Shown here piece after piece: positions 1 through 43,566 of a stretch of DNA of 43,566 nt. The notes under the pieces were generated by a model. The model was not told the origin of the DNA, made no database searches, and worked only from the letters and a program-made list of their open reading frames with translations. Every line of letters begins with the position of its first letter. Positions within the stretch are counted from its first letter, which is position 1. Both the position numbers and the translations under genes were made by a program. Origin of the DNA: a virus; the IMG/VR virus record IMGVR_UViG_3300046809_000182, positions 1 to 43,566 of that record; one strand, given 5' to 3'.

Positions 1-127
1 CCCCTAGGCCGTGAAGGATGGCGCCCTGAGAGGGCGTGTAGGCAGCACCAGAGACGTTGACGGACGGAGGACGGACCTCGATGCCCATCCGTCGGCACTC
101 AGCTAGGTAAGCCTGAGTCGAGTCCTG
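1..127. repeat. 127-bp terminal direct repeat, left copy
   Basis: Bases 1-127 are identical to 43440-43566. The repeat lies inside the polymerase gene, and joining the two copies keeps the frame. A length of 127 equals a common assembler k-mer, so this is most simply an assembly overlap on a circular graph and not a physical phage end. Confidence 0.95.
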
Positions 128-2551
128 ATCCGGGCTCTTGCCCGCCTCTCCAGTGAGGACGGCAGCCATGTACTCAGCCGGATAGTGCGCCTTCAGGTAC
201 GCAGTCCAGTAGCTAATCAGGCCATAGGAAGCCGCGTGAGCCTTGTTGAAGGCGTAGTCGGCAAAAGGGACCAGGACATCCCACAGGGTCTTGATGGCGT
301 CCTCTGAGTACCCATTCTGCCGCATGCCGGCAGAGAAGGGCTCGAACTCCGCATCAAGGACTTCCTTCTTCTTCTTGCCCATGGCCTTCCGGAGAAGGTC
401 GGCCTTACCTACCGAGTAGCCGGCCACGGCCTGAGCCGCTTTGGTCACTTGCTCCTGATAGACGATGACACCGTAAGTCTCATCGAGGATCGGGGCAAGA
501 GCGTCAGCTAGCTCAGGATGGATAGGCGTTACCAACTCCTTACCGGTCTTCCGATCCGCGTAGGAGAAGTGCGCCTTGACTCCCATTGGCCCAGGACGAT
601 AAAGCGCCAGAACGGCCGCAATGTCGGCGAACTTGTCGGGCCGCATCCGTTGGAGAAGTTTCCGCATGGGACCTGAGTCCAACTGGAATACGCCGAGCGT
701 GCCCCCGCTGGAAAGGAGTCCAAAAGTGCGGCTGTCATCCAATGGTAGTCGCAACAGATCGATGTCTCGTCCATGATTCCTCTTCACCTCCTTCAGGCAA
801 TCGTCAATGATGCTCAAGTTGCTCAGCCCGAGGAAGTCCATCTTGAGAAGCCCGAGGGCTTCGCATGTGGGGTAATCGAATTGGGTGACGGTGCCGCCAT
901 CCTTGCCGGTCCACAGGGGTACGTGATCGATCAGCGGCTCTGCCGAGATGACCACGCCAGCCGCGTGAACGCCAGGCTGACGCACCAGGCCTTCTACCCC
1001 AAGTGCGGCGTCCACCACGCTTCGAACGTCCACCTGAGACTGATATAGGGATCGGACTTTGCCGGCATCCCGGTATCGTTCGTGGCCAGGATCGAAGATG
1101 CACGCCAAAGGTGCATCCTTGCCCATGATAGGGGCCGGGTAAGCCTTACTGATAGCGTCACCAGTCTCATACCCGAATCCGAGAACCCGAGCACTGTCCT
1201 TGATTGCAGCCTTCGCCTTGATGTAACCAAAGGTTGCGATTTGAGCAACCCTCTCAGTTCCCCATCGACGGGAAACATACTCGATCACCTCCCCTCTTCG
1301 TCTGTCGTCAAAGTCGATATCCACATCGGGCATGCTCACGCGCTCCGGATTGAGAAAGCGCTCGAACATGAGGTCATGCTCAAGAGGGTCGATGTCCGTG
1401 ATGCTTAGGGCATACGAGACGAGCGATCCAGCAGCACTTCCGCGGCCCGGTCCAACACGAATGCCATTCGCCTTAGCCCACATGACGAAGTCCGCAACGA
1501 CGAGAAAGTACGACGTGAAACCCATCGAGACAATGACCGATAGCTCATATTCTGCCCTCTCAACTCGATCCCGCGGAATGCCGCGGGGATACCTCCTCTG
1601 AAGACCTCGATAGACCTCGGTACGAAGCCACAGATCCTCTGTCCAGCCCTCAGCCACGGGGAACCGCGGCAGAAGGTCTGTGCTCTCGAAAGACACGTCA
1701 CAGCGCTCCGCCACGCGGAGGGTGTTGTCACAAGCCTCGGGCAGCTCGGCCCAGAGCCGGCGCATCTCCTCAGGACTGCGGAGCCAGTAGCCCTCTCCGT
1801 CGAACTTGAAGCGGCCCTCCTGATCAATCGTCGCCTGAGTTCCGATGCACAGAAGGAGATCATGAGCCGGAGCATCCTCCGGCTTCACGAAGTGGCTGTC
1901 ATTGGTAGCCAGCAGGGGAAGACTCAGCTCCCGAGAGAGACGGAGAAGATCCTCCCTTACCCTGCGCTCGATCTCAATCCCGTGATCCATGATCTCTACG
2001 AAGAGGTTCCCCGGACCAAGGATGTCTCGAAGCCTGCCGGCAGCGGCTAGCGCTTCGTCGTACTGACCGAGACGGAGTCGAGTCTGAACCTCACCACCGG
2101 GACAGCCCGTTGTGCCGATGATGCCCTGAGAGTGCTCCGCCAGGAGATCGAGGTCAATCCGAGGCTTGTAGTACAGACCTTCGGCGTAGGAGCGGGACGA
2201 GAGCCGGAAGAGGTTGTGCATGCCCACGTTGTTCTCCGCCAGGAGCGTCATGTGAGTGTAGGCACCACGGCCGGAGACATCATCATCCCTCTGGCTCGGG
2301 TCTCCCCATCGCACTGGAGTCCTCTCCTGGCGTGAGCCAGGAGCCACATAGGCTTCGAGGCCGATGATGGGCTTCACTCCGGCCTTCCGGCCGGCATCCC
2401 AGAAGGCGTACGCCCCATGCAAGTTGCCATGATCCGTCATGGCGAGCGCCGGCATGCCCATCTCTGCGGCGGACTGAAAGAGCGGCCCCAATCGGGCCGC
2501 CCCATCAAGCATGCTGAATTGCGTGTGGTTGTGCAGATGCGCGAAGGTCAC
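1..2551 (-). CDS. dnaE: DNA polymerase III alpha subunit (DnaE type), N-terminal 850 codons; continues across the circular join
   Basis: Replicative C-family DNA polymerase. GTG start at 2551, with AAGGAG at 2559-2564. The N-terminus is a PHP domain with an intact H-L-H-N-H motif (residues 5-9) followed by SMLDG, and M-T-D-H-G-N soon after. The polymerase signature P-D-V-D-I-D-F-D-D is at residues 408-416, so the catalytic aspartates are present. The frame is open to base 1 and, in the circular genome, continues at 43439 and stops at 43156. That gives 944 residues. This is shorter than cellular DnaE (about 1160), which suggests that the C-terminal OB-fold and tau-binding region is reduced; this is inferred from length. 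It lies directly downstream of the small gene at 2556-2885 and shares its operator-promoter at 2920-2961. Confidence 0.95.
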   Translation of the reverse strand, partial: MTFAHLHNHTQFSMLDGAARLGPLFQSAAEMGMPALAMTDHGNLHGAYAFWDAGRKAGVKPIIGLEAYVAPGSRQERTPVRWGDPSQRDDDVSGRGAYTHMTLLAENNVGMHNLFRLSSRSYAEGLYYKPRIDLDLLAEHSQGIIGTTGCPGGEVQTRLRLGQYDEALAAAGRLRDILGPGNLFVEIMDHGIEIERRVREDLLRLSRELSLPLLATNDSHFVKPEDAPAHDLLLCIGTQATIDQEGRFKFDGEGYWLRSPEEMRRLWAELPEACDNTLRVAERCDVSFESTDLLPRFPVAEGWTEDLWLRTEVYRGLQRRYPRGIPRDRVERAEYELSVIVSMGFTSYFLVVADFVMWAKANGIRVGPGRGSAAGSLVSYALSITDIDPLEHDLMFERFLNPERVSMPDVDIDFDDRRRGEVIEYVSRRWGTERVAQIATFGYIKAKAAIKDSARVLGFGYETGDAISKAYPAPIMGKDAPLACIFDPGHERYRDAGKVRSLYQSQVDVRSVVDAALGVEGLVRQPGVHAAGVVISAEPLIDHVPLWTGKDGGTVTQFDYPTCEALGLLKMDFLGLSNLSIIDDCLKEVKRNHGRDIDLLRLPLDDSRTFGLLSSGGTLGVFQLDSGPMRKLLQRMRPDKFADIAAVLALYRPGPMGVKAHFSYADRKTGKELVTPIHPELADALAPILDETYGVIVYQEQVTKAAQAVAGYSVGKADLLRKAMGKKKKEVLDAEFEPFSAGMRQNGYSEDAIKTLWDVLVPFADYAFNKAHAASYGLISYWTAYLKAHYPAEYMAAVLTGEAGKSPDQDSTQAYLAECRRMGIEVRPPSVNVSGAAYTPSQGAILHGLG

Positions 2552-2555
2552 ACGT

Positions 2556-2885
2556 CTACTCCTTCAAGTGTGCTCCTGATCGGGTGTTGAACCGCGCGCA
2601 CCAATCGCGCGCCTTCTTCTCGTCCTTCACGGACACAGACATCTCGACTCCATCCCCCGTGACTATGGTGATGAAGACTGCACCCTTCTTCTGCCACCCG
2701 GTCTGAAGAGCTGAGCGGGTCAGGGTGCCGCGCGATGCGCCGGCAGTGACCGAAGCCTGAGCACCGGTCATGAGGCCGCCTGAGCGGCCCACAGACACCG
2801 TGTCATCCCTCAGGCTGACCTTGATGCCCATCTTCTTCGCATCGGTCACGAAGACATGATCACGGACGTAGCTACCGAAGCCCAT
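2556..2885 (-). CDS. Hypothetical early protein, 109 aa
   Basis: No family recognised. ATG at 2885 follows a GGGGGAG ribosome-binding site. The protein is Gly/Ser/Thr-rich in the middle and ends in a charged segment (K-D-E-K-K-A-R-D-W). There is no membrane segment or obvious catalytic motif. It is the first gene behind the operator-promoter at 2920-2961 and ends 5 bp before the polymerase start, so the two are probably one transcript. A small replication-associated protein is possible but unproven. Confidence 0.75.
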   Translation of the reverse strand: MGFGSYVRDHVFVTDAKKMGIKVSLRDDTVSVGRSGGLMTGAQASVTAGASRGTLTRSALQTGWQKKGAVFITIVTGDGVEMSVSVKDEKKARDWCARFNTRSGAHLKE

Positions 2886-2919
2886 GGCTCTCCCCCTCTG
2901 TCGAGTGGAGAGAGCCTAG

Positions 2920-2961
2920 AGCCTAGGACCGACAGACGCCAGAGTCAAGCGTTAAGCTTGA
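2920..2961 (-). promoter_or_regulatory. Early promoter with operator copy 1 (perfect 17-bp repeat at 2945-2961)
   Basis: The repeat TCAAGCGTTAAGCTTGA is at 2945-2961. On the minus strand its outer edge supplies -35 TTGACT (2943-2948), followed by a 17-bp spacer and -10 TAGGCT (2920-2925). This matches the actinobacterial vegetative consensus. It drives 2556-2885 and dnaE. A repressor bound to the repeat would cover the -35 box. Confidence 0.8.
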
Positions 2962-3151
2962 CGTGAATCCGATGACTCCCGACCTTGCCGCAGGAAGAGC
3001 ATCGCTTCGTGGCTCGGGTCATCCATCGAGCCTTGCACTTGACCATCTTGGCCTCATGCGGAGTCTCTTCCATGTGATCGCAAACCGGACACGAGTCCCG
3101 AAGGAGTCCGTATCCGTGATCGCACCGAACGCCCTCAAGAGGATGGCTCAC
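2945..3151 (-). CDS. Small Cys-rich (zinc-ribbon-like) protein, 68 aa
   Basis: GTG start at 3151 overlaps the upstream TGA as GTGA, which is why I prefer it to TTG at 3163. Cysteines occur as C-D-H, C-P-V-C-D-H, C-K and C-S-S-C-G-K, suggesting one or two zinc knuckles. The last five residues before the stop (V-K-L-N-A) are encoded by operator copy 1, so coding sequence and operator coincide. Function unknown; nucleic-acid or protein binding is inferred. Confidence 0.75.
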   Translation of the reverse strand: MSHPLEGVRCDHGYGLLRDSCPVCDHMEETPHEAKMVKCKARWMTRATKRCSSCGKVGSHRIHVKLNA

Positions 3152-3258
3152 TTGATCACCCAAGTCCCGGATCGATGCTGGCAGTCACAGCCCTTGCATC
3201 GCTTGTGACGCTTCGGCTTCTTCTCGTCTGCCGCCTCACGGCAGGGGGCACAGATCAT
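3148..3258 (-). CDS. Very small Cys-rich protein, 36 aa
   Basis: ATG at 3258 overlaps the stop of the upstream gene as ATGA, and its own TGA overlaps the next start as GTGA. Coupling on both sides argues that it is real despite its size. It has M-I-C-A-P-C near the N-terminus and C-K-G-C-D-C-Q-H centrally, a plausible single zinc site, with a Lys/Arg-rich stretch between. No family recognised. Confidence 0.7.
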   Translation of the reverse strand: MICAPCREAADEKKPKRHKRCKGCDCQHRSGTWVIK

Positions 3259-3434
3259 GCGAGCGGACGCGCGGCGGTTGAGATCCCAAACGCTTCGTCT
3301 TCGTGCGAGAAGACCTGAGATCCGGCAACTCGACCAACCGGAATCATCGGCCCATCGGGGCCATCACAGACGACGCAGGTAAGGCCGTTCTTCTGAGCGT
3401 CGTTCAAGTCTGCGGGAACAATGTACTCGACCAT
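3255..3434 (-). CDS. Hypothetical small protein, 59 aa
   Basis: The start is taken as ATG at 3434 (M-V-E-Y-I-V-P), just after the stop of 3436-3747; an upstream extension would lie wholly within that gene. It contains C-V-V-C-D-G-P and a conserved-looking H-E-D-E-A-F segment. The stop overlaps the next ATG by ATGA. It belongs to a chain of four small, mostly Cys-containing early genes (2945-3747). Function unknown. Confidence 0.65.
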   Translation of the reverse strand: MVEYIVPADLNDAQKNGLTCVVCDGPDGPMIPVGRVAGSQVFSHEDEAFGISTAARPLA

Positions 3435-3435
3435 C

Positions 3436-3747
3436 TCAGTTCTCCGTCTCGATGATGCCGCACTTCTTGCGCCACCAGGCGCGCGCGGTCTTCGTGTTGG
3501 CGTGCTTCGCCATGTAAAGCCAGTTCTTGGGGATCTGAGCCGGCTCAGCCGACTTCTCCTCAACGGGCGCCCGACGGCCCCTCAAGCGTGTCTTGCACGC
3601 CTTGCACGTGACCTTCTCGTCCGTCGCCAGGTACTCGGCGTCAGCCGACAGGAGCGTCTCACAGAAGGGGATCAGGTAGCCGATCTCATCGAGGTTGGAC
3701 GGCAGGTGAACCTCCCCGCCCTTGACGCTGATCACGTTCTTGGCCAT
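3436..3747 (-). CDS. Hypothetical early protein with CxxC, 103 aa
   Basis: ATG at 3747 with GGGGAG upstream. It contains V-T-C-K-A-C-K and one further Cys (K-K-C-G), and a Trp-rich basic C-terminal segment (A-W-W-R-K-K). It is the first gene after the operator-promoter at 3782-3823 and heads the small Cys-rich gene chain. DNA binding is possible from the basic and CxxC content; not established. Confidence 0.75.
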   Translation of the reverse strand: MAKNVISVKGGEVHLPSNLDEIGYLIPFCETLLSADAEYLATDEKVTCKACKTRLRGRRAPVEEKSAEPAQIPKNWLYMAKHANTKTARAWWRKKCGIIETEN

Positions 3748-3781
3748 TCCGACTCCCCGGTAGATGTTGGCTGATGAGAGA

Positions 3782-3823
3782 AGCCTAGGGCCGAAGCCCT
3801 AGGCTGTCAAGCGTTAAGCTTGA
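3782..3823 (-). promoter_or_regulatory. Early promoter with operator copy 2 (perfect repeat at 3807-3823)
   Basis: Minus-strand -35 TTGACA (3805-3810) partly inside the perfect 17-bp repeat, 17-bp spacer, -10 TAGGCT (3782-3787). The spacer and -10 also form a hairpin with 9-bp arms GCCTAGGGC (3783-3791) and GCCCTAGGC (3796-3804) around a tetraloop. Terminator, promoter and operator are therefore stacked within 42 bp. Confidence 0.82.
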
Positions 3824-4463
3824 GGACGTGAGAAAACAGCCGTTCGCCGATGTAGCGCGTGTACGCGGGAGGGATGGCCTCAGTCAGCTCTTCATGAACA
3901 TCGGTCCAGTTAATGCCCATGGCTTCCTGCATCTCCTTGACACTGCCCTTGCCCCCGCCCTTGCCGTACGCCGCGATGTAAGGGCCTTCCTGCCACTTGC
4001 CGTGACGCCAACCGCGAGTAAGCCCCCGGTGCTTCTTGTGCGCGGGCCTCTCCATTCCCCATCCGATCAACTCGAACTTCCTGTGACGCAGAACTCCGAG
4101 ACCGAACATCTCACCGCACAGAACAACGTGAGGAATTGACTCCGGGTTCTCGATCACGGCCGGAAGGCCGGTTTTCTGAATTGCATCCTTGATTGGCTGA
4201 TACAAATCAGGGTACTGGAAGTTGCGAACCTTGTTGGTCCCCTTGTTCAATGCACACTTCTTCTGACATGGCGGGGACGCGTGAATTGCATCATATTCCC
4301 CGGAGTGCTCGCGGAGATATTCGACAGCATCGGCTTGAACAAATCTGAACGGGTAATTCTCCCGCTCGACAATGTCAATCCCCGTGACATCGAATCCCGC
4401 ATCATCGTAGCCCCTGCTGGCAGCGCCAGCACAGCAACACAGATCGAGAAGCTTGGGCCTCAA
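3807..4463 (-). CDS. DNA cytosine-5 methyltransferase, 218 aa
   Basis: Transfers methyl from SAM to cytosine C5 in DNA. Motif I is L-D-L-C-C-C-A-G-A-A near the N-terminus; the catalytic motif IV is S-P-P-C-Q; motif VI is an E-N-P variant of ENV; motif VIII is R-H-R-K-F-E-L; a motif X-like A-I-P-P-A-Y-T-R-Y-I-G is C-terminal. The target-recognition region is short. TTG at 4463 is chosen because GGGAGG lies 4 nt upstream and the longer frame would start inside the operator-promoter. The final L-K-L-N-A is encoded by operator copy 2. As the first leftward gene it is placed for early expression, probably to protect phage DNA from host restriction (inference). Confidence 0.88.
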   Translation of the reverse strand: MRPKLLDLCCCAGAASRGYDDAGFDVTGIDIVERENYPFRFVQADAVEYLREHSGEYDAIHASPPCQKKCALNKGTNKVRNFQYPDLYQPIKDAIQKTGLPAVIENPESIPHVVLCGEMFGLGVLRHRKFELIGWGMERPAHKKHRGLTRGWRHGKWQEGPYIAAYGKGGGKGSVKEMQEAMGINWTDVHEELTEAIPPAYTRYIGERLFSHVLKLNA

Positions 4464-4491
4464 GCTTCCTCCCTTCGTCGTGGACGGCAAG

Positions 4492-4533
4492 AGTCTGCCG
4501 GCCCATGGCCAGCTTGTCAAGCGTTAAGCTTGA
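4492..4533 (-). promoter_or_regulatory. Early promoter with operator copy 3 (perfect repeat at 4517-4533)
   Basis: Minus-strand -35 TTGACA (4515-4520), 17-bp spacer, -10 CAGACT (4492-4497). It sits 29 bp upstream of the methyltransferase TTG start and is the outermost leftward promoter of the early arm. Confidence 0.75.
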
Positions 4534-4666
4534 GGTGCCATCACCGCAGCTCAGAGGACGTAGACCAAACCGTTACACAGTCCGATGTCCGGTCTGGGGC
4601 CGATGGACATCCATATACCTAGTGACAGGCCCCCTCAGGGGGCTGAGGCGCACGCGCCTCGCGCGT

Positions 4667-4712
4667 TATTTATTAACTAAATAATAAATACCAACCCCCT
4701 TAAGGGGGTTGG
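4667..4712. repeat. AT-rich inverted repeat plus 22-bp perfect palindrome
   Basis: TATTTATTA (4667-4675) pairs with TAATAAATA (4682-4690) across 6 nt, in a block with a single C among 25 bases. It is followed directly by a palindrome with arms CCAACCCCCTT / AAGGGGGTTGG. Such an easily melted block beside a palindrome, in otherwise GC-rich DNA, is an origin-like arrangement (inference). Confidence 0.6.
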
Positions 4713-5101
4713 TTATATAGTTAATGACTAACTGAGTGACGCTAAATGTACAAAGCCCTAGAAGAGCATGAATTAGAGATGGACCTGGGAATAAAAGTTG
4801 CGGACATTGTGTCCGCGGCATCCTTTGTGATTCATGCAATCGAGCCATTGGGATGTTCCAAGACTCCCCCGAGCGGCTTCAGGCCGCCATAGCCTATCTG
4901 ACAGGCGCTCACTAATCTTCCGGTCACCGGTCGAGTCTCCCGAAGGAAAAGTAAATCTGAAGTGCTCCCAGATTTACTCAATGCTCCCCTTCGGTTCTGG
5001 CAGATTCCTGGTGATCGGAACTAACTTCGAAGTTCATTGGTAGCGGAAAAAGATCCTGTGCCAGCTTCGTTAAATCCACCCGTCCTTGTGGGGCGGTATC
5101 G

Positions 5102-5132
5102 GCCCGGCATGTTTCCGCATGCCGGGCTTTTT
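5102..5132 (+). terminator. Strong intrinsic terminator upstream of the endolysin
   Basis: 10-bp stem GCCCGGCATG / CATGCCGGGC with a 6-nt loop, then TTTTT (5128-5132). It lies 30 bp before the first late gene, so it would end any rightward transcript started within 4620-5100. That implies a short non-coding RNA or an attenuated late leader. Confidence 0.85.
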
Positions 5133-5162
5133 CATGTCCCCTTCGAGGATTGAGGATATTAC

Positions 5163-5945
5163 ATGACCGCGATTCGCTATCCCGGCGCAACTTTCATAGG
5201 CCCTACCGTCAACCGTACCGATGGTGCGATGAGCACCGTTTACGGAATCGCTCTCCACATTCAGCAGGGCACCGAAGCCGGTTCAGAGGCATGGTTCAAC
5301 AACCCTGCGGCTCAGGCTTCCTCGCATCTGCTCAACCCGAAGACCGGCCCTCTGCGTCAGATGGTCGACTTCGATGACAAGGCTTGGGCCGAGGTTGCCG
5401 GCAATGCCCACTGGATTTCGATTGAGAATGAGGGCTACCCGGGCGACAGCCTGACCCCTTCTCAGGTTCAGAACATCGCCGACTTCTACCGCTGGGCTCA
5501 TGCCGAGTTCGGTATCCCGTATCAGAGCACCGATGACCCGAACGGTCGTGGCCTTGGCTGGCACGGCATGGGTGGTGCCGCTTGGGGCGGTCACTACGAC
5601 TGTCCTGGTGAGCCCATCAAGGCTCAGCGCGCTCAGATCATCGCTCTTGCTCAGGGCGGAACCTCTCCGGCCCCTCAGCCGGCTCCCAAGCCGGTTGTCC
5701 TGGTCCCTTATCCGGGACACCTTCTGAGCTTCAACCCGAATGTCTTCAGTCGGGATGTGCAGACCTTCCAGACCCGCATGCTCGACCGCGGATGGACGAG
5801 CATCGGCTCCGCCGATGGCAAGTTCGGTCCGAAGACGCTCGCAGTCGTGAAGGCCTTCCAGAAGGAGAAGGGCCTTGTTCAGGACGGCATCGTCGGCGAG
5901 AAGACTTGGACGGCCGCGTTCCGGACGGACAACGTTACCCCCTAG
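5163..5945 (+). CDS. Endolysin: N-acetylmuramoyl-L-alanine amidase with peptidoglycan-binding domain, 260 aa
   Basis: Cleaves the amide between MurNAc and the stem peptide to lyse the host. The N-terminal ~165 residues are Amidase_2/PGRP-like: zinc-ligand candidates are H32 (A-L-H-I-Q) and the H and C of G-G-H-Y-D-C-P-G. A Pro/Ala-rich linker follows at ~167-180. A C-terminal PG_binding_1 domain (~190-255) shows D-G-K-F-G-P-K-T and D-G-I-V-G-E-K-T-W repeats. There is no signal peptide, so it needs a holin. ATG at 5163 follows GAGGATATTAC. It is first in the late arm, about 20 kb from the holin candidate. Confidence 0.93.
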
Positions 5946-5957
5946 GCGTTTCTGAAG

Positions 5958-6044
5958 GCCCCTTTCTGAGGGGCTTACTTTCTAGGGCCGCCCCTATACA
6001 GGGCCGCCTTTTGCACATACCCGGCTTCTTGTAGGCCGGGTTTT
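5958..6044 (+). terminator. Tandem terminator hairpins after the endolysin
   Basis: Two stem-loops: GCCCCT (5958-5963) with AGGGGC (5969-5974), then ACCCGGC (6019-6025) with GCCGGGT (6035-6041) followed by TTTT. They separate the endolysin from the tRNA and the structural genes. Confidence 0.65.
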
Positions 6045-6046
6045 CC

Positions 6047-6117
6047 GGACCATAGCTTAACGGTAGAGCACCGGCCTCATAAGCCGGCATCGTCCGAGTT
6101 CGAATCTCGGTGGTCCT
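6047..6117 (+). tRNA. tRNA-Met (anticodon CAT)
   Basis: A full cloverleaf can be drawn. The acceptor stem pairs G-G-A-C-C-A-T with T/G-T-G-G-T-C-C; the D arm is GCTT/GAGC; the anticodon stem CCGGC/GCCGG holds loop C-T-C-A-T-A-A with anticodon CAT at 6078-6080; the T arm CCGAG/CTCGG holds TTCGAAT. The CCA end is not encoded. An elongator Met tRNA is likely, though a CAT anticodon can also be lysidine-modified tRNA-Ile. Confidence 0.92.
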
Positions 6118-6159
6118 ACTAAGGTCTCCATATAGGGCCTTCTATATAGGGGGTTGTAT

Positions 6160-6462
6160 ATGGGGTCTTCTTGGCAAGGTAGTAACAGAAGGTCTGAGCT
6201 GCCAACTAACTGGGCTTCTATCAGAGCAACTGTTCTCAGCAGAGACAGTCATCAGTGCACATGGATCGAGACTGACAGCAAGCGCTGTGAGCGCAGAGGC
6301 ACAGAGGTAGATCACATCATTGCTGGTGGCTCTCATGAGCTGAGCAACCTACGGACACTCTGTACTTGGCATCACGCGAAGAAGTCATCGGCCGAAGGCA
6401 ATGCCGCCAGGAAGCGGCTGAGCATGAGTCGGCCGAAGGGCCGGCATCCTGGCTTGCTCTGA
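6160..6462 (+). CDS. HNH endonuclease, 100 aa
   Basis: Small HNH nuclease. The core is E-V-D-H-I-I followed by L-R-T-L-C-T-W-H-H-A-K-K, matching the DH...N/H...H pattern. An upstream C-T-W and C-E-R-R could bind structural zinc. ATG at 6160 is preferred over TTG 6154 because AGGGGG lies at proper spacing. HNH proteins beside terminase genes in cos-type siphoviruses assist terminase in cutting packaged DNA, and the location here fits that role. Confidence 0.85.
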   Translation: MGSSWQGSNRRSELPTNWASIRATVLSRDSHQCTWIETDSKRCERRGTEVDHIIAGGSHELSNLRTLCTWHHAKKSSAEGNAARKRLSMSRPKGRHPGLL

Positions 6463-6663
6463 CTCACAGTGACATCAGGTCAAACTCGGACATCCCGACG
6501 CACCCTTTGAATTCATGCCTGATCGAGACAGATGACCTTCGAAAGGGTGGGGGGTAACCCCCTATGACCAGCCTTTTTGATCGGGACGAACCTGCGGCTC
6601 CGATGGCGTACGAGTCTGGGAGATTTCGATCTTAGGCCCTGAAGGGGCTGAGAAGGGCGGATT
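6463..6663 (+). other. 200-bp gap between HNH and methyltransferase genes
   Basis: No ORF supported. It contains GGGGG-taa-CCCCC (about 6547-6563) within a G-run/C-run block, and a ribosome-binding site AAGGGCGG at its end. Being next to HNH and terminase genes it is one of two places to look for a cos site. Confidence 0.4.
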
Positions 6664-7161
6664 ATGCCTGTCAGTCACCATCAGGGCAAAGAGTGGCTTG
6701 AGAGACGATATGCGGAGGTCAGACCATCCTCGGTCGTTGACCTCGGTGCCGGAGAAGGCATCTATTCCATGCGTCTACGGCCCCTCTGGCGGTCTCACTG
6801 GACCGCCCTTGAAGGCTTCGAACCATACGTGAATCGGTTCGATCTGAGGGCCAAATACGACCGTATCGACGTGGCTGACATCCGGTCCGCGGCCTTCGAG
6901 CCGGCGGATCTCTACATAGCTGGCGATGTCCTAGAGCACATGACTCGGGCGGAAGCCCTCGAAGTCATCGAGCGCATGAAGGCCGTTGCCGGCCACATCT
7001 TCGTGTCCGTGCCGATCATCGAGATTTGCCAGGGTGCCGTCAACGGCAACCCTCTCGAAGAGCACGTGCATCACTGGACTTTTGACGACATGCACTCAGC
7101 CCTTGACGGCTGTGACTCGTTCCGCGGCTCCGTCATCGGAGCCTTCCACTGGAGTCGATGA
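6664..7161 (+). CDS. Class I SAM-dependent methyltransferase, 165 aa
   Basis: Rossmann-type methyltransferase. Motif I is V-V-D-L-G-A-G-E-G-I-Y-S (residues ~24-35); an acidic post-I region follows (L-E-G-F-E-P-Y); motif IV-like A-D-L-Y-I-A-G-D-V-L-E-H-M is at ~82-94. That D-V-L-E-H pattern is typical of enzymes acting on small molecules, sugars or proteins and lacks the DNA-methylase PPY motif. Substrate unknown. Virion modification together with the glycosyltransferase at 13142-14104 is possible (inference). ATG at 6664 follows AAGGGCGG. Confidence 0.82.
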   Translation: MPVSHHQGKEWLERRYAEVRPSSVVDLGAGEGIYSMRLRPLWRSHWTALEGFEPYVNRFDLRAKYDRIDVADIRSAAFEPADLYIAGDVLEHMTRAEALEVIERMKAVAGHIFVSVPIIEICQGAVNGNPLEEHVHHWTFDDMHSALDGCDSFRGSVIGAFHWSR

Positions 7162-7176
7162 AGGGAGGTAGCCACT

Positions 7177-7647
7177 ATGAGCGGACGCGGTCCGGCTCCG
7201 AAGCCGGCAGACAAGCGCCATCGGCGCAACGCCTCAGGCACTACCTCTCTGGTCCCTGACGGCATCCTTCGCGGGAGTCCGCTCCCGCGGTCCGGCTACT
7301 CTCTCCGAATCGACGGAGAGAAGCTTGACTTCTCTTGGCCCGATCAGACGAAGGCATGGTGGCTGAACTGGCGCCGTAGCGCCATGGCACAGACCTTCTC
7401 GGCATCAGACTGGGACTTTCTCCTTGAGACGGCCGTGCTTCACGCGGCCTTCTGGGACGGGGACCGGTCCGTAGCTCCTGAACTCAGGCTTCGTGTAGCG
7501 AAGTTCGGGGCGACTCCTGAAGACAGGCTCCGCCTGAAGCTCACCATCGAGAGCGATGAGCCGGCCGAAGGGCCGGAGATCAGTGACTCTCCTGGCGTGC
7601 CTCAGATGAGCGACTACCGCCGCAGGCTTGCGGCCGGCAGTGAGTGA
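7177..7647 (+). CDS. Terminase small subunit, 156 aa
   Basis: DNA-recognition subunit of the packaging motor. The N-terminus S-G-R-G-P-A-P-K-P-A-D-K-R-H-R-R-N is characteristic of P27/phiC31-like small terminases. The middle has a Trp-rich helical segment (T-K-A-W-W-L-N-W-R-R-S). AAGGGAGG precedes ATG 7177. It overlaps the large subunit by 8 bp, as expected for partners made in fixed ratio. Confidence 0.88.
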   Translation: MSGRGPAPKPADKRHRRNASGTTSLVPDGILRGSPLPRSGYSLRIDGEKLDFSWPDQTKAWWLNWRRSAMAQTFSASDWDFLLETAVLHAAFWDGDRSVAPELRLRVAKFGATPEDRLRLKLTIESDEPAEGPEISDSPGVPQMSDYRRRLAAGSE

Positions 7648-9244
7648 GAAGCTAAGGCCGCTCCCTCCGGATCAGACCCTTGGATATCGAGTCCTTGACT
7701 GGTGTCGGGACAACCTCGTTCAGCCTGATGGCGAACGCCAGGGCGAGCCGTTCGAGTTCACCGATGAGCAAGCGGCCTTCATCACACACTTTTATGCGGT
7801 CGATGACCGCGGCAAGTTTTCCTTTCGCCGCGCAGTCCTTTCCCGTCCCAAGGGATGGGGAAAATCTCCGCTCTTGGCGGCTATCTGTTGTGTCGAGCTT
7901 CTAGGGCCGGTCGTCTATGCCGGCCGGGACGAGTCTGGCGAGCCTATCGGCAAGCCTCAGCCCTCTCCCCTTGTCCAGCTTGCAGCAGTCTCCGAGGACC
8001 AGACAGCCAACACTTATGACCTGGTCCGAGAGATGCTGACTGGGCCCGTCAAGGCCAATTATCCGGATCTTGATGTAGGCCTGACGCGCACCTATTGCGC
8101 TGGGGGACAGCTCAAGCAAGTCACCTCGAACAGCACTTCCCGAGAGGGCAACCGTACAACGTTTGCTGTCCTCGATGAAACTCACTTGTGGAATCCGTCC
8201 AATGGCGGAGACAGGCTCTCAGCGGTTCTCCGCCGAAACCTTGCGAAGATGAATGGTCGCTCCATCGAGACGACCAACGCATACGTTCCCGGCGAAGAGT
8301 CGGTTGCCGAGAAGTCTGCGGAGTATCACAAGAAGATCGTTGAGGGCAAGGTTCGAGACTCGGGCCTTCTCTACGATCACATTGAGCCGCCCTTCGAGGT
8401 TGACAAGACCGATGACGCCTCGATTCGTAGGGCTCTTGCCTTCGTCTATGGAGACGCTAAGGCATGGATCGACTTCGACCGAATCATCTCGGAGATTTGG
8501 GATCCGGCAACGGATCCTCAGGACGCCGATCGCTTCTACTTCAACATGATCACGCACGCTACGGATTCGTGGCTGTCTCAGCCCGAATGGCTGGGCTGTC
8601 TTGATTCCGAGAAGGACATCGAGCCTGGCGACGTGATCACGCTCGGATTCGACGGTTCTCGAAAGCGCACCCGCGGCGTAACTGACGCTACTGCGCTCAT
8701 AGGCTGTCGCGTGAGCGATGGCCACCTATTCCAGATAGCCGTTTGGGAACAGCCCGAAGGGCCTGACGGAGAGAACTGGGAAGTCCCGATCATCGAGGTT
8801 CTTGCCGCCGTTGATGACGCCTTCGACCAATACTCGGTTGTCGGCTTCTATGCCGACCCCGCCAAGTGGGAAGGCCACGTCAACACGTGGGAAGCGAAGT
8901 ACGGGAACCGCCTTCAGGTGAAGGCTTCCGCCAATCACCCCGTTGAGTGGTGGATGGTCGGCGGACGCGCATCCCTTACGGTGCGCGCTCTCGAAGTCTT
9001 CCATAACGCGATCATTGATCGAGAGATGACGCATGACGGCTCTTTTGCCCTCACTCGCCACATGCTCAATGCCAGGCGCCGCGTAGGCCGCGCCGGCATC
9101 ACGATTGCGAAGGAACATCCTTCGAGTCCCCGGAAGATTGATGCCGCCATTGCGGCCACTCTCGCGTTTAGGGCGCGCATGGACGCAGTTGCGGCCGGCG
9201 CCACTCAGGTCAAGAAGAAGTCCAAGCGGATGTATCGCTTCTGA
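7640..9244 (+). CDS. Terminase large subunit (ATPase-nuclease), about 534 aa
   Basis: Packaging motor. The N-terminal ATPase has an atypical Walker A R-P-K-G-W-G-K-S (around residues 70-77) and Walker B F-A-V-L-D-E-T-H. The C-terminal RNase H-like nuclease shows three expected acidic positions: G-F-D-G-S, F-Y-A-D-P-A and K-I-D-A-A-I. The start is GTG 7640 (M-S-E-K-L-R) overlapping the small subunit stop, or TTG 7628; neither has a strong ribosome-binding site. Confidence 0.95.
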   Translation: MSEKLRPLPPDQTLGYRVLDWCRDNLVQPDGERQGEPFEFTDEQAAFITHFYAVDDRGKFSFRRAVLSRPKGWGKSPLLAAICCVELLGPVVYAGRDESGEPIGKPQPSPLVQLAAVSEDQTANTYDLVREMLTGPVKANYPDLDVGLTRTYCAGGQLKQVTSNSTSREGNRTTFAVLDETHLWNPSNGGDRLSAVLRRNLAKMNGRSIETTNAYVPGEESVAEKSAEYHKKIVEGKVRDSGLLYDHIEPPFEVDKTDDASIRRALAFVYGDAKAWIDFDRIISEIWDPATDPQDADRFYFNMITHATDSWLSQPEWLGCLDSEKDIEPGDVITLGFDGSRKRTRGVTDATALIGCRVSDGHLFQIAVWEQPEGPDGENWEVPIIEVLAAVDDAFDQYSVVGFYADPAKWEGHVNTWEAKYGNRLQVKASANHPVEWWMVGGRASLTVRALEVFHNAIIDREMTHDGSFALTRHMLNARRRVGRAGITIAKEHPSSPRKIDAAIAATLAFRARMDAVAAGATQVKKKSKRMYRF

Positions 9245-9256
9245 AAGGGGGCACTT

Positions 9257-10723
9257 GTGCTCAATGACACGAACGCACCGAATGCCCCCGGATGGTGGCT
9301 TCTCCGTCTAGGCAACAAGCTCTCCGATGATGCCGGGCGACTTGAAGACCTCGAAAAGTACGATTGCGGAGATCACCCGTTGCCGGTAGGCAACCGGAAG
9401 ATGCGTGAGACCTATCATCGGCTTCAGAAGAAGGCACGGAGCAACTATACCGGCCTCATTGCCGAAGCTGTGCGGGAACGTCTCCGCGTTCAGGGATTCC
9501 AGACCGGATCCGACGGCACTCCGAAGACGGATGCCGAAGCCTGGCGAATCTGGCAGGCGAACAGTCTTGACGCCGATTGCGGAATCGTCCATCACAAGGC
9601 CCTAGCCTTGTCCCGAGGATACGTGATCGTCGGTGGGAATCCGAAGGACCGGAAGACTCCGATCATCACTCCCGAATCGCCCTTCGAAGTCATCCATGAG
9701 CCGGACCCTGTCCGGCCGCGGGAGACGCTTGCAGCCATCAAAACGTGGATGGATGCGGTTGAGGGCCGTCAGCTTGCTGTCGTGTATCTCCCGGACCGGA
9801 TCTGGTACTTCCGAGCTGTAGACCCGAAGGCCAAGACAGCCAATTGGGACGCGCAGTCATGGGAGCTGGACCCCAACCGGAAGGACGTGAAGAATCCGAT
9901 CGGCGAAGTCCCCGTAGTGCCCTTCATCAACCGGCGCATGCGCGCGCCTATGGGCATGGGTGAGTTCGAGGATGTCACCGACATCATGGACCGGATCAAC
10001 ATCACGACTCTCGATCGTCTCGTGACTCAGGCGATGCAAGCCTATCGTCAGCGATGGGGCAAGGGCATTGACGTTGAGGACGAGAACGGCAATCCTCAGC
10101 GCCCGTTTGATCCGGGCGCCGATCTCTTGTGGCTGGTCCCCGATGAGAACGCTCAGTTCGGCGACTTCCAACAGGCAGACCTCAGGCCCCTTCTCTCGGC
10201 CTCTGCGGCCGATATCCGAGACATCGCGGCCATCAGCCGCACTCCCCCGCACTACCTTCTTGCGGACATTGCCAACGTCTCCGGTGACGCGCTCACCGCG
10301 GCCGAATCCGGCTTGACGGAGAAGGCCAAGGATCGAGCCGTTGAATTCGGTGAATGCTGGGAGCGGGTCATCAGGATGGCCGGCAAGTATGCCGGCTCCG
10401 AGATCGGCTCTGACAGCACGATTGTATGGGGCTCCTTCGAGCGTAGGACGCTCGCAGAGCTGGCAGACGCTGCCGTGAAGTGGCAAAGCGCCGGAGTCCC
10501 CTTCAGGGAGCGCATGCAGCTTCTTGGCTTCACTCCTACTGAGATTGATCGGATGGAGACGGAGCGCATGAAGGATGCGCTCCTGGCCGCTCTCAACAGC
10601 CCGATGGGCGTTGACCCTGGCGCCGCTCCTGGCGCTACGACTACCGCGCTTGCCGCCCCTGGCCAGACGCCAGCCCCTCAGGCTGGCCCTCCGAAGCCGG
10701 CTCCTCAGCTGGCGGCTAAGTGA
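9257..10723 (+). CDS. Portal protein (SPP1/gp6-like), 488 aa
   Basis: Dodecameric connector at the capsid vertex through which DNA passes. The long helical body with P-V-V-P-F-I-N-R and I-S-R-T-P-P-H-Y-L-L motifs is typical of portals. The C-terminus is Pro/Ala-rich. GTG 9257 follows AAAGGGGG, 12 bp after the terminase stop. It overlaps the next gene by GTGA. Confidence 0.92.
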   Translation: MLNDTNAPNAPGWWLLRLGNKLSDDAGRLEDLEKYDCGDHPLPVGNRKMRETYHRLQKKARSNYTGLIAEAVRERLRVQGFQTGSDGTPKTDAEAWRIWQANSLDADCGIVHHKALALSRGYVIVGGNPKDRKTPIITPESPFEVIHEPDPVRPRETLAAIKTWMDAVEGRQLAVVYLPDRIWYFRAVDPKAKTANWDAQSWELDPNRKDVKNPIGEVPVVPFINRRMRAPMGMGEFEDVTDIMDRINITTLDRLVTQAMQAYRQRWGKGIDVEDENGNPQRPFDPGADLLWLVPDENAQFGDFQQADLRPLLSASAADIRDIAAISRTPPHYLLADIANVSGDALTAAESGLTEKAKDRAVEFGECWERVIRMAGKYAGSEIGSDSTIVWGSFERRTLAELADAAVKWQSAGVPFRERMQLLGFTPTEIDRMETERMKDALLAALNSPMGVDPGAAPGATTTALAAPGQTPAPQAGPPKPAPQLAAK

Positions 10724-11559
10724 CCGCCGATCTCCTGGCTCGACAAGCTCAGTCCGCTGCCGCGGACGTACGGCAGAGGACAACAGCCGCCGCGCGGCTG
10801 ACATGGCTGAGCCTTCCCGATTATTCGGATGAGGGCCTGGCCATCTGGCTCTCTCAAGTCGTTCCTCTCGTCTCTGCGAGCCAGCAAGTCATTGCCACGC
10901 TCACCGATATCTACATCGCCGGAGTCCTCTCCGAGATGTCTGGTCAGCACGTCTCCCCTATCGGGATCCCTGCCGAAACGGCCTCGGGCCCTGGTGTCCG
11001 GAACGGACTCCCCATGGAAGACGAGTACGCCAGGCCTTTCAAGGAGATTTGGTTTCAGCTCTCCCAGGACAAGGACTTTGCTCAGGCGGTTGGGATCGGC
11101 GAACAACGAGCCATGTCCATGATCGCCACTGATCTTCAGTTGGCACGCACGCACTCTGCGCGCTACGCGCTGACTCGCTCCGGCCCCGCGCTGGGAATCG
11201 TCGGGTACCGACGCATTATCACGTCTGCAAAGGCGTGCCAGCTCTGCCAGATTGCATCGACTCAGCGCTATCACATCGCCGAGCTGATGCCGATTCACAA
11301 CAACTGCTCTTGTGGTGTCGCTCCCATCAATGCCGAAAAGGATCCGGGACAGCGAATCGACAAGGCATTCATTCATCCGGACGCAGAAGCGTCCGATGCA
11401 TCGGGCAAGTTTGCGCCCTATTACGCGCATCCGGGCTCAGTGATTTTCCCGGGCCTCGAAGTGCGTCAGCACGGCGAGATAGGTCCGGTCCTCACAGTCA
11501 AGGGGCAAGCCTTCCGCGGCCCTGACGACATTCCGCCGGCCGCCGAAACGGGGGCCTAA
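10720..11559 (+). CDS. MuF-like minor capsid protein, 279 aa
   Basis: Internal head morphogenesis protein. The MuF-like core is V-I-T-S-A-K-A-C-Q-L-C-Q followed by P-I-H-N-N-C-S-C-G-V, a Cys/His set seen in this family and probably zinc-binding. The N-terminal half is helical. GTG 10720 overlaps the portal stop by 4 nt. Position between portal and scaffold is standard. Confidence 0.85.
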   Translation: MTADLLARQAQSAAADVRQRTTAAARLTWLSLPDYSDEGLAIWLSQVVPLVSASQQVIATLTDIYIAGVLSEMSGQHVSPIGIPAETASGPGVRNGLPMEDEYARPFKEIWFQLSQDKDFAQAVGIGEQRAMSMIATDLQLARTHSARYALTRSGPALGIVGYRRIITSAKACQLCQIASTQRYHIAELMPIHNNCSCGVAPINAEKDPGQRIDKAFIHPDAEASDASGKFAPYYAHPGSVIFPGLEVRQHGEIGPVLTVKGQAFRGPDDIPPAAETGA

Positions 11560-11579
11560 CCCGAAACGGGAGTCAATTC

Positions 11580-12047
11580 ATGTCTACGCCTACCGAACCG
11601 AATGCCACTGCCGCTCCCGCGGCTCCTGCTACTCCGCCGACTCCGACTGAGCCGGACTGGAAGGCAGAGGCCGAGAAGTGGAAGCTCTTCAGCCGAGAGA
11701 ACGAGAACAAGGCGAAGGCCAACAAGGCCGCCGCTGATGAACTTGCTCAGCTCAAGGCCGCTCAGCTTTCCGCTGAGGAGAAGGCGAAGGCGGAGGCCGA
11801 TGCCGCCCGCCAGGAAGCCGCAAACGCTACCGCAGAGCTTGCCCGATACCGCGTGGCAGCCGCGAAGAACGTCCCTGCCGAGCTTCTTACCGGCTCTGAT
11901 GAGGCGACCCTGAATGCTCAGGCTGACGCACTTCTCAAGTTCGCAAAGGCGATTGAGCCGACTCCTGATCTCGGTCAGGGCAACCGAGGGGCAGCCGCCC
12001 CTCAGGACCCCAACTCTTGGATTCGCGCCCAGCTCCGGCGCTCCTAA
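11580..12047 (+). CDS. Capsid scaffolding protein, 155 aa
   Basis: Transient assembly core of the procapsid. It has a low-complexity Pro/Thr/Ala N-terminus, a long charged Ala/Lys/Glu coiled coil (~25-90), and a C-terminal helix ending W-I-R-A-Q-L-R-R-S. There is no protease signature in the neighbourhood. ATG at 11580 follows the MuF stop by 20 bp, with a weak AACGGGAG ribosome-binding site. It directly precedes the capsid gene, separated by a terminator. Confidence 0.88.
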   Translation: MSTPTEPNATAAPAAPATPPTPTEPDWKAEAEKWKLFSRENENKAKANKAAADELAQLKAAQLSAEEKAKAEADAARQEAANATAELARYRVAAAKNVPAELLTGSDEATLNAQADALLKFAKAIEPTPDLGQGNRGAAAPQDPNSWIRAQLRRS

Positions 12048-12053
12048 TCGCTA

Positions 12054-12088
12054 AGCCCTGACTCCCATGCCCGGAGTCCGGGCTTTTT
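12054..12088 (+). terminator. Intrinsic terminator between scaffold and capsid genes
   Basis: 12-bp stem with one mismatch (arms 12054-12065 and 12073-12084), 7-nt loop, TTTTT at the 3' edge. It ends 18 nt before the capsid TTG. Partial read-through, antitermination or a separate capsid promoter is needed for capsid expression. Confidence 0.85.
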
Positions 12089-12105
12089 CCATGGGAGGAA
12101 ACCCC

Positions 12106-13125
12106 TTGCCTACCAACCCGTTCTCCGGTGGCCAGTACGGCTCCGGTGTCTACCGCAATGCCGGTTCTCCGGCTGGCGGTGAAGCTCTTGTTCCTACTCC
12201 GGTATCTGCTCAGATCATTCAGGAGCTGCCGTCCGCTTCGGCGATTCTCTCCCGGGCGCGTAACGTCCGGATGAGCGCGCTCACTCAGCGACAGCCGGTC
12301 CTGTCCGTTCTGCCTCAGGCCTACTTTCTGAACTCTGCCGGCACTCCCGGTGGTGCTGACTTCGCTCTGAAGTCCACCACTCAGCAGCAGTGGAAGAACG
12401 TCAGCCTTGTGGCTGAGGAGCTTGCGGTTATCGTTCCGATTCCGCTCGCCTACCTCGATGACGCTCAGGTGGACATCTGGGCCGAAGTCCGGCCCCGCAT
12501 CGTTGAGGCTCTGGGTATCGCCATTGATGGCGCCTGCCTCTTTGGCGTGAACCGTCCTACCACCTGGTCTACTGACATCTTCACCGCTGCCACCGCGGCC
12601 GGCAACACTGTCACCGCGGCCACCGCCTCTGGCGCGAATGGCCCGGATCTCGGAGTTGCCCTGACTCAGCAGGGCGTTCAGCTTGTCAAGCAGGGATACG
12701 CGATCAATGGTTTTGTGACCGCCCCCGGCTTCGGCTGGACTCTGGCCGGCTACCGGTCTCCTCAGGGTCTCCCGATCTACCAGCCGAACACCGATGGGAC
12801 CCCCGGCGGCAACCTCTACGGCTTTGCCACCTCGGAGGCCAAGAACGGCGCCTTCGATGCCACTAAGGCCGCTCTGATTGCCGGTCAGTGGGATAACGCA
12901 ATCATCGGTATGCGCCAGGACATCACTGTGACGATGCACACCGATGGCGTGATTCAGGACGCCTCCGGCGCGATCGTCCTGAACCTGATGCAGCAGGATT
13001 CCGCGGCTATGCGCGTGGTTATGCGTCTTGGCTTCGCCACCGCCGCTCCGGTTACCGCGCTTGGCGCGAAGAAGGGAACTTATTACCCCTTCTCCGTCAT
13101 GAACCCGGTTACCTCTCTGACCTGA
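12106..13125 (+). CDS. Major capsid protein, HK97 fold, 339 aa
   Basis: Shell protein. TTG at 12106 is chosen because GGAGG (12094-12098) is spaced 7 nt before it; an ATG at 12067 would lie in the terminator loop. The order is an extended N-arm (S-G-G-Q-Y-G-S-G-V-Y-R), a long helix region (S-A-S-A-I-L-S-R-A-R), an E-loop-like segment and an A-domain with D-G-A-C-L-F-G-V, all typical of HK97-fold capsids. Ala/Gly/Thr-rich, as is common for highly expressed actinophage capsids. Confidence 0.93.
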   Translation: MPTNPFSGGQYGSGVYRNAGSPAGGEALVPTPVSAQIIQELPSASAILSRARNVRMSALTQRQPVLSVLPQAYFLNSAGTPGGADFALKSTTQQQWKNVSLVAEELAVIVPIPLAYLDDAQVDIWAEVRPRIVEALGIAIDGACLFGVNRPTTWSTDIFTAATAAGNTVTAATASGANGPDLGVALTQQGVQLVKQGYAINGFVTAPGFGWTLAGYRSPQGLPIYQPNTDGTPGGNLYGFATSEAKNGAFDATKAALIAGQWDNAIIGMRQDITVTMHTDGVIQDASGAIVLNLMQQDSAAMRVVMRLGFATAAPVTALGAKKGTYYPFSVMNPVTSLT

Positions 13126-13141
13126 TAAGGAGGTTCCATCA

Positions 13142-14104
13142 GTGCGCATTTTGGCGGCTGTTCACTGGTATGTGCCGCACCACAACGGCGGTGCGGAAGT
13201 CATGCTTCACACGATGCTTCGCGCCCTGGTGGAACGGGGGCACGCGGTTGACGTTCTTGAGTCGCGTGCCCCTCTCAATGACTCCTACAGGCACACCGGA
13301 TACGAGATCGACGGTATCCGCGTGCATCCTTATCGGGACAAGGAAGACCTTCCCGTCTTGATGGCGGAAGCCGATGTAGTCGTAACCCATCTGGAGAACA
13401 CGGCGAGAGCCGTAGTCCTCTCCCGGTGGATGGGGAAGCCTTGCTTCGTCATCAACCACAACGACTACGAGAACACGCGGTCATGGAGCGGGGACCAGGA
13501 TATTTACCAGGTTCACAACTCCGAATGGCTCAAGGATGAGCTTCAGCCCGTTCCGATGAGCCTCATCGTCCGTCCTCCGATCTTCTCGGACGAGTACCGG
13601 ACGAAGCCGGGTGACAAGGTCACCCTGATCAACCTCAGTGACGATAAGGGCGCTTGGGTCTTCTATGAGATGGCCGCGCGCCTTCCTGAAGTCGAGTTCA
13701 TGGGCGTTGTCGGTGCTCATGGGGATCAGATCCTTCAGGATCTCCCCAACGTGGAGATCGTCCGGCACACCGACCCTCACGCCATGCGTGAGGTCTACGG
13801 GAAGACTCGGATTCTCCTCATGCCCTCGATCTACGAATCTTGGGGACGAGTCGGGGTGGAGGCAATGGCTTCCGGAATCCCTGTCATTGCAAGCCCTACA
13901 AACGGCCTCTGTGAGGCTCTGGGAGAGGCCGGGACCTTTGTCCCGCGCAATGACCTGAACGGCTGGGAGAGCGCCCTCAGGCGCCTTCTTGATGGCCGTT
14001 CCTGGCGTGCCGCTTCACGGCGCGCTATCCAGCGATCCGCAGAGCTTGATTCTCTGCGCGATACAGACCTAGCGGCCTGGTGTAAGGCGGTGGAAGAAGC
14101 ATGA
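13142..14104 (+). CDS. GT4-family glycosyltransferase, 320 aa
   Basis: GT-B fold enzyme. The N-terminus V-H-W-Y-V-P-H-H-N-G-G-A-E matches GT4 acceptor-side glycine motifs. The C-terminal nucleotide-sugar site has the E-x7-E motif (E-S-W-G-R-V-G-V-E) followed by A-M-A-S-G-I-P-V-I-A-S. GTG 13142 follows AAGGAGG. It sits between capsid and head-tail connector and overlaps the connector by ATGA, so it is a late gene. Glycosylation of a virion protein is the likely role, by analogy with other actinophages (inference). Confidence 0.9.
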   Translation: MRILAAVHWYVPHHNGGAEVMLHTMLRALVERGHAVDVLESRAPLNDSYRHTGYEIDGIRVHPYRDKEDLPVLMAEADVVVTHLENTARAVVLSRWMGKPCFVINHNDYENTRSWSGDQDIYQVHNSEWLKDELQPVPMSLIVRPPIFSDEYRTKPGDKVTLINLSDDKGAWVFYEMAARLPEVEFMGVVGAHGDQILQDLPNVEIVRHTDPHAMREVYGKTRILLMPSIYESWGRVGVEAMASGIPVIASPTNGLCEALGEAGTFVPRNDLNGWESALRRLLDGRSWRAASRRAIQRSAELDSLRDTDLAAWCKAVEEA

Positions 14105-14718
14105 CAGCTCTGGCAATCGTCGCAGACGTTGAAGCCCGCATGCCGCGGGCTCTTTCCACTGCCGAACAGACTCGGGCCGACACACTACTCATCGACGCTT
14201 CGAGCCGGATCCGGAAGCACTGCCGGCAGACCTTCACTCGGGATCAGACCCGAGAGATCATCTCGCCGACAGACAATCAGATCGTCTTGGCTCAGCGGCC
14301 AGTCATCTCGGTTGACGCGCTTGAGCGCGTGAACGCCGATGGCAAAAGTTTCACCCCCTTCTCCGTCTGGACTTGGGACGGAGCCCAGACCATCATGCTC
14401 GGACCGCCTACAGTCCTGCTGAACGCTCCTGAGGCGTGGACCGACACGGATTGGTTCTGGCGCAACATCACGTATCGAGTCCAGTACACCCATGGCTACG
14501 ACGTGATTCCCGAAGACATCGTCGGTGTCTGCGCGGGCATGGTTGCCCGAGTCCTCATGGCTCCTGGCGCTCCTGGCGTCATCTCGGAGACCATCGGCGG
14601 CTATCAGTACCGGATGGCCGATGGCTTCCCCTCGGCTCAGGTCAGCCTCACGACTGACGACATGGCGATTCTGAGCGACTACCGCAACCGCCGTAACCGG
14701 ACGATCGAGCTTCGATGA
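14101..14718 (+). CDS. Head-to-tail adaptor (connector), 205 aa
   Basis: Ring protein attaching to the portal. The helical N-terminal half (D-V-E-A-R-M-P-R-A-L-S-T-A-E and D-A-S-S-R-I-R-K-H-C) matches the HK97 gp6/SPP1 gp15 adaptor pattern. It overlaps the upstream gene by ATGA and the downstream stopper by ATGA. Confidence 0.83.
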   Translation: MTALAIVADVEARMPRALSTAEQTRADTLLIDASSRIRKHCRQTFTRDQTREIISPTDNQIVLAQRPVISVDALERVNADGKSFTPFSVWTWDGAQTIMLGPPTVLLNAPEAWTDTDWFWRNITYRVQYTHGYDVIPEDIVGVCAGMVARVLMAPGAPGVISETIGGYQYRMADGFPSAQVSLTTDDMAILSDYRNRRNRTIELR

Positions 14719-15050
14719 ATCCGGGGGTCTCCATCATTGTGCGCCGTGCCGGCGCCACGAAGGACCGATACGGTAACCGAAACATTGACTGGTCGAATCC
14801 CGTGGATTCCCAGCCTCTCGGGGGCTGGCTCGATCTCAAGCCGATGAAGGCTGACGAGTCGGACAAGAACCGGACTGACGCCACTGCCGAGGGCATTGCC
14901 TACTTGCCGGCCGAAGCCGACGTGAAGGCCTCTGATCGTCTGATCATCGATGGCGTTGTCTATCAGCTTCACGGCCTTCCCTCCCCCATCTATCGTCCCG
15001 GTTTTGGTATCCATCACTACGAATGCCGGATCAGTAGGGCGGAGGGCTGA
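14715..15050 (+). CDS. Head closure / stopper protein, 111 aa
   Basis: Small beta-rich protein in the standard stopper position. S-I-I-V-R-R-A-G...D-R-Y-G-N resembles SPP1 gp16-like proteins. It would seal the portal channel after packaging. Overlaps both neighbours by 1-4 nt. Confidence 0.78.
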   Translation: MNPGVSIIVRRAGATKDRYGNRNIDWSNPVDSQPLGGWLDLKPMKADESDKNRTDATAEGIAYLPAEADVKASDRLIIDGVVYQLHGLPSPIYRPGFGIHHYECRISRAEG

Positions 15051-15448
15051 TGGGCGGCTTCCGAATCTCAAGGAAGTGGGCTCAGGAGGATCTACTTCAG
15101 ATGCCTGGCCTCATCGAGATGCTTGAAGATCAGGGCCACGTGAAGCAATCGGAGGCCGTTCGCCTTGCGGCGGCCCACAACCGCACTGGTGATTTCCAGC
15201 GGTCCATCAAGGGTGAACTTCTAAAGGCCAAGAACGGCCGTCCTTTCTACCGCATCTGGTCGGACGATCCCGCTGCCCTCTCGATCGAGTTCGGTTCGAA
15301 GAACCGAGCCGCTTCAAGAATCCTCGGCCGCGCCATTGAGAAGTGGGGAGACGTTAACGAGATGAAGCATCCCTCTGTCAAGGGCAAGCGCCATGAGCGG
15401 ATTGAGAAGTCCATTGACGACTGGGCCGCGAAGGCACTACGCCGATGA
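15050..15448 (+). CDS. HK97 gp10-like neck protein, 132 aa
   Basis: The pattern H-N-R-T-G-D-F-Q-R-S-I and S-I-E-F-G-S-K-N-R-A-A-S-R-I-L is typical of HK97 gp10-like tail-completion proteins, which act at the head-tail interface. ATG 15050 abuts the upstream stop (TGATG). It overlaps the tail terminator by ATGA. Confidence 0.82.
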   Translation: MGGFRISRKWAQEDLLQMPGLIEMLEDQGHVKQSEAVRLAAAHNRTGDFQRSIKGELLKAKNGRPFYRIWSDDPAALSIEFGSKNRAASRILGRAIEKWGDVNEMKHPSVKGKRHERIEKSIDDWAAKALRR

Positions 15449-15849
15449 CCGACTTCGTTGACATTGAAGAAGTCCTCACGGGCTGGCTCGACAGTCAGCT
15501 TTCCGCCTCCGGCGTTGAAGTCGTCACCCGAGTACCTGACGAGTACAACGGCTCTCAGAAGGTTGTCCGAGTCGTCCGTCTCGGCGGCTCAGCCGACGCT
15601 TATACCGCATTCGACTATCCGCGGATTGACGTGGATGTCTTCGGGCCCGACAAGGGCACGGCAGCGGACCTGATGAAGATTGTCCGCCGGCTCATGCTGA
15701 GCGGGATTCTCACGGCGAATCTCTCCGCCTGGTCCGCCTCGGTGTCTCACGTCCGTGAGGACGTGGGCCCTCAATGGCTCGATGAGCTTGACTATCCGCC
15801 CGCCGGCCGTTACCTCATTCAGTTCACGGTCCTGGCGCGTTCCGTCTAA
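15445..15849 (+). CDS. Tail terminator protein, 134 aa
   Basis: Caps the tail tube and joins it to the head. Alpha/beta fold with R-V-V-R-L-G-G-S-A-D-A-Y-T-A-F-D-Y-P-R-I-D-V-D-V, typical of lambda gpU/SPP1 gp17-like proteins. Positioned directly before the major tail gene. Confidence 0.82.
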   Translation: MTDFVDIEEVLTGWLDSQLSASGVEVVTRVPDEYNGSQKVVRVVRLGGSADAYTAFDYPRIDVDVFGPDKGTAADLMKIVRRLMLSGILTANLSAWSASVSHVREDVGPQWLDELDYPPAGRYLIQFTVLARSV

Positions 15850-15864
15850 TCCCTAGGAGACAAG

Positions 15865-16437
15865 ATGCCCATTACGGGTCAGTCCACTTCCCAGATTCGT
15901 GTAGCCGGCACTGGCCGGCTCTTCGTCGCTCCCGTCGGCACTGCCGCGCCCACCGATGTCAGTACCTCTTGGGGTGCGGGTTGGCAGGATCTCGGTCTTA
16001 CCGATGACTCCGGCGTGGTTGTGAGCAAGAAGGACTCTTGGGATTCCATTGCTGCCTGGCAGATGTCCGTGCCGGCTCGAATGGTCCCGAAGTCCCGCGC
16101 TTTCAGCGCGAAGTTCACGCTTCTTCAGCTCAATGCCGTGACCCTGCCCCTGTGGGCCGGCGGCTCCGCAGTGACCACCTCTGGTGGCACGTACAACTAT
16201 GCCATCTCCGAGACGCTGTCCAGCTTTGAGCGGGCTCTCGGCATCGAGTGGACCGACAACAGCGGCGCCATCACGAACCGAATCATCATCCCGCGGGGTC
16301 AGGTGTCGGACACTTCCGATGTCAACCTGACTCGGGCCAAGGCTGCCGGCCTTGGCATCACCTTCGACGCCATGGGCCTTGACGGCACCAGTCCGCTTGT
16401 CACGTGGCTCACCAATGACCCCAACTTCACGCCCTGA
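15865..16437 (+). CDS. Major tail tube protein, 190 aa
   Basis: Forms the tail tube. Beta-rich sequence with an N-terminal R-V-A-G-T-G-R-L-F-V-A-P-V-G-T and a D-S-G-V-V segment, characteristic of actinophage tube proteins. ATG 15865 follows TAGGAGA. A rightward operator half-copy and a strong hairpin follow it before the chaperone gene. Confidence 0.87.
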   Translation: MPITGQSTSQIRVAGTGRLFVAPVGTAAPTDVSTSWGAGWQDLGLTDDSGVVVSKKDSWDSIAAWQMSVPARMVPKSRAFSAKFTLLQLNAVTLPLWAGGSAVTTSGGTYNYAISETLSSFERALGIEWTDNSGAITNRIIIPRGQVSDTSDVNLTRAKAAGLGITFDAMGLDGTSPLVTWLTNDPNFTP

Positions 16438-16440
16438 TTC

Positions 16441-16451
16441 TTAACGCTTGA
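16441..16451 (+). promoter_or_regulatory. Rightward operator half-copy (copy 4)
   Basis: TTAACGCTTGA at 16441-16451, followed by CA, is the outer half of the 17-bp repeat, reversed relative to the early copies and so oriented with late transcription. No -10 is seen 17 bp downstream. It is probably a repressor roadblock (stoperator) and not a promoter. Confidence 0.6.
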
Positions 16452-16469
16452 CAGGACGTTCCCATTCGT

Positions 16470-16500
16470 CCGCGGCCCCGAAGGAAGAGCGGGGCCGCGG
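16470..16500 (+). terminator. Hairpin between major tail and chaperone genes
   Basis: Perfect 11-bp stem CCGCGGCCCCG / CGGGGCCGCGG with a 9-nt loop and no U tract, 18 bp downstream of the rightward operator half-copy. It probably lowers chaperone expression relative to tail tube protein. Confidence 0.65.
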
Positions 16501-16525
16501 AACTCTTCCCGAAGGAGATTTACCT

Positions 16526-16831
16526 ATGACTTTCAACGTGAACGTTGCCCGTGCCCAGCGCCTTGAGGCGAAGGGCGAGAACTTCTATTTCGAGGTTGAC
16601 GGAGAGAAGTTCTCTCTGCCGACCGAGCTTGACGTTGATCTCCTGGCCAAGCTGAAGGACACCGATCAGTCGGACATCAAGGCTCTCCTGGCGGTCCTCA
16701 TGGGCTCGAAGAAGGACTCTGACCGACTCTTCCGCCACAAGCTTTCCGTGCAGGACTGCCACGCGATTACGAAGGCGTGGCGAGAGGAGACCGGTGCGAG
16801 CGTGGGGGAAGACTCGGCCTCTGCGAGCTGA
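16526..16831 (+). CDS. Tail assembly chaperone, gpG-like, 101 aa
   Basis: Chaperone for tape-measure and tube assembly. ATG 16526 has GAAGGAG upstream; a longer frame from 16448 lacks one. Acidic protein with a K-L-K-D-T-D-Q-S-D-I-K-A-L-L core. It ends at a G-run that allows a -1 frameshift into the next frame. Confidence 0.85.
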   Translation: MTFNVNVARAQRLEAKGENFYFEVDGEKFSLPTELDVDLLAKLKDTDQSDIKALLAVLMGSKKDSDRLFRHKLSVQDCHAITKAWREETGASVGEDSASAS

Positions 16832-17193
16832 TCGAAGAGCACGCAGAGGAGATTGAAGCCGATCTTCTCTCCCGGTACGGGATCGACATTCACGCCTATC
16901 ACCGAGGCGAGATCAGTACCCGGCGAATGCTGAACCTCATCCGGCGGCTTCCGCCGGACTCGGAACTAGGCAAGGCCATCAATGGCCCATCTGCTGACTG
17001 GTCCCGAGAAGAACATCTTCTCGCCCTTCTGGCGGATCGGGTATCTGAACTCACTTGGGTCTTCATCTGCGCCAACTCCGAAGAGGGAGAGGCGCCCGAG
17101 AGGCCGAAGCCCATTCCACGTCCGGGCATCGAGTCCGAAGAGCCGGCTGACGCCAGCTCTCCCGCTGAACTTGCTTCCTTCTTCGCTAGCTAA
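16526..17193 (+). CDS. Tail assembly chaperone gpGT-like frameshift product, about 222 aa
   Basis: The second chaperone frame (to 17193) has no good start of its own and is in the -1 frame relative to gpG. At 16804-16808 five G's let the P-site tRNA on GGG (16805-16807) re-pair one base back, giving gpG residues 1-94 followed by G-R-L-G-L-C-E-L-I. Such gpG/gpGT fusions are near universal upstream of tape-measure genes. The exact slip codon is inferred. Confidence 0.82.
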
Positions 17194-17206
17194 GAGGTGA
17201 TTTACC

Positions 17207-20200
17207 ATGGCCGGTAACGGCAGTGCTCGCAGCGCCGGCGTGGCATATATCGATCTCGCCCTTGGCGACACGAAGGCCCTTGTCGAAGGCATTACCAGGA
17301 CGGTAACGGCAATGGCCGCTGCCGCTCAGGCGGAGATGGCTAAGGCCTTCACCTTCGGCGGGGATACGTCCTCACTGACTGCGGTTGTGGAAGCCGCCAC
17401 AACGGCGGCTGAGGAAGCCGGTAAGGCCGTCTCTGAGGCTCTTGCCACGGCCGGGGAGACTGGGACTCGATCCCTTCAAGACAGCATCACTACCGGAGTC
17501 CAGACTGCGGCTCAGGCCGCTGCCACGGAACTTACTTCGGATCTTGCTGCTGGCGCAGAGATTGCCGCCCAGCAGATGGCCCTCATGTTGGGTCAGGCTC
17601 AGCTTCATATGCCGTTGGATCAGATCGGCGTTCACGCCGCTACCGAGGGCGCTCGAATCGGAACCACGTTGGGCAACAGCGTTTCCGAGGGCATTAACCA
17701 CTCAACCGGCTCATGGGCATCTTTTGCGATTCCCGAGCTTCAGCGGTATGCAAGCCGAGCACAGTCCATCGTGGGCAACGCCTTCACTCAGGCCGGCCAC
17801 GACGGCGGCGAAGGCATGATGAAGACCTTCTCCGAGTTCGGGAAGGGCATCACCTATTCCGTTGGCTCTTGGGGCATCGGATACGCCATCGGCAACAGCA
17901 TCACGACGGCCGTTTCTTCGGCCCTGAGCTACGTGAAGTCCGCAGTCCTCGACTTCAACTCTGAGATGCAGTCCGCGAACATCAGTTTCGGGACTCTTCT
18001 CGGATCCGCCGATCAGGCCAAGAAGATGATCGGGGACATCAAGCAATTCGCCCTCACGACTCCCTTCCAGTTTCAGAACACGGTGGAATACTCTCAGCGC
18101 CTCTTGGCGCTGGGCATCAATGCCAAAGACATCATCCCGGACCTGACGGCCCTCGGTGATGCGGTCTCCGCCCTCGGAGGAGATCCCGCCACGCTCAATG
18201 GCGTGGTGACCGCCTTCGGCGAGATGCAGTCCATTGGTGAGCTGAGCATGGTTCACCTCCGTCAGCTTGAGATCCGCGGTATCCCTGCGCTCAAGATTCT
18301 GGCCTCCGAGTACGGCGTTTCCACATCTGAGATGAAGAAAATGATCTCGACCGGAACCGTCATGTCTGACGTTGCCCTGCCCAAGCTGATTGACGGCCTT
18401 GAGCACGGGACGAAGACGACGAAGGCCTACGGCGGAGAAATGGCCGAACAGTCGAAGACCTTCAAGGGCGCCATGTCGAATATCTCGGATGGCGTGACTC
18501 AGTTTGCTGCGGCCGGCTTCCGGCCCATCTTTGACAGCCTCAACCGTTTGGCCGTTCGTGCGGGAGACTTCATCACGAAGGGTGGCCTTGAGAATCTGGC
18601 GCCTACCGTCGCTAGCCACGTAGCCTCTGCCCTCGGCAGTGTCTCGCACTTCTTCGGCGAGCTGTTCCGGTATCTGGCGCCAGCGGCGCCGGTCATCAAG
18701 GACATCATCGACAACCTGATTCGGTTCTCGATCCTCAAGCAAATCTTCGAGGCCCTTGGGCCGACTCTTCTTGTACTTGCTCAGGCTCTCGGAGCCATCG
18801 GCCACAATCAGCTTGCCGCAAAGGTCATTGCTGACCTTGTCGAGGGCTTCATCATGCTGAAGGCGGCACAAGAGGCGTGGAACATCGTCATGGCCATCAC
18901 GAATGCAGTGATGGACGCAAACCCGATTTCCCTGATCATTATCGGAATCGCCGCGCTGATTGTCGGCTTCGTTGCGCTCTACCAGCACAGTGAGACTTTC
19001 CGGAACATCATCGCCAGCACTGGCGCCTTCTTCGGGCTGATCTGGCACGGAATCCTTGTGGCCTTCAACTTCGTGAAGGACGGCATCCTTGCCGGCTATC
19101 ACTGGATTGCCGACGGCCTGTCCAGCGTCTTTCACTCGGATCAGGTTCAGGGCGGACTGAAGTTTCTCGGCGTCGCCTTCCACGAATTCATGTCGGTGGC
19201 CACTACCGCCATTCATGCAGTGGCTACGGTAGCCGTATGGCTCTGGAAGAACGTCATTGAGCCCGTTGTGCAAGGAATTTGGTTTGCGCTTCGGCTCCTG
19301 ACGGTCATCGTTTTCACGGTCCTTGTCACCCCCTTCGTGATTGCCTATCACCTTCTTGAGCCGCTGATTATGGGCCTCTGGCACCACGTCTTCAAGCCGG
19401 TCTTTGACTGGATTGCCGACGGCGCCAAGTGGCTTTGGAACAACGCGCTTCATCCTGTCTTCACTTGGATCAGTGGTCTCTTCACGGGCAAGCTGACGAA
19501 GGAGATCAAGGCCCTTTGGCAGGACTATGCAATGCCCGCGTTCCGCGGCATTGGGGACGCTGCTAACTGGCTCTGGAAGAATGCCCTTGAGCCGACCTTT
19601 CACGGAATCGGAAAGGTCTTCTCTTGGCTCTATGACTGGGTCATCCGGCCATGGTTCGATTCCCTCGTTGCCACCTTCCGCGGCATCGAAGTTATCGCCA
19701 AATGGCTCTGGAAGAACGTCTTTGATCCCGTCTTCCACGGGATCGGAACCGTAGCATCGTGGCTCTGGGACAACGTCCTTCACCCCGTGTTCTCGGGCAT
19801 CGGAACGGCCGCGAAGTGGCTTTACGAGAATGCCATCAAGCCCGCCTTCGACAGCTTCACTCACGCGATGAAGGATCTGGGCCACTGGGCCTCTTGGCTC
19901 TACGACGTAGCAATCAAGCCGGTCTTTAATCTGATCGGTCGGATCATTGACGACGTGCTCAAGGGGATCAAGTCCGGATTCAAGACGGCCGTTGACGGAA
20001 TCTCTTCGATCTGGCACAGTCTCGTAGACATCCTAAAGGGCCCCCTGAACTTCATCGTTGATACCGTCTACACACACGGTATCCGTGAGGTCTGGGATTT
20101 CATCGCCGATAAGGTCGGAATCCCTCAGCTTCCACCCGCGCCGCACTTCGCAGAAGGCGGCATCATCCCGGGACCGGCTTCGGCCGGAGACTGGATTCCC

Positions 20201-21259
20201 TTCTATGGCACTGCCGGCGAAGGCATCCTCACCGTGGATGAAATGGCCGCTCTCGGCGGCCCTTCGGGCTTTGCTGCGCTTCGGGCGATGCTCGGTGGCA
20301 AGGGCGGTGACCAGGGCGACGATGGCCACTTCAAGAGTGGCGGCATCCTCGGTTCGGTCGGTCACTTCTTCGGCTCCATCGGATCCGGAATCGGTGATCT
20401 GGCCAGCTTCGCCAAGAGGATCGTTCAGGGCGGTCTTCGGACCGTTGCCAATGAGATGCTGCGACCTATCCTCAACGGTGTCGGATCCATCATCCCCGGT
20501 GACTCCGAGCTGAAGCGTCTCCTTGTCGGGATTCCCAATCACATGATTGATGGCGTCCTCGGCTTCTTCGGTGCCGAAGACAAGAAGGCGAATGCCCGGG
20601 CTACGGCCGGCATGTCGCCGGACCTTGCAGGATGGATCACCACGGCCGAAGGCCTTACCGGTGTCGGTGCTGATTGGACTGCGAGCCTTGCTCAGCTCAT
20701 CAAGATGGAGTCCGGCGGGAATCCCCGCGCCATCAACAATTGGGACAGCAACGCACAGCACGGTGACCCGTCTCGGGGTCTGATGCAGACCATCATGGCG
20801 ACGTTTCAGGCCTACCGCCTGAAGTCTCTCCCCAATGACATCTATGACCCCGTTGCGAACATCGTTGCCGGCATCCGGTACATCCTTTCTCGCTACGGCT
20901 CGATCTCCAGTGTGCCAGGAATCAAGAATCTGGCCAACGGCGGATCGTACGTCGGATATGCCACCGGGACGGACAATGCAACGCCGGGATGGTCTTGGGT
21001 CGGCGAGAACGGCCCTGAGCTTCGGTACATGGGTGGCGGGGAGTCGATCCTCAGCCACAAGGACAGCGTCAATGCCGTCAGGGCTCTCAATGCTCAGTCG
21101 GCCCTCGGGCTCTCTCGGCAGCCTCAGGCTGCCCCCGTCATCAATGTTGATGTGACAGTCGAACTCGATGGAGAGCGCCTTGACAAGCGCGTTGACGTGA
21201 AGATCGATCGCAACAATGACTCGCTTGCCAGAATCCTGACCGGAGGGAGAACTCAGTAA
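17207..21259 (+). CDS. Tape measure protein with lytic transglycosylase domain, 1350 aa
   Basis: Sets tail length and is delivered into the host. The N-terminal ~200 residues are Ala-rich helical; the TMP core is at ~250-470; a hydrophobic segment (S-L-I-I-I-G-I-A-A-L-I-V-G-F) is at ~580. Residues ~678-912 contain about eight W-L-W/Y-x-x-x-x-x-P-x-F repeats, spaced mostly 19 (sometimes 26) residues. The C-terminal SLT-like domain has candidate catalytic E1168 (K-M-E-S-G-G-N-P) and G-L-M-Q-T. The predicted tail is near 200 nm at the usual ~1.5 angstrom per residue (estimate). ATG 17207 follows AAGAGGTG. Confidence 0.95.
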   Translation: MAGNGSARSAGVAYIDLALGDTKALVEGITRTVTAMAAAAQAEMAKAFTFGGDTSSLTAVVEAATTAAEEAGKAVSEALATAGETGTRSLQDSITTGVQTAAQAAATELTSDLAAGAEIAAQQMALMLGQAQLHMPLDQIGVHAATEGARIGTTLGNSVSEGINHSTGSWASFAIPELQRYASRAQSIVGNAFTQAGHDGGEGMMKTFSEFGKGITYSVGSWGIGYAIGNSITTAVSSALSYVKSAVLDFNSEMQSANISFGTLLGSADQAKKMIGDIKQFALTTPFQFQNTVEYSQRLLALGINAKDIIPDLTALGDAVSALGGDPATLNGVVTAFGEMQSIGELSMVHLRQLEIRGIPALKILASEYGVSTSEMKKMISTGTVMSDVALPKLIDGLEHGTKTTKAYGGEMAEQSKTFKGAMSNISDGVTQFAAAGFRPIFDSLNRLAVRAGDFITKGGLENLAPTVASHVASALGSVSHFFGELFRYLAPAAPVIKDIIDNLIRFSILKQIFEALGPTLLVLAQALGAIGHNQLAAKVIADLVEGFIMLKAAQEAWNIVMAITNAVMDANPISLIIIGIAALIVGFVALYQHSETFRNIIASTGAFFGLIWHGILVAFNFVKDGILAGYHWIADGLSSVFHSDQVQGGLKFLGVAFHEFMSVATTAIHAVATVAVWLWKNVIEPVVQGIWFALRLLTVIVFTVLVTPFVIAYHLLEPLIMGLWHHVFKPVFDWIADGAKWLWNNALHPVFTWISGLFTGKLTKEIKALWQDYAMPAFRGIGDAANWLWKNALEPTFHGIGKVFSWLYDWVIRPWFDSLVATFRGIEVIAKWLWKNVFDPVFHGIGTVASWLWDNVLHPVFSGIGTAAKWLYENAIKPAFDSFTHAMKDLGHWASWLYDVAIKPVFNLIGRIIDDVLKGIKSGFKTAVDGISSIWHSLVDILKGPLNFIVDTVYTHGIREVWDFIADKVGIPQLPPAPHFAEGGIIPGPASAGDWIPFYGTAGEGILTVDEMAALGGPSGFAALRAMLGGKGGDQGDDGHFKSGGILGSVGHFFGSIGSGIGDLASFAKRIVQGGLRTVANEMLRPILNGVGSIIPGDSELKRLLVGIPNHMIDGVLGFFGAEDKKANARATAGMSPDLAGWITTAEGLTGVGADWTASLAQLIKMESGGNPRAINNWDSNAQHGDPSRGLMQTIMATFQAYRLKSLPNDIYDPVANIVAGIRYILSRYGSISSVPGIKNLANGGSYVGYATGTDNATPGWSWVGENGPELRYMGGGESILSHKDSVNAVRALNAQSALGLSRQPQAAPVINVDVTVELDGERLDKRVDVKIDRNNDSLARILTGGRTQ

Positions 21260-22591
21260 ATGGCTCTCGCCATCTCGGGGACTCCCTCCCCGGATTTTGC
21301 CTTCGTCTCCCTGTCAGTCTCCGGACTGACAGGGTATGACGCGGTTGCAATTCAGCGAACGAATCCTGACGGTTCTCAGGTCATCATCCGGAACGCCAAC
21401 TACGTTCTTACTGGCGGAGCCGACACCTTTGCATGCTCGGACATCGAGGCCCCCCTAGGGGCCGCAGTCACATACACGGCCATTGGCGCCATGTATACGA
21501 CTCGGAACCTGGTCCTGAATCCGAGTCTCACAACCGATCTCTCTAACACTCAGGACTACTCCAGTGTTACCCGGGCATGGATCAACACGGACGGCAAGTA
21601 TGGGCCGTCATGCGTGCAGCACACGAATACGGCTACTGCTCTTGCCGGTACGACATGGACTATCCCGACTGTCACCGGGATCACGGGGGCTTTCCAAGTC
21701 TCATGTTGGGTGAAGCTGCCTGCTAGCGGTCCGACCACCCTTAACCTGATTTGCCGAAGTGGCACCACTACGGTCAAGAGCGCGGCGATCACTCCGCTAC
21801 CGCCGGCTGGCACGTGGACTCGGGTCACTACAAGTTTCTCCCTGGTCTCGACCGACACAATCGACAGAATCGGCGTTTCGTCCAACGCCACATCCGGAAC
21901 CGTCTGGTGGGCAGATGCCGCCATGGCGGAAGTCAGCCCCATCACGCACAACTACGGGGATGGGTCATTCTCCGGCTGGTCATGGGACGGCACTTCAGAC
22001 GCTTCCGCGTCCCGGACCAGCGTCACGACAACGGCTCAGGCCACGTCGTCTCCGATCACCATTTCGGTTGCAGCCGGAACCGGCTGGCTCAAGAACATCA
22101 CTCAGCCGGCGCTCAATACGGAAGTATCCGTTGAATCGGTGCAGGACGTGAAGAGGCCTACTCGATCGCAGACCTATACCGTCATCGGCCGAAAGAATCC
22201 GGTGGTCGTCTCGGACGTCCGAGGCGGAAGACAGGGATCTCTCACCCTGATGACCACGAATTCCACGGACCTGCAATCAGTCAGGGCGCTCCTGGCGCCC
22301 GGATCCGTCCTCTTCTTTCAGGCGACTCCGGCAGACGGATTCGATGATCTGTACTTCGCTGCGGGAGACGTGACGGAGAAGCGACCGGCGGGGGTCTCTA
22401 CGGACCCAACGCGTCTATGGCAGATCGATTTTATCGAAGTCGATTCTCCCTCCGGCGCTGCCAACGGGCTGCCGAATAACTCCTACACACAGGTTGTGTC
22501 CTTCGGCACCTATCAGGCGGTTCTCACGAACCGGTCGACCTATCTCGATGTCCTCAATACGCCTTACGGAAGTGGCCCGGGAGGTATCTGA
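21260..22591 (+). CDS. Minor tail protein, distal-tail-like, 443 aa
   Basis: Directly abuts the tape-measure stop. The centre carries N-L-V-L-N-P-S-L and W-W-A-D-A-A-M, hallmarks of a carbohydrate-binding jelly-roll module. The C-terminal half (Q-T-Y-T-V-I-G-R-K-N-P-V-V-V-S-D-V-R-G-G-R-Q-G-S) fits siphovirus distal tail proteins. It probably forms the baseplate hub ring with a glycan-binding insertion. Confidence 0.78.
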   Translation: MALAISGTPSPDFAFVSLSVSGLTGYDAVAIQRTNPDGSQVIIRNANYVLTGGADTFACSDIEAPLGAAVTYTAIGAMYTTRNLVLNPSLTTDLSNTQDYSSVTRAWINTDGKYGPSCVQHTNTATALAGTTWTIPTVTGITGAFQVSCWVKLPASGPTTLNLICRSGTTTVKSAAITPLPPAGTWTRVTTSFSLVSTDTIDRIGVSSNATSGTVWWADAAMAEVSPITHNYGDGSFSGWSWDGTSDASASRTSVTTTAQATSSPITISVAAGTGWLKNITQPALNTEVSVESVQDVKRPTRSQTYTVIGRKNPVVVSDVRGGRQGSLTLMTTNSTDLQSVRALLAPGSVLFFQATPADGFDDLYFAAGDVTEKRPAGVSTDPTRLWQIDFIEVDSPSGAANGLPNNSYTQVVSFGTYQAVLTNRSTYLDVLNTPYGSGPGGI

Positions 22592-23790
22592 TGCAGAGCG
22601 TTTCAGCTCGGTTTCTGGAAGCCCTCCGGGGTTCGTACGTCTCCACCCCTACGGCAGACCTCTGGTATAGCAGGGCTCTTGTCGCCTCGAATCTACCGAT
22701 CGTTGACGGCTCTATTACGGTGGACCGGACCTCGAAAACTCGACGGTCCGGCACCATCACAATTGGTGACCCCACCTTCTTCCCGCTCTATGCCAACTCT
22801 CCTCTTGCGCCGTACGGCGCGGAGCTGAATATCAAGTGGGGCATAGTCTTCCCTGACGGGACGATAGAGCGGATCAGCCTCGGATGGTTCAGAATTCAGG
22901 ACGTGTCTCAGGAGACTGCCCCCGGGCAGGGCTCCGGAGGCCTTCCGATCGTCACCTTCCTCGATCGTTCTCAGGCAGTCTCGGACGCCTCATTCCTTGA
23001 TCCGATCGACCGGGGAGGATGGGCCGTCAAGAGCCTTCTGACGCACCTGATTCAGGATGTTGTCCCTTATGCCAGCGTTACGTTTGACCCGAGCCTGACG
23101 GATGGCGTAGTGCCTGGCGGAGTCGTCTTTGACTCGGCTCGATGGGATGCCGTCTCATCCTGTGCCGGCTACCTCAATGCCGATGCCTACTTTGATGTCA
23201 ACGGCAATGCTGCCGTTGTCCCGGTGCCGTCGCTAACTCAGTCCACTCCATCAAGTGCAGCCGTCTGGACCATGGACGCAAGCACTGATGCCGCGGTAGC
23301 GGCCGGAGCCAGCCAAAGCGGCGTCCTGGTCTCTGCGAAGCGAACTGTGAGCCGAGCTGGCGTCTACAACTGTGTCAGCGTCTACGGCGCTTCTACGGGC
23401 TCTGGGAGCCCGCCTACCGGCTACGCATGCGATACCGATCCCCGGAGTCCTACGTATTTCGGCCCTGCGCCGAACGCGGGGAATCCAGCTCCTAGCAGCG
23501 CCTTCGGCGCTCAGCTATATCGGTATCAGAACAATCTCTTGACGACTAACGCCATGTGTGCCGCGGCGGCTCAGACTCAGCTCTCTAACTTCTTGGGCCT
23601 TGCCCGATCCCTGTCCTTCACCGTGTGCCCGAACCCGGCTCTCGAAGCCGGAGACATCATTCAGGTGATCTATCCCGATGGGAAGAAGGAGCTGCATCTT
23701 CTGGACTCGTTCACGATTCCTCTTGGGCCTTCGGCCCAGTTCTCCGGCTCCACTCGGACACTCACTTATCAGCTCTCGGGAGGTACGTAA
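22591..23790 (+). CDS. Minor tail protein (DUF5047-like), 399 aa
   Basis: The N-terminus S-A-R-F-L-E-A-L-R-G-S-Y and I-V-D-G-S-I-T-V-D-R-T-S-K-T-R-R-S-G resembles DUF5047 proteins of Streptomyces phages; the family name is from memory and needs a profile search. It likely belongs to the baseplate or tail hub. It overlaps the preceding gene by one base (TGATG) and the following one by one base. Confidence 0.72.
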   Translation: MQSVSARFLEALRGSYVSTPTADLWYSRALVASNLPIVDGSITVDRTSKTRRSGTITIGDPTFFPLYANSPLAPYGAELNIKWGIVFPDGTIERISLGWFRIQDVSQETAPGQGSGGLPIVTFLDRSQAVSDASFLDPIDRGGWAVKSLLTHLIQDVVPYASVTFDPSLTDGVVPGGVVFDSARWDAVSSCAGYLNADAYFDVNGNAAVVPVPSLTQSTPSSAAVWTMDASTDAAVAAGASQSGVLVSAKRTVSRAGVYNCVSVYGASTGSGSPPTGYACDTDPRSPTYFGPAPNAGNPAPSSAFGAQLYRYQNNLLTTNAMCAAAAQTQLSNFLGLARSLSFTVCPNPALEAGDIIQVIYPDGKKELHLLDSFTIPLGPSAQFSGSTRTLTYQLSGGT

Positions 23791-24095
23791 TCAGCGACAG
23801 CCTCAGGCGCCTCTCTGGCGCCATTGCCAAGAGCCCCCAGGCTTCTCCCGCCATGTCCGGCATGGCGCAGGCTCTCAAGGCCTACAGCGCCACGTTTCAG
23901 GGCACTGAGGCCGTTGATTCCGGCCTCTCTCGAATCACCATCGGCGGGCAGACTTTCCGGTATGTTCCGAGGCTTTCGAATGCCTGGTCTTCCCCGCCTT
24001 CGGTGGGGACGACTCTTCTTGTGGCTTCCATTAACGGGAGTCTTCTCATCTTCGGCGCCCAGGTGGGCGACACATCAAAGGCGGTAGGACCCTAA
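23790..24095 (+). CDS. Small tail protein, 101 aa, apparent AUC start
   Basis: The frame is open and protein-like (S-D-S-L-R-R-L-S-G-A-I-A-K-S, then R-I-T-I-G-G-Q-T-F-R-Y-V-P-R-L). It ends in a 1-nt overlap with the next ATG. The best ribosome-binding site, GGGAGG at 23778-23783, points to ATC at 23790-23792, exactly where a TAATG-type overlap would place ATG. The only later ATG is 23853, without a good site. So it either initiates at AUC or carries a start-codon mutation. Beta-rich; probably tail-tip. Confidence 0.65.
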   Translation: MSDSLRRLSGAIAKSPQASPAMSGMAQALKAYSATFQGTEAVDSGLSRITIGGQTFRYVPRLSNAWSSPPSVGTTLLVASINGSLLIFGAQVGDTSKAVGP

Positions 24096-24469
24096 TGACT
24101 GACTGGACTCCAGTTAGCGACTTCGACAACTTTGATCCGCCTATGCCGGGCTGGCTCGATCCGAACTGGCCTTACCCGGACTATGTCCTGACCGGCATCG
24201 AGCCGTCAGTTTCGGGCATCCCTGATGGGAATCCGAACGTGCTGAGCGTGCGCCTCGGGCGCGTAGTCGCTCAGGGGACGATCGTCGGAACGTTCATGGT
24301 CCGCACCTTTGAGGGCTGGCTTCTGGACAACGTCTTTCCGCACAACTCCTATTCTCCGGGCGACTTCATCTATCTCCTGGTGTGCGGGCAGTGGTGCATT
24401 GACATGGGCCAGCACTCCTATCTTCCGCCCGTTCCTCCGTTGCCGGCTGGTGCCGCGCTTCCTCAGTAA
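24095..24469 (+). CDS. Hypothetical minor tail protein, 124 aa
   Basis: No named family. Aromatic and proline-rich N-terminus (D-F-D-N-F-D-P-P-M-P-G-W-L-D-P-N-W-P), then beta-rich sequence with V-L-S-V-R-L-G-R-V-V-A-Q-G-T-I-V-G-T. The C-terminus is Pro-rich. It sits between tail-tip and receptor-binding candidates and is coupled to its upstream neighbour by TAATG. A tail-tip attachment role is inferred from position only. Confidence 0.65.
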   Translation: MTDWTPVSDFDNFDPPMPGWLDPNWPYPDYVLTGIEPSVSGIPDGNPNVLSVRLGRVVAQGTIVGTFMVRTFEGWLLDNVFPHNSYSPGDFIYLLVCGQWCIDMGQHSYLPPVPPLPAGAALPQ

Positions 24470-24478
24470 GGGGGTTGA

Positions 24479-25135
24479 ATGTCCTCGAATACGGCCAAGG
24501 CGGGATTGACGTATCCCGCTCTGAGCGACCCCCCGAATGTTCCGTCGAATCTCCAGACGCTAGCCGGCCAGCTAGACGGCATCGTGATTCCGAAGTATGC
24601 GTCGGCAACCGCGATGAATGCCGCGAATCCGTCGCCTACTGGTGGCGACATGTGCTATCGGACTGACCTCAGGGCTTACCTCATGTACGACGCGACCGCG
24701 TCGGCATGGATGACTGCCGCCTACGGCGCATGGACTTCGTTCACTCCGACGTGGACTGCCGCAACTACCAATCCGAGTCTCGGTAACGGGACCCTGACTT
24801 CTCGATGGTCGAGAGTTGGCAGGACGATCAATTGGAGCGGTTATTTCGCGGTTGGCACCACCAGCACCGGAGGTTCCGGCGCCTGGCAGATGTCGATTCC
24901 CGTTCCTCAGGTGTCCACGACTGTTCCGTTCGTTGGGTCTGCGAACTATACGAACGTAGGCGACAACTATTACGTGGGCATCTGTGAGCTTCTGCCCGGA
25001 GCCTCGAACATTGTGTTCACGGTCAAGACTGGCACGTCGTCAACCGCCTTTGGCCGGGTGACCACGTCCATTCCGGTAACGGCATCGACCAATACTCAGA
25101 TTTCGTGGTCGCTGACCTACGAAGCCGCATCCTAA
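24479..25135 (+). CDS. Probable receptor-binding / tail fibre protein, 218 aa
   Basis: The N-terminus (S-S-N-T-A-K-A-G-L-T-Y-P) and the A-Y-G-A-W-T-S-F-T-P-T-W-T-A unit followed by T-N-P-S-L-G-N-G-T-L-T-S-R-W-S-R-V-G resemble C-terminal fibre domains of Streptomyces phages and prophages. It is Thr/Ser/Gly/Trp-rich and beta-dominated with no enzymatic motif. It is the last large tail gene, the usual place for host-range determinants. GGGGG lies upstream of ATG 24479. Confidence 0.72.
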   Translation: MSSNTAKAGLTYPALSDPPNVPSNLQTLAGQLDGIVIPKYASATAMNAANPSPTGGDMCYRTDLRAYLMYDATASAWMTAAYGAWTSFTPTWTAATTNPSLGNGTLTSRWSRVGRTINWSGYFAVGTTSTGGSGAWQMSIPVPQVSTTVPFVGSANYTNVGDNYYVGICELLPGASNIVFTVKTGTSSTAFGRVTTSIPVTASTNTQISWSLTYEAAS

Positions 25136-25148
25136 GCAAAGGAGCAAA

Positions 25149-25517
25149 ATGACTTCTTACATCTCTTTCCCCGATCTCATCGGCCTGGTGACCTCTGGTG
25201 TCACCCTGCACAACATTCTGCGGTTTGCCGCAACGAAGCTCTCTGCGGTTGCCAAGGAGGTTGAGTCCGGCTCCGTCCCGGAGCTTGTGAAGGAAGCCGA
25301 AACGGCTCTTGCCTTCGCGAAGGAGCATGATCCGAAGCTGGTCAATGCTGTCGAGACTGAGGCAGCGAAGCTGAAGGATGAGGCCCTGGCGGAGATCAAC
25401 AAGGCTCGGCATGCTGCTGCTGAGGTTCTGCGGAACCTTGCTGCTGACGTTGAGCGCCTGGCCGGCGCTGAGCCGGCTCCCGTCGTGACCGATCCGGCTC
25501 CGCCGGCCGGAGCGTGA
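25149..25517 (+). CDS. Hypothetical helical protein, 122 aa
   Basis: After an N-terminal hydrophobic helix (I-S-F-P-D-L-I-G-L-V), the rest is charged amphipathic helix (E-L-V-K-E-A-E-T-A-L, A-K-L-K-D-E-A-L-A-E-I-N-K) and a Pro/Ala tail. ATG 25149 follows AAAGGAG. The position between the fibre and membrane protein suggests a lysis or tail accessory role, but no family is recognised. Confidence 0.65.
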   Translation: MTSYISFPDLIGLVTSGVTLHNILRFAATKLSAVAKEVESGSVPELVKEAETALAFAKEHDPKLVNAVETEAAKLKDEALAEINKARHAAAEVLRNLAADVERLAGAEPAPVVTDPAPPAGA

Positions 25518-25521
25518 CCCC

Positions 25522-25797
25522 GTGGGTGATGATGACCGAGTGATCATCACGCCCCGGGACATGTATGACGTGCTGACGCTCATGAGGGCTGATCTCCAGA
25601 GGGTCATCCTCGGACTCGATCATGTCCTAGCCGACACTCAGGACCATGAAGCCAGGATCCGCGCCATAGAGAGCGCGGACTACGTGACCGAAGACGCTCT
25701 CCGGGAGCGATCCAACAGAGGTCTTGTTGTGGCCAGCACCGCGGCGACGATCGTCTCTACCGTTGCGGCCGTGGTTGCAGTCATCATCACCCGGTAA
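25522..25797 (+). CDS. Holin-like membrane protein, 91 aa
   Basis: It has a helical charged N-terminal domain and one C-terminal transmembrane segment (G-L-V-V-A-S-T-A-A-T-I-V-S-T-V-A-A-V-V), ending with Arg. This layout fits small phage membrane proteins often annotated as holins. It is the last late gene before the bidirectional terminator. GTG 25522 begins 5 nt after the upstream stop with no strong ribosome-binding site, so translation is probably coupled. Without another holin candidate it is the best partner for the endolysin. Confidence 0.6.
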   Translation: MGDDDRVIITPRDMYDVLTLMRADLQRVILGLDHVLADTQDHEARIRAIESADYVTEDALRERSNRGLVVASTAATIVSTVAAVVAVIITR

Positions 25798-25815
25798 GCG
25801 AAGACGCAAGACAGA

Positions 25816-25841
25816 AGCCCCCTGCCATCAGGCAGGGGGCT
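25816..25841. terminator. Bidirectional terminator, copy A
   Basis: 11-bp perfect stem AGCCCCCTGCC / GGCAGGGGGCT with an ATCA loop. It lies between convergent genes (late operon ending 25797, leftward DUF397 gene ending 25858). The same 24-nt hairpin core recurs at 27650-27673. Confidence 0.85.
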
Positions 25842-25857
25842 CTTCGTCGTTTGGCGG

Positions 25858-26046
25858 TCAGACCGGGAACTCTCCGGCCTTCACAGCGTCAACGAACGCG
25901 GCCCATCCCTCTGGCGAGAACGCCAGTCGGGGGCCGTCAGGGTCCTTCGAGTCTCGTACCTTGCCGGGAGTGGCGTCATCCACCTCGACGCAGTCCCCGC
26001 CGGATCCGTTGCTGTAAGTGGACTTACGCCACTTTTCCTCTTCCAT
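25858..26046 (-). CDS. DUF397 protein, 62 aa
   Basis: W-R-K-S-T-Y-S-N-G-S-G-G-D-C-V-E-V and V-R-D-S-K-D-P-D-G-P are diagnostic of DUF397, a small family abundant in Streptomyces and nearly always beside an XRE/DUF5753 regulator. The W-A-A-F-V-D-A-V-K C-terminus is also typical. GTG or ATG choice is not an issue: ATG 26046 lies 23 nt inside the XRE gene end, so it is translated with it. It may act as partner or antagonist of the regulator (known pairing, mechanism uncertain). Confidence 0.92.
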   Translation of the reverse strand: MEEEKWRKSTYSNGSGGDCVEVDDATPGKVRDSKDPDGPRLAFSPEGWAAFVDAVKAGEFPV

Positions 26047-26845
26047 CGTGCTCCCTTGCCGCGCGCTCGACCCTTCGGATGGACTCTGCTGGCGGCAGCG
26101 CAGAGGCCCGAGCTAGATCGTAGGCCCCCGCGTAGCGCTGCACTATCGCCGGATCGTCAAGGAGCTGTCCTGAATGGACCGATTCGACGTACGCCGCCGG
26201 CGGCTCATCGAGGAAGCTCATCAGGGTCACTGAGCCGCCCATCATGGCGTGAGCGCCAGAGTCGAACGGTAACACCTGAAGGAGCGCCGTACCGGCGCGA
26301 ACGAGAGATGCCACGTGCCGGAGCTGATCAGCCATCACAGTTGAGCCGCCGATGGGCGGACGAAGGACGGCTTCACTCAAAATGATCCACAACAGGGGCC
26401 GTGTTGAGTCATCGAGGATCTTCGCTCGATCGAGTCGCGCGGCAACGGCCGCGCTGATCTGGTCGTCCCCATCCCACGGACGTGCCGCCCTGATGACGGC
26501 CTCTGCGTAGCCGGCCGTCTGCATCAGTCCGGGGACCAGGTCCCCGCTGTACTTGCTGATCGTCACGGCTCTGGCTTCAAGAGCGGCAGTGGCCGCGAAG
26601 TAGTCCGCGTGCTTGGATGCCGTGGTCATGGGCCACATGCGTTCGAAGAAGCCATCAGTCTGGAAGACCTCATCGAGCCGCTTGGAGAGATCTTCCTGCG
26701 GCCGGCGGGCCGCGGACTCGATCTGACCGATGTAGGCACCGCTCACGAAGACTCGACTCCCGAGATCGGCCTGAGTCAGGCCGGAGACCTCACGATGCCT
26801 GCGTAGCTCTCGGCCGAAGAAGGCCGCTGGACTCAGCTCACCCAT
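26024..26845 (-). CDS. XRE-family regulator with DUF5753 (WhiJ/Scr1-like), 273 aa
   Basis: The N-terminal HTH (F-G-R-E-L-R-R-H-R-E-V-S-G-L-T-Q-A-D-L-G, residues ~9-60) is followed by a DUF5753 domain with the usual Y-S-G-D-L-V-P-G-L-M-Q-T-A-G-Y-A segment and a C-terminal F-L-D-E-P-P-A-A-Y-V-E. ATG 26845 is preferred, but GTG 26851 or TTG 26854 are possible. Family members regulate development and secondary metabolism in Streptomyces. In the phage it is a cargo regulator, unlikely to be the immunity repressor because it has no operator copies nearby. Confidence 0.9.
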   Translation of the reverse strand: MGELSPAAFFGRELRRHREVSGLTQADLGSRVFVSGAYIGQIESAARRPQEDLSKRLDEVFQTDGFFERMWPMTTASKHADYFAATAALEARAVTISKYSGDLVPGLMQTAGYAEAVIRAARPWDGDDQISAAVAARLDRAKILDDSTRPLLWIILSEAVLRPPIGGSTVMADQLRHVASLVRAGTALLQVLPFDSGAHAMMGGSVTLMSFLDEPPAAYVESVHSGQLLDDPAIVQRYAGAYDLARASALPPAESIRRVERAAREHDGRGKVA

Positions 26846-26963
26846 GATCACCAATCCAACAGATCCCGTTGTTGTGCTGGTAGCTCTACACAGAGTAGCG
26901 GCATGAGCCGAAGATTGGGGGTGTCAGAGAGCACGACTCTTCCGGGACAGCGGGAGTGACGAA

Positions 26964-27320
26964 ATGTCAGAAGAAGTACAGACGCGCTTAGGCGCGATCG
27001 AGAGCGCACACCAGAGACTTGCCGAGCGTGCCGCGGAAGCGCTCGCGTCGGCCCTGAGGATGGCCGGCTTGCCGCCGCTGCCGTCCTTGGAGCCCCACAA
27101 CTTCCCGGCGACGGGGATGCTCGGTGGCGGACACGTCAACCTTGGCGGGGCTAACGCCCATGCCGTGATGGCCTACGCGGCATACATCTCCGAGGCTGCC
27201 GCTCGTAACGGCAGGCAGCTTCATGGATCGTCGCTCGACCCTCGGGCTGCCCTCACGATGCCCGAGCTTCGGCCGGCCACGTACGTCCTTCTCCCCGGGC
27301 CGGAGGCCAACGATGAGTGA
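26964..27320 (+). CDS. Hypothetical protein, 118 aa, divergent from the XRE regulator
   Basis: ATG 26964 follows GGGAG with 7-nt spacing. Helical Ala-rich N-terminal half (A-I-E-S-A-H-Q-R-L-A-E-R-A-A-E-A), then G-M-L-G-G-G-H-V-N-L-G-G-A-N-A. No known domain recognised. It is divergently transcribed from the XRE gene across a 118-bp gap and overlaps the next gene by 8 nt. The arrangement suggests control by the XRE protein and a prophage-expressed trait (inference). Confidence 0.72.
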   Translation: MSEEVQTRLGAIESAHQRLAERAAEALASALRMAGLPPLPSLEPHNFPATGMLGGGHVNLGGANAHAVMAYAAYISEAAARNGRQLHGSSLDPRAALTMPELRPATYVLLPGPEANDE

Positions 27321-27534
27321 GTTCCTTCGGTTCGGTGACGTGGTCGTGGACATCGAGACGCACGAAGTCCTCACCTACATGGACACGTCTTGTGGTCGGC
27401 GGATCGTCCGCCCGATGGGAGGCGGACGGGAAACCGAGAGGCACCCTGACTGCATCCGGAAGGCCACCCCTGAGGAGACGCTGCAAGCGCTGAAGCGCCT
27501 TCAGGACGCCAAAGCCGCCGCTGGCCTCAGCTAG
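27313..27534 (+). CDS. Hypothetical protein, 73 aa
   Basis: ATG 27313 overlaps the upstream stop by 8 nt (ATGAGTGA). Sequence runs F-L-R-F-G-D-V-V-V-D-I-E-T-H-E-V-L-T-Y-M-D and ends in a helix (P-E-E-T-L-Q-A-L-K-R-L-Q). No family recognised. Second gene of the small rightward operon in the terminator-bracketed cassette. Confidence 0.7.
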   Translation: MSEFLRFGDVVVDIETHEVLTYMDTSCGRRIVRPMGGGRETERHPDCIRKATPEETLQALKRLQDAKAAAGLS

Positions 27535-27546
27535 CGGCCCTATACG

Positions 27547-27584
27547 CCCCGGGGGCTGTTAAATGACCCTTCCGGCTCCCGGGG
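27547..27584 (+). terminator. Hairpin after the rightward cassette operon
   Basis: CCCCGGG (27547-27553) pairs with CCCGGGG (27578-27584), with further weaker inner pairs. It begins 13 bp after the stop of 27313-27534. No U tract. Confidence 0.55.
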
Positions 27585-27646
27585 TGCCACATGCGGTACA
27601 GTGGTCACGACATGGTGTGACGGATTGCCTCTGTTTCCACATGTGA

Positions 27647-27676
27647 CAAGCCCCCTGCCATCAGGCAGGGGGCTTG
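27647..27676. terminator. Bidirectional terminator, copy B
   Basis: 13-bp stem (arms 27647-27659 and 27664-27676) with an ATCA loop and TTTT on the plus side. Its core is identical to copy A at 25816-25841. It ends leftward transcription of the early arm (last gene 27693) and blocks rightward read-through. The 60 bp before it (27585-27646) hold two CCACATG repeats and no gene. Confidence 0.85.
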
Positions 27677-27692
27677 TTTTCGTTCAGGCAGA

Positions 27693-27845
27693 CTAGAAGG
27701 CTTCCGCCATTATCTCCCCGAAGGCCATAACGAAGGCCCTTCGGGTACTCTCGGGCATCTTCTCGTCAAAGGCGAAGCTGACCTCAATGAGCGTCTCATC
27801 ATCGCCTTCAACCTTCAGCTTGTCGTCACTCGGGATCAGCGCCAT
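27693..27845 (-). CDS. Hypothetical protein, 50 aa, last early gene
   Basis: ATG 27845 follows GGAAGGAG. Small acidic protein (D-D-E-T-L-I-E-V-S-F-A-F-D-E-K) with a C-terminal helix. It overlaps the upstream gene by 20 nt. No family recognised; it is the distal end of the early chain. Confidence 0.65.
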   Translation of the reverse strand: MALIPSDDKLKVEGDDETLIEVSFAFDEKMPESTRRAFVMAFGEIMAEAF

Positions 27846-28020
27846 CAGGCATCTCCTTCCACTCAACGTCTGCGTAGTAGATCGTTGCCTTGGCTCCGTC
27901 AGCTTCGATGGCCCTTGCATGTTCCTGGGCGGGGCGGAGAAGAGTGAATCGCTTGCCCGTAGGGCTGAGATAGCGCGTCTTGCCGCCCGAGCGGCGTACT
28001 CGGTAGATCCGCTCAGGCAT
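27826..28020 (-). CDS. Hypothetical protein, 64 aa
   Basis: ATG 28020 overlaps the upstream stop through ATGCCTGA. Begins M-P-E-R-I-Y-R-V-R-R-S-G-G-K-T-R-Y-L-S-P and contains Y-Y-A-D-V-E-W-K-E-M-P. The basic N-terminus could bind nucleic acid. Function unknown. Confidence 0.65.
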   Translation of the reverse strand: MPERIYRVRRSGGKTRYLSPTGKRFTLLRPAQEHARAIEADGAKATIYYADVEWKEMPDGADPE

Positions 28021-28582
28021 TTTGAATGATCCTCTCGTAGCAGATGAGATAGCCGATGGCGTCGATGATGGAGTCTCGATGGCCAGGAGTCCCGATGAGT
28101 CGAGAGAGCTTGAGTTGGACCATACCGACGGCCACATCAAGGGGAGCCACGTCCTTCCCGAAGGTTGCTGACCACTCCTTTGCAGTCCGCCTGAAATCGT
28201 CCGATGGATGGCCGTAGACGGCCTGTCGCTCCCCATTCCGAACGATCCTTGCCGCGGTCATCTCCGCCGGCTCAGTCTGGTCAGCATCGCCATGAAAGGT
28301 GATCTCAAGGCCAAGGGCCTTGGCGATCAGGTACTCAAGCCGAGAGCCTTCGGAGTCCTGCCATCCCGGAAGCATGAAGACCATGGACGCCTGAAGCATC
28401 ATCTTGATGTCGGCCCTCATATACTCCGGGATCTCTCGGTCCTGATCCCCCTCGAAGTTCTCGGCAGGGTTGAGGACGTGGAATCCCTGATGCCGAAGCG
28501 TCTTCGCCGTTGCGGCGAAGAGAGGATAGTTGAAGTCTGGCAGGCCCCTCATGGGGCCGGAGATGTAGATGGCATCGGTCAC
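28013..28582 (-). CDS. DUF4406-DUF6378 fusion protein, 189 aa
   Basis: Residues 1-~95 form a DUF4406 domain, related to nucleoside deoxyribosyltransferases: Y-I-S-G-P-M-R-G-L-P-D-F-N-Y, M-R-A-D-I-K-M-M-L-Q, M-L-P-G-W-Q-D-S-E-G-S. Residues ~105-185 match the phage DUF6378 pattern: E-R-Q-A-V-Y-G-H-P-S-D-D-F, later D-V-A-V-G-M-V-Q-L-K-L-S-R. GTG 28582 overlaps the upstream stop (GTGA). A role in nucleotide salvage or modification is plausible. Family names are from memory. Confidence 0.78.
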   Translation of the reverse strand: MTDAIYISGPMRGLPDFNYPLFAATAKTLRHQGFHVLNPAENFEGDQDREIPEYMRADIKMMLQASMVFMLPGWQDSEGSRLEYLIAKALGLEITFHGDADQTEPAEMTAARIVRNGERQAVYGHPSDDFRRTAKEWSATFGKDVAPLDVAVGMVQLKLSRLIGTPGHRDSIIDAIGYLICYERIIQNA

Positions 28583-28977
28583 TTCGGTACCGCCGTGACG
28601 TTCTCGATGATGTTGAGGGTAACCGGCTTGATGCCAGTGTCGACCTTGTCGTAGTCGCCTTCGGCGTTCTCGACCATCTTGTAATCCGCGCGGTAGAAGC
28701 TACGGCTGCCACGGCCATTCGGCTGCACCTTGACGCGTGTCTCCGTTTCCGCAGGACGCGTCTCGTTCTCTAGCGTCTTGTAATTCCAGTACACGCGCTC
28801 TGGCGGCTCCTGGCCCTCTTCGAGGCGGAGCCACTTCCAAGAGTCGTCAGCTCGATACGCCTCCCAGATGTCAACGACCGTAGCCTCTACGATCTCGCAG
28901 GATCGCCCAGACATCCGAGGATAGAAGACGGTATCCCCTACCCCATACTCGTTTCCGCGCCAGTCAGTCAGCTTCAC
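28579..28977 (-). CDS. Hypothetical protein, 132 aa
   Basis: GTG 28977 overlaps the upstream gene by GTGA, and its stop overlaps the next GTG. The N-terminal G-V-G-D-T-V-F-Y-P and V-E-A-T-V-V-D-I resemble a small SH3/KOW-like barrel. The rest is charged and aromatic. No catalytic motif. Function unknown. Confidence 0.68.
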   Translation of the reverse strand: MKLTDWRGNEYGVGDTVFYPRMSGRSCEIVEATVVDIWEAYRADDSWKWLRLEEGQEPPERVYWNYKTLENETRPAETETRVKVQPNGRGSRSFYRADYKMVENAEGDYDKVDTGIKPVTLNIIENVTAVPK

Positions 28978-29342
28978 GCGATAACCTCCGTCACTGGAAT
29001 GCCCACAGCGCGGGCAGCTTCTACGGTGTGCATGGTGCCGTTACTCTGGCCCGGCACGATGAAGGCGATACAGAGATCGGCGCCCTTCTGGACCATCTGG
29101 TAGTTGCGCAGGAAGCCGGCACACTTCCCGAACTGATTCCAGTCCGCGGGGTGCTTCTCCTGAATGATGTCCGGATGCATCTCACACCATTGCCGAGCCA
29201 GCCTGTCTGCGCCTTGAGGGCAGTCCCCGTGAACGATGGTGAAGGGCCTCTCAGGGTGAAGCTCGAAAGCCTCATACCAAAGAACCGACTCTAGCCAGGC
29301 TCGATCAGTCCACTTCCGGGAACCGGTGATGAGGAGTCTCAA
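28974..29342 (-). CDS. SLOG-family protein (DUF2493/YspA-like), 122 aa
   Basis: Rossmann-like nucleotide-binding protein. The N-terminus L-L-I-T-G-S-R-K-W-T-D, then H-G-D-C-P-Q-G-A-D-R-L-A and a late G-T-M-H-T-V-E-A-A glycine segment match the SLOG/YpsA-related group that senses or processes nucleotide ligands. TTG 29342 overlaps the upstream stop (TTGA). With the DUF4406-DUF6378 protein it suggests a nucleotide-metabolism cluster. Confidence 0.85.
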   Translation of the reverse strand: MRLLITGSRKWTDRAWLESVLWYEAFELHPERPFTIVHGDCPQGADRLARQWCEMHPDIIQEKHPADWNQFGKCAGFLRNYQMVQKGADLCIAFIVPGQSNGTMHTVEAARAVGIPVTEVIA

Positions 29343-29506
29343 AATCCCTCGACCATCGCTCGAAGCTCTTCCCGAACAACGTCACGAACCGCGCGCTCAA
29401 GCGCCTCGACCATCTCAGCCTGTCGATAAGCCTTGTCCCCATACCAGTTATCAAAGACCTCCCAGACCTTTGGGCTGATCTGGTAGTCGCTGCCTTCGAT
29501 GTTCAC
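29339..29506 (-). CDS. Small helical protein, 55 aa
   Basis: GTG 29506 overlaps the upstream stop (GTGA) and follows GGGAG; its TGA overlaps the TTG of the SLOG gene. Amphipathic and acidic, with a W-E-V-F-D-N-W-Y-G-D-K-A-Y segment and a helical E-M-V-E-A-L-E-R-A-V-R-D-V-V-R tail. Coupling on both sides supports it. Function unknown. Confidence 0.65.
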   Translation of the reverse strand: MNIEGSDYQISPKVWEVFDNWYGDKAYRQAEMVEALERAVRDVVREELRAMVEGF

Positions 29507-29679
29507 CGCGTCTCCCTTCGCTTGGCCTGTTCGACCTTGAGGAAGTGCGGGAAGTCCTCAAGCATCTCCTCATAGGTGTTAGTCCAGTGACTTGCGACGT
29601 GAAGAAAGCCCGGTTCTAGAAGGCGCCACTTATCGTCACGCTTCTCGATCTGAAATTTCCTCTTGTTCCTGGAGATCAC
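29503..29679 (-). CDS. Hypothetical protein, 58 aa
   Basis: GTG 29679 has GGAGGAG upstream and overlaps the stop of the 34-aa gene before it (GTGA). Sequence begins I-S-R-N-K-R-K-F-Q-I and contains W-R-L-L-E-P-G-F-L-H-V-A-S-H-W. Basic at both ends. No family recognised. Confidence 0.65.
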   Translation of the reverse strand: MISRNKRKFQIEKRDDKWRLLEPGFLHVASHWTNTYEEMLEDFPHFLKVEQAKRRETR

Positions 29680-29780
29680 CGCTTCAGCTCCTCCCATCTC
29701 TTCGCTATCCGCTTTAAGTTGGCGAGAACGCCCGGGGCAACGCCCCGGGCTTCCCACCTCTTGAAGAGCTGATCAGGCAT
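29676..29780 (-). CDS. Very small basic protein, 34 aa
   Basis: ATG 29780 overlaps the preceding stop through ATGCCTGA, and its TGA overlaps the next GTG (GTGA). Sequence begins M-P-D-Q-L-F-K-R-W-E and ends W-E-E-L-K-R. Rich in Arg/Lys. Supported by tight coupling on both sides; function unknown. Confidence 0.6.
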   Translation of the reverse strand: MPDQLFKRWEARGVAPGVLANLKRIAKRWEELKR

Positions 29781-29973
29781 TGTTGCGACGGCCGCCAATG
29801 GCGCCCATCAGACTGGAAGCCACCACGATCAGGCCGAACCACTTCCAGAACGAGAGGACCGACGGGAAGACCAGGTGCAGGATCTCGGCGAGTCCGGCAT
29901 CGATCCCGAAGACGATTGCCAGAACGAAGAGGATGCCGACACATGCAATACCGGCAGAAGTCTCGTGCTTCAA
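29773..29973 (-). CDS. Small membrane protein, 66 aa
   Basis: TTG 29973 has AAGGAG at 6-nt spacing. Two predicted transmembrane segments: G-I-A-C-V-G-I-L-F-V-L-A-I-V-F-G and W-F-G-L-I-V-V-A-S-S-L-M-G, ending R-R-N-N-A. As an early or lysogenic membrane protein it might serve superinfection exclusion, though nothing beyond topology supports this. Confidence 0.7.
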   Translation of the reverse strand: MKHETSAGIACVGILFVLAIVFGIDAGLAEILHLVFPSVLSFWKWFGLIVVASSLMGAIGGRRNNA

Positions 29974-29983
29974 GGTGTGCTCC

Positions 29984-30592
29984 TTATGCTGCGGCCGGCA
30001 GCTTGCCGGCGGTACGGGAACCGGGGCCGTCGTGCTCCACGGCCAACCGGTTGATGTGCTCATTGATGCGCTGAGTCAGGCTGTCGATTGCCCGATCAAC
30101 CGCCTTCCGGGCGGCATCCGTCGGGAACTCTTCTCCGTCCCGGAACCGGCGCTGAAGCCGGAAGCGATCCTCAGCAGAGATCGATTCGAGAGCCGCATCG
30201 ATGTCCCAAAGAGCGATGCACACGTTCTCGAAGACGAGAAGCGAAGTCCGGTCATCCGGACCAGTGGGCACCGAAGTCTCTCGAAGAGAGAGATCCCAGT
30301 AGGCGTGAGAAAGAAGGCCTCGAACCTCTGCCGGAGTGTAGAGATAGCGGGCAGACCGAACGGTGTAGTCGTACCGCTCCCGAGAGGCGTAGGAACCCGC
30401 TACGCGGCCCATGAAGGCCGTGACAAGGCCGATGTTCTCCGGGAATCCCTCAAGCATCTCCGGATGCTCCACAAGAGCCGTTAGGGCTTCCTGAGACATG
30501 TCCTCGGCATCAATGCCGGGCCACTTCCGAGCCATGCCCTTGCCTACGCGGCGGGCAAGATCCTGGATGACTGACCAGTCAATATCCGTCAC
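29984..30592 (-). CDS. Sigma-factor-like protein (degenerate), 202 aa
   Basis: The N-terminal K-W-P-G-I-D-A-E-D-M-S-Q-E-A-L-T-A-L-V matches the D-A-E-D-x-x-Q-E core of sigma-70 region 2. A C-terminal L-E-S-I-S-A-E-D-R-F-R-L-Q-R-R-F segment recalls region 4 but lacks a clear helix-turn-helix. GTG 30592 overlaps the preceding stop (GTGA). It may redirect host RNA polymerase, for example to late genes that lack obvious vegetative promoters. This is inference. Confidence 0.55.
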   Translation of the reverse strand: MTDIDWSVIQDLARRVGKGMARKWPGIDAEDMSQEALTALVEHPEMLEGFPENIGLVTAFMGRVAGSYASRERYDYTVRSARYLYTPAEVRGLLSHAYWDLSLRETSVPTGPDDRTSLLVFENVCIALWDIDAALESISAEDRFRLQRRFRDGEEFPTDAARKAVDRAIDSLTQRINEHINRLAVEHDGPGSRTAGKLPAAA

Positions 30593-31095
30593 TGGCTCAC
30601 CTTGGTGACGTAGTTCTCGAAGACCGGGATAGAAACCCCGTCAGCGCCGACGGCAAGGTAGGCGCGATCCCCGTCAGAATCAGGCTTAGAGCCCACTGCC
30701 TCAATCTCGAAGATATCTCCGGAGTAGTCCTTCACCTTGTCGCCGACAGCAAACTTCGGCTCGATGATGCGGACGTAAGAAGCCGTCTTCTCGAAGTTGT
30801 TCACCTTCTCCAGTCCGGGACACTTCCCGCCGGGAAGGACGTAGCCCACAAAGGCCGCCCCAGCGTGGGAGATGGGCTCGCTAATGATCTGGTATTCCGT
30901 GCCCGTGTATGCGCCCCTGTACTTGCGCCCGGTCCATGCCTCTGTCATAGCAGTCTCCTTCGGGGGGATGTAGTTGAGATCGAGCTGAGCACTCACGAGA
31001 TGCCCGTAATGATTGAAGGTCTTGACCTCTCGGATTTTCCAGAGCCTTCCAGCGAAGTAGAAGGGGCGGTTCAAATCGACTCCGAGACTCGTCAT
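30589..31095 (-). CDS. Hypothetical protein, 168 aa, with internal start
   Basis: ATG 31095 overlaps the preceding stop (ATGA). An internal ATG at 30948 has a near-ideal AAGGAG site, so a 119-residue form may also be made. The N-terminal 50 residues (F-Y-F-A-G-R-L-W-K-I-R-E-V) and the C-terminal part (F-A-V-G-D-K-V-K-D-Y-S-G-D-I-F-E-I-E) both look like small beta barrels, the latter KOW/SH3-like. No family recognised. Confidence 0.65.
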   Translation of the reverse strand: MTSLGVDLNRPFYFAGRLWKIREVKTFNHYGHLVSAQLDLNYIPPKETAMTEAWTGRKYRGAYTGTEYQIISEPISHAGAAFVGYVLPGGKCPGLEKVNNFEKTASYVRIIEPKFAVGDKVKDYSGDIFEIEAVGSKPDSDGDRAYLAVGADGVSIPVFENYVTKVSQ

Positions 31096-31853
31096 CGGTA
31101 CTCCTTCCCCTCGACCACAAAGCGGCCGTTGTTGATGTAGATGACCTCAGGCCGCACTTCGCGGCCAGTGACATGAAGAAGGCCAAATCCCTGCTGCCAG
31201 TTGGCAGCGCCAGTAGCCAGATAGCCGGCCTTCTTGATGTCCATGAGGTTTCCGACTTCCATTGCCCAGAGTCGGCGAGTACGGCCGTTGTAGCCGAAAT
31301 CCTTCGGCTCAAGTCCGCATCGGTGCGTGTGACCGATGACCACGCTCTTGCCCGTCTTGTTGACCAGGCTCATTGCCGTGCCCGCCGGCCTCGGAGAGAT
31401 GGACGGCCCCTTGTGGCCGTGAGTGCTGATCCATCCCGGAGCGATGTCATGAATCAGTGGAAGCGTCTCGATGCCGTATTCGGCATGCTTCAGCATCACG
31501 TCATAGTCAATGCCTTCGTAGCCGTAGAGCCACGGGGCATAACGCTTCACCGCGTCAGAGACGCGCAGATCATGATTGCCAAGGTGTCGCTTCCACCAGC
31601 CGTCGTAGACGGCCCTCACGCGCTCCTGAATCCCGTGAGCGCTCTTCAGGTCCTTCGTCAGGCTGGTGTCGAACTCGGAAGCCGTTCCCTTGCTCCATCG
31701 AGACGGAGGAGAGAAGTCCATCCAATCCCCGATGTCCACGATGCCCGCCGGCTGATAGTCGGCGATGAAGGAGATGAGGGCGTTGACCGCCTTCGTGTCG
31801 TGCTCAGGGATCTGAGTGTCCGGCCAAATGAGAATGGTCTCAGTCTTCGTCAC
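31092..31853 (-). CDS. Metallophosphoesterase, 253 aa
   Basis: Calcineurin-like phosphoesterase. Metal-binding motifs in order: W-P-D-T-Q-I-P (D-x-Q variant of DxH, ~10), I-V-D-I-G-D-W-M-D (~40), L-G-N-H-D (~90), H-G-H and I-G-H-T-H (~175). The set is complete apart from Q in place of the first H, which is common in phage enzymes. GTG 31853 overlaps the preceding stop. A nuclease or phosphatase role in replication or recombination is likely. Confidence 0.88.
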   Translation of the reverse strand: MTKTETILIWPDTQIPEHDTKAVNALISFIADYQPAGIVDIGDWMDFSPPSRWSKGTASEFDTSLTKDLKSAHGIQERVRAVYDGWWKRHLGNHDLRVSDAVKRYAPWLYGYEGIDYDVMLKHAEYGIETLPLIHDIAPGWISTHGHKGPSISPRPAGTAMSLVNKTGKSVVIGHTHRCGLEPKDFGYNGRTRRLWAMEVGNLMDIKKAGYLATGAANWQQGFGLLHVTGREVRPEVIYINNGRFVVEGKEYR

Positions 31854-32170
31854 TTGGCATCACGCGCCTCGATGGCGTCCGTGAAGTCAAGGTGACCGAT
31901 CTGAAGACTCAACTCAACGCAGTTAGGTGCCGCCGAGTTCCGGAAGGCAACAAGCCTGCCGCCCATCGTGGCGAAGTAACCGTTATCGCCCATATCCCGA
32001 ACAAGGTTCGAGATCACCTCATCAAGGCTCTCGTAGGTGGCGGGCCCCTTGAGGAGCGGCCACTGATTCAGTGCGTAGATGTAGGTGAGCTGATCAAGGA
32101 AGATGTCGAGGTTCCATGCTGCGTCTTCCGTCGTCAGCCCCTTCAGTGATGGAAACTTCTTCTGAGGCAA
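31850..32170 (-). CDS. Hypothetical protein, 106 aa
   Basis: TTG 32170 has AAGGAG four to five nt upstream. Helical N-terminal half (W-N-L-D-I-F-L-D-Q-L-T-Y-I-Y-A-L) and a beta C-terminal half. No family recognised. First gene after operator copy 5 and its hairpin. Confidence 0.66.
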   Translation of the reverse strand: MPQKKFPSLKGLTTEDAAWNLDIFLDQLTYIYALNQWPLLKGPATYESLDEVISNLVRDMGDNGYFATMGGRLVAFRNSAAPNCVELSLQIGHLDFTDAIEARDAK

Positions 32171-32184
32171 TGTGCTCCTTGTCC

Positions 32185-32210
32185 GGTGGCGGTCCCGGAG
32201 GACCGCCACC
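32185..32210 (-). terminator. Hairpin beside operator copy 5
   Basis: 11-bp stem (arms 32185-32195 and 32200-32210) with a 4-nt loop, 8 bp downstream of the operator on the leftward transcript. No U tract. Same operator-then-hairpin layout as at 3782-3823 and 35182-35222. Confidence 0.7.
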
Positions 32211-32217
32211 TTGCTTG

Positions 32218-32234
32218 TCTAGCGTTAAGTTTCG
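32218..32234 (-). promoter_or_regulatory. Operator copy 5 (degenerate)
   Basis: TCTAGCGTTAAGTTTCG, four mismatches to the 17-bp repeat but with the GCGTTAAG core intact. The -35-like hexamer would be TAGACA and no -10 is seen, so a stoperator role is more likely than a promoter. Confidence 0.55.
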
Positions 32235-32242
32235 CGTCATGG

Positions 32243-32887
32243 CTAAAGACCGAGCTTGCTCCTCAAGGCATCGGGCCCGTTCTGAAGTACGAAGCTGTTC
32301 ACGTCATGCCCTTGGGGCATCAGGATCGTTCGAGCCGCGCTCACGTGGCTCTCAATCTTGGCGGCAAGATCCTGGCCTTCCCCGGAGTCATCAGCGTCCG
32401 CCAGGACGAAGACCGTGTCATAGCCGCGGAAGCATCGAGCCCACCACTTTTGCCAGGCTTTCACCCCGGGGATTCCTACGGCAGGGATGCCGGCCTGATT
32501 GGCGGTGATGGCGTCCATCTCGCCCTCACAGATGGCGATGAATGGAGAATCGATGTCCAGAGCCGGAGTGTTGAACATCCTCCGGCCGATGCCGGCCGGC
32601 CACTGATACTTGTCGTTGTGGATGCCCTTGCAGTCTTCGTGACTGATGCACCGGAAGGAAGCGCCGGTTACTCCGGCGCGAGTCCGATACGGGATGACGA
32701 GCCGTCCCGAATACTGCTCATGACTCGGATAGGGGCTTGCGACTACGCCGATTTGAAAGGATCGAGCGCTGTCCTCGGACAGGCCCCGTTTCCTGAGATA
32801 GGCTACCGCGCCTTCGTGACTTGGCAGAGCCGCCGCGTAGTCCGCCGTTGCTGAACTGTAGAACTCGATCAGCGAACTCGACAGCAC
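32243..32887 (-). CDS. DNA primase, TOPRIM part, 214 aa
   Basis: Catalytic half of a DnaG-like primase. N-terminal helical region (E-G-A-V-A-Y-L-R-K-R-G-L-S) precedes the TOPRIM signature I-A-I-C-E-G-E-M-D-A-I (catalytic E) and V-L-A-D-A-D-D-S-G-E-G (D-x-D). The only start, GTG 32887, has a distant ribosome-binding site and lies inside the zinc-domain ORF in another frame. The two are either separate coupled genes or joined by frameshift. Confidence 0.85.
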   Translation of the reverse strand: MLSSSLIEFYSSATADYAAALPSHEGAVAYLRKRGLSEDSARSFQIGVVASPYPSHEQYSGRLVIPYRTRAGVTGASFRCISHEDCKGIHNDKYQWPAGIGRRMFNTPALDIDSPFIAICEGEMDAITANQAGIPAVGIPGVKAWQKWWARCFRGYDTVFVLADADDSGEGQDLAAKIESHVSAARTILMPQGHDVNSFVLQNGPDALRSKLGL

Positions 32888-33122
32888 TAGGGAAATCGCA
32901 CTTCTCCTCCCTCATGATGATGGCCCATGAGTCGCCGGAGGCGTCACAAGCGAAGCACTGGAAGTAGTTCACTTCGAGGCTGATGGATGCTGATGCATTG
33001 CGCTCCCCGTGGAATGGGCACCGCATCTTCTGCCATCCGAACTCTCTTGCCGGCACTTCCGCATCCGGGTAGTAGTGCCTGATTACATCGAGGATCGGCG
33101 GCTTAGTCGGCGACTCGCTCAA
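32718..33122 (-). CDS. DNA primase, zinc-binding (CHC2) part, about 134 aa
   Basis: N-terminal half of the primase. It has V-I-R-H-Y-Y-P-D-A, then C-P-F-H-G-E and F-Q-C-F-A-C-D, a C-x2-H...C-x2-C zinc ribbon that recognises template. It keeps primase character to about F-P-S-A-V-E-F-A-D-R-V-L, after which the residues look random (Arg/Gly/Ser-rich), while the other frame takes up the primase pattern. TTG 33122 is an uncertain start; a longer frame reaches 33188. Confidence 0.78.
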   Translation of the reverse strand: MSESPTKPPILDVIRHYYPDAEVPAREFGWQKMRCPFHGERNASASISLEVNYFQCFACDASGDSWAIIMREEKCDFPSAVEFADRVLQFSNGGLRGGSAKSRRRGSLSQETGPVRGQRSILSNRRSRKPLSES

Positions 33123-33528
33123 CTTCCTGATGCCACCCGCTGTTGACGCCATCGGGGAACTCGACGCGGTAAGGCGCGTCATCGCCATCTTCGAACCGCT
33201 CGATTGCGATCAGCACTCCAGTCAAGCCGATATAGTCTCGGAGCCAGCTCCTTGTGACCCGAACGTGCTCCCCAACCTTGAGGGGTGCATCACTCTTCGC
33301 GGGCTTGGGATCCTCGTAAGTCACAATTCCGGATCCGAGAGCCATGAAGGTGTGCTTTTCCACCCCAGCGCAGTCAAGCGCTTCCCCGATCTTGTCCAGA
33401 TGTTCCCGCGCGCCAACACCGTTCACGTGGCGGTAGACAAGATCGAAGAGTGCCGATGCTTCCTCACTGCTCAGAGCAAGGGTGAATGTCTCAGTCTTTA
33501 CAATCTTCTTCTCTGCGCTAGCCATCAT
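33103..33528 (-). CDS. Hypothetical protein, 141 aa
   Basis: ATG 33528 (or 33525) follows GAGGGGAG and overlaps the preceding stop. The helical N-terminal two thirds (E-E-A-S-A-L-F-D-L-V-Y-R-H-V) precede a C-terminal V-G-E-H-V-R-V-T-R-S-W...G-L-T-G-V-L-I barrel-like segment. Adjacent to primase. No family recognised. Confidence 0.68.
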   Translation of the reverse strand: MMASAEKKIVKTETFTLALSSEEASALFDLVYRHVNGVGAREHLDKIGEALDCAGVEKHTFMALGSGIVTYEDPKPAKSDAPLKVGEHVRVTRSWLRDYIGLTGVLIAIERFEDGDDAPYRVEFPDGVNSGWHQEVERVAD

Positions 33529-33956
33529 GTGCTCCCCTCGGTTGCGTCCTGGTAGTACCTGAGCCCGATGTGAATCTGAGCCGGCGGCTCATCGAGATAG
33601 TCAGCCGCTGATCTCAGGACTTCCGGCCGGTCTCTAGCGGCCGTCAGTAGCCTCTCATTGCACATCCGGCAGAGAAGACCTCTGACAAGGTTCGTCTTGT
33701 GGTCATGGTCCACGGAGAGCCTGTATCGCCGCGTACCGCGGCAGATGGCGCACTTGCCGCCTTGAGCGGCTAGAAGCTTCTCGTACTCTCCGAGCCCGAG
33801 CCCGTATGTGCTCATGACCCTGTTTTCGTGCCTGGCGCGGCTTCTGCCAGCCTTGCGGCACGTGGTGCATGTCTTTCCCCTAGGGCCTGAGAAGAAGCGC
33901 TCAGCGCGGTTCTTGAGGCACTTCTGGCAGGGGCGGTATCCGGCCTTAGCCGGCAT
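33525..33956 (-). CDS. Recombination endonuclease VII-like (HNH) nuclease, 143 aa
   Basis: Y-G-L-G-L-G-E-Y-E-K-L-L-A-A-Q-G-G-K-C-A-I-C, V-D-H-D-H-K-T and V-R-G-L-L-C-R-M-C-N form the typical endonuclease VII zinc/His-Me module. An extra N-terminal zinc finger has C-Q-K-C and C-T-T-C. Homologues resolve branched DNA; here it may act in late replication or packaging. ATG 33956 is 10 nt inside the upstream gene. Confidence 0.9.
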   Translation of the reverse strand: MPAKAGYRPCQKCLKNRAERFFSGPRGKTCTTCRKAGRSRARHENRVMSTYGLGLGEYEKLLAAQGGKCAICRGTRRYRLSVDHDHKTNLVRGLLCRMCNERLLTAARDRPEVLRSAADYLDEPPAQIHIGLRYYQDATEGST

Positions 33957-34212
33957 CGATCCCGTGACGCTTCAACTCCGCCTTGTACTGCGCGGCACCA
34001 TTCTTCATGGCTCGATGCATGGCTACAAGGAAGGCAACCCGGAGGTTGTGATCGTCGTCCGGGTGCCGTCGGGCAAATCCGGAGCAAGCTGTCTGCCACC
34101 GGCCTTCGTCATCCTGTGCCAGAATCCGCACCCGGGTAGTAGTGCCGTCGGTGACAGTCTCGAAGCGAGCATCGAACGTCTCGCTCTGAAGGTTCTTGTT
34201 CAGGTTCCTCAC
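33946..34212 (-). CDS. Hypothetical protein, 88 aa
   Basis: GTG 34212 overlaps the upstream stop (GTGA) and follows GGGAAGGGG. Contains R-F-E-T-V-T-D-G-T-T-T-R-V-R-I-L-A and H-P-D-D-D-H-N-L-R-V-A-F. Polar, no membrane segment. Function unknown. Confidence 0.65.
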   Translation of the reverse strand: MRNLNKNLQSETFDARFETVTDGTTTRVRILAQDDEGRWQTACSGFARRHPDDDHNLRVAFLVAMHRAMKNGAAQYKAELKRHGIDAG

Positions 34213-34346
34213 TTCGTCCACCCCTTCCCGCGCTTCTTCGAGGCCTGAGCCTTCGCACGCTTGCCAGCTCGGTTGTTCGGGTAGCTCGGCTTTGCCGGCT
34301 TCGTGAGCCGAGAAAGAGCCTCGGTCATCCAAATCTGATAGTCCAA
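34209..34346 (-). CDS. Small basic protein, 45 aa
   Basis: TTG 34346 is chosen for AAGGAG at 8-nt spacing. C-terminal half is strongly basic (N-R-A-G-K-R-A-K-A-Q-A-S-K-K-R-G-K-G), suggesting nucleic-acid binding. Lies directly after the helicase-like gene. No family recognised. Confidence 0.6.
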   Translation of the reverse strand: MDYQIWMTEALSRLTKPAKPSYPNNRAGKRAKAQASKKRGKGWTK

Positions 34347-34359
34347 GTGAAGTGCTCCT

Positions 34360-35160
34360 TCAGCCTGTGAGCGCCATGCGCTCAGGTCGATACGTGAGAT
34401 AGATCGGATTCCGTGCGGCGTTGTCAGACTTCCCACCGCGGTTCTTCACGGCGTTGACGCCGATGATCTGGAATCCTTCAGCGGCGCCTTCCGGCGTCGC
34501 ATTGTGCAGGGTGAGAACGGCTTCCGGGACTCGTCCGATCTGGCCTCGAAGGCCGGAGAGGGGAACCGGAATGTTTCCGTCGTTGTACGGCCCCTGCACA
34601 TGATGCAGGGCAATGATTGCCGCGGAAGTCTCTCGGGCGAGATCATGCAAGTAGTCGCATGCCGCCTCAAGCGCCGCAGTGTCCGAGGCTCCTCCCCCGA
34701 AATCAAGGTTGGAGATGTTGTCCATGACGATGAGGTTGGGCCACTTGCCGTACGTCATTGCGTAGGCCTTCAGCTCTTCGTCAACGTCATCGGGGCTCGG
34801 AGACGCCTTGAAGTCATACCGGATGTAGCTGGATTCCGAAAGCTTCGCGTCGATGGTCTTCGTCATGCCGTTCAAGACGGCATTCTCGATGTCCTCCGTC
34901 CGCCAGCCGGTCAGCATGGCTGCCGCCCTCTTGTACATCTCCCACTGATCGGAGTCAGCAGAGAAGTAGAAGCACGGGAGCATGCATCGAGTTGCGATGG
35001 TCTGGCTTAGGACCGACTTCCCGATGCCGGGAGCGGCAGAGATCAGTGTTAGCTGTCCTTGCCGGATGAAGAAGCCGGCCTCTTCGAGGCCTTGGAAGAC
35101 CGTCGGAAGAGGAGCGCCGGCATTGCCGCGCTGATTCTTTGCCTGAACGAGAGTCTGAAT
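34360..35160 (-). CDS. DnaB-like replicative helicase / RecA-fold ATPase, about 266 aa
   Basis: Hexameric helicase-type ATPase lacking an N-terminal primase-interaction domain. Walker A is S-A-A-P-G-I-G-K-S; Walker B is L-I-V-M-D-N; later I-I-A-L-H-H-V-Q-G-P and a G-Q-I-G-R arginine-finger region follow. The best ribosome-binding site (AAGGAGG) sits 5 nt before an ATT codon at 35160. The only canonical start upstream, GTG 35202, is inside a hairpin without such a site. Between the ssDNA-binding candidate and primase, it fits a phage replisome. Confidence 0.82.
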   Translation of the reverse strand: MQTLVQAKNQRGNAGAPLPTVFQGLEEAGFFIRQGQLTLISAAPGIGKSVLSQTIATRCMLPCFYFSADSDQWEMYKRAAAMLTGWRTEDIENAVLNGMTKTIDAKLSESSYIRYDFKASPSPDDVDEELKAYAMTYGKWPNLIVMDNISNLDFGGGASDTAALEAACDYLHDLARETSAAIIALHHVQGPYNDGNIPVPLSGLRGQIGRVPEAVLTLHNATPEGAAEGFQIIGVNAVKNRGGKSDNAARNPIYLTYRPERMALTG

Positions 35161-35181
35161 GCTTCCCTCCTTCCCCTCAAG

Positions 35182-35203
35182 GGTGGGGCCCGAAGGCCCC
35201 ACC
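35182..35203 (-). terminator. Hairpin downstream of operator copy 6
   Basis: 9-bp stem GGTGGGGCC (35182-35190) / GGCCCCACC (35195-35203) around a cgaa loop (ttcg on the transcript). It lies 2 bp from the operator and just before the helicase gene. No U tract. Confidence 0.7.
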
Positions 35204-35205
35204 TG

Positions 35206-35222
35206 TCAAGCGTTAAGCATGA
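35206..35222 (-). promoter_or_regulatory. Operator copy 6 (one mismatch)
   Basis: TCAAGCGTTAAGCATGA, one mismatch to the perfect repeat. TTGACA is present but the 17-bp position downstream falls in a hairpin with no -10. Probable roadblock between the ssDNA-binding candidate and helicase genes. Confidence 0.7.
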
Positions 35223-35237
35223 GGGCAAAAAAAGAGG

Positions 35238-35774
35238 TTACTTCACCCATTCCGGCTTGCACTGACCGGAGCCCTGAGGCGCCGGGCAAGCCCACATCTT
35301 GTAGGGGCCGTTCTTGCTGGTGCCCTCTCGCCACACTCGGGAGCCGTGCGGGCAGGTAGGCGCGGCACCCATCCCGCCAGTCTGCGGCGGAGCCGCCTGA
35401 GGCTGCTGCTGAGTCCACGGCATCGCTCCCATGGGCTGACCCTGCGGAGCCTGGTAGGCCGGCTGAGAGGGCGCCTGAGGCGCGTAACCCGCGGTCGGAT
35501 TCTGCGGCTGGTAAGCGTTCTGAGGCGGAGTCACAGGAGCCGCCTGAGAGGCCTCCGAGGGCAGTCCAGCACCCGCCAGGAAGCCGGCTCGGAAGTCCGT
35601 CAGACTCTTGCCGATCTGAGCGCCCTGAAGGGCGACATCATGAGTCAGGTTGGCAAGCTCATTGCCGTTGGAGCCTCGGACAGTGAGCATCGGAGCGCCG
35701 GGAACCTCGGGGATCTTGAAGTTGATGCTGAGAGGAGACTCCGGGAGCGGAGAGACGCCATAGGGAGTAGTCAA
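35238..35774 (-). CDS. Pro/Gln-rich protein with C-terminal zinc motif, 178 aa (possible ssDNA-binding protein)
   Basis: Residues 1-~75 are folded (I-N-F-K-I-P-E-V-P-G-A-P-M-L-T-V-R). Residues ~78-138 are a low-complexity Pro/Gln/Ala linker. The C-terminus has C-P-H-G-S, W-A-C-P and Q-C-K-P-E-W, a probable zinc finger. TTG 35774 follows AAGGAG. Lying between a Cas4-like exonuclease and the helicase, it may be an ssDNA-binding or recombination-mediator protein. This is inferred from context. Confidence 0.72.
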   Translation of the reverse strand: MTTPYGVSPLPESPLSINFKIPEVPGAPMLTVRGSNGNELANLTHDVALQGAQIGKSLTDFRAGFLAGAGLPSEASQAAPVTPPQNAYQPQNPTAGYAPQAPSQPAYQAPQGQPMGAMPWTQQQPQAAPPQTGGMGAAPTCPHGSRVWREGTSKNGPYKMWACPAPQGSGQCKPEWVK

Positions 35775-35776
35775 GT

Positions 35777-36595
35777 TCAGTTCTCCTTACGAGAGTTGGG
35801 AATGTACTCGGTCCCGCCAACGGCGGTACACCACTGAGCCACGCCGCAGAGATTGCGGCACTTGTCGCTTGGATTGGGAACGTAGATGCCGGCGTTCTGC
35901 CCGGCGTCCATCGCTGCGAACCACGCTCCAACACGCTCCCGCGTGTAGGGACCGAGGTCAGTCGGTGAGTCCGGCTTCCCCTTCTTTGCTAGCCAGAAGT
36001 CGCCCCATCCTGCCCGGATGCCGAACTCGGCTTCGATGGCAAGGTCATAGGTGGCTAGCTGCAAGGGGCTGTTATAGCTCGATCCGGTCTTCAGATCCCG
36101 GACTACCAGTCGGCCATCCTTCGTGATGATGACCTGGTCGATGTAGACGATAACACGGACGCCTGACAGCTCGAAAGTGATTTTCAGCTCGATGGCAAGC
36201 CGCCCATCAGGGGCGGTCCAGATCGTTTCTCCGGAAGTCTTCACGTACTCCAGATAGGAGAGTACCTGAGCCTTGCCTTCTTCGTATCGGGTCTCAATGT
36301 CCGTCTCCGGTTTCCGCCGGCCGCCGGTCATCCAAACCTTGAGATCAGGCTCCTTCTCATAGTCGGCCATGATGCCGACTCCCCAAGCTGCCTCGAACTC
36401 GGCTATGCACTGGTCCGGCGTGAGGGTACGGCCGGACTTCTCGAAGGCCTCGACAGCCGCGTGAAAGGCTGTCCCGTGAGTGAACCATGCGGCTGGCCTT
36501 CGAGGAACCTTGACGATCCTCTCAAGCCGGTAAGCCTCTCCGCAACTAGCCCACGATTTTAGTTGAGAAAAAGAACGCAGGCGCGATCCTGGCAA
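35777..36595 (-). CDS. Cas4/RecB-family PD-(D/E)XK exonuclease, 272 aa
   Basis: Motifs: G-T-A-F-H-A-A-V-E (RecB H), Y-I-D-Q-V-I-I (catalytic D), then V-V-R-D-L-K-T-G (D-x-K) and Q-L-A-T-Y-D (QxxxY). Cysteines at the N-terminus (W-A-S-C-G) and C-terminus (K-C-R-N-L-C, W-C) match the four-Cys iron-sulphur set of Cas4-like exonucleases. There is no CRISPR array nearby, so it serves phage recombination or replication. TTG 36595 follows GGAGAGGAG and overlaps the upstream gene by 50 nt. Confidence 0.9.
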   Translation of the reverse strand: MPGSRLRSFSQLKSWASCGEAYRLERIVKVPRRPAAWFTHGTAFHAAVEAFEKSGRTLTPDQCIAEFEAAWGVGIMADYEKEPDLKVWMTGGRRKPETDIETRYEEGKAQVLSYLEYVKTSGETIWTAPDGRLAIELKITFELSGVRVIVYIDQVIITKDGRLVVRDLKTGSSYNSPLQLATYDLAIEAEFGIRAGWGDFWLAKKGKPDSPTDLGPYTRERVGAWFAAMDAGQNAGIYVPNPSDKCRNLCGVAQWCTAVGGTEYIPNSRKEN

Positions 36596-36941
36596 GCGCT
36601 ACTCCTCTCCTGAAGGAAATGAAGGTGTGAAGCCACACGGTGTGTGCTTCGTTCTTGAAGTCCACGGGAACCCGCGGACACTGAGCAGTGGACACGTAGC
36701 CAGCCGTCTCCGGCATCAGACGCATCATGGCTGCGGTTGCGTCAAGGTCGGTGTGCTCACTTGTCCGCATCATGTACTCGTCCGCTTGCGTGTGGTGGAC
36801 AACCACCAGGACCCCGTAAGGGACATCTGCATAGAGCTCTTGCAGCCCCGTCATGGGCCCCAGATCGAGCAACGACGGTTCGCTGTCCGCCCGCACTGCG
36901 GTCAAGCCGTTCACCCCACCCATCCTCTTTGACCGGTGCAT
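36546..36941 (-). CDS. Hypothetical protein, 131 aa
   Basis: First gene after the operator-promoter at 36993-37036. It contains V-L-V-V-V-H-H-T-Q-A-D-E-Y-M-M and a second half with V-W-L-H-T-F-I-S-F. The start is uncertain (GTG 36944, ATG 36941 or ATG 36923). The 3' 50 nt overlap the exonuclease gene. No family recognised. Confidence 0.62.
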   Translation of the reverse strand: MHRSKRMGGVNGLTAVRADSEPSLLDLGPMTGLQELYADVPYGVLVVVHHTQADEYMMRTSEHTDLDATAAMMRLMPETAGYVSTAQCPRVPVDFKNEAHTVWLHTFISFRRGVALARIAPAFFFSTKIVG

Positions 36942-36992
36942 CACATCTCGCTCACATCCGGAGCGGTACCGGTCGGATCCTGTGTGACGACG

Positions 36993-37036
36993 ATCATACT
37001 CATGCGCACCGACACGCTGTCAAGCGTTAAACAACA
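36993..37036 (-). promoter_or_regulatory. Promoter with operator half-copy 7
   Basis: TCAAGCGTTAA plus a diverged right arm at 37020-37036. Minus strand: -35 TTGACA (37018-37023), 19-bp spacer, -10 TATGAT (36993-36998). It drives 36546-36941 and the genes beyond it, and lies just downstream of the repressor gene and the long hairpin. Confidence 0.65.
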
Positions 37037-37116
37037 GTCGACAAAGAAACCGCAGAGAGGCTGACCACACCCCATGTGGTCGCCTCTCCAAGTCACTGAT
37101 ATGCGGTTTTGTCGAC
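37037..37116. repeat. 80-bp near-palindrome (long hairpin) after the repressor gene
   Basis: Outer arms GTCGACAAA-ga-AACCGCA (37037-37054) and TGCGGTTTTGTCGAC (37102-37116). Nested inner arms GAGAGGC-tg-ACCACA (37055-37069) and TGTGGT-c-GCCTCTC (37075-37088). Unpaired: a 5-nt loop and 13 nt at 37089-37101. It is not preceded or followed by a U tract. It may be a terminator, structured RNA or recombination/protein-binding site. Confidence 0.8.
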
Positions 37117-37125
37117 CTTCGGGAC

Positions 37126-37608
37126 CTAGTGATCCCCCTTGGGCAGGGAGAGCCTTGCCCGCTGGCCCTCGGTCGGTGGTTCAGCCCCCGCCGGCCACCT
37201 GATCATCAGGTCTCCGTCCGCGGGCACCCTTGGCACGTACTGAAACGGCGGATCAGCCTCGGGGCTGTAGGTCAGAACGCTCCCCAGCGCCCTAAGGCGG
37301 TTGTGCCAGTTGTCGAGGCGCCTTTGGGCAGCCTCGGTCAGTTCGATACCTGATGCATGCCTGACGTGTGACCGTAGCCGTACGGCAGCGTCTAGCGGCA
37401 TATGGGCGCGTTCGATCTTCCAAGGGATGATGCTCTGGTAATCCACCGGAGCATTCCCGCCGAAAGGCCTACCCATATTCGTGAAACGCTGAGATACGGC
37501 TGATTTGGACACCTTGTGACGGGCAGCGATTTCTTCGAGCGAAAGCCCTTCAAAATCTCTTTCCCGCAGCAAGACATAGTCGTCAGGCAAAACGCGCGGT
37601 GCTGGCAT
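37126..37608 (-). CDS. Probable immunity repressor, HTH protein, 160 aa
   Basis: An HTH is visible at residues ~22-46 (G-L-S-L-E-E-I-A-A-R-H-K-V-S-K-S-A-V-S-Q-R). The C-terminal half contains a helical segment and Pro-rich tail. ATG 37608 has GAAGGG upstream; a longer frame from 37686 begins inside the promoter. It is next to the integrase, flanked by operator copies 7 and 8, and the only suitable DNA-binding protein linked to the repeats. It therefore probably binds the 12 operators and autoregulates. This role is inferred; the size is close to cluster A phage repressors. Confidence 0.72.
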   Translation of the reverse strand: MPAPRVLPDDYVLLRERDFEGLSLEEIAARHKVSKSAVSQRFTNMGRPFGGNAPVDYQSIIPWKIERAHMPLDAAVRLRSHVRHASGIELTEAAQRRLDNWHNRLRALGSVLTYSPEADPPFQYVPRVPADGDLMIRWPAGAEPPTEGQRARLSLPKGDH

Positions 37609-37662
37609 GTGTCTCGACCCTTCATCACTAGCCGGCGGTCCATGGCGATGTGCCTGTTGCCA

Positions 37663-37704
37663 AGGTATGGGCAAGCGGAAGGGCATGTCAAGCGTTAACG
37701 ATCG
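37663..37704 (-). promoter_or_regulatory. Repressor promoter with operator half-copy 8
   Basis: TCAAGCGTTAA plus a diverged arm at 37688-37704. Minus strand -35 TTGACA (37686-37691), 17-bp spacer, -10 ATACCT (37663-37668). Repressor binding here would give autoregulation. Confidence 0.62.
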
Positions 37705-37936
37705 CTGACGCGCCGATGACTTGAAGTCACTCTATAAGCACGTTCGAACATTCATTCGGTTATTCGCATCGTCGCATAAGGATGCGGCCATGACCTGGTG
37801 TAATCGCTTGATCTCTCCTGGTGATGCCTAAGTGAAGGGCCGGCGGCGTATGTCATGCCAATGTGAAGAGAGCCTTAAACCGGCCACGGATGGCCAGATC
37901 CAGCCCATGAGCCGCCCGAAGGCGGCTTCGAGGGCA
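37705..37936. other. Gap between repressor promoter and integrase 3' end
   Basis: About 230 bp with no gene. It holds a GTTCGAAC palindrome, repeated ATTC elements, an imperfect GCATC/GATGC repeat, and hairpin AGCCGCC (37910-37916) / GGCGGCT (37921-37927), which probably terminates the integrase transcript. It is a candidate location for attP. Confidence 0.5.
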
Positions 37937-39931
37937 TCAGCGCAGCTCAAAGGCAAAGCGGCCAAGGGCACGCTTAGAGAACTCTCCCGAAGGAGACGGT
38001 TCCCCTGCCAGCAGAATCCGGGGATCTGCCTCTCCCCCGATATGCACCGAGGGAATCCGCTGGTCGGAGCCCGGAAGGGGGGACCTCTCGGCATCCGTCA
38101 AGAGTCGTTCGATGCACTCCCAGACACCCCCATCCCGCCACCGTGCCCATACCGTTCGCAGCGTGGCCTTAGAGCCGTAGCGAGCGGGCATGTCGTCCCA
38201 CGTGGCGCCCGTACGGGCCTTGTGAAGGATCGCATCGACGGTCACCCTTCGGATGTCCCCGCGGACACCAGGACGGGGCATATGAGGCTCAATGACGGCC
38301 CACTGAGCATCAGTGAGAGCCGCCGGGACATCAAGACTCCTATCCCGGTACCACTGCCCAACAGAGCACTTCCCGCCAATGTGTCGAGTCTCCACCTCTT
38401 CGAGAATCGTCACCTTCAAGTCGAGAAGGGCAATGAACCTCATCTGTTCCTGAAGGCCCATCTTCGGAAGTCGCTCACGCGACATTCGCGCTAGGTCGGC
38501 CAGATCCCTTCCGCGCTGAGCCGCCGCGGACTGGTCTTCCAGCCAAGAGACAAGCTCCCCGCGCATTTTCTGAAGCTCCTCAAGCTCCTCTGTCAGAGTC
38601 TTCGTGGCTGCCTTGACGGTTTCCGCCGGCAGCCCAGCCTTCGCATAGTCAACGGCCGCAGTTACAAGCGCCTTGCTCTGCGCATCAATCTTGGATTCAA
38701 TCTCTTTCAATCGGATCTCAGTGCTCTCCTTCGAACCCTCCGCTACGCCCAACCACTCTGAAGCGATGTCTTCCAGAGCCTCCGAGCTTCCGAGGCTTTC
38801 GGAGAGGCGTGACCACACATAGCGTTCGATGGCAACGGCATCGAGCCGGCGGCAAGTGCACCTCTTCCCAGCGGGATCCGAAGGCGTGCGACCGCGACAA
38901 ATGTACGTCCGCAGGGGAACGGGCTCCGGATCAGTGCGCCCGATGTACTGGGCCCCACAGAGGCCGATGAGCCGGCCGGAGAGAGGGTAAGGCTCTGCCG
39001 AGAGACGAACTCGACCACGCGTAGGCGTGGCCTCGATCTTCCGAAGAAACTCCCGCTCCTCATCCGTCAGAAAGGACGGAACCGGGATCTGAACGGATTC
39101 TCCATAAAGGGGATTTCCATCCCGATCCTTCTTCGCGTAGCCGTCAACATTCCGATACGTTACGTGCCCCTGAAGGATCGGCTCCGAGAGGATCCTGTTC
39201 CGGAGATTGGCGTATGTCCAGAGCTTCCCCGATCGAGTCCTTTCCCCATCCGCGTTCAGGCGACGGGCAATCTCGGAGAATCGCAGGGTGCGGAGCATCC
39301 CGACAACCATGCGAACGATGTCGGCTTCATCCTCGTTCACTTCGAGAGTGGACTCCCTCTTGACGCCCTTAAACTTGATTTGCCAGCCAAACGGCGGACG
39401 GCCGCCTGTCCAGCCACCATCGTAAGCCTTCTCTTGAAGTCCGCCCTGAGTCCGCTCCCGGATGGTCTCCCACTCGGTCTCTGCATAGTCGGCAGCACGG
39501 CGGAATTCAGCCCGGCCCGCGGCGGTCGTGTTGTCACAATCCTTGTCCACCAGCGCTACGAAGATCCCGAGGTCTTCGAGAGCCCATACCCAGCGCCAGA
39601 AGGCGCGACCCTTGCGCCCGATCCGGTCCCCCTTGGGGACTACCACAACGTCAAAGGGGCGCCGGCCAAAGCCGTCTACCGTCTCGGCTTCGGCCATGAG
39701 TCGATCGAAGTCAGCGCGTTCACCCATGCCGAGAGAACCTGAAAGGCCCTCATCCTTGAAGGTCCCTACATGCTCCCAACCCTTTCGAGCAATGTAGGCG
39801 GCGTTCCGCCGTAGGCCCGAGGCAATGCCATACCCGCGCGTCTGTTCCTCGGTGCTCACGCGGTTGTAGTCCACGGCGCGGAGCGTGACCGTTGCCGTTG
39901 AGCCGGCGTAGGGCATGGCAAGATGGGGCAT
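37937..39931 (-). CDS. int: Large serine integrase with C-terminal IS5-type (DUF4096-like) domain, 664 aa
   Basis: Site-specific recombinase for integration. Catalytic domain: R-A-V-D-Y-N-R-V-S-T-E-E-Q with nucleophile S26, then G-L-S-G-S and D-R-I-G-R-K-G-R-A-F. A Recombinase domain follows (G-G-R-P-P-F-G-W, ~190-300), then a zinc ribbon with four Cys (~350-395) and a coiled coil (~430-500). Residues 539-~608 (nt 38108-38317) instead resemble the IS402/IS5 transposase N-terminal domain: L-T-D-A-Q-W-A-V-I-E-P, V-D-A-I-L-H-K-A-R-T-G-A-T-W, W-A-R-W-R-D-G-G-V-W. That extension is unusual. ATG 39931 follows GGAG; ATG 39916 is an alternative. Confidence 0.93.
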   Translation of the reverse strand: MPHLAMPYAGSTATVTLRAVDYNRVSTEEQTRGYGIASGLRRNAAYIARKGWEHVGTFKDEGLSGSLGMGERADFDRLMAEAETVDGFGRRPFDVVVVPKGDRIGRKGRAFWRWVWALEDLGIFVALVDKDCDNTTAAGRAEFRRAADYAETEWETIRERTQGGLQEKAYDGGWTGGRPPFGWQIKFKGVKRESTLEVNEDEADIVRMVVGMLRTLRFSEIARRLNADGERTRSGKLWTYANLRNRILSEPILQGHVTYRNVDGYAKKDRDGNPLYGESVQIPVPSFLTDEEREFLRKIEATPTRGRVRLSAEPYPLSGRLIGLCGAQYIGRTDPEPVPLRTYICRGRTPSDPAGKRCTCRRLDAVAIERYVWSRLSESLGSSEALEDIASEWLGVAEGSKESTEIRLKEIESKIDAQSKALVTAAVDYAKAGLPAETVKAATKTLTEELEELQKMRGELVSWLEDQSAAAQRGRDLADLARMSRERLPKMGLQEQMRFIALLDLKVTILEEVETRHIGGKCSVGQWYRDRSLDVPAALTDAQWAVIEPHMPRPGVRGDIRRVTVDAILHKARTGATWDDMPARYGSKATLRTVWARWRDGGVWECIERLLTDAERSPLPGSDQRIPSVHIGGEADPRILLAGEPSPSGEFSKRALGRFAFELR

Positions 39932-39961
39932 GGCTCGGACTCCTTCAAAGTCTCAGCCGCG

Positions 39962-39991
39962 GGCGCCCGGGGCCTGTCCGCCCCGGGCGCC
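39962..39991 (-). terminator. Strong hairpin upstream of the integrase
   Basis: 12-bp perfect stem GGCGCCCGGGGC / GCCCCGGGCGCC with a 6-nt loop, lying between operator copy 9 and the integrase start. No U tract. It likely insulates the integrase from upstream early transcription. Confidence 0.7.
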
Positions 39992-40000
39992 TCTCCGTTG

Positions 40001-40017
40001 TCAAGCGTTCAGCTTAG
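40001..40017 (-). promoter_or_regulatory. Operator copy 9 (three mismatches)
   Basis: TCAAGCGTTCAGCTTAG. TTGACA present, no matching -10. Probable stoperator or integrase control site. Confidence 0.6.
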
Positions 40018-40039
40018 CAACATGCGCGGCTTGATGGGC

Positions 40040-40135
40040 TCACTCCTTCAGCGGGCCGAAGAGGAGTCTCAGGAACTCCTTCCACTCGGCATCTGACCAG
40101 CGGCGTTCCCGCCACTCGATCGGCTGGTCAGGCAT
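40040..40135 (-). CDS. Very small protein, 31 aa
   Basis: ATG 40135 overlaps the preceding stop by ATGCCTGA. Sequence begins M-P-D-Q-P-I-E-W-R-E and ends L-L-F-G-P-L-K-E; rich in Trp and Arg/Glu. Real by coupling; function unknown. Its place just upstream of int could suit an accessory factor (a recombination directionality factor is usually larger). Confidence 0.55.
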   Translation of the reverse strand: MPDQPIEWRERRWSDAEWKEFLRLLFGPLKE

Positions 40136-40478
40136 CAGAGGCCGCCCGAAGGCGTGCGGCAGTCTCTCGGAGGACGCTCGCCATCTGATCGGCCGTGGTG
40201 CCGGCGGCATCGTTCATCGCCTGCACGAAGCTGAAGCTAGAGACTTCCCGGGCAGTCTTGCTCAGCTCCTCCCAACCCCTGTCAAATGCCTCACCAGCGG
40301 CGCCAAGGTAGGGAGAATTCGCGTCCCCATAGTCGGCTCCGAGCATCAGAGCATAGGCGCCAAGGGTGCAGTAACAGCCCTTCGCCACCTTGAAGCGCCC
40401 CTTGCCAAAGTGCTCCGGCTTCTCGGTGATGTAATCCGCGGCCTTCTCCATTGCGCCCGGAATGTCGATCTCAGGCAT
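40128..40478 (-). CDS. Hypothetical protein, 116 aa
   Basis: ATG 40478 has GGGAGG upstream and overlaps the RNA ligase stop by ATGCCTGA. Helical, with C-Y-C-T-L-G-A-Y-A-L-M-L-G and a long acidic/Ala tail (L-R-E-T-A-A-R-L-R-A-A). No family recognised with confidence. Coupled to the RNA ligase, so perhaps part of the same function. Confidence 0.68.
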   Translation of the reverse strand: MPEIDIPGAMEKAADYITEKPEHFGKGRFKVAKGCYCTLGAYALMLGADYGDANSPYLGAAGEAFDRGWEELSKTAREVSSFSFVQAMNDAAGTTADQMASVLRETAARLRAASDA

Positions 40479-41058
40479 TTGCAACCTCCCACTTTCCTCG
40501 GTCCTGATTGTCAAGAGTGACCTTGAAGACGCTGCGCGTCTGCGAGTGATAGACGCAAAGGCCTTCAGGATTCATGAATCCCGGAGCGGCGAATGATCCG
40601 TTCTCGCGGAGATCCTTGAGTGCCGCAATGATGCGGCACTCCGCAAACTCCCCCCGATAGAGAACAGGAACGTGAGTCAGAACGGCTCCGCCGATTGGAT
40701 AGCTGAACCCATCACCGACCTTGACGGACCACATGTCCGTGTTGAAGAGGCTGAAGACTCGATGCGCCATGTCATACTTGCGCCCGATCTTCTGCCCCCA
40801 CCACTCGCCGTAGTGCCGGCCATATCCCAGCTTCTCGAAGAGAGCGGCGTGATTCTCGTAGACCCATGCCGCGAAGCCGGCATTGTCAGCCTCGGGAGTA
40901 ATGAGGCGGTTCCGCGACTGCGCCGCATAGACGTAGCCGCCATCGCCGTCCGGAGTGAAGACGACACAGGCATTCGTGCCGTCGATCTTCTCCGTCACCG
41001 TGATGCTGCGAAACAGTCGAGGCGTCTTGGGCCACGCCTGAAACTCGATGTCAGCCAA
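40471..41058 (-). CDS. RNA ligase (Rnl2-like nucleotidyltransferase), 195 aa
   Basis: ATP-dependent RNA ligase fold. Motif I is E-K-I-D-G-T-N-A (AMP-accepting Lys), motif III region includes G-E-W-W-G-Q-K-I-G-R, motif IV P-E-G-L-C-V-Y-H, motif V V-F-K-V-T-L-D. No C-terminal extension, so it is a minimal catalytic core. TTG 41058 overlaps the upstream stop by TTGGCTGA. It may repair cleaved tRNA or other RNA; the phage also encodes a tRNA. Confidence 0.87.
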   Translation of the reverse strand: MADIEFQAWPKTPRLFRSITVTEKIDGTNACVVFTPDGDGGYVYAAQSRNRLITPEADNAGFAAWVYENHAALFEKLGYGRHYGEWWGQKIGRKYDMAHRVFSLFNTDMWSVKVGDGFSYPIGGAVLTHVPVLYRGEFAECRIIAALKDLRENGSFAAPGFMNPEGLCVYHSQTRSVFKVTLDNQDRGKWEVANA

Positions 41059-41203
41059 GGTCTCTCTTCATCTCCTTCAGCCAAAGACGCTCTTCACGCC
41101 GCTTCGCAATTCGCTTCACCATTCGGACTGCCTTCGGGTTGCGGTTGCTGTCGAGAGAGCAGCAGGAGCAATACCATCGGAGAGTCCGTGATCGGCGCGC
41201 CAT
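41051..41203 (-). CDS. Small basic protein, 50 aa
   Basis: ATG 41203; TGA overlaps the RNA ligase TTG through an 8-nt overlap. Begins M-A-R-R-S-R-T-L-R-W-Y-C-S-C-C and has a Lys/Arg-rich C-terminal helix (R-I-A-K-R-R-E-E-R-L). The C-S-C-C cluster may bind metal. RNA binding would suit its neighbour (inference). Confidence 0.6.
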   Translation of the reverse strand: MARRSRTLRWYCSCCSLDSNRNPKAVRMVKRIAKRREERLWLKEMKRDLG

Positions 41204-41220
41204 GTGCGCACCGCCATTAC

Positions 41221-41577
41221 TCAGATGCAAGGCTCGGTCCTCACGAGAGTGCCCATGGCGAGATTGACAAGGATTTGAACCCGCCCCCGGCGGATGTACT
41301 CTTCGGCCACCTCATAGACGTGGACCAGATATCCGCTCTCGTTGAGCTTGTCAAGCCATCCTTCGAACCATGCGTTCAGTCCGTCCATGGATTCGAAGGC
41401 GCAGAATTCGTAGGATCTGATATCCCCGAGGTCTCCGTCTCGATACGGGCCCGGGTGGTCATCGTCTCCGTGAGCCCAAGCCATGTCACTTTCCCAAGCC
41501 TCGGAACGCGTCGCGTACGGGCCTACAGGAATCCCCCCGCAGTCCTTCTTTGGGCTCGCCACCCGATAGACCAGCAT
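41221..41577 (-). CDS. Hypothetical protein, 118 aa
   Basis: ATG 41577 with AAGGAGG. Acidic, with G-P-Y-A-T-R-S-E-A-W-E-S and W-F-E-G-W-L-D-K-L-N-E-S-G-Y. No family recognised. Its ribosome-binding site begins where operator copy 10 ends, so repressor binding would also mask this start region on DNA. Confidence 0.68.
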   Translation of the reverse strand: MLVYRVASPKKDCGGIPVGPYATRSEAWESDMAWAHGDDDHPGPYRDGDLGDIRSYEFCAFESMDGLNAWFEGWLDKLNESGYLVHVYEVAEEYIRRGRVQILVNLAMGTLVRTEPCI

Positions 41578-41590
41578 TCAATCCTCCTTG

Positions 41591-41607
41591 TCAAGCATTA
41601 AGCTTGA
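41591..41607 (-). promoter_or_regulatory. Operator copy 10 (one mismatch)
   Basis: TCAAGCATTAAGCTTGA, one mismatch. It lies in the 32-bp gap between the clamp-like gene and 41221-41577. The predicted -10 position is inside the downstream gene and is not recognisable, so a roadblock is more likely. Confidence 0.7.
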
Positions 41608-41609
41608 GG

Positions 41610-42260
41610 CTACGAAAAATCCCACGTTGACTCGATGCCGATACCCTCAGACCGAGAGGCTTCTGCGCGGTCAACCGGCATGATGGCGCCGCGGAACGTG
41701 CGCCCGATCTTCACCAGGATCGGGTCATCCGGAGATGAGATATAGAGATCGGCGATTGTCTCCCCTTCGCACTTCACCTTGCCGAAGCGAGAGAAGAAAG
41801 CCGGATCCACCATGAGAGTCCCCGGAATGACCGGGCTCACGCGCTCAAGGCGCGTCAGCATCTCGTCAACCCGCTCCCAGAGGTCCGCCGGCTGCCGCTT
41901 CGAGGAAGCATCAAGGAAGGGCATCCACGCCCCGTTATCGTCCTCGATCGAGAGGCCGTCCTGATGCCGGATCTCGATCCGGATATCTTCCTTCTTCTTC
42001 GCCCGCGCAATCTTGTCGAGCGTCTGAAGGTCTTCACGGGAGAGGTCAATGGACTCTTCTACCGGGGAAAGGTCATCTGTCGAAACCTCTGCATAGTCCC
42101 CGCTGGCGCAGTAGAGATCCGTTGCGGTAATCCCCAACTCCAGAGCATCGAAGTTAGCGATGATCCGACAGACCTTCACGGCGCTTCGCGCCGGCATGAA
42201 TGCAAGAGCATTGTGCGTGAGCCTGGCAAGCTCAGGCGCGGCAATCAAGAACTGAGTCAT
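41610..42260 (-). CDS. Sliding-clamp-like protein (DnaN-related, divergent), about 216 aa
   Basis: The C-terminus reads D-P-I-L-V-K-I-G-R-T-F-R-G-A-I-M-P-V-D, the usual closing beta strand and M-P-V of DnaN clamps. The middle has I-D-L-S-R-E-D-L-Q-T-L and L-M-V-D-P-A-F-F-S-R-F. It is shorter than bacterial beta clamp (about 370), so it may have two domains. Starts at 42260, 42272 and 42296 are possible. It lies in the same arm as the polymerase, consistent with a processivity factor. Confidence 0.68.
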   Translation of the reverse strand: MTQFLIAAPELARLTHNALAFMPARSAVKVCRIIANFDALELGITATDLYCASGDYAEVSTDDLSPVEESIDLSREDLQTLDKIARAKKKEDIRIEIRHQDGLSIEDDNGAWMPFLDASSKRQPADLWERVDEMLTRLERVSPVIPGTLMVDPAFFSRFGKVKCEGETIADLYISSPDDPILVKIGRTFRGAIMPVDRAEASRSEGIGIESTWDFS

Positions 42261-42612
42261 CGGGCCAGTCATCCCCCCATCCGATCTCGGAGTCATTGCA
42301 GATCGGGATTTCGGTCAGCCCGAGATCAACCGCAGCGGCAATACGGTGCCCGCCATTGTGAAGCGTCCTGCCATAGGCCAGGACCGGAAGATAGATCCCA
42401 TGGTGACGGATCGAGTCCAGCAAATCCGGGTACTCGGGATCAGCACGCTTCAGATCGAGGGTTTCCCGTACGGTGCTGATCTGGCCTTCGGCCGGCTTGC
42501 CGCAGTGCGTCATGGTGCGGACTACCTTCCCGCATTCTCCACACCTGTTGTAGCAGTAGGCATCCGTCGACTGGAAGTTCAGAATCTCAGAGAGGGCGAT
42601 CATCGTAGTCAT
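42232..42612 (-). CDS. ParB-like nuclease-domain protein, 126 aa
   Basis: N-terminal zinc-like C-Y-N-R-C-G-E-C-G and H-C-G-K (~20-38). The ParB/Srx-like core has I-R-H-H-G-I-Y-L-P-V-L-A-Y-G and H-N-G-G-H-R-I-A-A-A-V-D-L-G, the typical G-x-H-R motif. Phage members of this superfamily act as DNA-binding proteins or nucleases. ATG 42612 abuts the upstream stop (TGATG). Confidence 0.82.
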   Translation of the reverse strand: MTTMIALSEILNFQSTDAYCYNRCGECGKVVRTMTHCGKPAEGQISTVRETLDLKRADPEYPDLLDSIRHHGIYLPVLAYGRTLHNGGHRIAAAVDLGLTEIPICNDSEIGWGDDWPDDSVLDCRA

Positions 42613-42845
42613 CAGTACGCCATCCCGAGCTTGTCCATCTGTCGGCGGTCAGCCGCCTCCCGAGCAATCGCCCGAGACGACCGGAGATTGTTGTACGCGG
42701 CGGCAATCCGCCGTGCGTGCTTCATGGCAGCCTTCGGACCCTCGATGTGGAAGGTCATTTCCAGCATGAAGAGAGCCCGGTTGAACTCGATCTCCCGCTT
42801 GAACCTGCGAATGACGGCCATGACATCGGCAAAGGTGATTTCCAT
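42612..42845 (-). CDS. Hypothetical helical protein, 77 aa
   Basis: ATG 42845 follows AGGAGCACGG. All-helical and basic (V-I-R-R-F-K-R-E-I-E-F-N-R-A, K-H-A-R-R-I-A-A-A-Y-N-N-L). Could be a small nucleic-acid-binding protein. No family recognised. Confidence 0.68.
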   Translation of the reverse strand: MEITFADVMAVIRRFKREIEFNRALFMLEMTFHIEGPKAAMKHARRIAAAYNNLRSSRAIAREAADRRQMDKLGMAY

Positions 42846-42860
42846 GATCCGTGCTCCTGA

Positions 42861-42992
42861 TCAGATGGTGCGGGTGATGGCCTTGATGTAGCGCGCCTGT
42901 CGGCGCTGAAGGGTGCGCGTCTTCTCGATCTCTCGACGCTCGGCCTTGCTGATGTCCTCGGTGCCATCGGGGGTGCGGTTCTTCTCGATCAT
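42861..42992 (-). CDS. Small basic protein, 43 aa
   Basis: ATG 42992 has AGGAG, which itself continues from the TTGACA end of operator copy 11. Begins M-I-E-K-N-R-T-P-D-G and is strongly basic (R-R-E-I-E-K-T-R-T-L-Q-R-R-Q-A-R). Function unknown. Confidence 0.62.
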   Translation of the reverse strand: MIEKNRTPDGTEDISKAERREIEKTRTLQRRQARYIKAITRTI

Positions 42993-43004
42993 GCGTGGCT
43001 CCTG

Positions 43005-43021
43005 TCAAGCGTTAAGCTTCG
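43005..43021 (-). promoter_or_regulatory. Operator copy 11 (two mismatches)
   Basis: TCAAGCGTTAAGCTTCG. The end of the repeat runs into the ribosome-binding site (TTGACAGGAG) of the 43-aa gene, 13 bp from its ATG. Confidence 0.7.
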
Positions 43022-43082
43022 AGTGTGAAGGGTGGCCGGCCCGAGGGGTCGAGTCTCAGACCGGCCGATGTAGCGCCTACCC

Positions 43083-43103
43083 GGAACTGGTCTAGCCAGT
43101 TCC
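43083..43103 (-). terminator. Hairpin after the polymerase gene
   Basis: GGAACTGG (43083-43090) pairs with CCAGTTCC (43096-43103), loop tctag. It lies in the 120-bp non-coding gap (43022-43141) between operator copies 11 and 12, along with a looser GGCCGG/CCGGCC pair around 43033-43065. It would terminate polymerase transcripts. Confidence 0.65.
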
Positions 43104-43141
43104 GTTCGATGTCCCAAGCGTGCGCCTGTCTCGAACTGATG

Positions 43142-43158
43142 TCAAGCGTTAAGCTTCA
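43142..43158 (-). promoter_or_regulatory. Operator copy 12 (one mismatch), overlapping the polymerase stop codon
   Basis: TCAAGCGTTAAGCTTCA. Its outer three bases are the polymerase stop. TTGACA is present (43140-43145), with only a weak CACGCT 17 bp downstream as a possible -10. Confidence 0.7.
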
Positions 43159-43566
43159 CGCCAGCAACACAAGCCCCGATCCGAACAGCGTCCGCTGTCC
43201 GTAGGACTCACGTTTTCCCAGGTCAGAGATGGAATCAGACATCTCGTCATACTGCCGGAGGATGCCGGCGCGACTCCCAAGCGTGTCAAGCGCACCGACG
43301 GATGCCAGTGCCTCAATCACGCGCTTGTTCGCAACCCGAGTGCCAACCCTGCCCAGGAAGTCAGGCAGGGACGTGAACGGGCCACCAGCGGCCCTCTGCG
43401 TCACGATGGCGTCTGCGGCTACGCCTACGCCCTTGACAGCCCCTAGGCCGTGAAGGATGGCGCCCTGAGAGGGCGTGTAGGCAGCACCAGAGACGTTGAC
43501 GGACGGAGGACGGACCTCGATGCCCATCCGTCGGCACTCAGCTAGGTAAGCCTGAGTCGAGTCCTG
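43156..43566 (-). CDS. dnaE: DNA polymerase III alpha subunit, C-terminal part (completes the gene at 1-2551)
   Basis: This is the 3' end of the polymerase gene. Bases 43440-43566 duplicate 1-127, so only 43156-43439 is new sequence. The reading frame matches the 1-2551 segment exactly (total 2835 nt, 945 codons with stop). The residues resemble the helix-hairpin-helix region of DnaE enzymes (I-L-H-G-L-G-A-V-K-G-V-G), used for DNA binding. The TGA stop at 43156-43158 is the outer end of operator copy 43142-43158, so the polymerase stop codon and the operator overlap. Confidence 0.93.
   Translation of the reverse strand, partial: QDSTQAYLAECRRMGIEVRPPSVNVSGAAYTPSQGAILHGLGAVKGVGVAADAIVTQRAAGGPFTSLPDFLGRVGTRVANKRVIEALASVGALDTLGSRAGILRQYDEMSDSISDLGKRESYGQRTLFGSGLVLLA
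43440..43566. repeat. 127-bp terminal direct repeat, right copy
   Basis: Identical to bases 1-127. The base before it (g at 43439) is followed by the same c-c-c-c-t-a-g-g run that opens the window. Removing one copy gives a 43,439-bp circle. Confidence 0.95.

Follow-up and report, generated by a model that had tools for sequence, protein, structure and literature searches.

A putative terminator-bounded cargo slot in a Streptomycetaceae temperate phage and the WhiJ-BldB-type cassette it carries

How does a 1.8-kb group of genes of chromosomal Streptomyces type come to lie between two identical hairpins in a phage genome, and what might it do there? The window (the whole stretch of 43,566 bp analysed, an IMG/VR virus record) has genes for the large terminase, major head and tape measure proteins, together with one for a serine integrase at 37937-39931 (phrog_95, with a DNA-invertase match), and therefore represents a temperate tailed phage, whose hosts are Streptomycetaceae or Streptomyces-like bacteria. 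Based on the comparisons described below, we consider it reasonably probable that the cassette occupies a cargo slot between the terminators of the late and early operons and that it is an intact, chromosomal-type WhiJ-BldB-type switch with an effector operon of two genes, r118 and r73.

The phage and its cassette

Late genes run rightward as far as 25797, while early genes, including those for a DnaB-like helicase, an exonuclease and a DUF4406-DUF6378 protein, run leftward and end at 27693, and the cassette is located at the junction of these two arms. At the DNA level, no relatives of the region 20000-34000 were found in the phage collection. The features of the region are as follows.

25522..25797, plus strand: TM91, the last late-operon gene (91 aa, hydrophobic C-terminus), with orthologues in 4/4 relatives at the same place adjoining hairpin 1
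25816..25841, strand not assigned: hairpin 1, likely the late-operon terminator, starting 18 nt past the TM91 stop; on the opposite strand it follows the DUF397 stop by 16 nt
25858..26046, minus strand: DUF397 (BldB-type) gene, 62 aa, pI 4.5 (PF04149, E 7.5e-24, 84.1 bits, cut-off 24)
26024..26854, minus strand: XRE HTH + DUF5753 (WhiJ-type) gene (PF19054, E 1.3e-51; HTH_31, PF13560, E 1.9e-11)
26857..26874, strand not assigned: a CAACA-N8-TGTTG dyad lying between the start and the -10 element of the XRE gene, a predicted operator picked by eye from a 31-row alignment without a significance test
26892..26897, minus strand: TACTCT, the -10 element predicted for the XRE-DUF397 operon, with a CTA..CT block conserved in the 31-row alignment
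26964..27320, plus strand: r118, 118 aa, 12.3 kDa, pI 5.7, motif ALxLAGLPPLxSL...GxHVxLGG
27313..27534, plus strand: r73, 73 aa, 8.2 kDa, pI 6.1, overlapping the end of r118
27646..27677, strand not assigned: hairpin 2, likely the early-operon terminator, also distal to r73; the last early ORF stops 15 nt away
27693..27845, minus strand: last early-operon ORF, 50 aa
28013..28582, minus strand: DUF4406-DUF6378 early gene, 189 aa, the marker used for finding relatives

An earlier note on this DNA had described a leftward XRE/DUF5753-DUF397 pair and two divergent rightward genes, all of chromosomal Streptomyces type, and this description proved accurate. Two parts of a WhiJ/BldB locus are present: PF13560 and PF19054 both score above cut-off in the XRE protein, and the DUF397 gene lies downstream of the XRE gene and overlaps it. 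Where an AbaA HATPase or IosA gene would be the neighbour, the divergent genes belong to other families, which are typical partners in chromosomes. The likely XRE start is ATG 26845, although the ORF reaches to TTG 26854. For r118 and r73, searches against Pfam and PHROG gave zero matches, and the AlphaFold model of r118 alone (mean pLDDT 53.5) was not usable.

Several further features of the record were noted. The fusion of DUF4406 (nucleoside deoxyribosyltransferase-like) to DUF6378 in 28013-28582 is a good marker for this phage group. At 4667-4713, a 24-nt AT-rich hairpin (TATTTATTAACTAAATAATAAATA) is directly followed by a GC-rich one (ACCAACCCCCTTAAGGGGGTTGGT), which is striking in a GC-rich phage. 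A tRNA-Met (CAT) gene lies at 6046-6119, just upstream of the packaging genes, and at the very end of the record (43156-43527) there is a 123-aa ORF whose sole Pfam match is helix-hairpin-helix HHH_6 (E 1.1e-24).

The module in host chromosomes and its proposed working

Among 200 sampled genomes of the host family, 20 contained r118 homologues and 78 contained r73 homologues. An XRE gene of this family was present within ~1.5 kb at 26/30 r118 loci and 18/20 r73 loci among the matches listed (4/30 and 2/20, respectively, had none nearby), compared to 1/108 same-size control windows drawn from 18 arbitrary 20-kb stretches. The XRE protein itself was matched in 87/297 genomes at E<=1e-70, and at 28 of the best 30 XRE loci r118 and/or r73 homologues were divergent from the XRE gene; of the other two, one (L101) has a HATPase gene and one (L106) neither. 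The family HMMs for r118 and r73 were iterated on these same loci, so that their small E-values are not independent, but plain tblastn agrees with the HMM results for loci L016-L065. One chromosomal locus (L018, genome G198) shows the same four-gene order as the window, whereas at three others (L017, L021, L023) the XRE gene is on the same strand as r118, and the arrangement is thus not universal. Overall, the gene neighbourhoods show that DUF397<-XRE / r118->r73 is an intact module that is widespread in Streptomycetaceae chromosomes. The closest chromosomal XRE among the matches listed is only 59% identical, so no recent donor was seen in the genome sample.

Genome G198 (contig C4) also appears to have expanded these families, with 11 matches each to r118 and r73; the inspected copies L018, L037, L043 and L053 have r118 and r73 in tandem beside an XRE gene.

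The predicted promoter and operator derive from an upstream alignment of 31 XRE genes, namely 30 chromosomal ones and that of the window. A repeat search of the XRE-r118 intergenic region returned a single 7-nt direct repeat only. By analogy with WhiJ9/BldB9/iosA, the XRE protein would bind between its own -10 element and start codon, limit its own expression and control the divergent r118-r73 promoter, thereby switching r118-r73, and the DUF397 protein would tune this switch, perhaps together with BldB paralogues of the host. A predicted promoter of its own and a probable terminator at either end would let the prophage express the cassette separately from the lytic operons. An effect of the switch on development or antibiotic production of the lysogenic host is speculative. 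In the published WhiJ-BldB work (PMC10294661), BldB forms hetero-oligomers with the majority of its paralogues, and the bldB phenotype is reproduced when iosA and abaA6 are overexpressed together.

The interval in related phages

Relatives of the window phage were found via the DUF4406 protein and the late genes. This gave four loci, L003, L004, L005 and L007 (on the same contigs as L066, L068, L067 and L069, respectively), whose DUF4406-DUF6378 proteins are 83%, 78%, 67% and 80% identical to that of the window. A Kitasatospora mediocidica locus (L013) matches the early-gene marker as well as L003 does. Seven loci (L070-L076) that matched the 91-aa late protein, not the early-gene marker, were left out of the slot comparison; one of them (L074) also has a weak match to the late 399-aa tail protein and an integrase-like ORF in the corresponding region.

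In 4/4 relatives, two GC-rich hairpins bound the same interval, and within each relative their sequences are unlike each other. In the orientation of the window, hairpins 1 and 2 and the length of the slot between them are:

Window: AGCCCCCTGCCATCAGGCAGGGGGCT at both borders; 1804 nt
L003: GCCCCCTGCCTCATGGCAGGGGGC and ACCCCCAGCCATCAGGCTGGGGGT; 2558 nt
L004: GCCCCCGCCTTTCGGCGGGGGC and GCCCCCGGCCAACAGGCCGGGGGC; 2529 nt
L005: GGCCCCTCCTG..CAGGAGGGGCC and GCCCCCCGTCCTCAGGGACGGGGGGC; 963 nt
L007: GCCCCCGCCTTCCGGCGGGGGC and GCCCCCGGCCATCAGGCCGGGGGC; 2434 nt

Hairpin 1 starts 11-18 nt past the TM91 stop codon in 5/5 phages (11-15 nt in the four relatives), and in 4/5 a gap of 10-15 nt separates the end of hairpin 2 from the stop codon of the last early ORF; beside hairpin 2 of L007/L069, no last early ORF was found. 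Overall, 9/10 hairpins over the five phages lie within 10-18 nt of the end of their own flanking operon, and the last early ORFs of the relatives appear, by eye, unrelated. Because of these distances, each hairpin is most likely the terminator of the late or early operon it adjoins. Judged from the stems, bidirectional termination by both hairpins of the window is plausible; their T-tracts are weak, except rightward from 27677, and a simple terminator scan flagged the second hairpin only, in the rightward direction only.

The content of the interval differs between the phages. In L003, L004 and L007, the slot contains an XRE-DUF397 pair, which points leftward when viewed in the window's orientation, and a divergent HATPase gene, the WhiJ-BldB-AbaA combination; the two HATPase genes scanned, those of L003 and L004, both matched PF13581. 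The L005/L067 slot keeps both hairpins and contains other small genes, without XRE, DUF397, r118 or r73. One of these genes (L005:9136-9516) belongs to a family located near an XRE gene at 10/20 chromosomal loci at a score of at least 40 (12/20 at E<=1e-3), a looser link than that of r118 and r73. A 112-aa partner gene in L004 gave weak matches in 4/121 genomes, with an XRE gene at none of these four loci. In a 38-row tree, a single clade for the slot XREs of the window, L003, L004 and L007 is rejected (p-AU 0.00013), and the window XRE belongs to a starred set of 15 whose other members are 13 chromosomal proteins and the XRE of phage Success. Since the flanking early gene is 67-83% identical, this indicates that the module was replaced while the backbone stayed. 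Comparison of the sequences thus shows that the interval 25842-27645 is a cargo slot, shared by five phages and with at least three fillings.

Phages often carry toxin-antitoxin or conflict genes, and the cassette could be one of these, with r118/r73 or the DUF397 protein being toxic, the XRE-DUF397 pair controlling them, and prophage maintenance or superinfection exclusion as the outcome. The effectors do differ between homologous slots, as in conflict systems; DUF397-XRE has been proposed as a toxin-antitoxin pair (PMC2701414) and DUF397 has been linked to conflict systems (PMC7159879). We nevertheless regard this explanation as rather unlikely, since 14 DUF397 proteins of Streptomyces coelicolor were overexpressed without clear toxicity (PMC10364602), and PADLOC returned zero matches for DUF397, r118 and r73 and, for the XRE protein, weak matches over the N-terminal HTH region only.

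A second alternative, which we judge quite improbable, is that the XRE-DUF5753 protein serves this phage as its immunity repressor. In favour, there is a serine integrase gene, and among the part of the window's ORFs scanned with Pfam the XRE gene is the only clear repressor-like HTH gene (an ORF at 37126-37686 gave weak sigma-70 region 4 and TetR_N matches). However, this role becomes less likely because the pair coexists with annotated repressors elsewhere and the L005 slot has no XRE at all: the phages Ididsumtinwong and Darolandstone have XRE-DUF397 alongside separately annotated repressors, and in Samy another gene is named as putative immunity repressor (PMC11302927).

The two hairpins of the window show a sequence identity found in none of the four relatives. 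AGCCCCCTGCCATCAGGCAGGGGGCT occurs exactly at 25816-25841 and 27649-27674 (26 nt), and the duplication of the 24-nt core (25817-25840 and 27650-27673) at both borders, pointed out in the earlier note, is confirmed. Even when as many as 3 mismatches were allowed, the window contained no third copy, and 100 dinucleotide-preserving shuffles gave zero matches to the repeat. Fold z-scores against shuffles were -4.7, -4.7, -7.0 and -6.1 for both hairpins on both strands, and since the pair is palindromic it forms a direct and an inverted repeat simultaneously. The exact core was found in 0 stretches of the viral collection and in 0/101 host-family genomes; the hairpin being a common host terminator was rejected on the latter count.

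The same note took the identical hairpins for a footprint, left when recombination at a terminator brought in the cassette and duplicated that terminator. The exact 26-nt identity and the lack of the core in 101 host genomes would fit, but this is contradicted, and made most improbable, by the hairpin pairs of 4/4 relatives, which occupy these two positions yet differ in sequence within each pair. The note had itself named relatives that lack the cassette but retain both terminators as the result that would count against it, and L005 is such a relative. Further evidence against it is given by the loop ATCA of hairpin 2 (window orientation), which is also present in L003 and L007 and therefore looks inherited, as well as by the hairpin-1 stem common to the window and L003. 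The identity of the window hairpins is instead a local oddity, and the shared loop and stem would suit gene conversion as well as convergence of stems under constraint.

Relation to known systems and possible meaning

The XRE and DUF397 families and their pairing are already known. Within the open-licence literature searched, we found no description of r118-r73 as a recurrent XRE-DUF397 partner or of an exchangeable slot bounded by terminators, and no paper linking WhiJ-BldB loci with phages surfaced in open-licence full texts, judged mostly from listings. Streptomyces has many WhiJ-BldB loci of which few effectors have been studied, and r118-r73 is now defined as a recurrent putative effector pair. 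Phages carry intact WhiJ-BldB-type loci in what appears to be an exchangeable slot, and a prophage with versus without the 1.8-kb cassette offers a compact test system for the function of such loci, as well as a possible route for phage influence on multicellular development. As a tentative possibility, a Streptomycetaceae temperate-phage family could keep a terminator-bounded loading dock at the junction of late and early operons that is repeatedly loaded with complete WhiJ-BldB-effector switches of the hosts' developmental type; the phage DUF397 protein could then mix with host BldB paralogues, lysogeny would rewire sporulation or antibiotic production, and r118-r73 would be a new effector class.

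The closest parallels are the whiJ-bldB-abaA and iosA-whiJ9-bldB9 loci of Streptomyces (PMC10294661), where, as in the window, an XRE-type WhiJ gene and a DUF397 BldB paralogue adjoin an effector gene. In contrast to the whiJ-bldB loci described there, the module of the window is phage-borne and its effector is r118-r73 rather than the HATPase AbaA. IosA (15 kDa, pI 10.3) also differs from r118 and r73 when compared by stated size and charge. A regulatory site between the regulator promoter and start is demonstrated in the WhiJ9 system and predicted in the window; the WhiJ9 repeat consensus CGNNCTCAAC is absent from 26072-27802 even with one mismatch, and so missing from the XRE-r118 intergenic region. 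Across the whole window, this consensus with one mismatch has 69 matches versus 48 expected (the largest count in 100 shuffles was 66), possibly reflecting codon usage.

The XRE/DUF397 pairs of S. coelicolor, such as Scr1/Scr2 and SCO1979/1978, comprise the same two families with a DUF5753 C-terminus and are reported to act as pleiotropic regulators (PMC10364602). The window XRE matches the Sco1979 family (NCBIfam NF058600) below cut-off (126.8 vs 350 bits), and the window pair differs from the S. coelicolor pairs in that a phage carries it and that the effector operon divergent from it is defined. XRE-DUF397 pairing is known on plasmids too (PMC2701414).

In six other actinophages (Samy, Ididsumtinwong, Darolandstone, Picard, Success and PIS 136; loci L009-L012, L107 and L108), a regulator gene is followed by a small gene, mostly annotated as DUF397, and mostly accompanied by small divergent genes; compared to the window, the pairs occupy other positions, several near the integrase, and have other divergent genes. 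Phage records carry these families under annotations such as ‘DNA binding protein’. We did not find r118 in the phage collection, including actinophages with XRE-DUF397 pairs, and none of 15 pattern matches in viral contigs was confirmed; among the phages searched, this effector type is known in the window phage only. We do not claim kinship of r118 to Ididsumtinwong gp54 or Success gp5, for which the hhalign comparisons with the r118 family gave P-value 0.011 and probability 3.9 (gp54) and P-value 0.14 (gp5).

Morons of lambdoid phages are accessory gene units with their own promoter and terminator between phage operons. The earlier note had called the cassette moron-like, and apart from the insertion footprint this reading largely holds: the cassette is an accessory, hairpin-bounded unit of chromosomal Streptomyces type outside the lytic operons, which L005 lacks and in whose place L003, L004 and L007 have a different type, and a promoter and terminators of its own are suggested, from sequence alone, by the conserved -10 block and the flanking hairpins. 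Compared to lambdoid morons, the slot of the window probably has operon terminators on both sides already, and it holds a putative multi-gene switch.

Follow-up and report, generated by a model that had tools for sequence, protein, structure and literature searches.

The integrase gene of the phage genome described here encodes a complete large serine integrase with an additional helical domain of the DUF4096 family, which, on the evidence of sequence comparison and a structure model, is inserted into the loop of the enzyme's terminal β-hairpin. This DUF4096-nested integrase represents a real and well-conserved variant of serine integrase architecture, and comparison with its relatives indicates that the arrangement is a family trait of a large, Streptomyces-centred subfamily of integrases distributed among phages, prophages and integrative elements. 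Serine integrases are major tools for genome engineering, and how they choose site and direction is the subject of continuing study; the best explanation for the added domain, to which we assign a probability of roughly 0.55, is that it acts as an extra (third) DNA-binding module at the outer arm of attP.

Architecture of the integrase

The DNA that was analysed (a virus record of 43.6 kb, referred to throughout as 'the window') encodes terminase, portal, tape-measure, DnaB-like helicase and repressor-like genes, a content consistent with a temperate tailed phage. The integrase gene lies on the minus strand (37937..39931), as do all of its parts listed below, and forms a single uninterrupted ORF that stays open over 664 codons, with neither a stop nor a frameshift ahead of the tail. 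A repressor-like HTH protein (phrog_3929/357) is encoded on the same strand at 37126-37686, just past the integrase 3' end. The domains of a large serine integrase are all present in the 664-residue product: a Resolvase catalytic domain (residues 19-173, 39413..39877; PF00239, E 6.8e-23), in which the catalytic Ser26 of a YNRVST motif is invariant in an alignment of 53 relatives; a Recombinase domain or 'RD' (residues 200-274, 39110..39334; PF07508, E 8.6e-9); a zinc ribbon or 'ZD' (Zn_ribbon_recom, residues 316-376, 38804..38986; PF13408, E 4.2e-6); and a coiled coil (residues 383-490, 38462..38785), predicted as two long helices spanning residues 383-431 and 436-490.

A preliminary description of this DNA had read positions 38108-38317 as an IS5/IS402-type transposase domain belonging to the integrase gene and lacking any DDE catalytic part, and had expected PF13340 to match the tail. 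The Pfam search bears this out: PF13340 (DUF4096) matches residues 539-606 (38114..38317) with an E of 1.6e-18 and 67.1 bits (cut-off 34.3), covering profile positions 1-74 of 76, and no match to DDE_Tnp_1 or another DDE catalytic part was returned by Pfam anywhere in the 664-residue protein, in which integrase strands come after DUF4096.

What has to be revised is the claim of a C-terminal fusion. About 58 integrase residues (607-664) follow the domain, and they include two conserved strands seen in the structure model, at residues 629-635 ('VHIGGEA', 38027..38047; conservation read from an alignment containing one mistyped sequence) and at residues 659-663 ('FAFEL', 37943..37957). In an AlphaFold2 model built with 53 relatives (mean pLDDT 82.9), a strand at residues 506-509 (38405..38416) precedes a helical block at 541-610, and the two later strands follow it; the inserted helices are mostly modelled at a pLDDT of 86-95, with one block of 10 residues at 76, and the DUF4096 domain modelled alone reaches 87.5. 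The zinc domain of LI integrase terminates in a β-hairpin (b13-b14) that extends its sheet (PMC3783163), with which the strands at 506-509 and 629-635 are equated by position, not by superposition. We read the end of phiC31 integrase as a short-looped version of this hairpin, and a natural relative without the domain (L025) has 'LLDVQVTLTSAVPRPCRGRKAGLPSFEVTGRIEPRLV' at that place. Flanking strands, a short-loop counterpart and a domain-free relative together argue that DUF4096 is an insertion into the hairpin loop, and not a terminal domain. Measured against phiC31 and L025 by alignment, the whole insertion covers approximately residues 519-625 (38057..38377), part of which is a conserved W(Y/F)xxxxxxVP lead-in. 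The limits of the borrowed part are set by a 133-position profile of the integrase tail, which integrases match over positions 1-133 and transposase-type ORFs only over ~32-110. A separate phage protein family of unknown function, phrog_6657 (463 positions), matches only integrase residues 533-612, at its positions 313-396, and may carry DUF4096 fused to something else.

Distribution, ancestry and selection

The preliminary description implied a singular architecture, an impression that the relatives correct: DUF4096 was found in the tails of all 48 (best E 1.5e-23 with PF13340), as it had been in 9/9 integrases of the first alignment. These relatives include integrases of the cultured-host Streptomyces phages Triumph, Janus, Haizum, Sentinel and phiHau3, and of integrative elements; among viral contigs, a single-protein scan confirmed none, and an alignment query was needed. 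A tblastn search of phages with the tail alone retrieved seven short DUF4096 ORFs that resemble IS5-type transposases but did not retrieve any of the integrases. Among 199 Streptomyces genomes, 22 matched the tail with an E no higher than 1e-22; these matches lie at 24 places (the majority full-length, the weakest few partial), and in the same genomes the insert was present at all 17 places encoding relatives of the L025 integrase, 16 of which are also tail-search matches and one of which (L149) was judged by eye. In a phylum-wide set of 396 genomes, the integrase matched in two only, both Streptomyces; the family also has a few members in Streptosporangium, Actinocorallia and Kitasatospora.

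In a tree built from the sequence ahead of the insert, L025 branches within the family that bears it (starred sets at 95-97; root unsure, with long outgroup branches), so that two changes, one gain and one loss, suffice. The pattern fits a single old gain of the nested domain, kept by nearly all descendants and lost in L025. Pooled over 16 pairs, pN/pS was 0.20 for DUF4096, as compared with 0.18 for the catalytic domain, 0.25 for the RD, 0.26 for the ZD and 0.25 for the coiled coil, values indicating that purifying selection on DUF4096 is as strong as that on known DNA-binding domains. Integrases that target dprA (L022, L077, L080, L083) are mosaic, with RD blocks 70-80% identical and the remainder 95-100%; between L022 and L077/L080 the DUF4096/tail region is also a block of 70-80% identity.

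Integration targets and exchange of the integrase tail

Genome-derived copies of the integrase run into a host gene: yccF (the L065-L081 group), dprA (L069, L077, L079, L080, L083 and also L022), pnkp (L084-L089) or rarD (L020), these genes being named by eye from translations and dprA also by PF02481. No tRNA was found near the integrase ends as an attB. With other ends fetched, attL and attR were found for eight yccF elements, four dprA elements and one pnkp element. A S. olivochromogenes element of ~9 kb, with FtsK-like, RepSA-like and GntR-like genes (named from sequence by eye), looks like an actinomycete integrative conjugative element, and on the strength of that gene set this type of integrase would serve phages and such elements alike. 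Elements integrated in yccF bring with them a complete yccF-like gene adjoining the att site (853-1302 in L157; also L158-L163), which perhaps replaces the disrupted host gene; two of them (L160 and L161, with L075 and L081) are apparently only ~3.5 kb long, with little beyond the yccF copy and the integrase.

When the 13 elements are rejoined to give their free form, the integrase ORF reads across the crossover into a terminal segment, such that the attP lies within the integrase gene (yccF: L068/L157, L065, L070, L072, L073, L075, L078 and L081; dprA: L069, L077, L079 and L080; pnkp: L085/L171; with L019/L020 as the rarD case). The free-form proteins end in '...ALRFRLEV*' (yccF), '...APIRFRVAIAA*' (dprA) and '...GIIPFRIMVAA*' (pnkp, with the other end from L171). 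Integration swaps the last ~15-25 integrase residues for host sequence: at yccF and rarD the protein acquires a short end of host origin, and at dprA and pnkp it is fused in frame to DprA or Pnkp. This exchange can be read directly in the sequences of 13 integrated relatives. For the window, alignment with L019/L020 places a candidate attP centre within the integrase ORF at 37977..38005 (GGGGAACCGTCTCCTTCGGGAGAGTTCTC on the minus strand); the terminal strand at 659-663 would then be encoded past the candidate crossover, and its role, like that of the attP itself, is putative.

An -AA end occurs in 10/16 free-form ends (not all independent, and some read from phage contigs, not rejoined elements) as against 20/464 control ORFs, a set that itself includes a few integrase ends; neither the window integrase nor those of the yccF group end in this way. 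Where present, this end resembles an ssrA-type degradation end, as in the repressor of mycobacteriophage BPs, where attP lies within the repressor gene and integration alters the C-terminus and removes an ssrA-like end (PMC4557955). Location of attP within a gene is common to BPs and to these elements, the gene being the repressor in BPs and the serine integrase here. As a caution, the phiC31 integrase, which is outside the set of elements with attP placed in the integrase gene, also ends in -AA.

The exchange may have a regulatory role. The extreme C-terminus of SprA is said, to go by the title of a 2021 paper by Abe and colleagues, to have a role in a 'molecular toggle switch'. A tentative scheme, which we hold to be more doubtful than probable, is that the subfamily combines three DNA-binding modules (RD, ZD and nested IS5 domain) with an attP inside the integrase gene, and that tail exchange is an integration-dependent switch built into the integrase. 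Were this true, a lysogen would make an integrase different from that of the infecting phage, without the terminal strand and, in many lineages, without the ssrA-like -AA end.

Symmetry of the attP arms

The sequence of attP was reconstructed by rejoining the two ends of integrated elements. In the yccF group, the two arms match at 2-10 bp from the centre, weakly near 19-22 and again at 26-32, the block at 16-25 being weak (2-4/10). At 26-32, the symmetry is 6/7 for yccF, 6/7 for dprA (L080) and 5/7 for rarD (L019), which sum to 17/21 against a background of ~0.25, with the qualification that this block was picked after viewing the yccF sites and that L019 stood in the same matrix, so that only dprA and pnkp are fully independent. 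For dprA and rarD alone, 11/14 corresponds to a binomial P of about 1e-4 at a background of 0.28. Exceptions are dprA L079 (3/7) and the yccF member L078 (2/7), and pnkp and the window score 4/7 each, both with attP centres that are unsure. Few insert-free att controls are possible for this block: phiC31 gave 2/7 (automatic centre), Bxb1 3/7 and L025 2/7 (uncertain centre), while the search patterns used did not locate the attP cores of TP901-1 and TG1, and the positions taken for A118 and phiBT1 are guesses and not verified attPs. Palindromes picked automatically as attP candidates in other free phages were mostly terminator-like hairpins and were left unused.

The Bxb1 attP has its symmetric block at 16-25 (7/10), and for the LI integrase dimer the expected contact spans 50 bp of attP and includes a zinc-domain motif at 16-24 (PMC3783163). 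The stretch from RD to ZD in the window integrase shows a gap-free alignment with Bxb1, and the outer block is therefore not accounted for by a longer linker. Taken together, the symmetry is suggestive of a nested domain that contacts the outer attP arm, beyond the 50 bp of the canonical dimer, and to that extent it favours the preliminary proposal that the added domain might 'add a DNA contact'.

Role of the nested domain

In the scheme that we favour, the integrase would carry out recombination between attP and attB by standard serine chemistry, its RD and ZD would bind the inner attP arms as in Bxb1, and the nested domain, retaining the presumed DNA binding of the transposase domain and none of its catalysis, would touch the outer arm at a distance of some 26-32 bp from the centre and thereby strengthen or extend site recognition. 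Three observations weigh against this scheme. Among relatives the net charge of DUF4096 ranges from -1 to +7, meaning that not all of them can present a strongly basic face to DNA; the loss in L025 means that the domain is not indispensable in every lineage; and searches of the PDB with the domain (phmmer, Foldseek) found nothing credible, so its DNA binding rests on family membership and on one or two members with weak HTH matches. A viral structure library gave two unnamed weak matches.

The same variable charge would suit a protein-protein module, docking a directionality factor or the partner coiled coil and steering synapsis or direction without DNA contact. Such a role is possible, if on the unlikely side: the domain sits in the zinc domain, beside the base of the coiled coil, and the phiC31 directionality factor reportedly binds via the zinc domain (PMC5814800), but elsewhere DUF4096 domains form the N-terminal portion of transposases, and the outer-arm symmetry would need another explanation. 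A further rival account is that the outer block reflects a ZD contact or the codon constraint of the overlapping integrase gene, with the inserted domain being mostly loop filler. Because attP overlaps the reading frame both arms are coding, the 16-25 block of the yccF sites is weak, and L025 manages without the domain; however, the linker between RD and ZD has the length of Bxb1's, whose symmetric block does lie at 16-25, coding constraint alone is not expected to give arm-to-arm symmetry, and DUF4096 is under purifying selection, all of which make this account improbable.

An artefact (a recent IS insertion, a frameshift or read-through into a neighbouring gene) finds a precedent in the S. 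ipomoeae integrase gene, the coiled-coil part of which is interrupted by a true IS5-type element with CTAG/GGGTGC ends (L102, ~7200-8225). That integrase, however, retains its own DUF4096 besides the IS, the window ORF is open, and dozens of relatives, both phage-borne and genome-derived, have the domain at the identical place. An artefact is refuted by this conservation, and we regard it as almost certainly wrong; a recent private fusion is likewise rejected.

Relation to known systems

The closest structural matches to the window integrase (Foldseek) are the integrases of Bxb1 (9iu2), SPbeta (9dxh) and phiC31 (9tep). Large serine integrases such as those of phiC31, Bxb1, LI/A118 and SPbeta (SprA/YokA) share with it the Resolvase, Recombinase and zinc-ribbon domains, the coiled coil and the terminal β-hairpin; they differ in that the window integrase bears an insertion of ~105 residues with DUF4096 in the hairpin loop, which is short in phiC31, and in that its relatives have attP inside the integrase ORF. 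The integrases of the Streptomyces Arquatrovirinae (Triumph, Janus, Haizum, Sentinel, phiHau3) have the same domain order with a diverged DUF4096, which in the three members searched individually was detected with a score under the Pfam cut-off; they are ~27-30% identical to the window integrase, with best matches (28-30% identical) covering up to 94% of the length, and L019 is nearer (51% identical). IS5/IS402-type transposases share the 70-residue N-terminal domain, whereas in the integrase the DDE part is absent and the domain lies inside another enzyme.

Large serine recombinases bearing DUF4368, in which the added domain has been linked to multi-targeting (Durrant et al., PMC10083194), likewise combine a serine recombinase with an added domain of unknown function, although a different one. 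Later candidate selection in that study kept only proteins of 400-650 aa, and DUF4096 is unmentioned; most members of the present family exceed 650 aa and hence fall outside the filter of that screen. A search of the literature, outside of which lie most subscription journals, found no paper that names DUF4096 alongside serine integrase or serine recombinase; two papers do name DUF4096, and to judge by their titles they deal with unrelated subjects.

Implications

A natural and widespread subfamily shows that a loop of the serine integrase scaffold tolerates a transposase-derived module. The subfamily is a source of new orthogonal integrases, with targets in yccF, dprA, pnkp and rarD, and it makes testable whether an added DNA-binding domain can extend att recognition. 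The att site within the integrase gene, a side finding that may matter more than the nested domain, likewise offers a testable idea: that of a recombinase that edits its own C-terminus.
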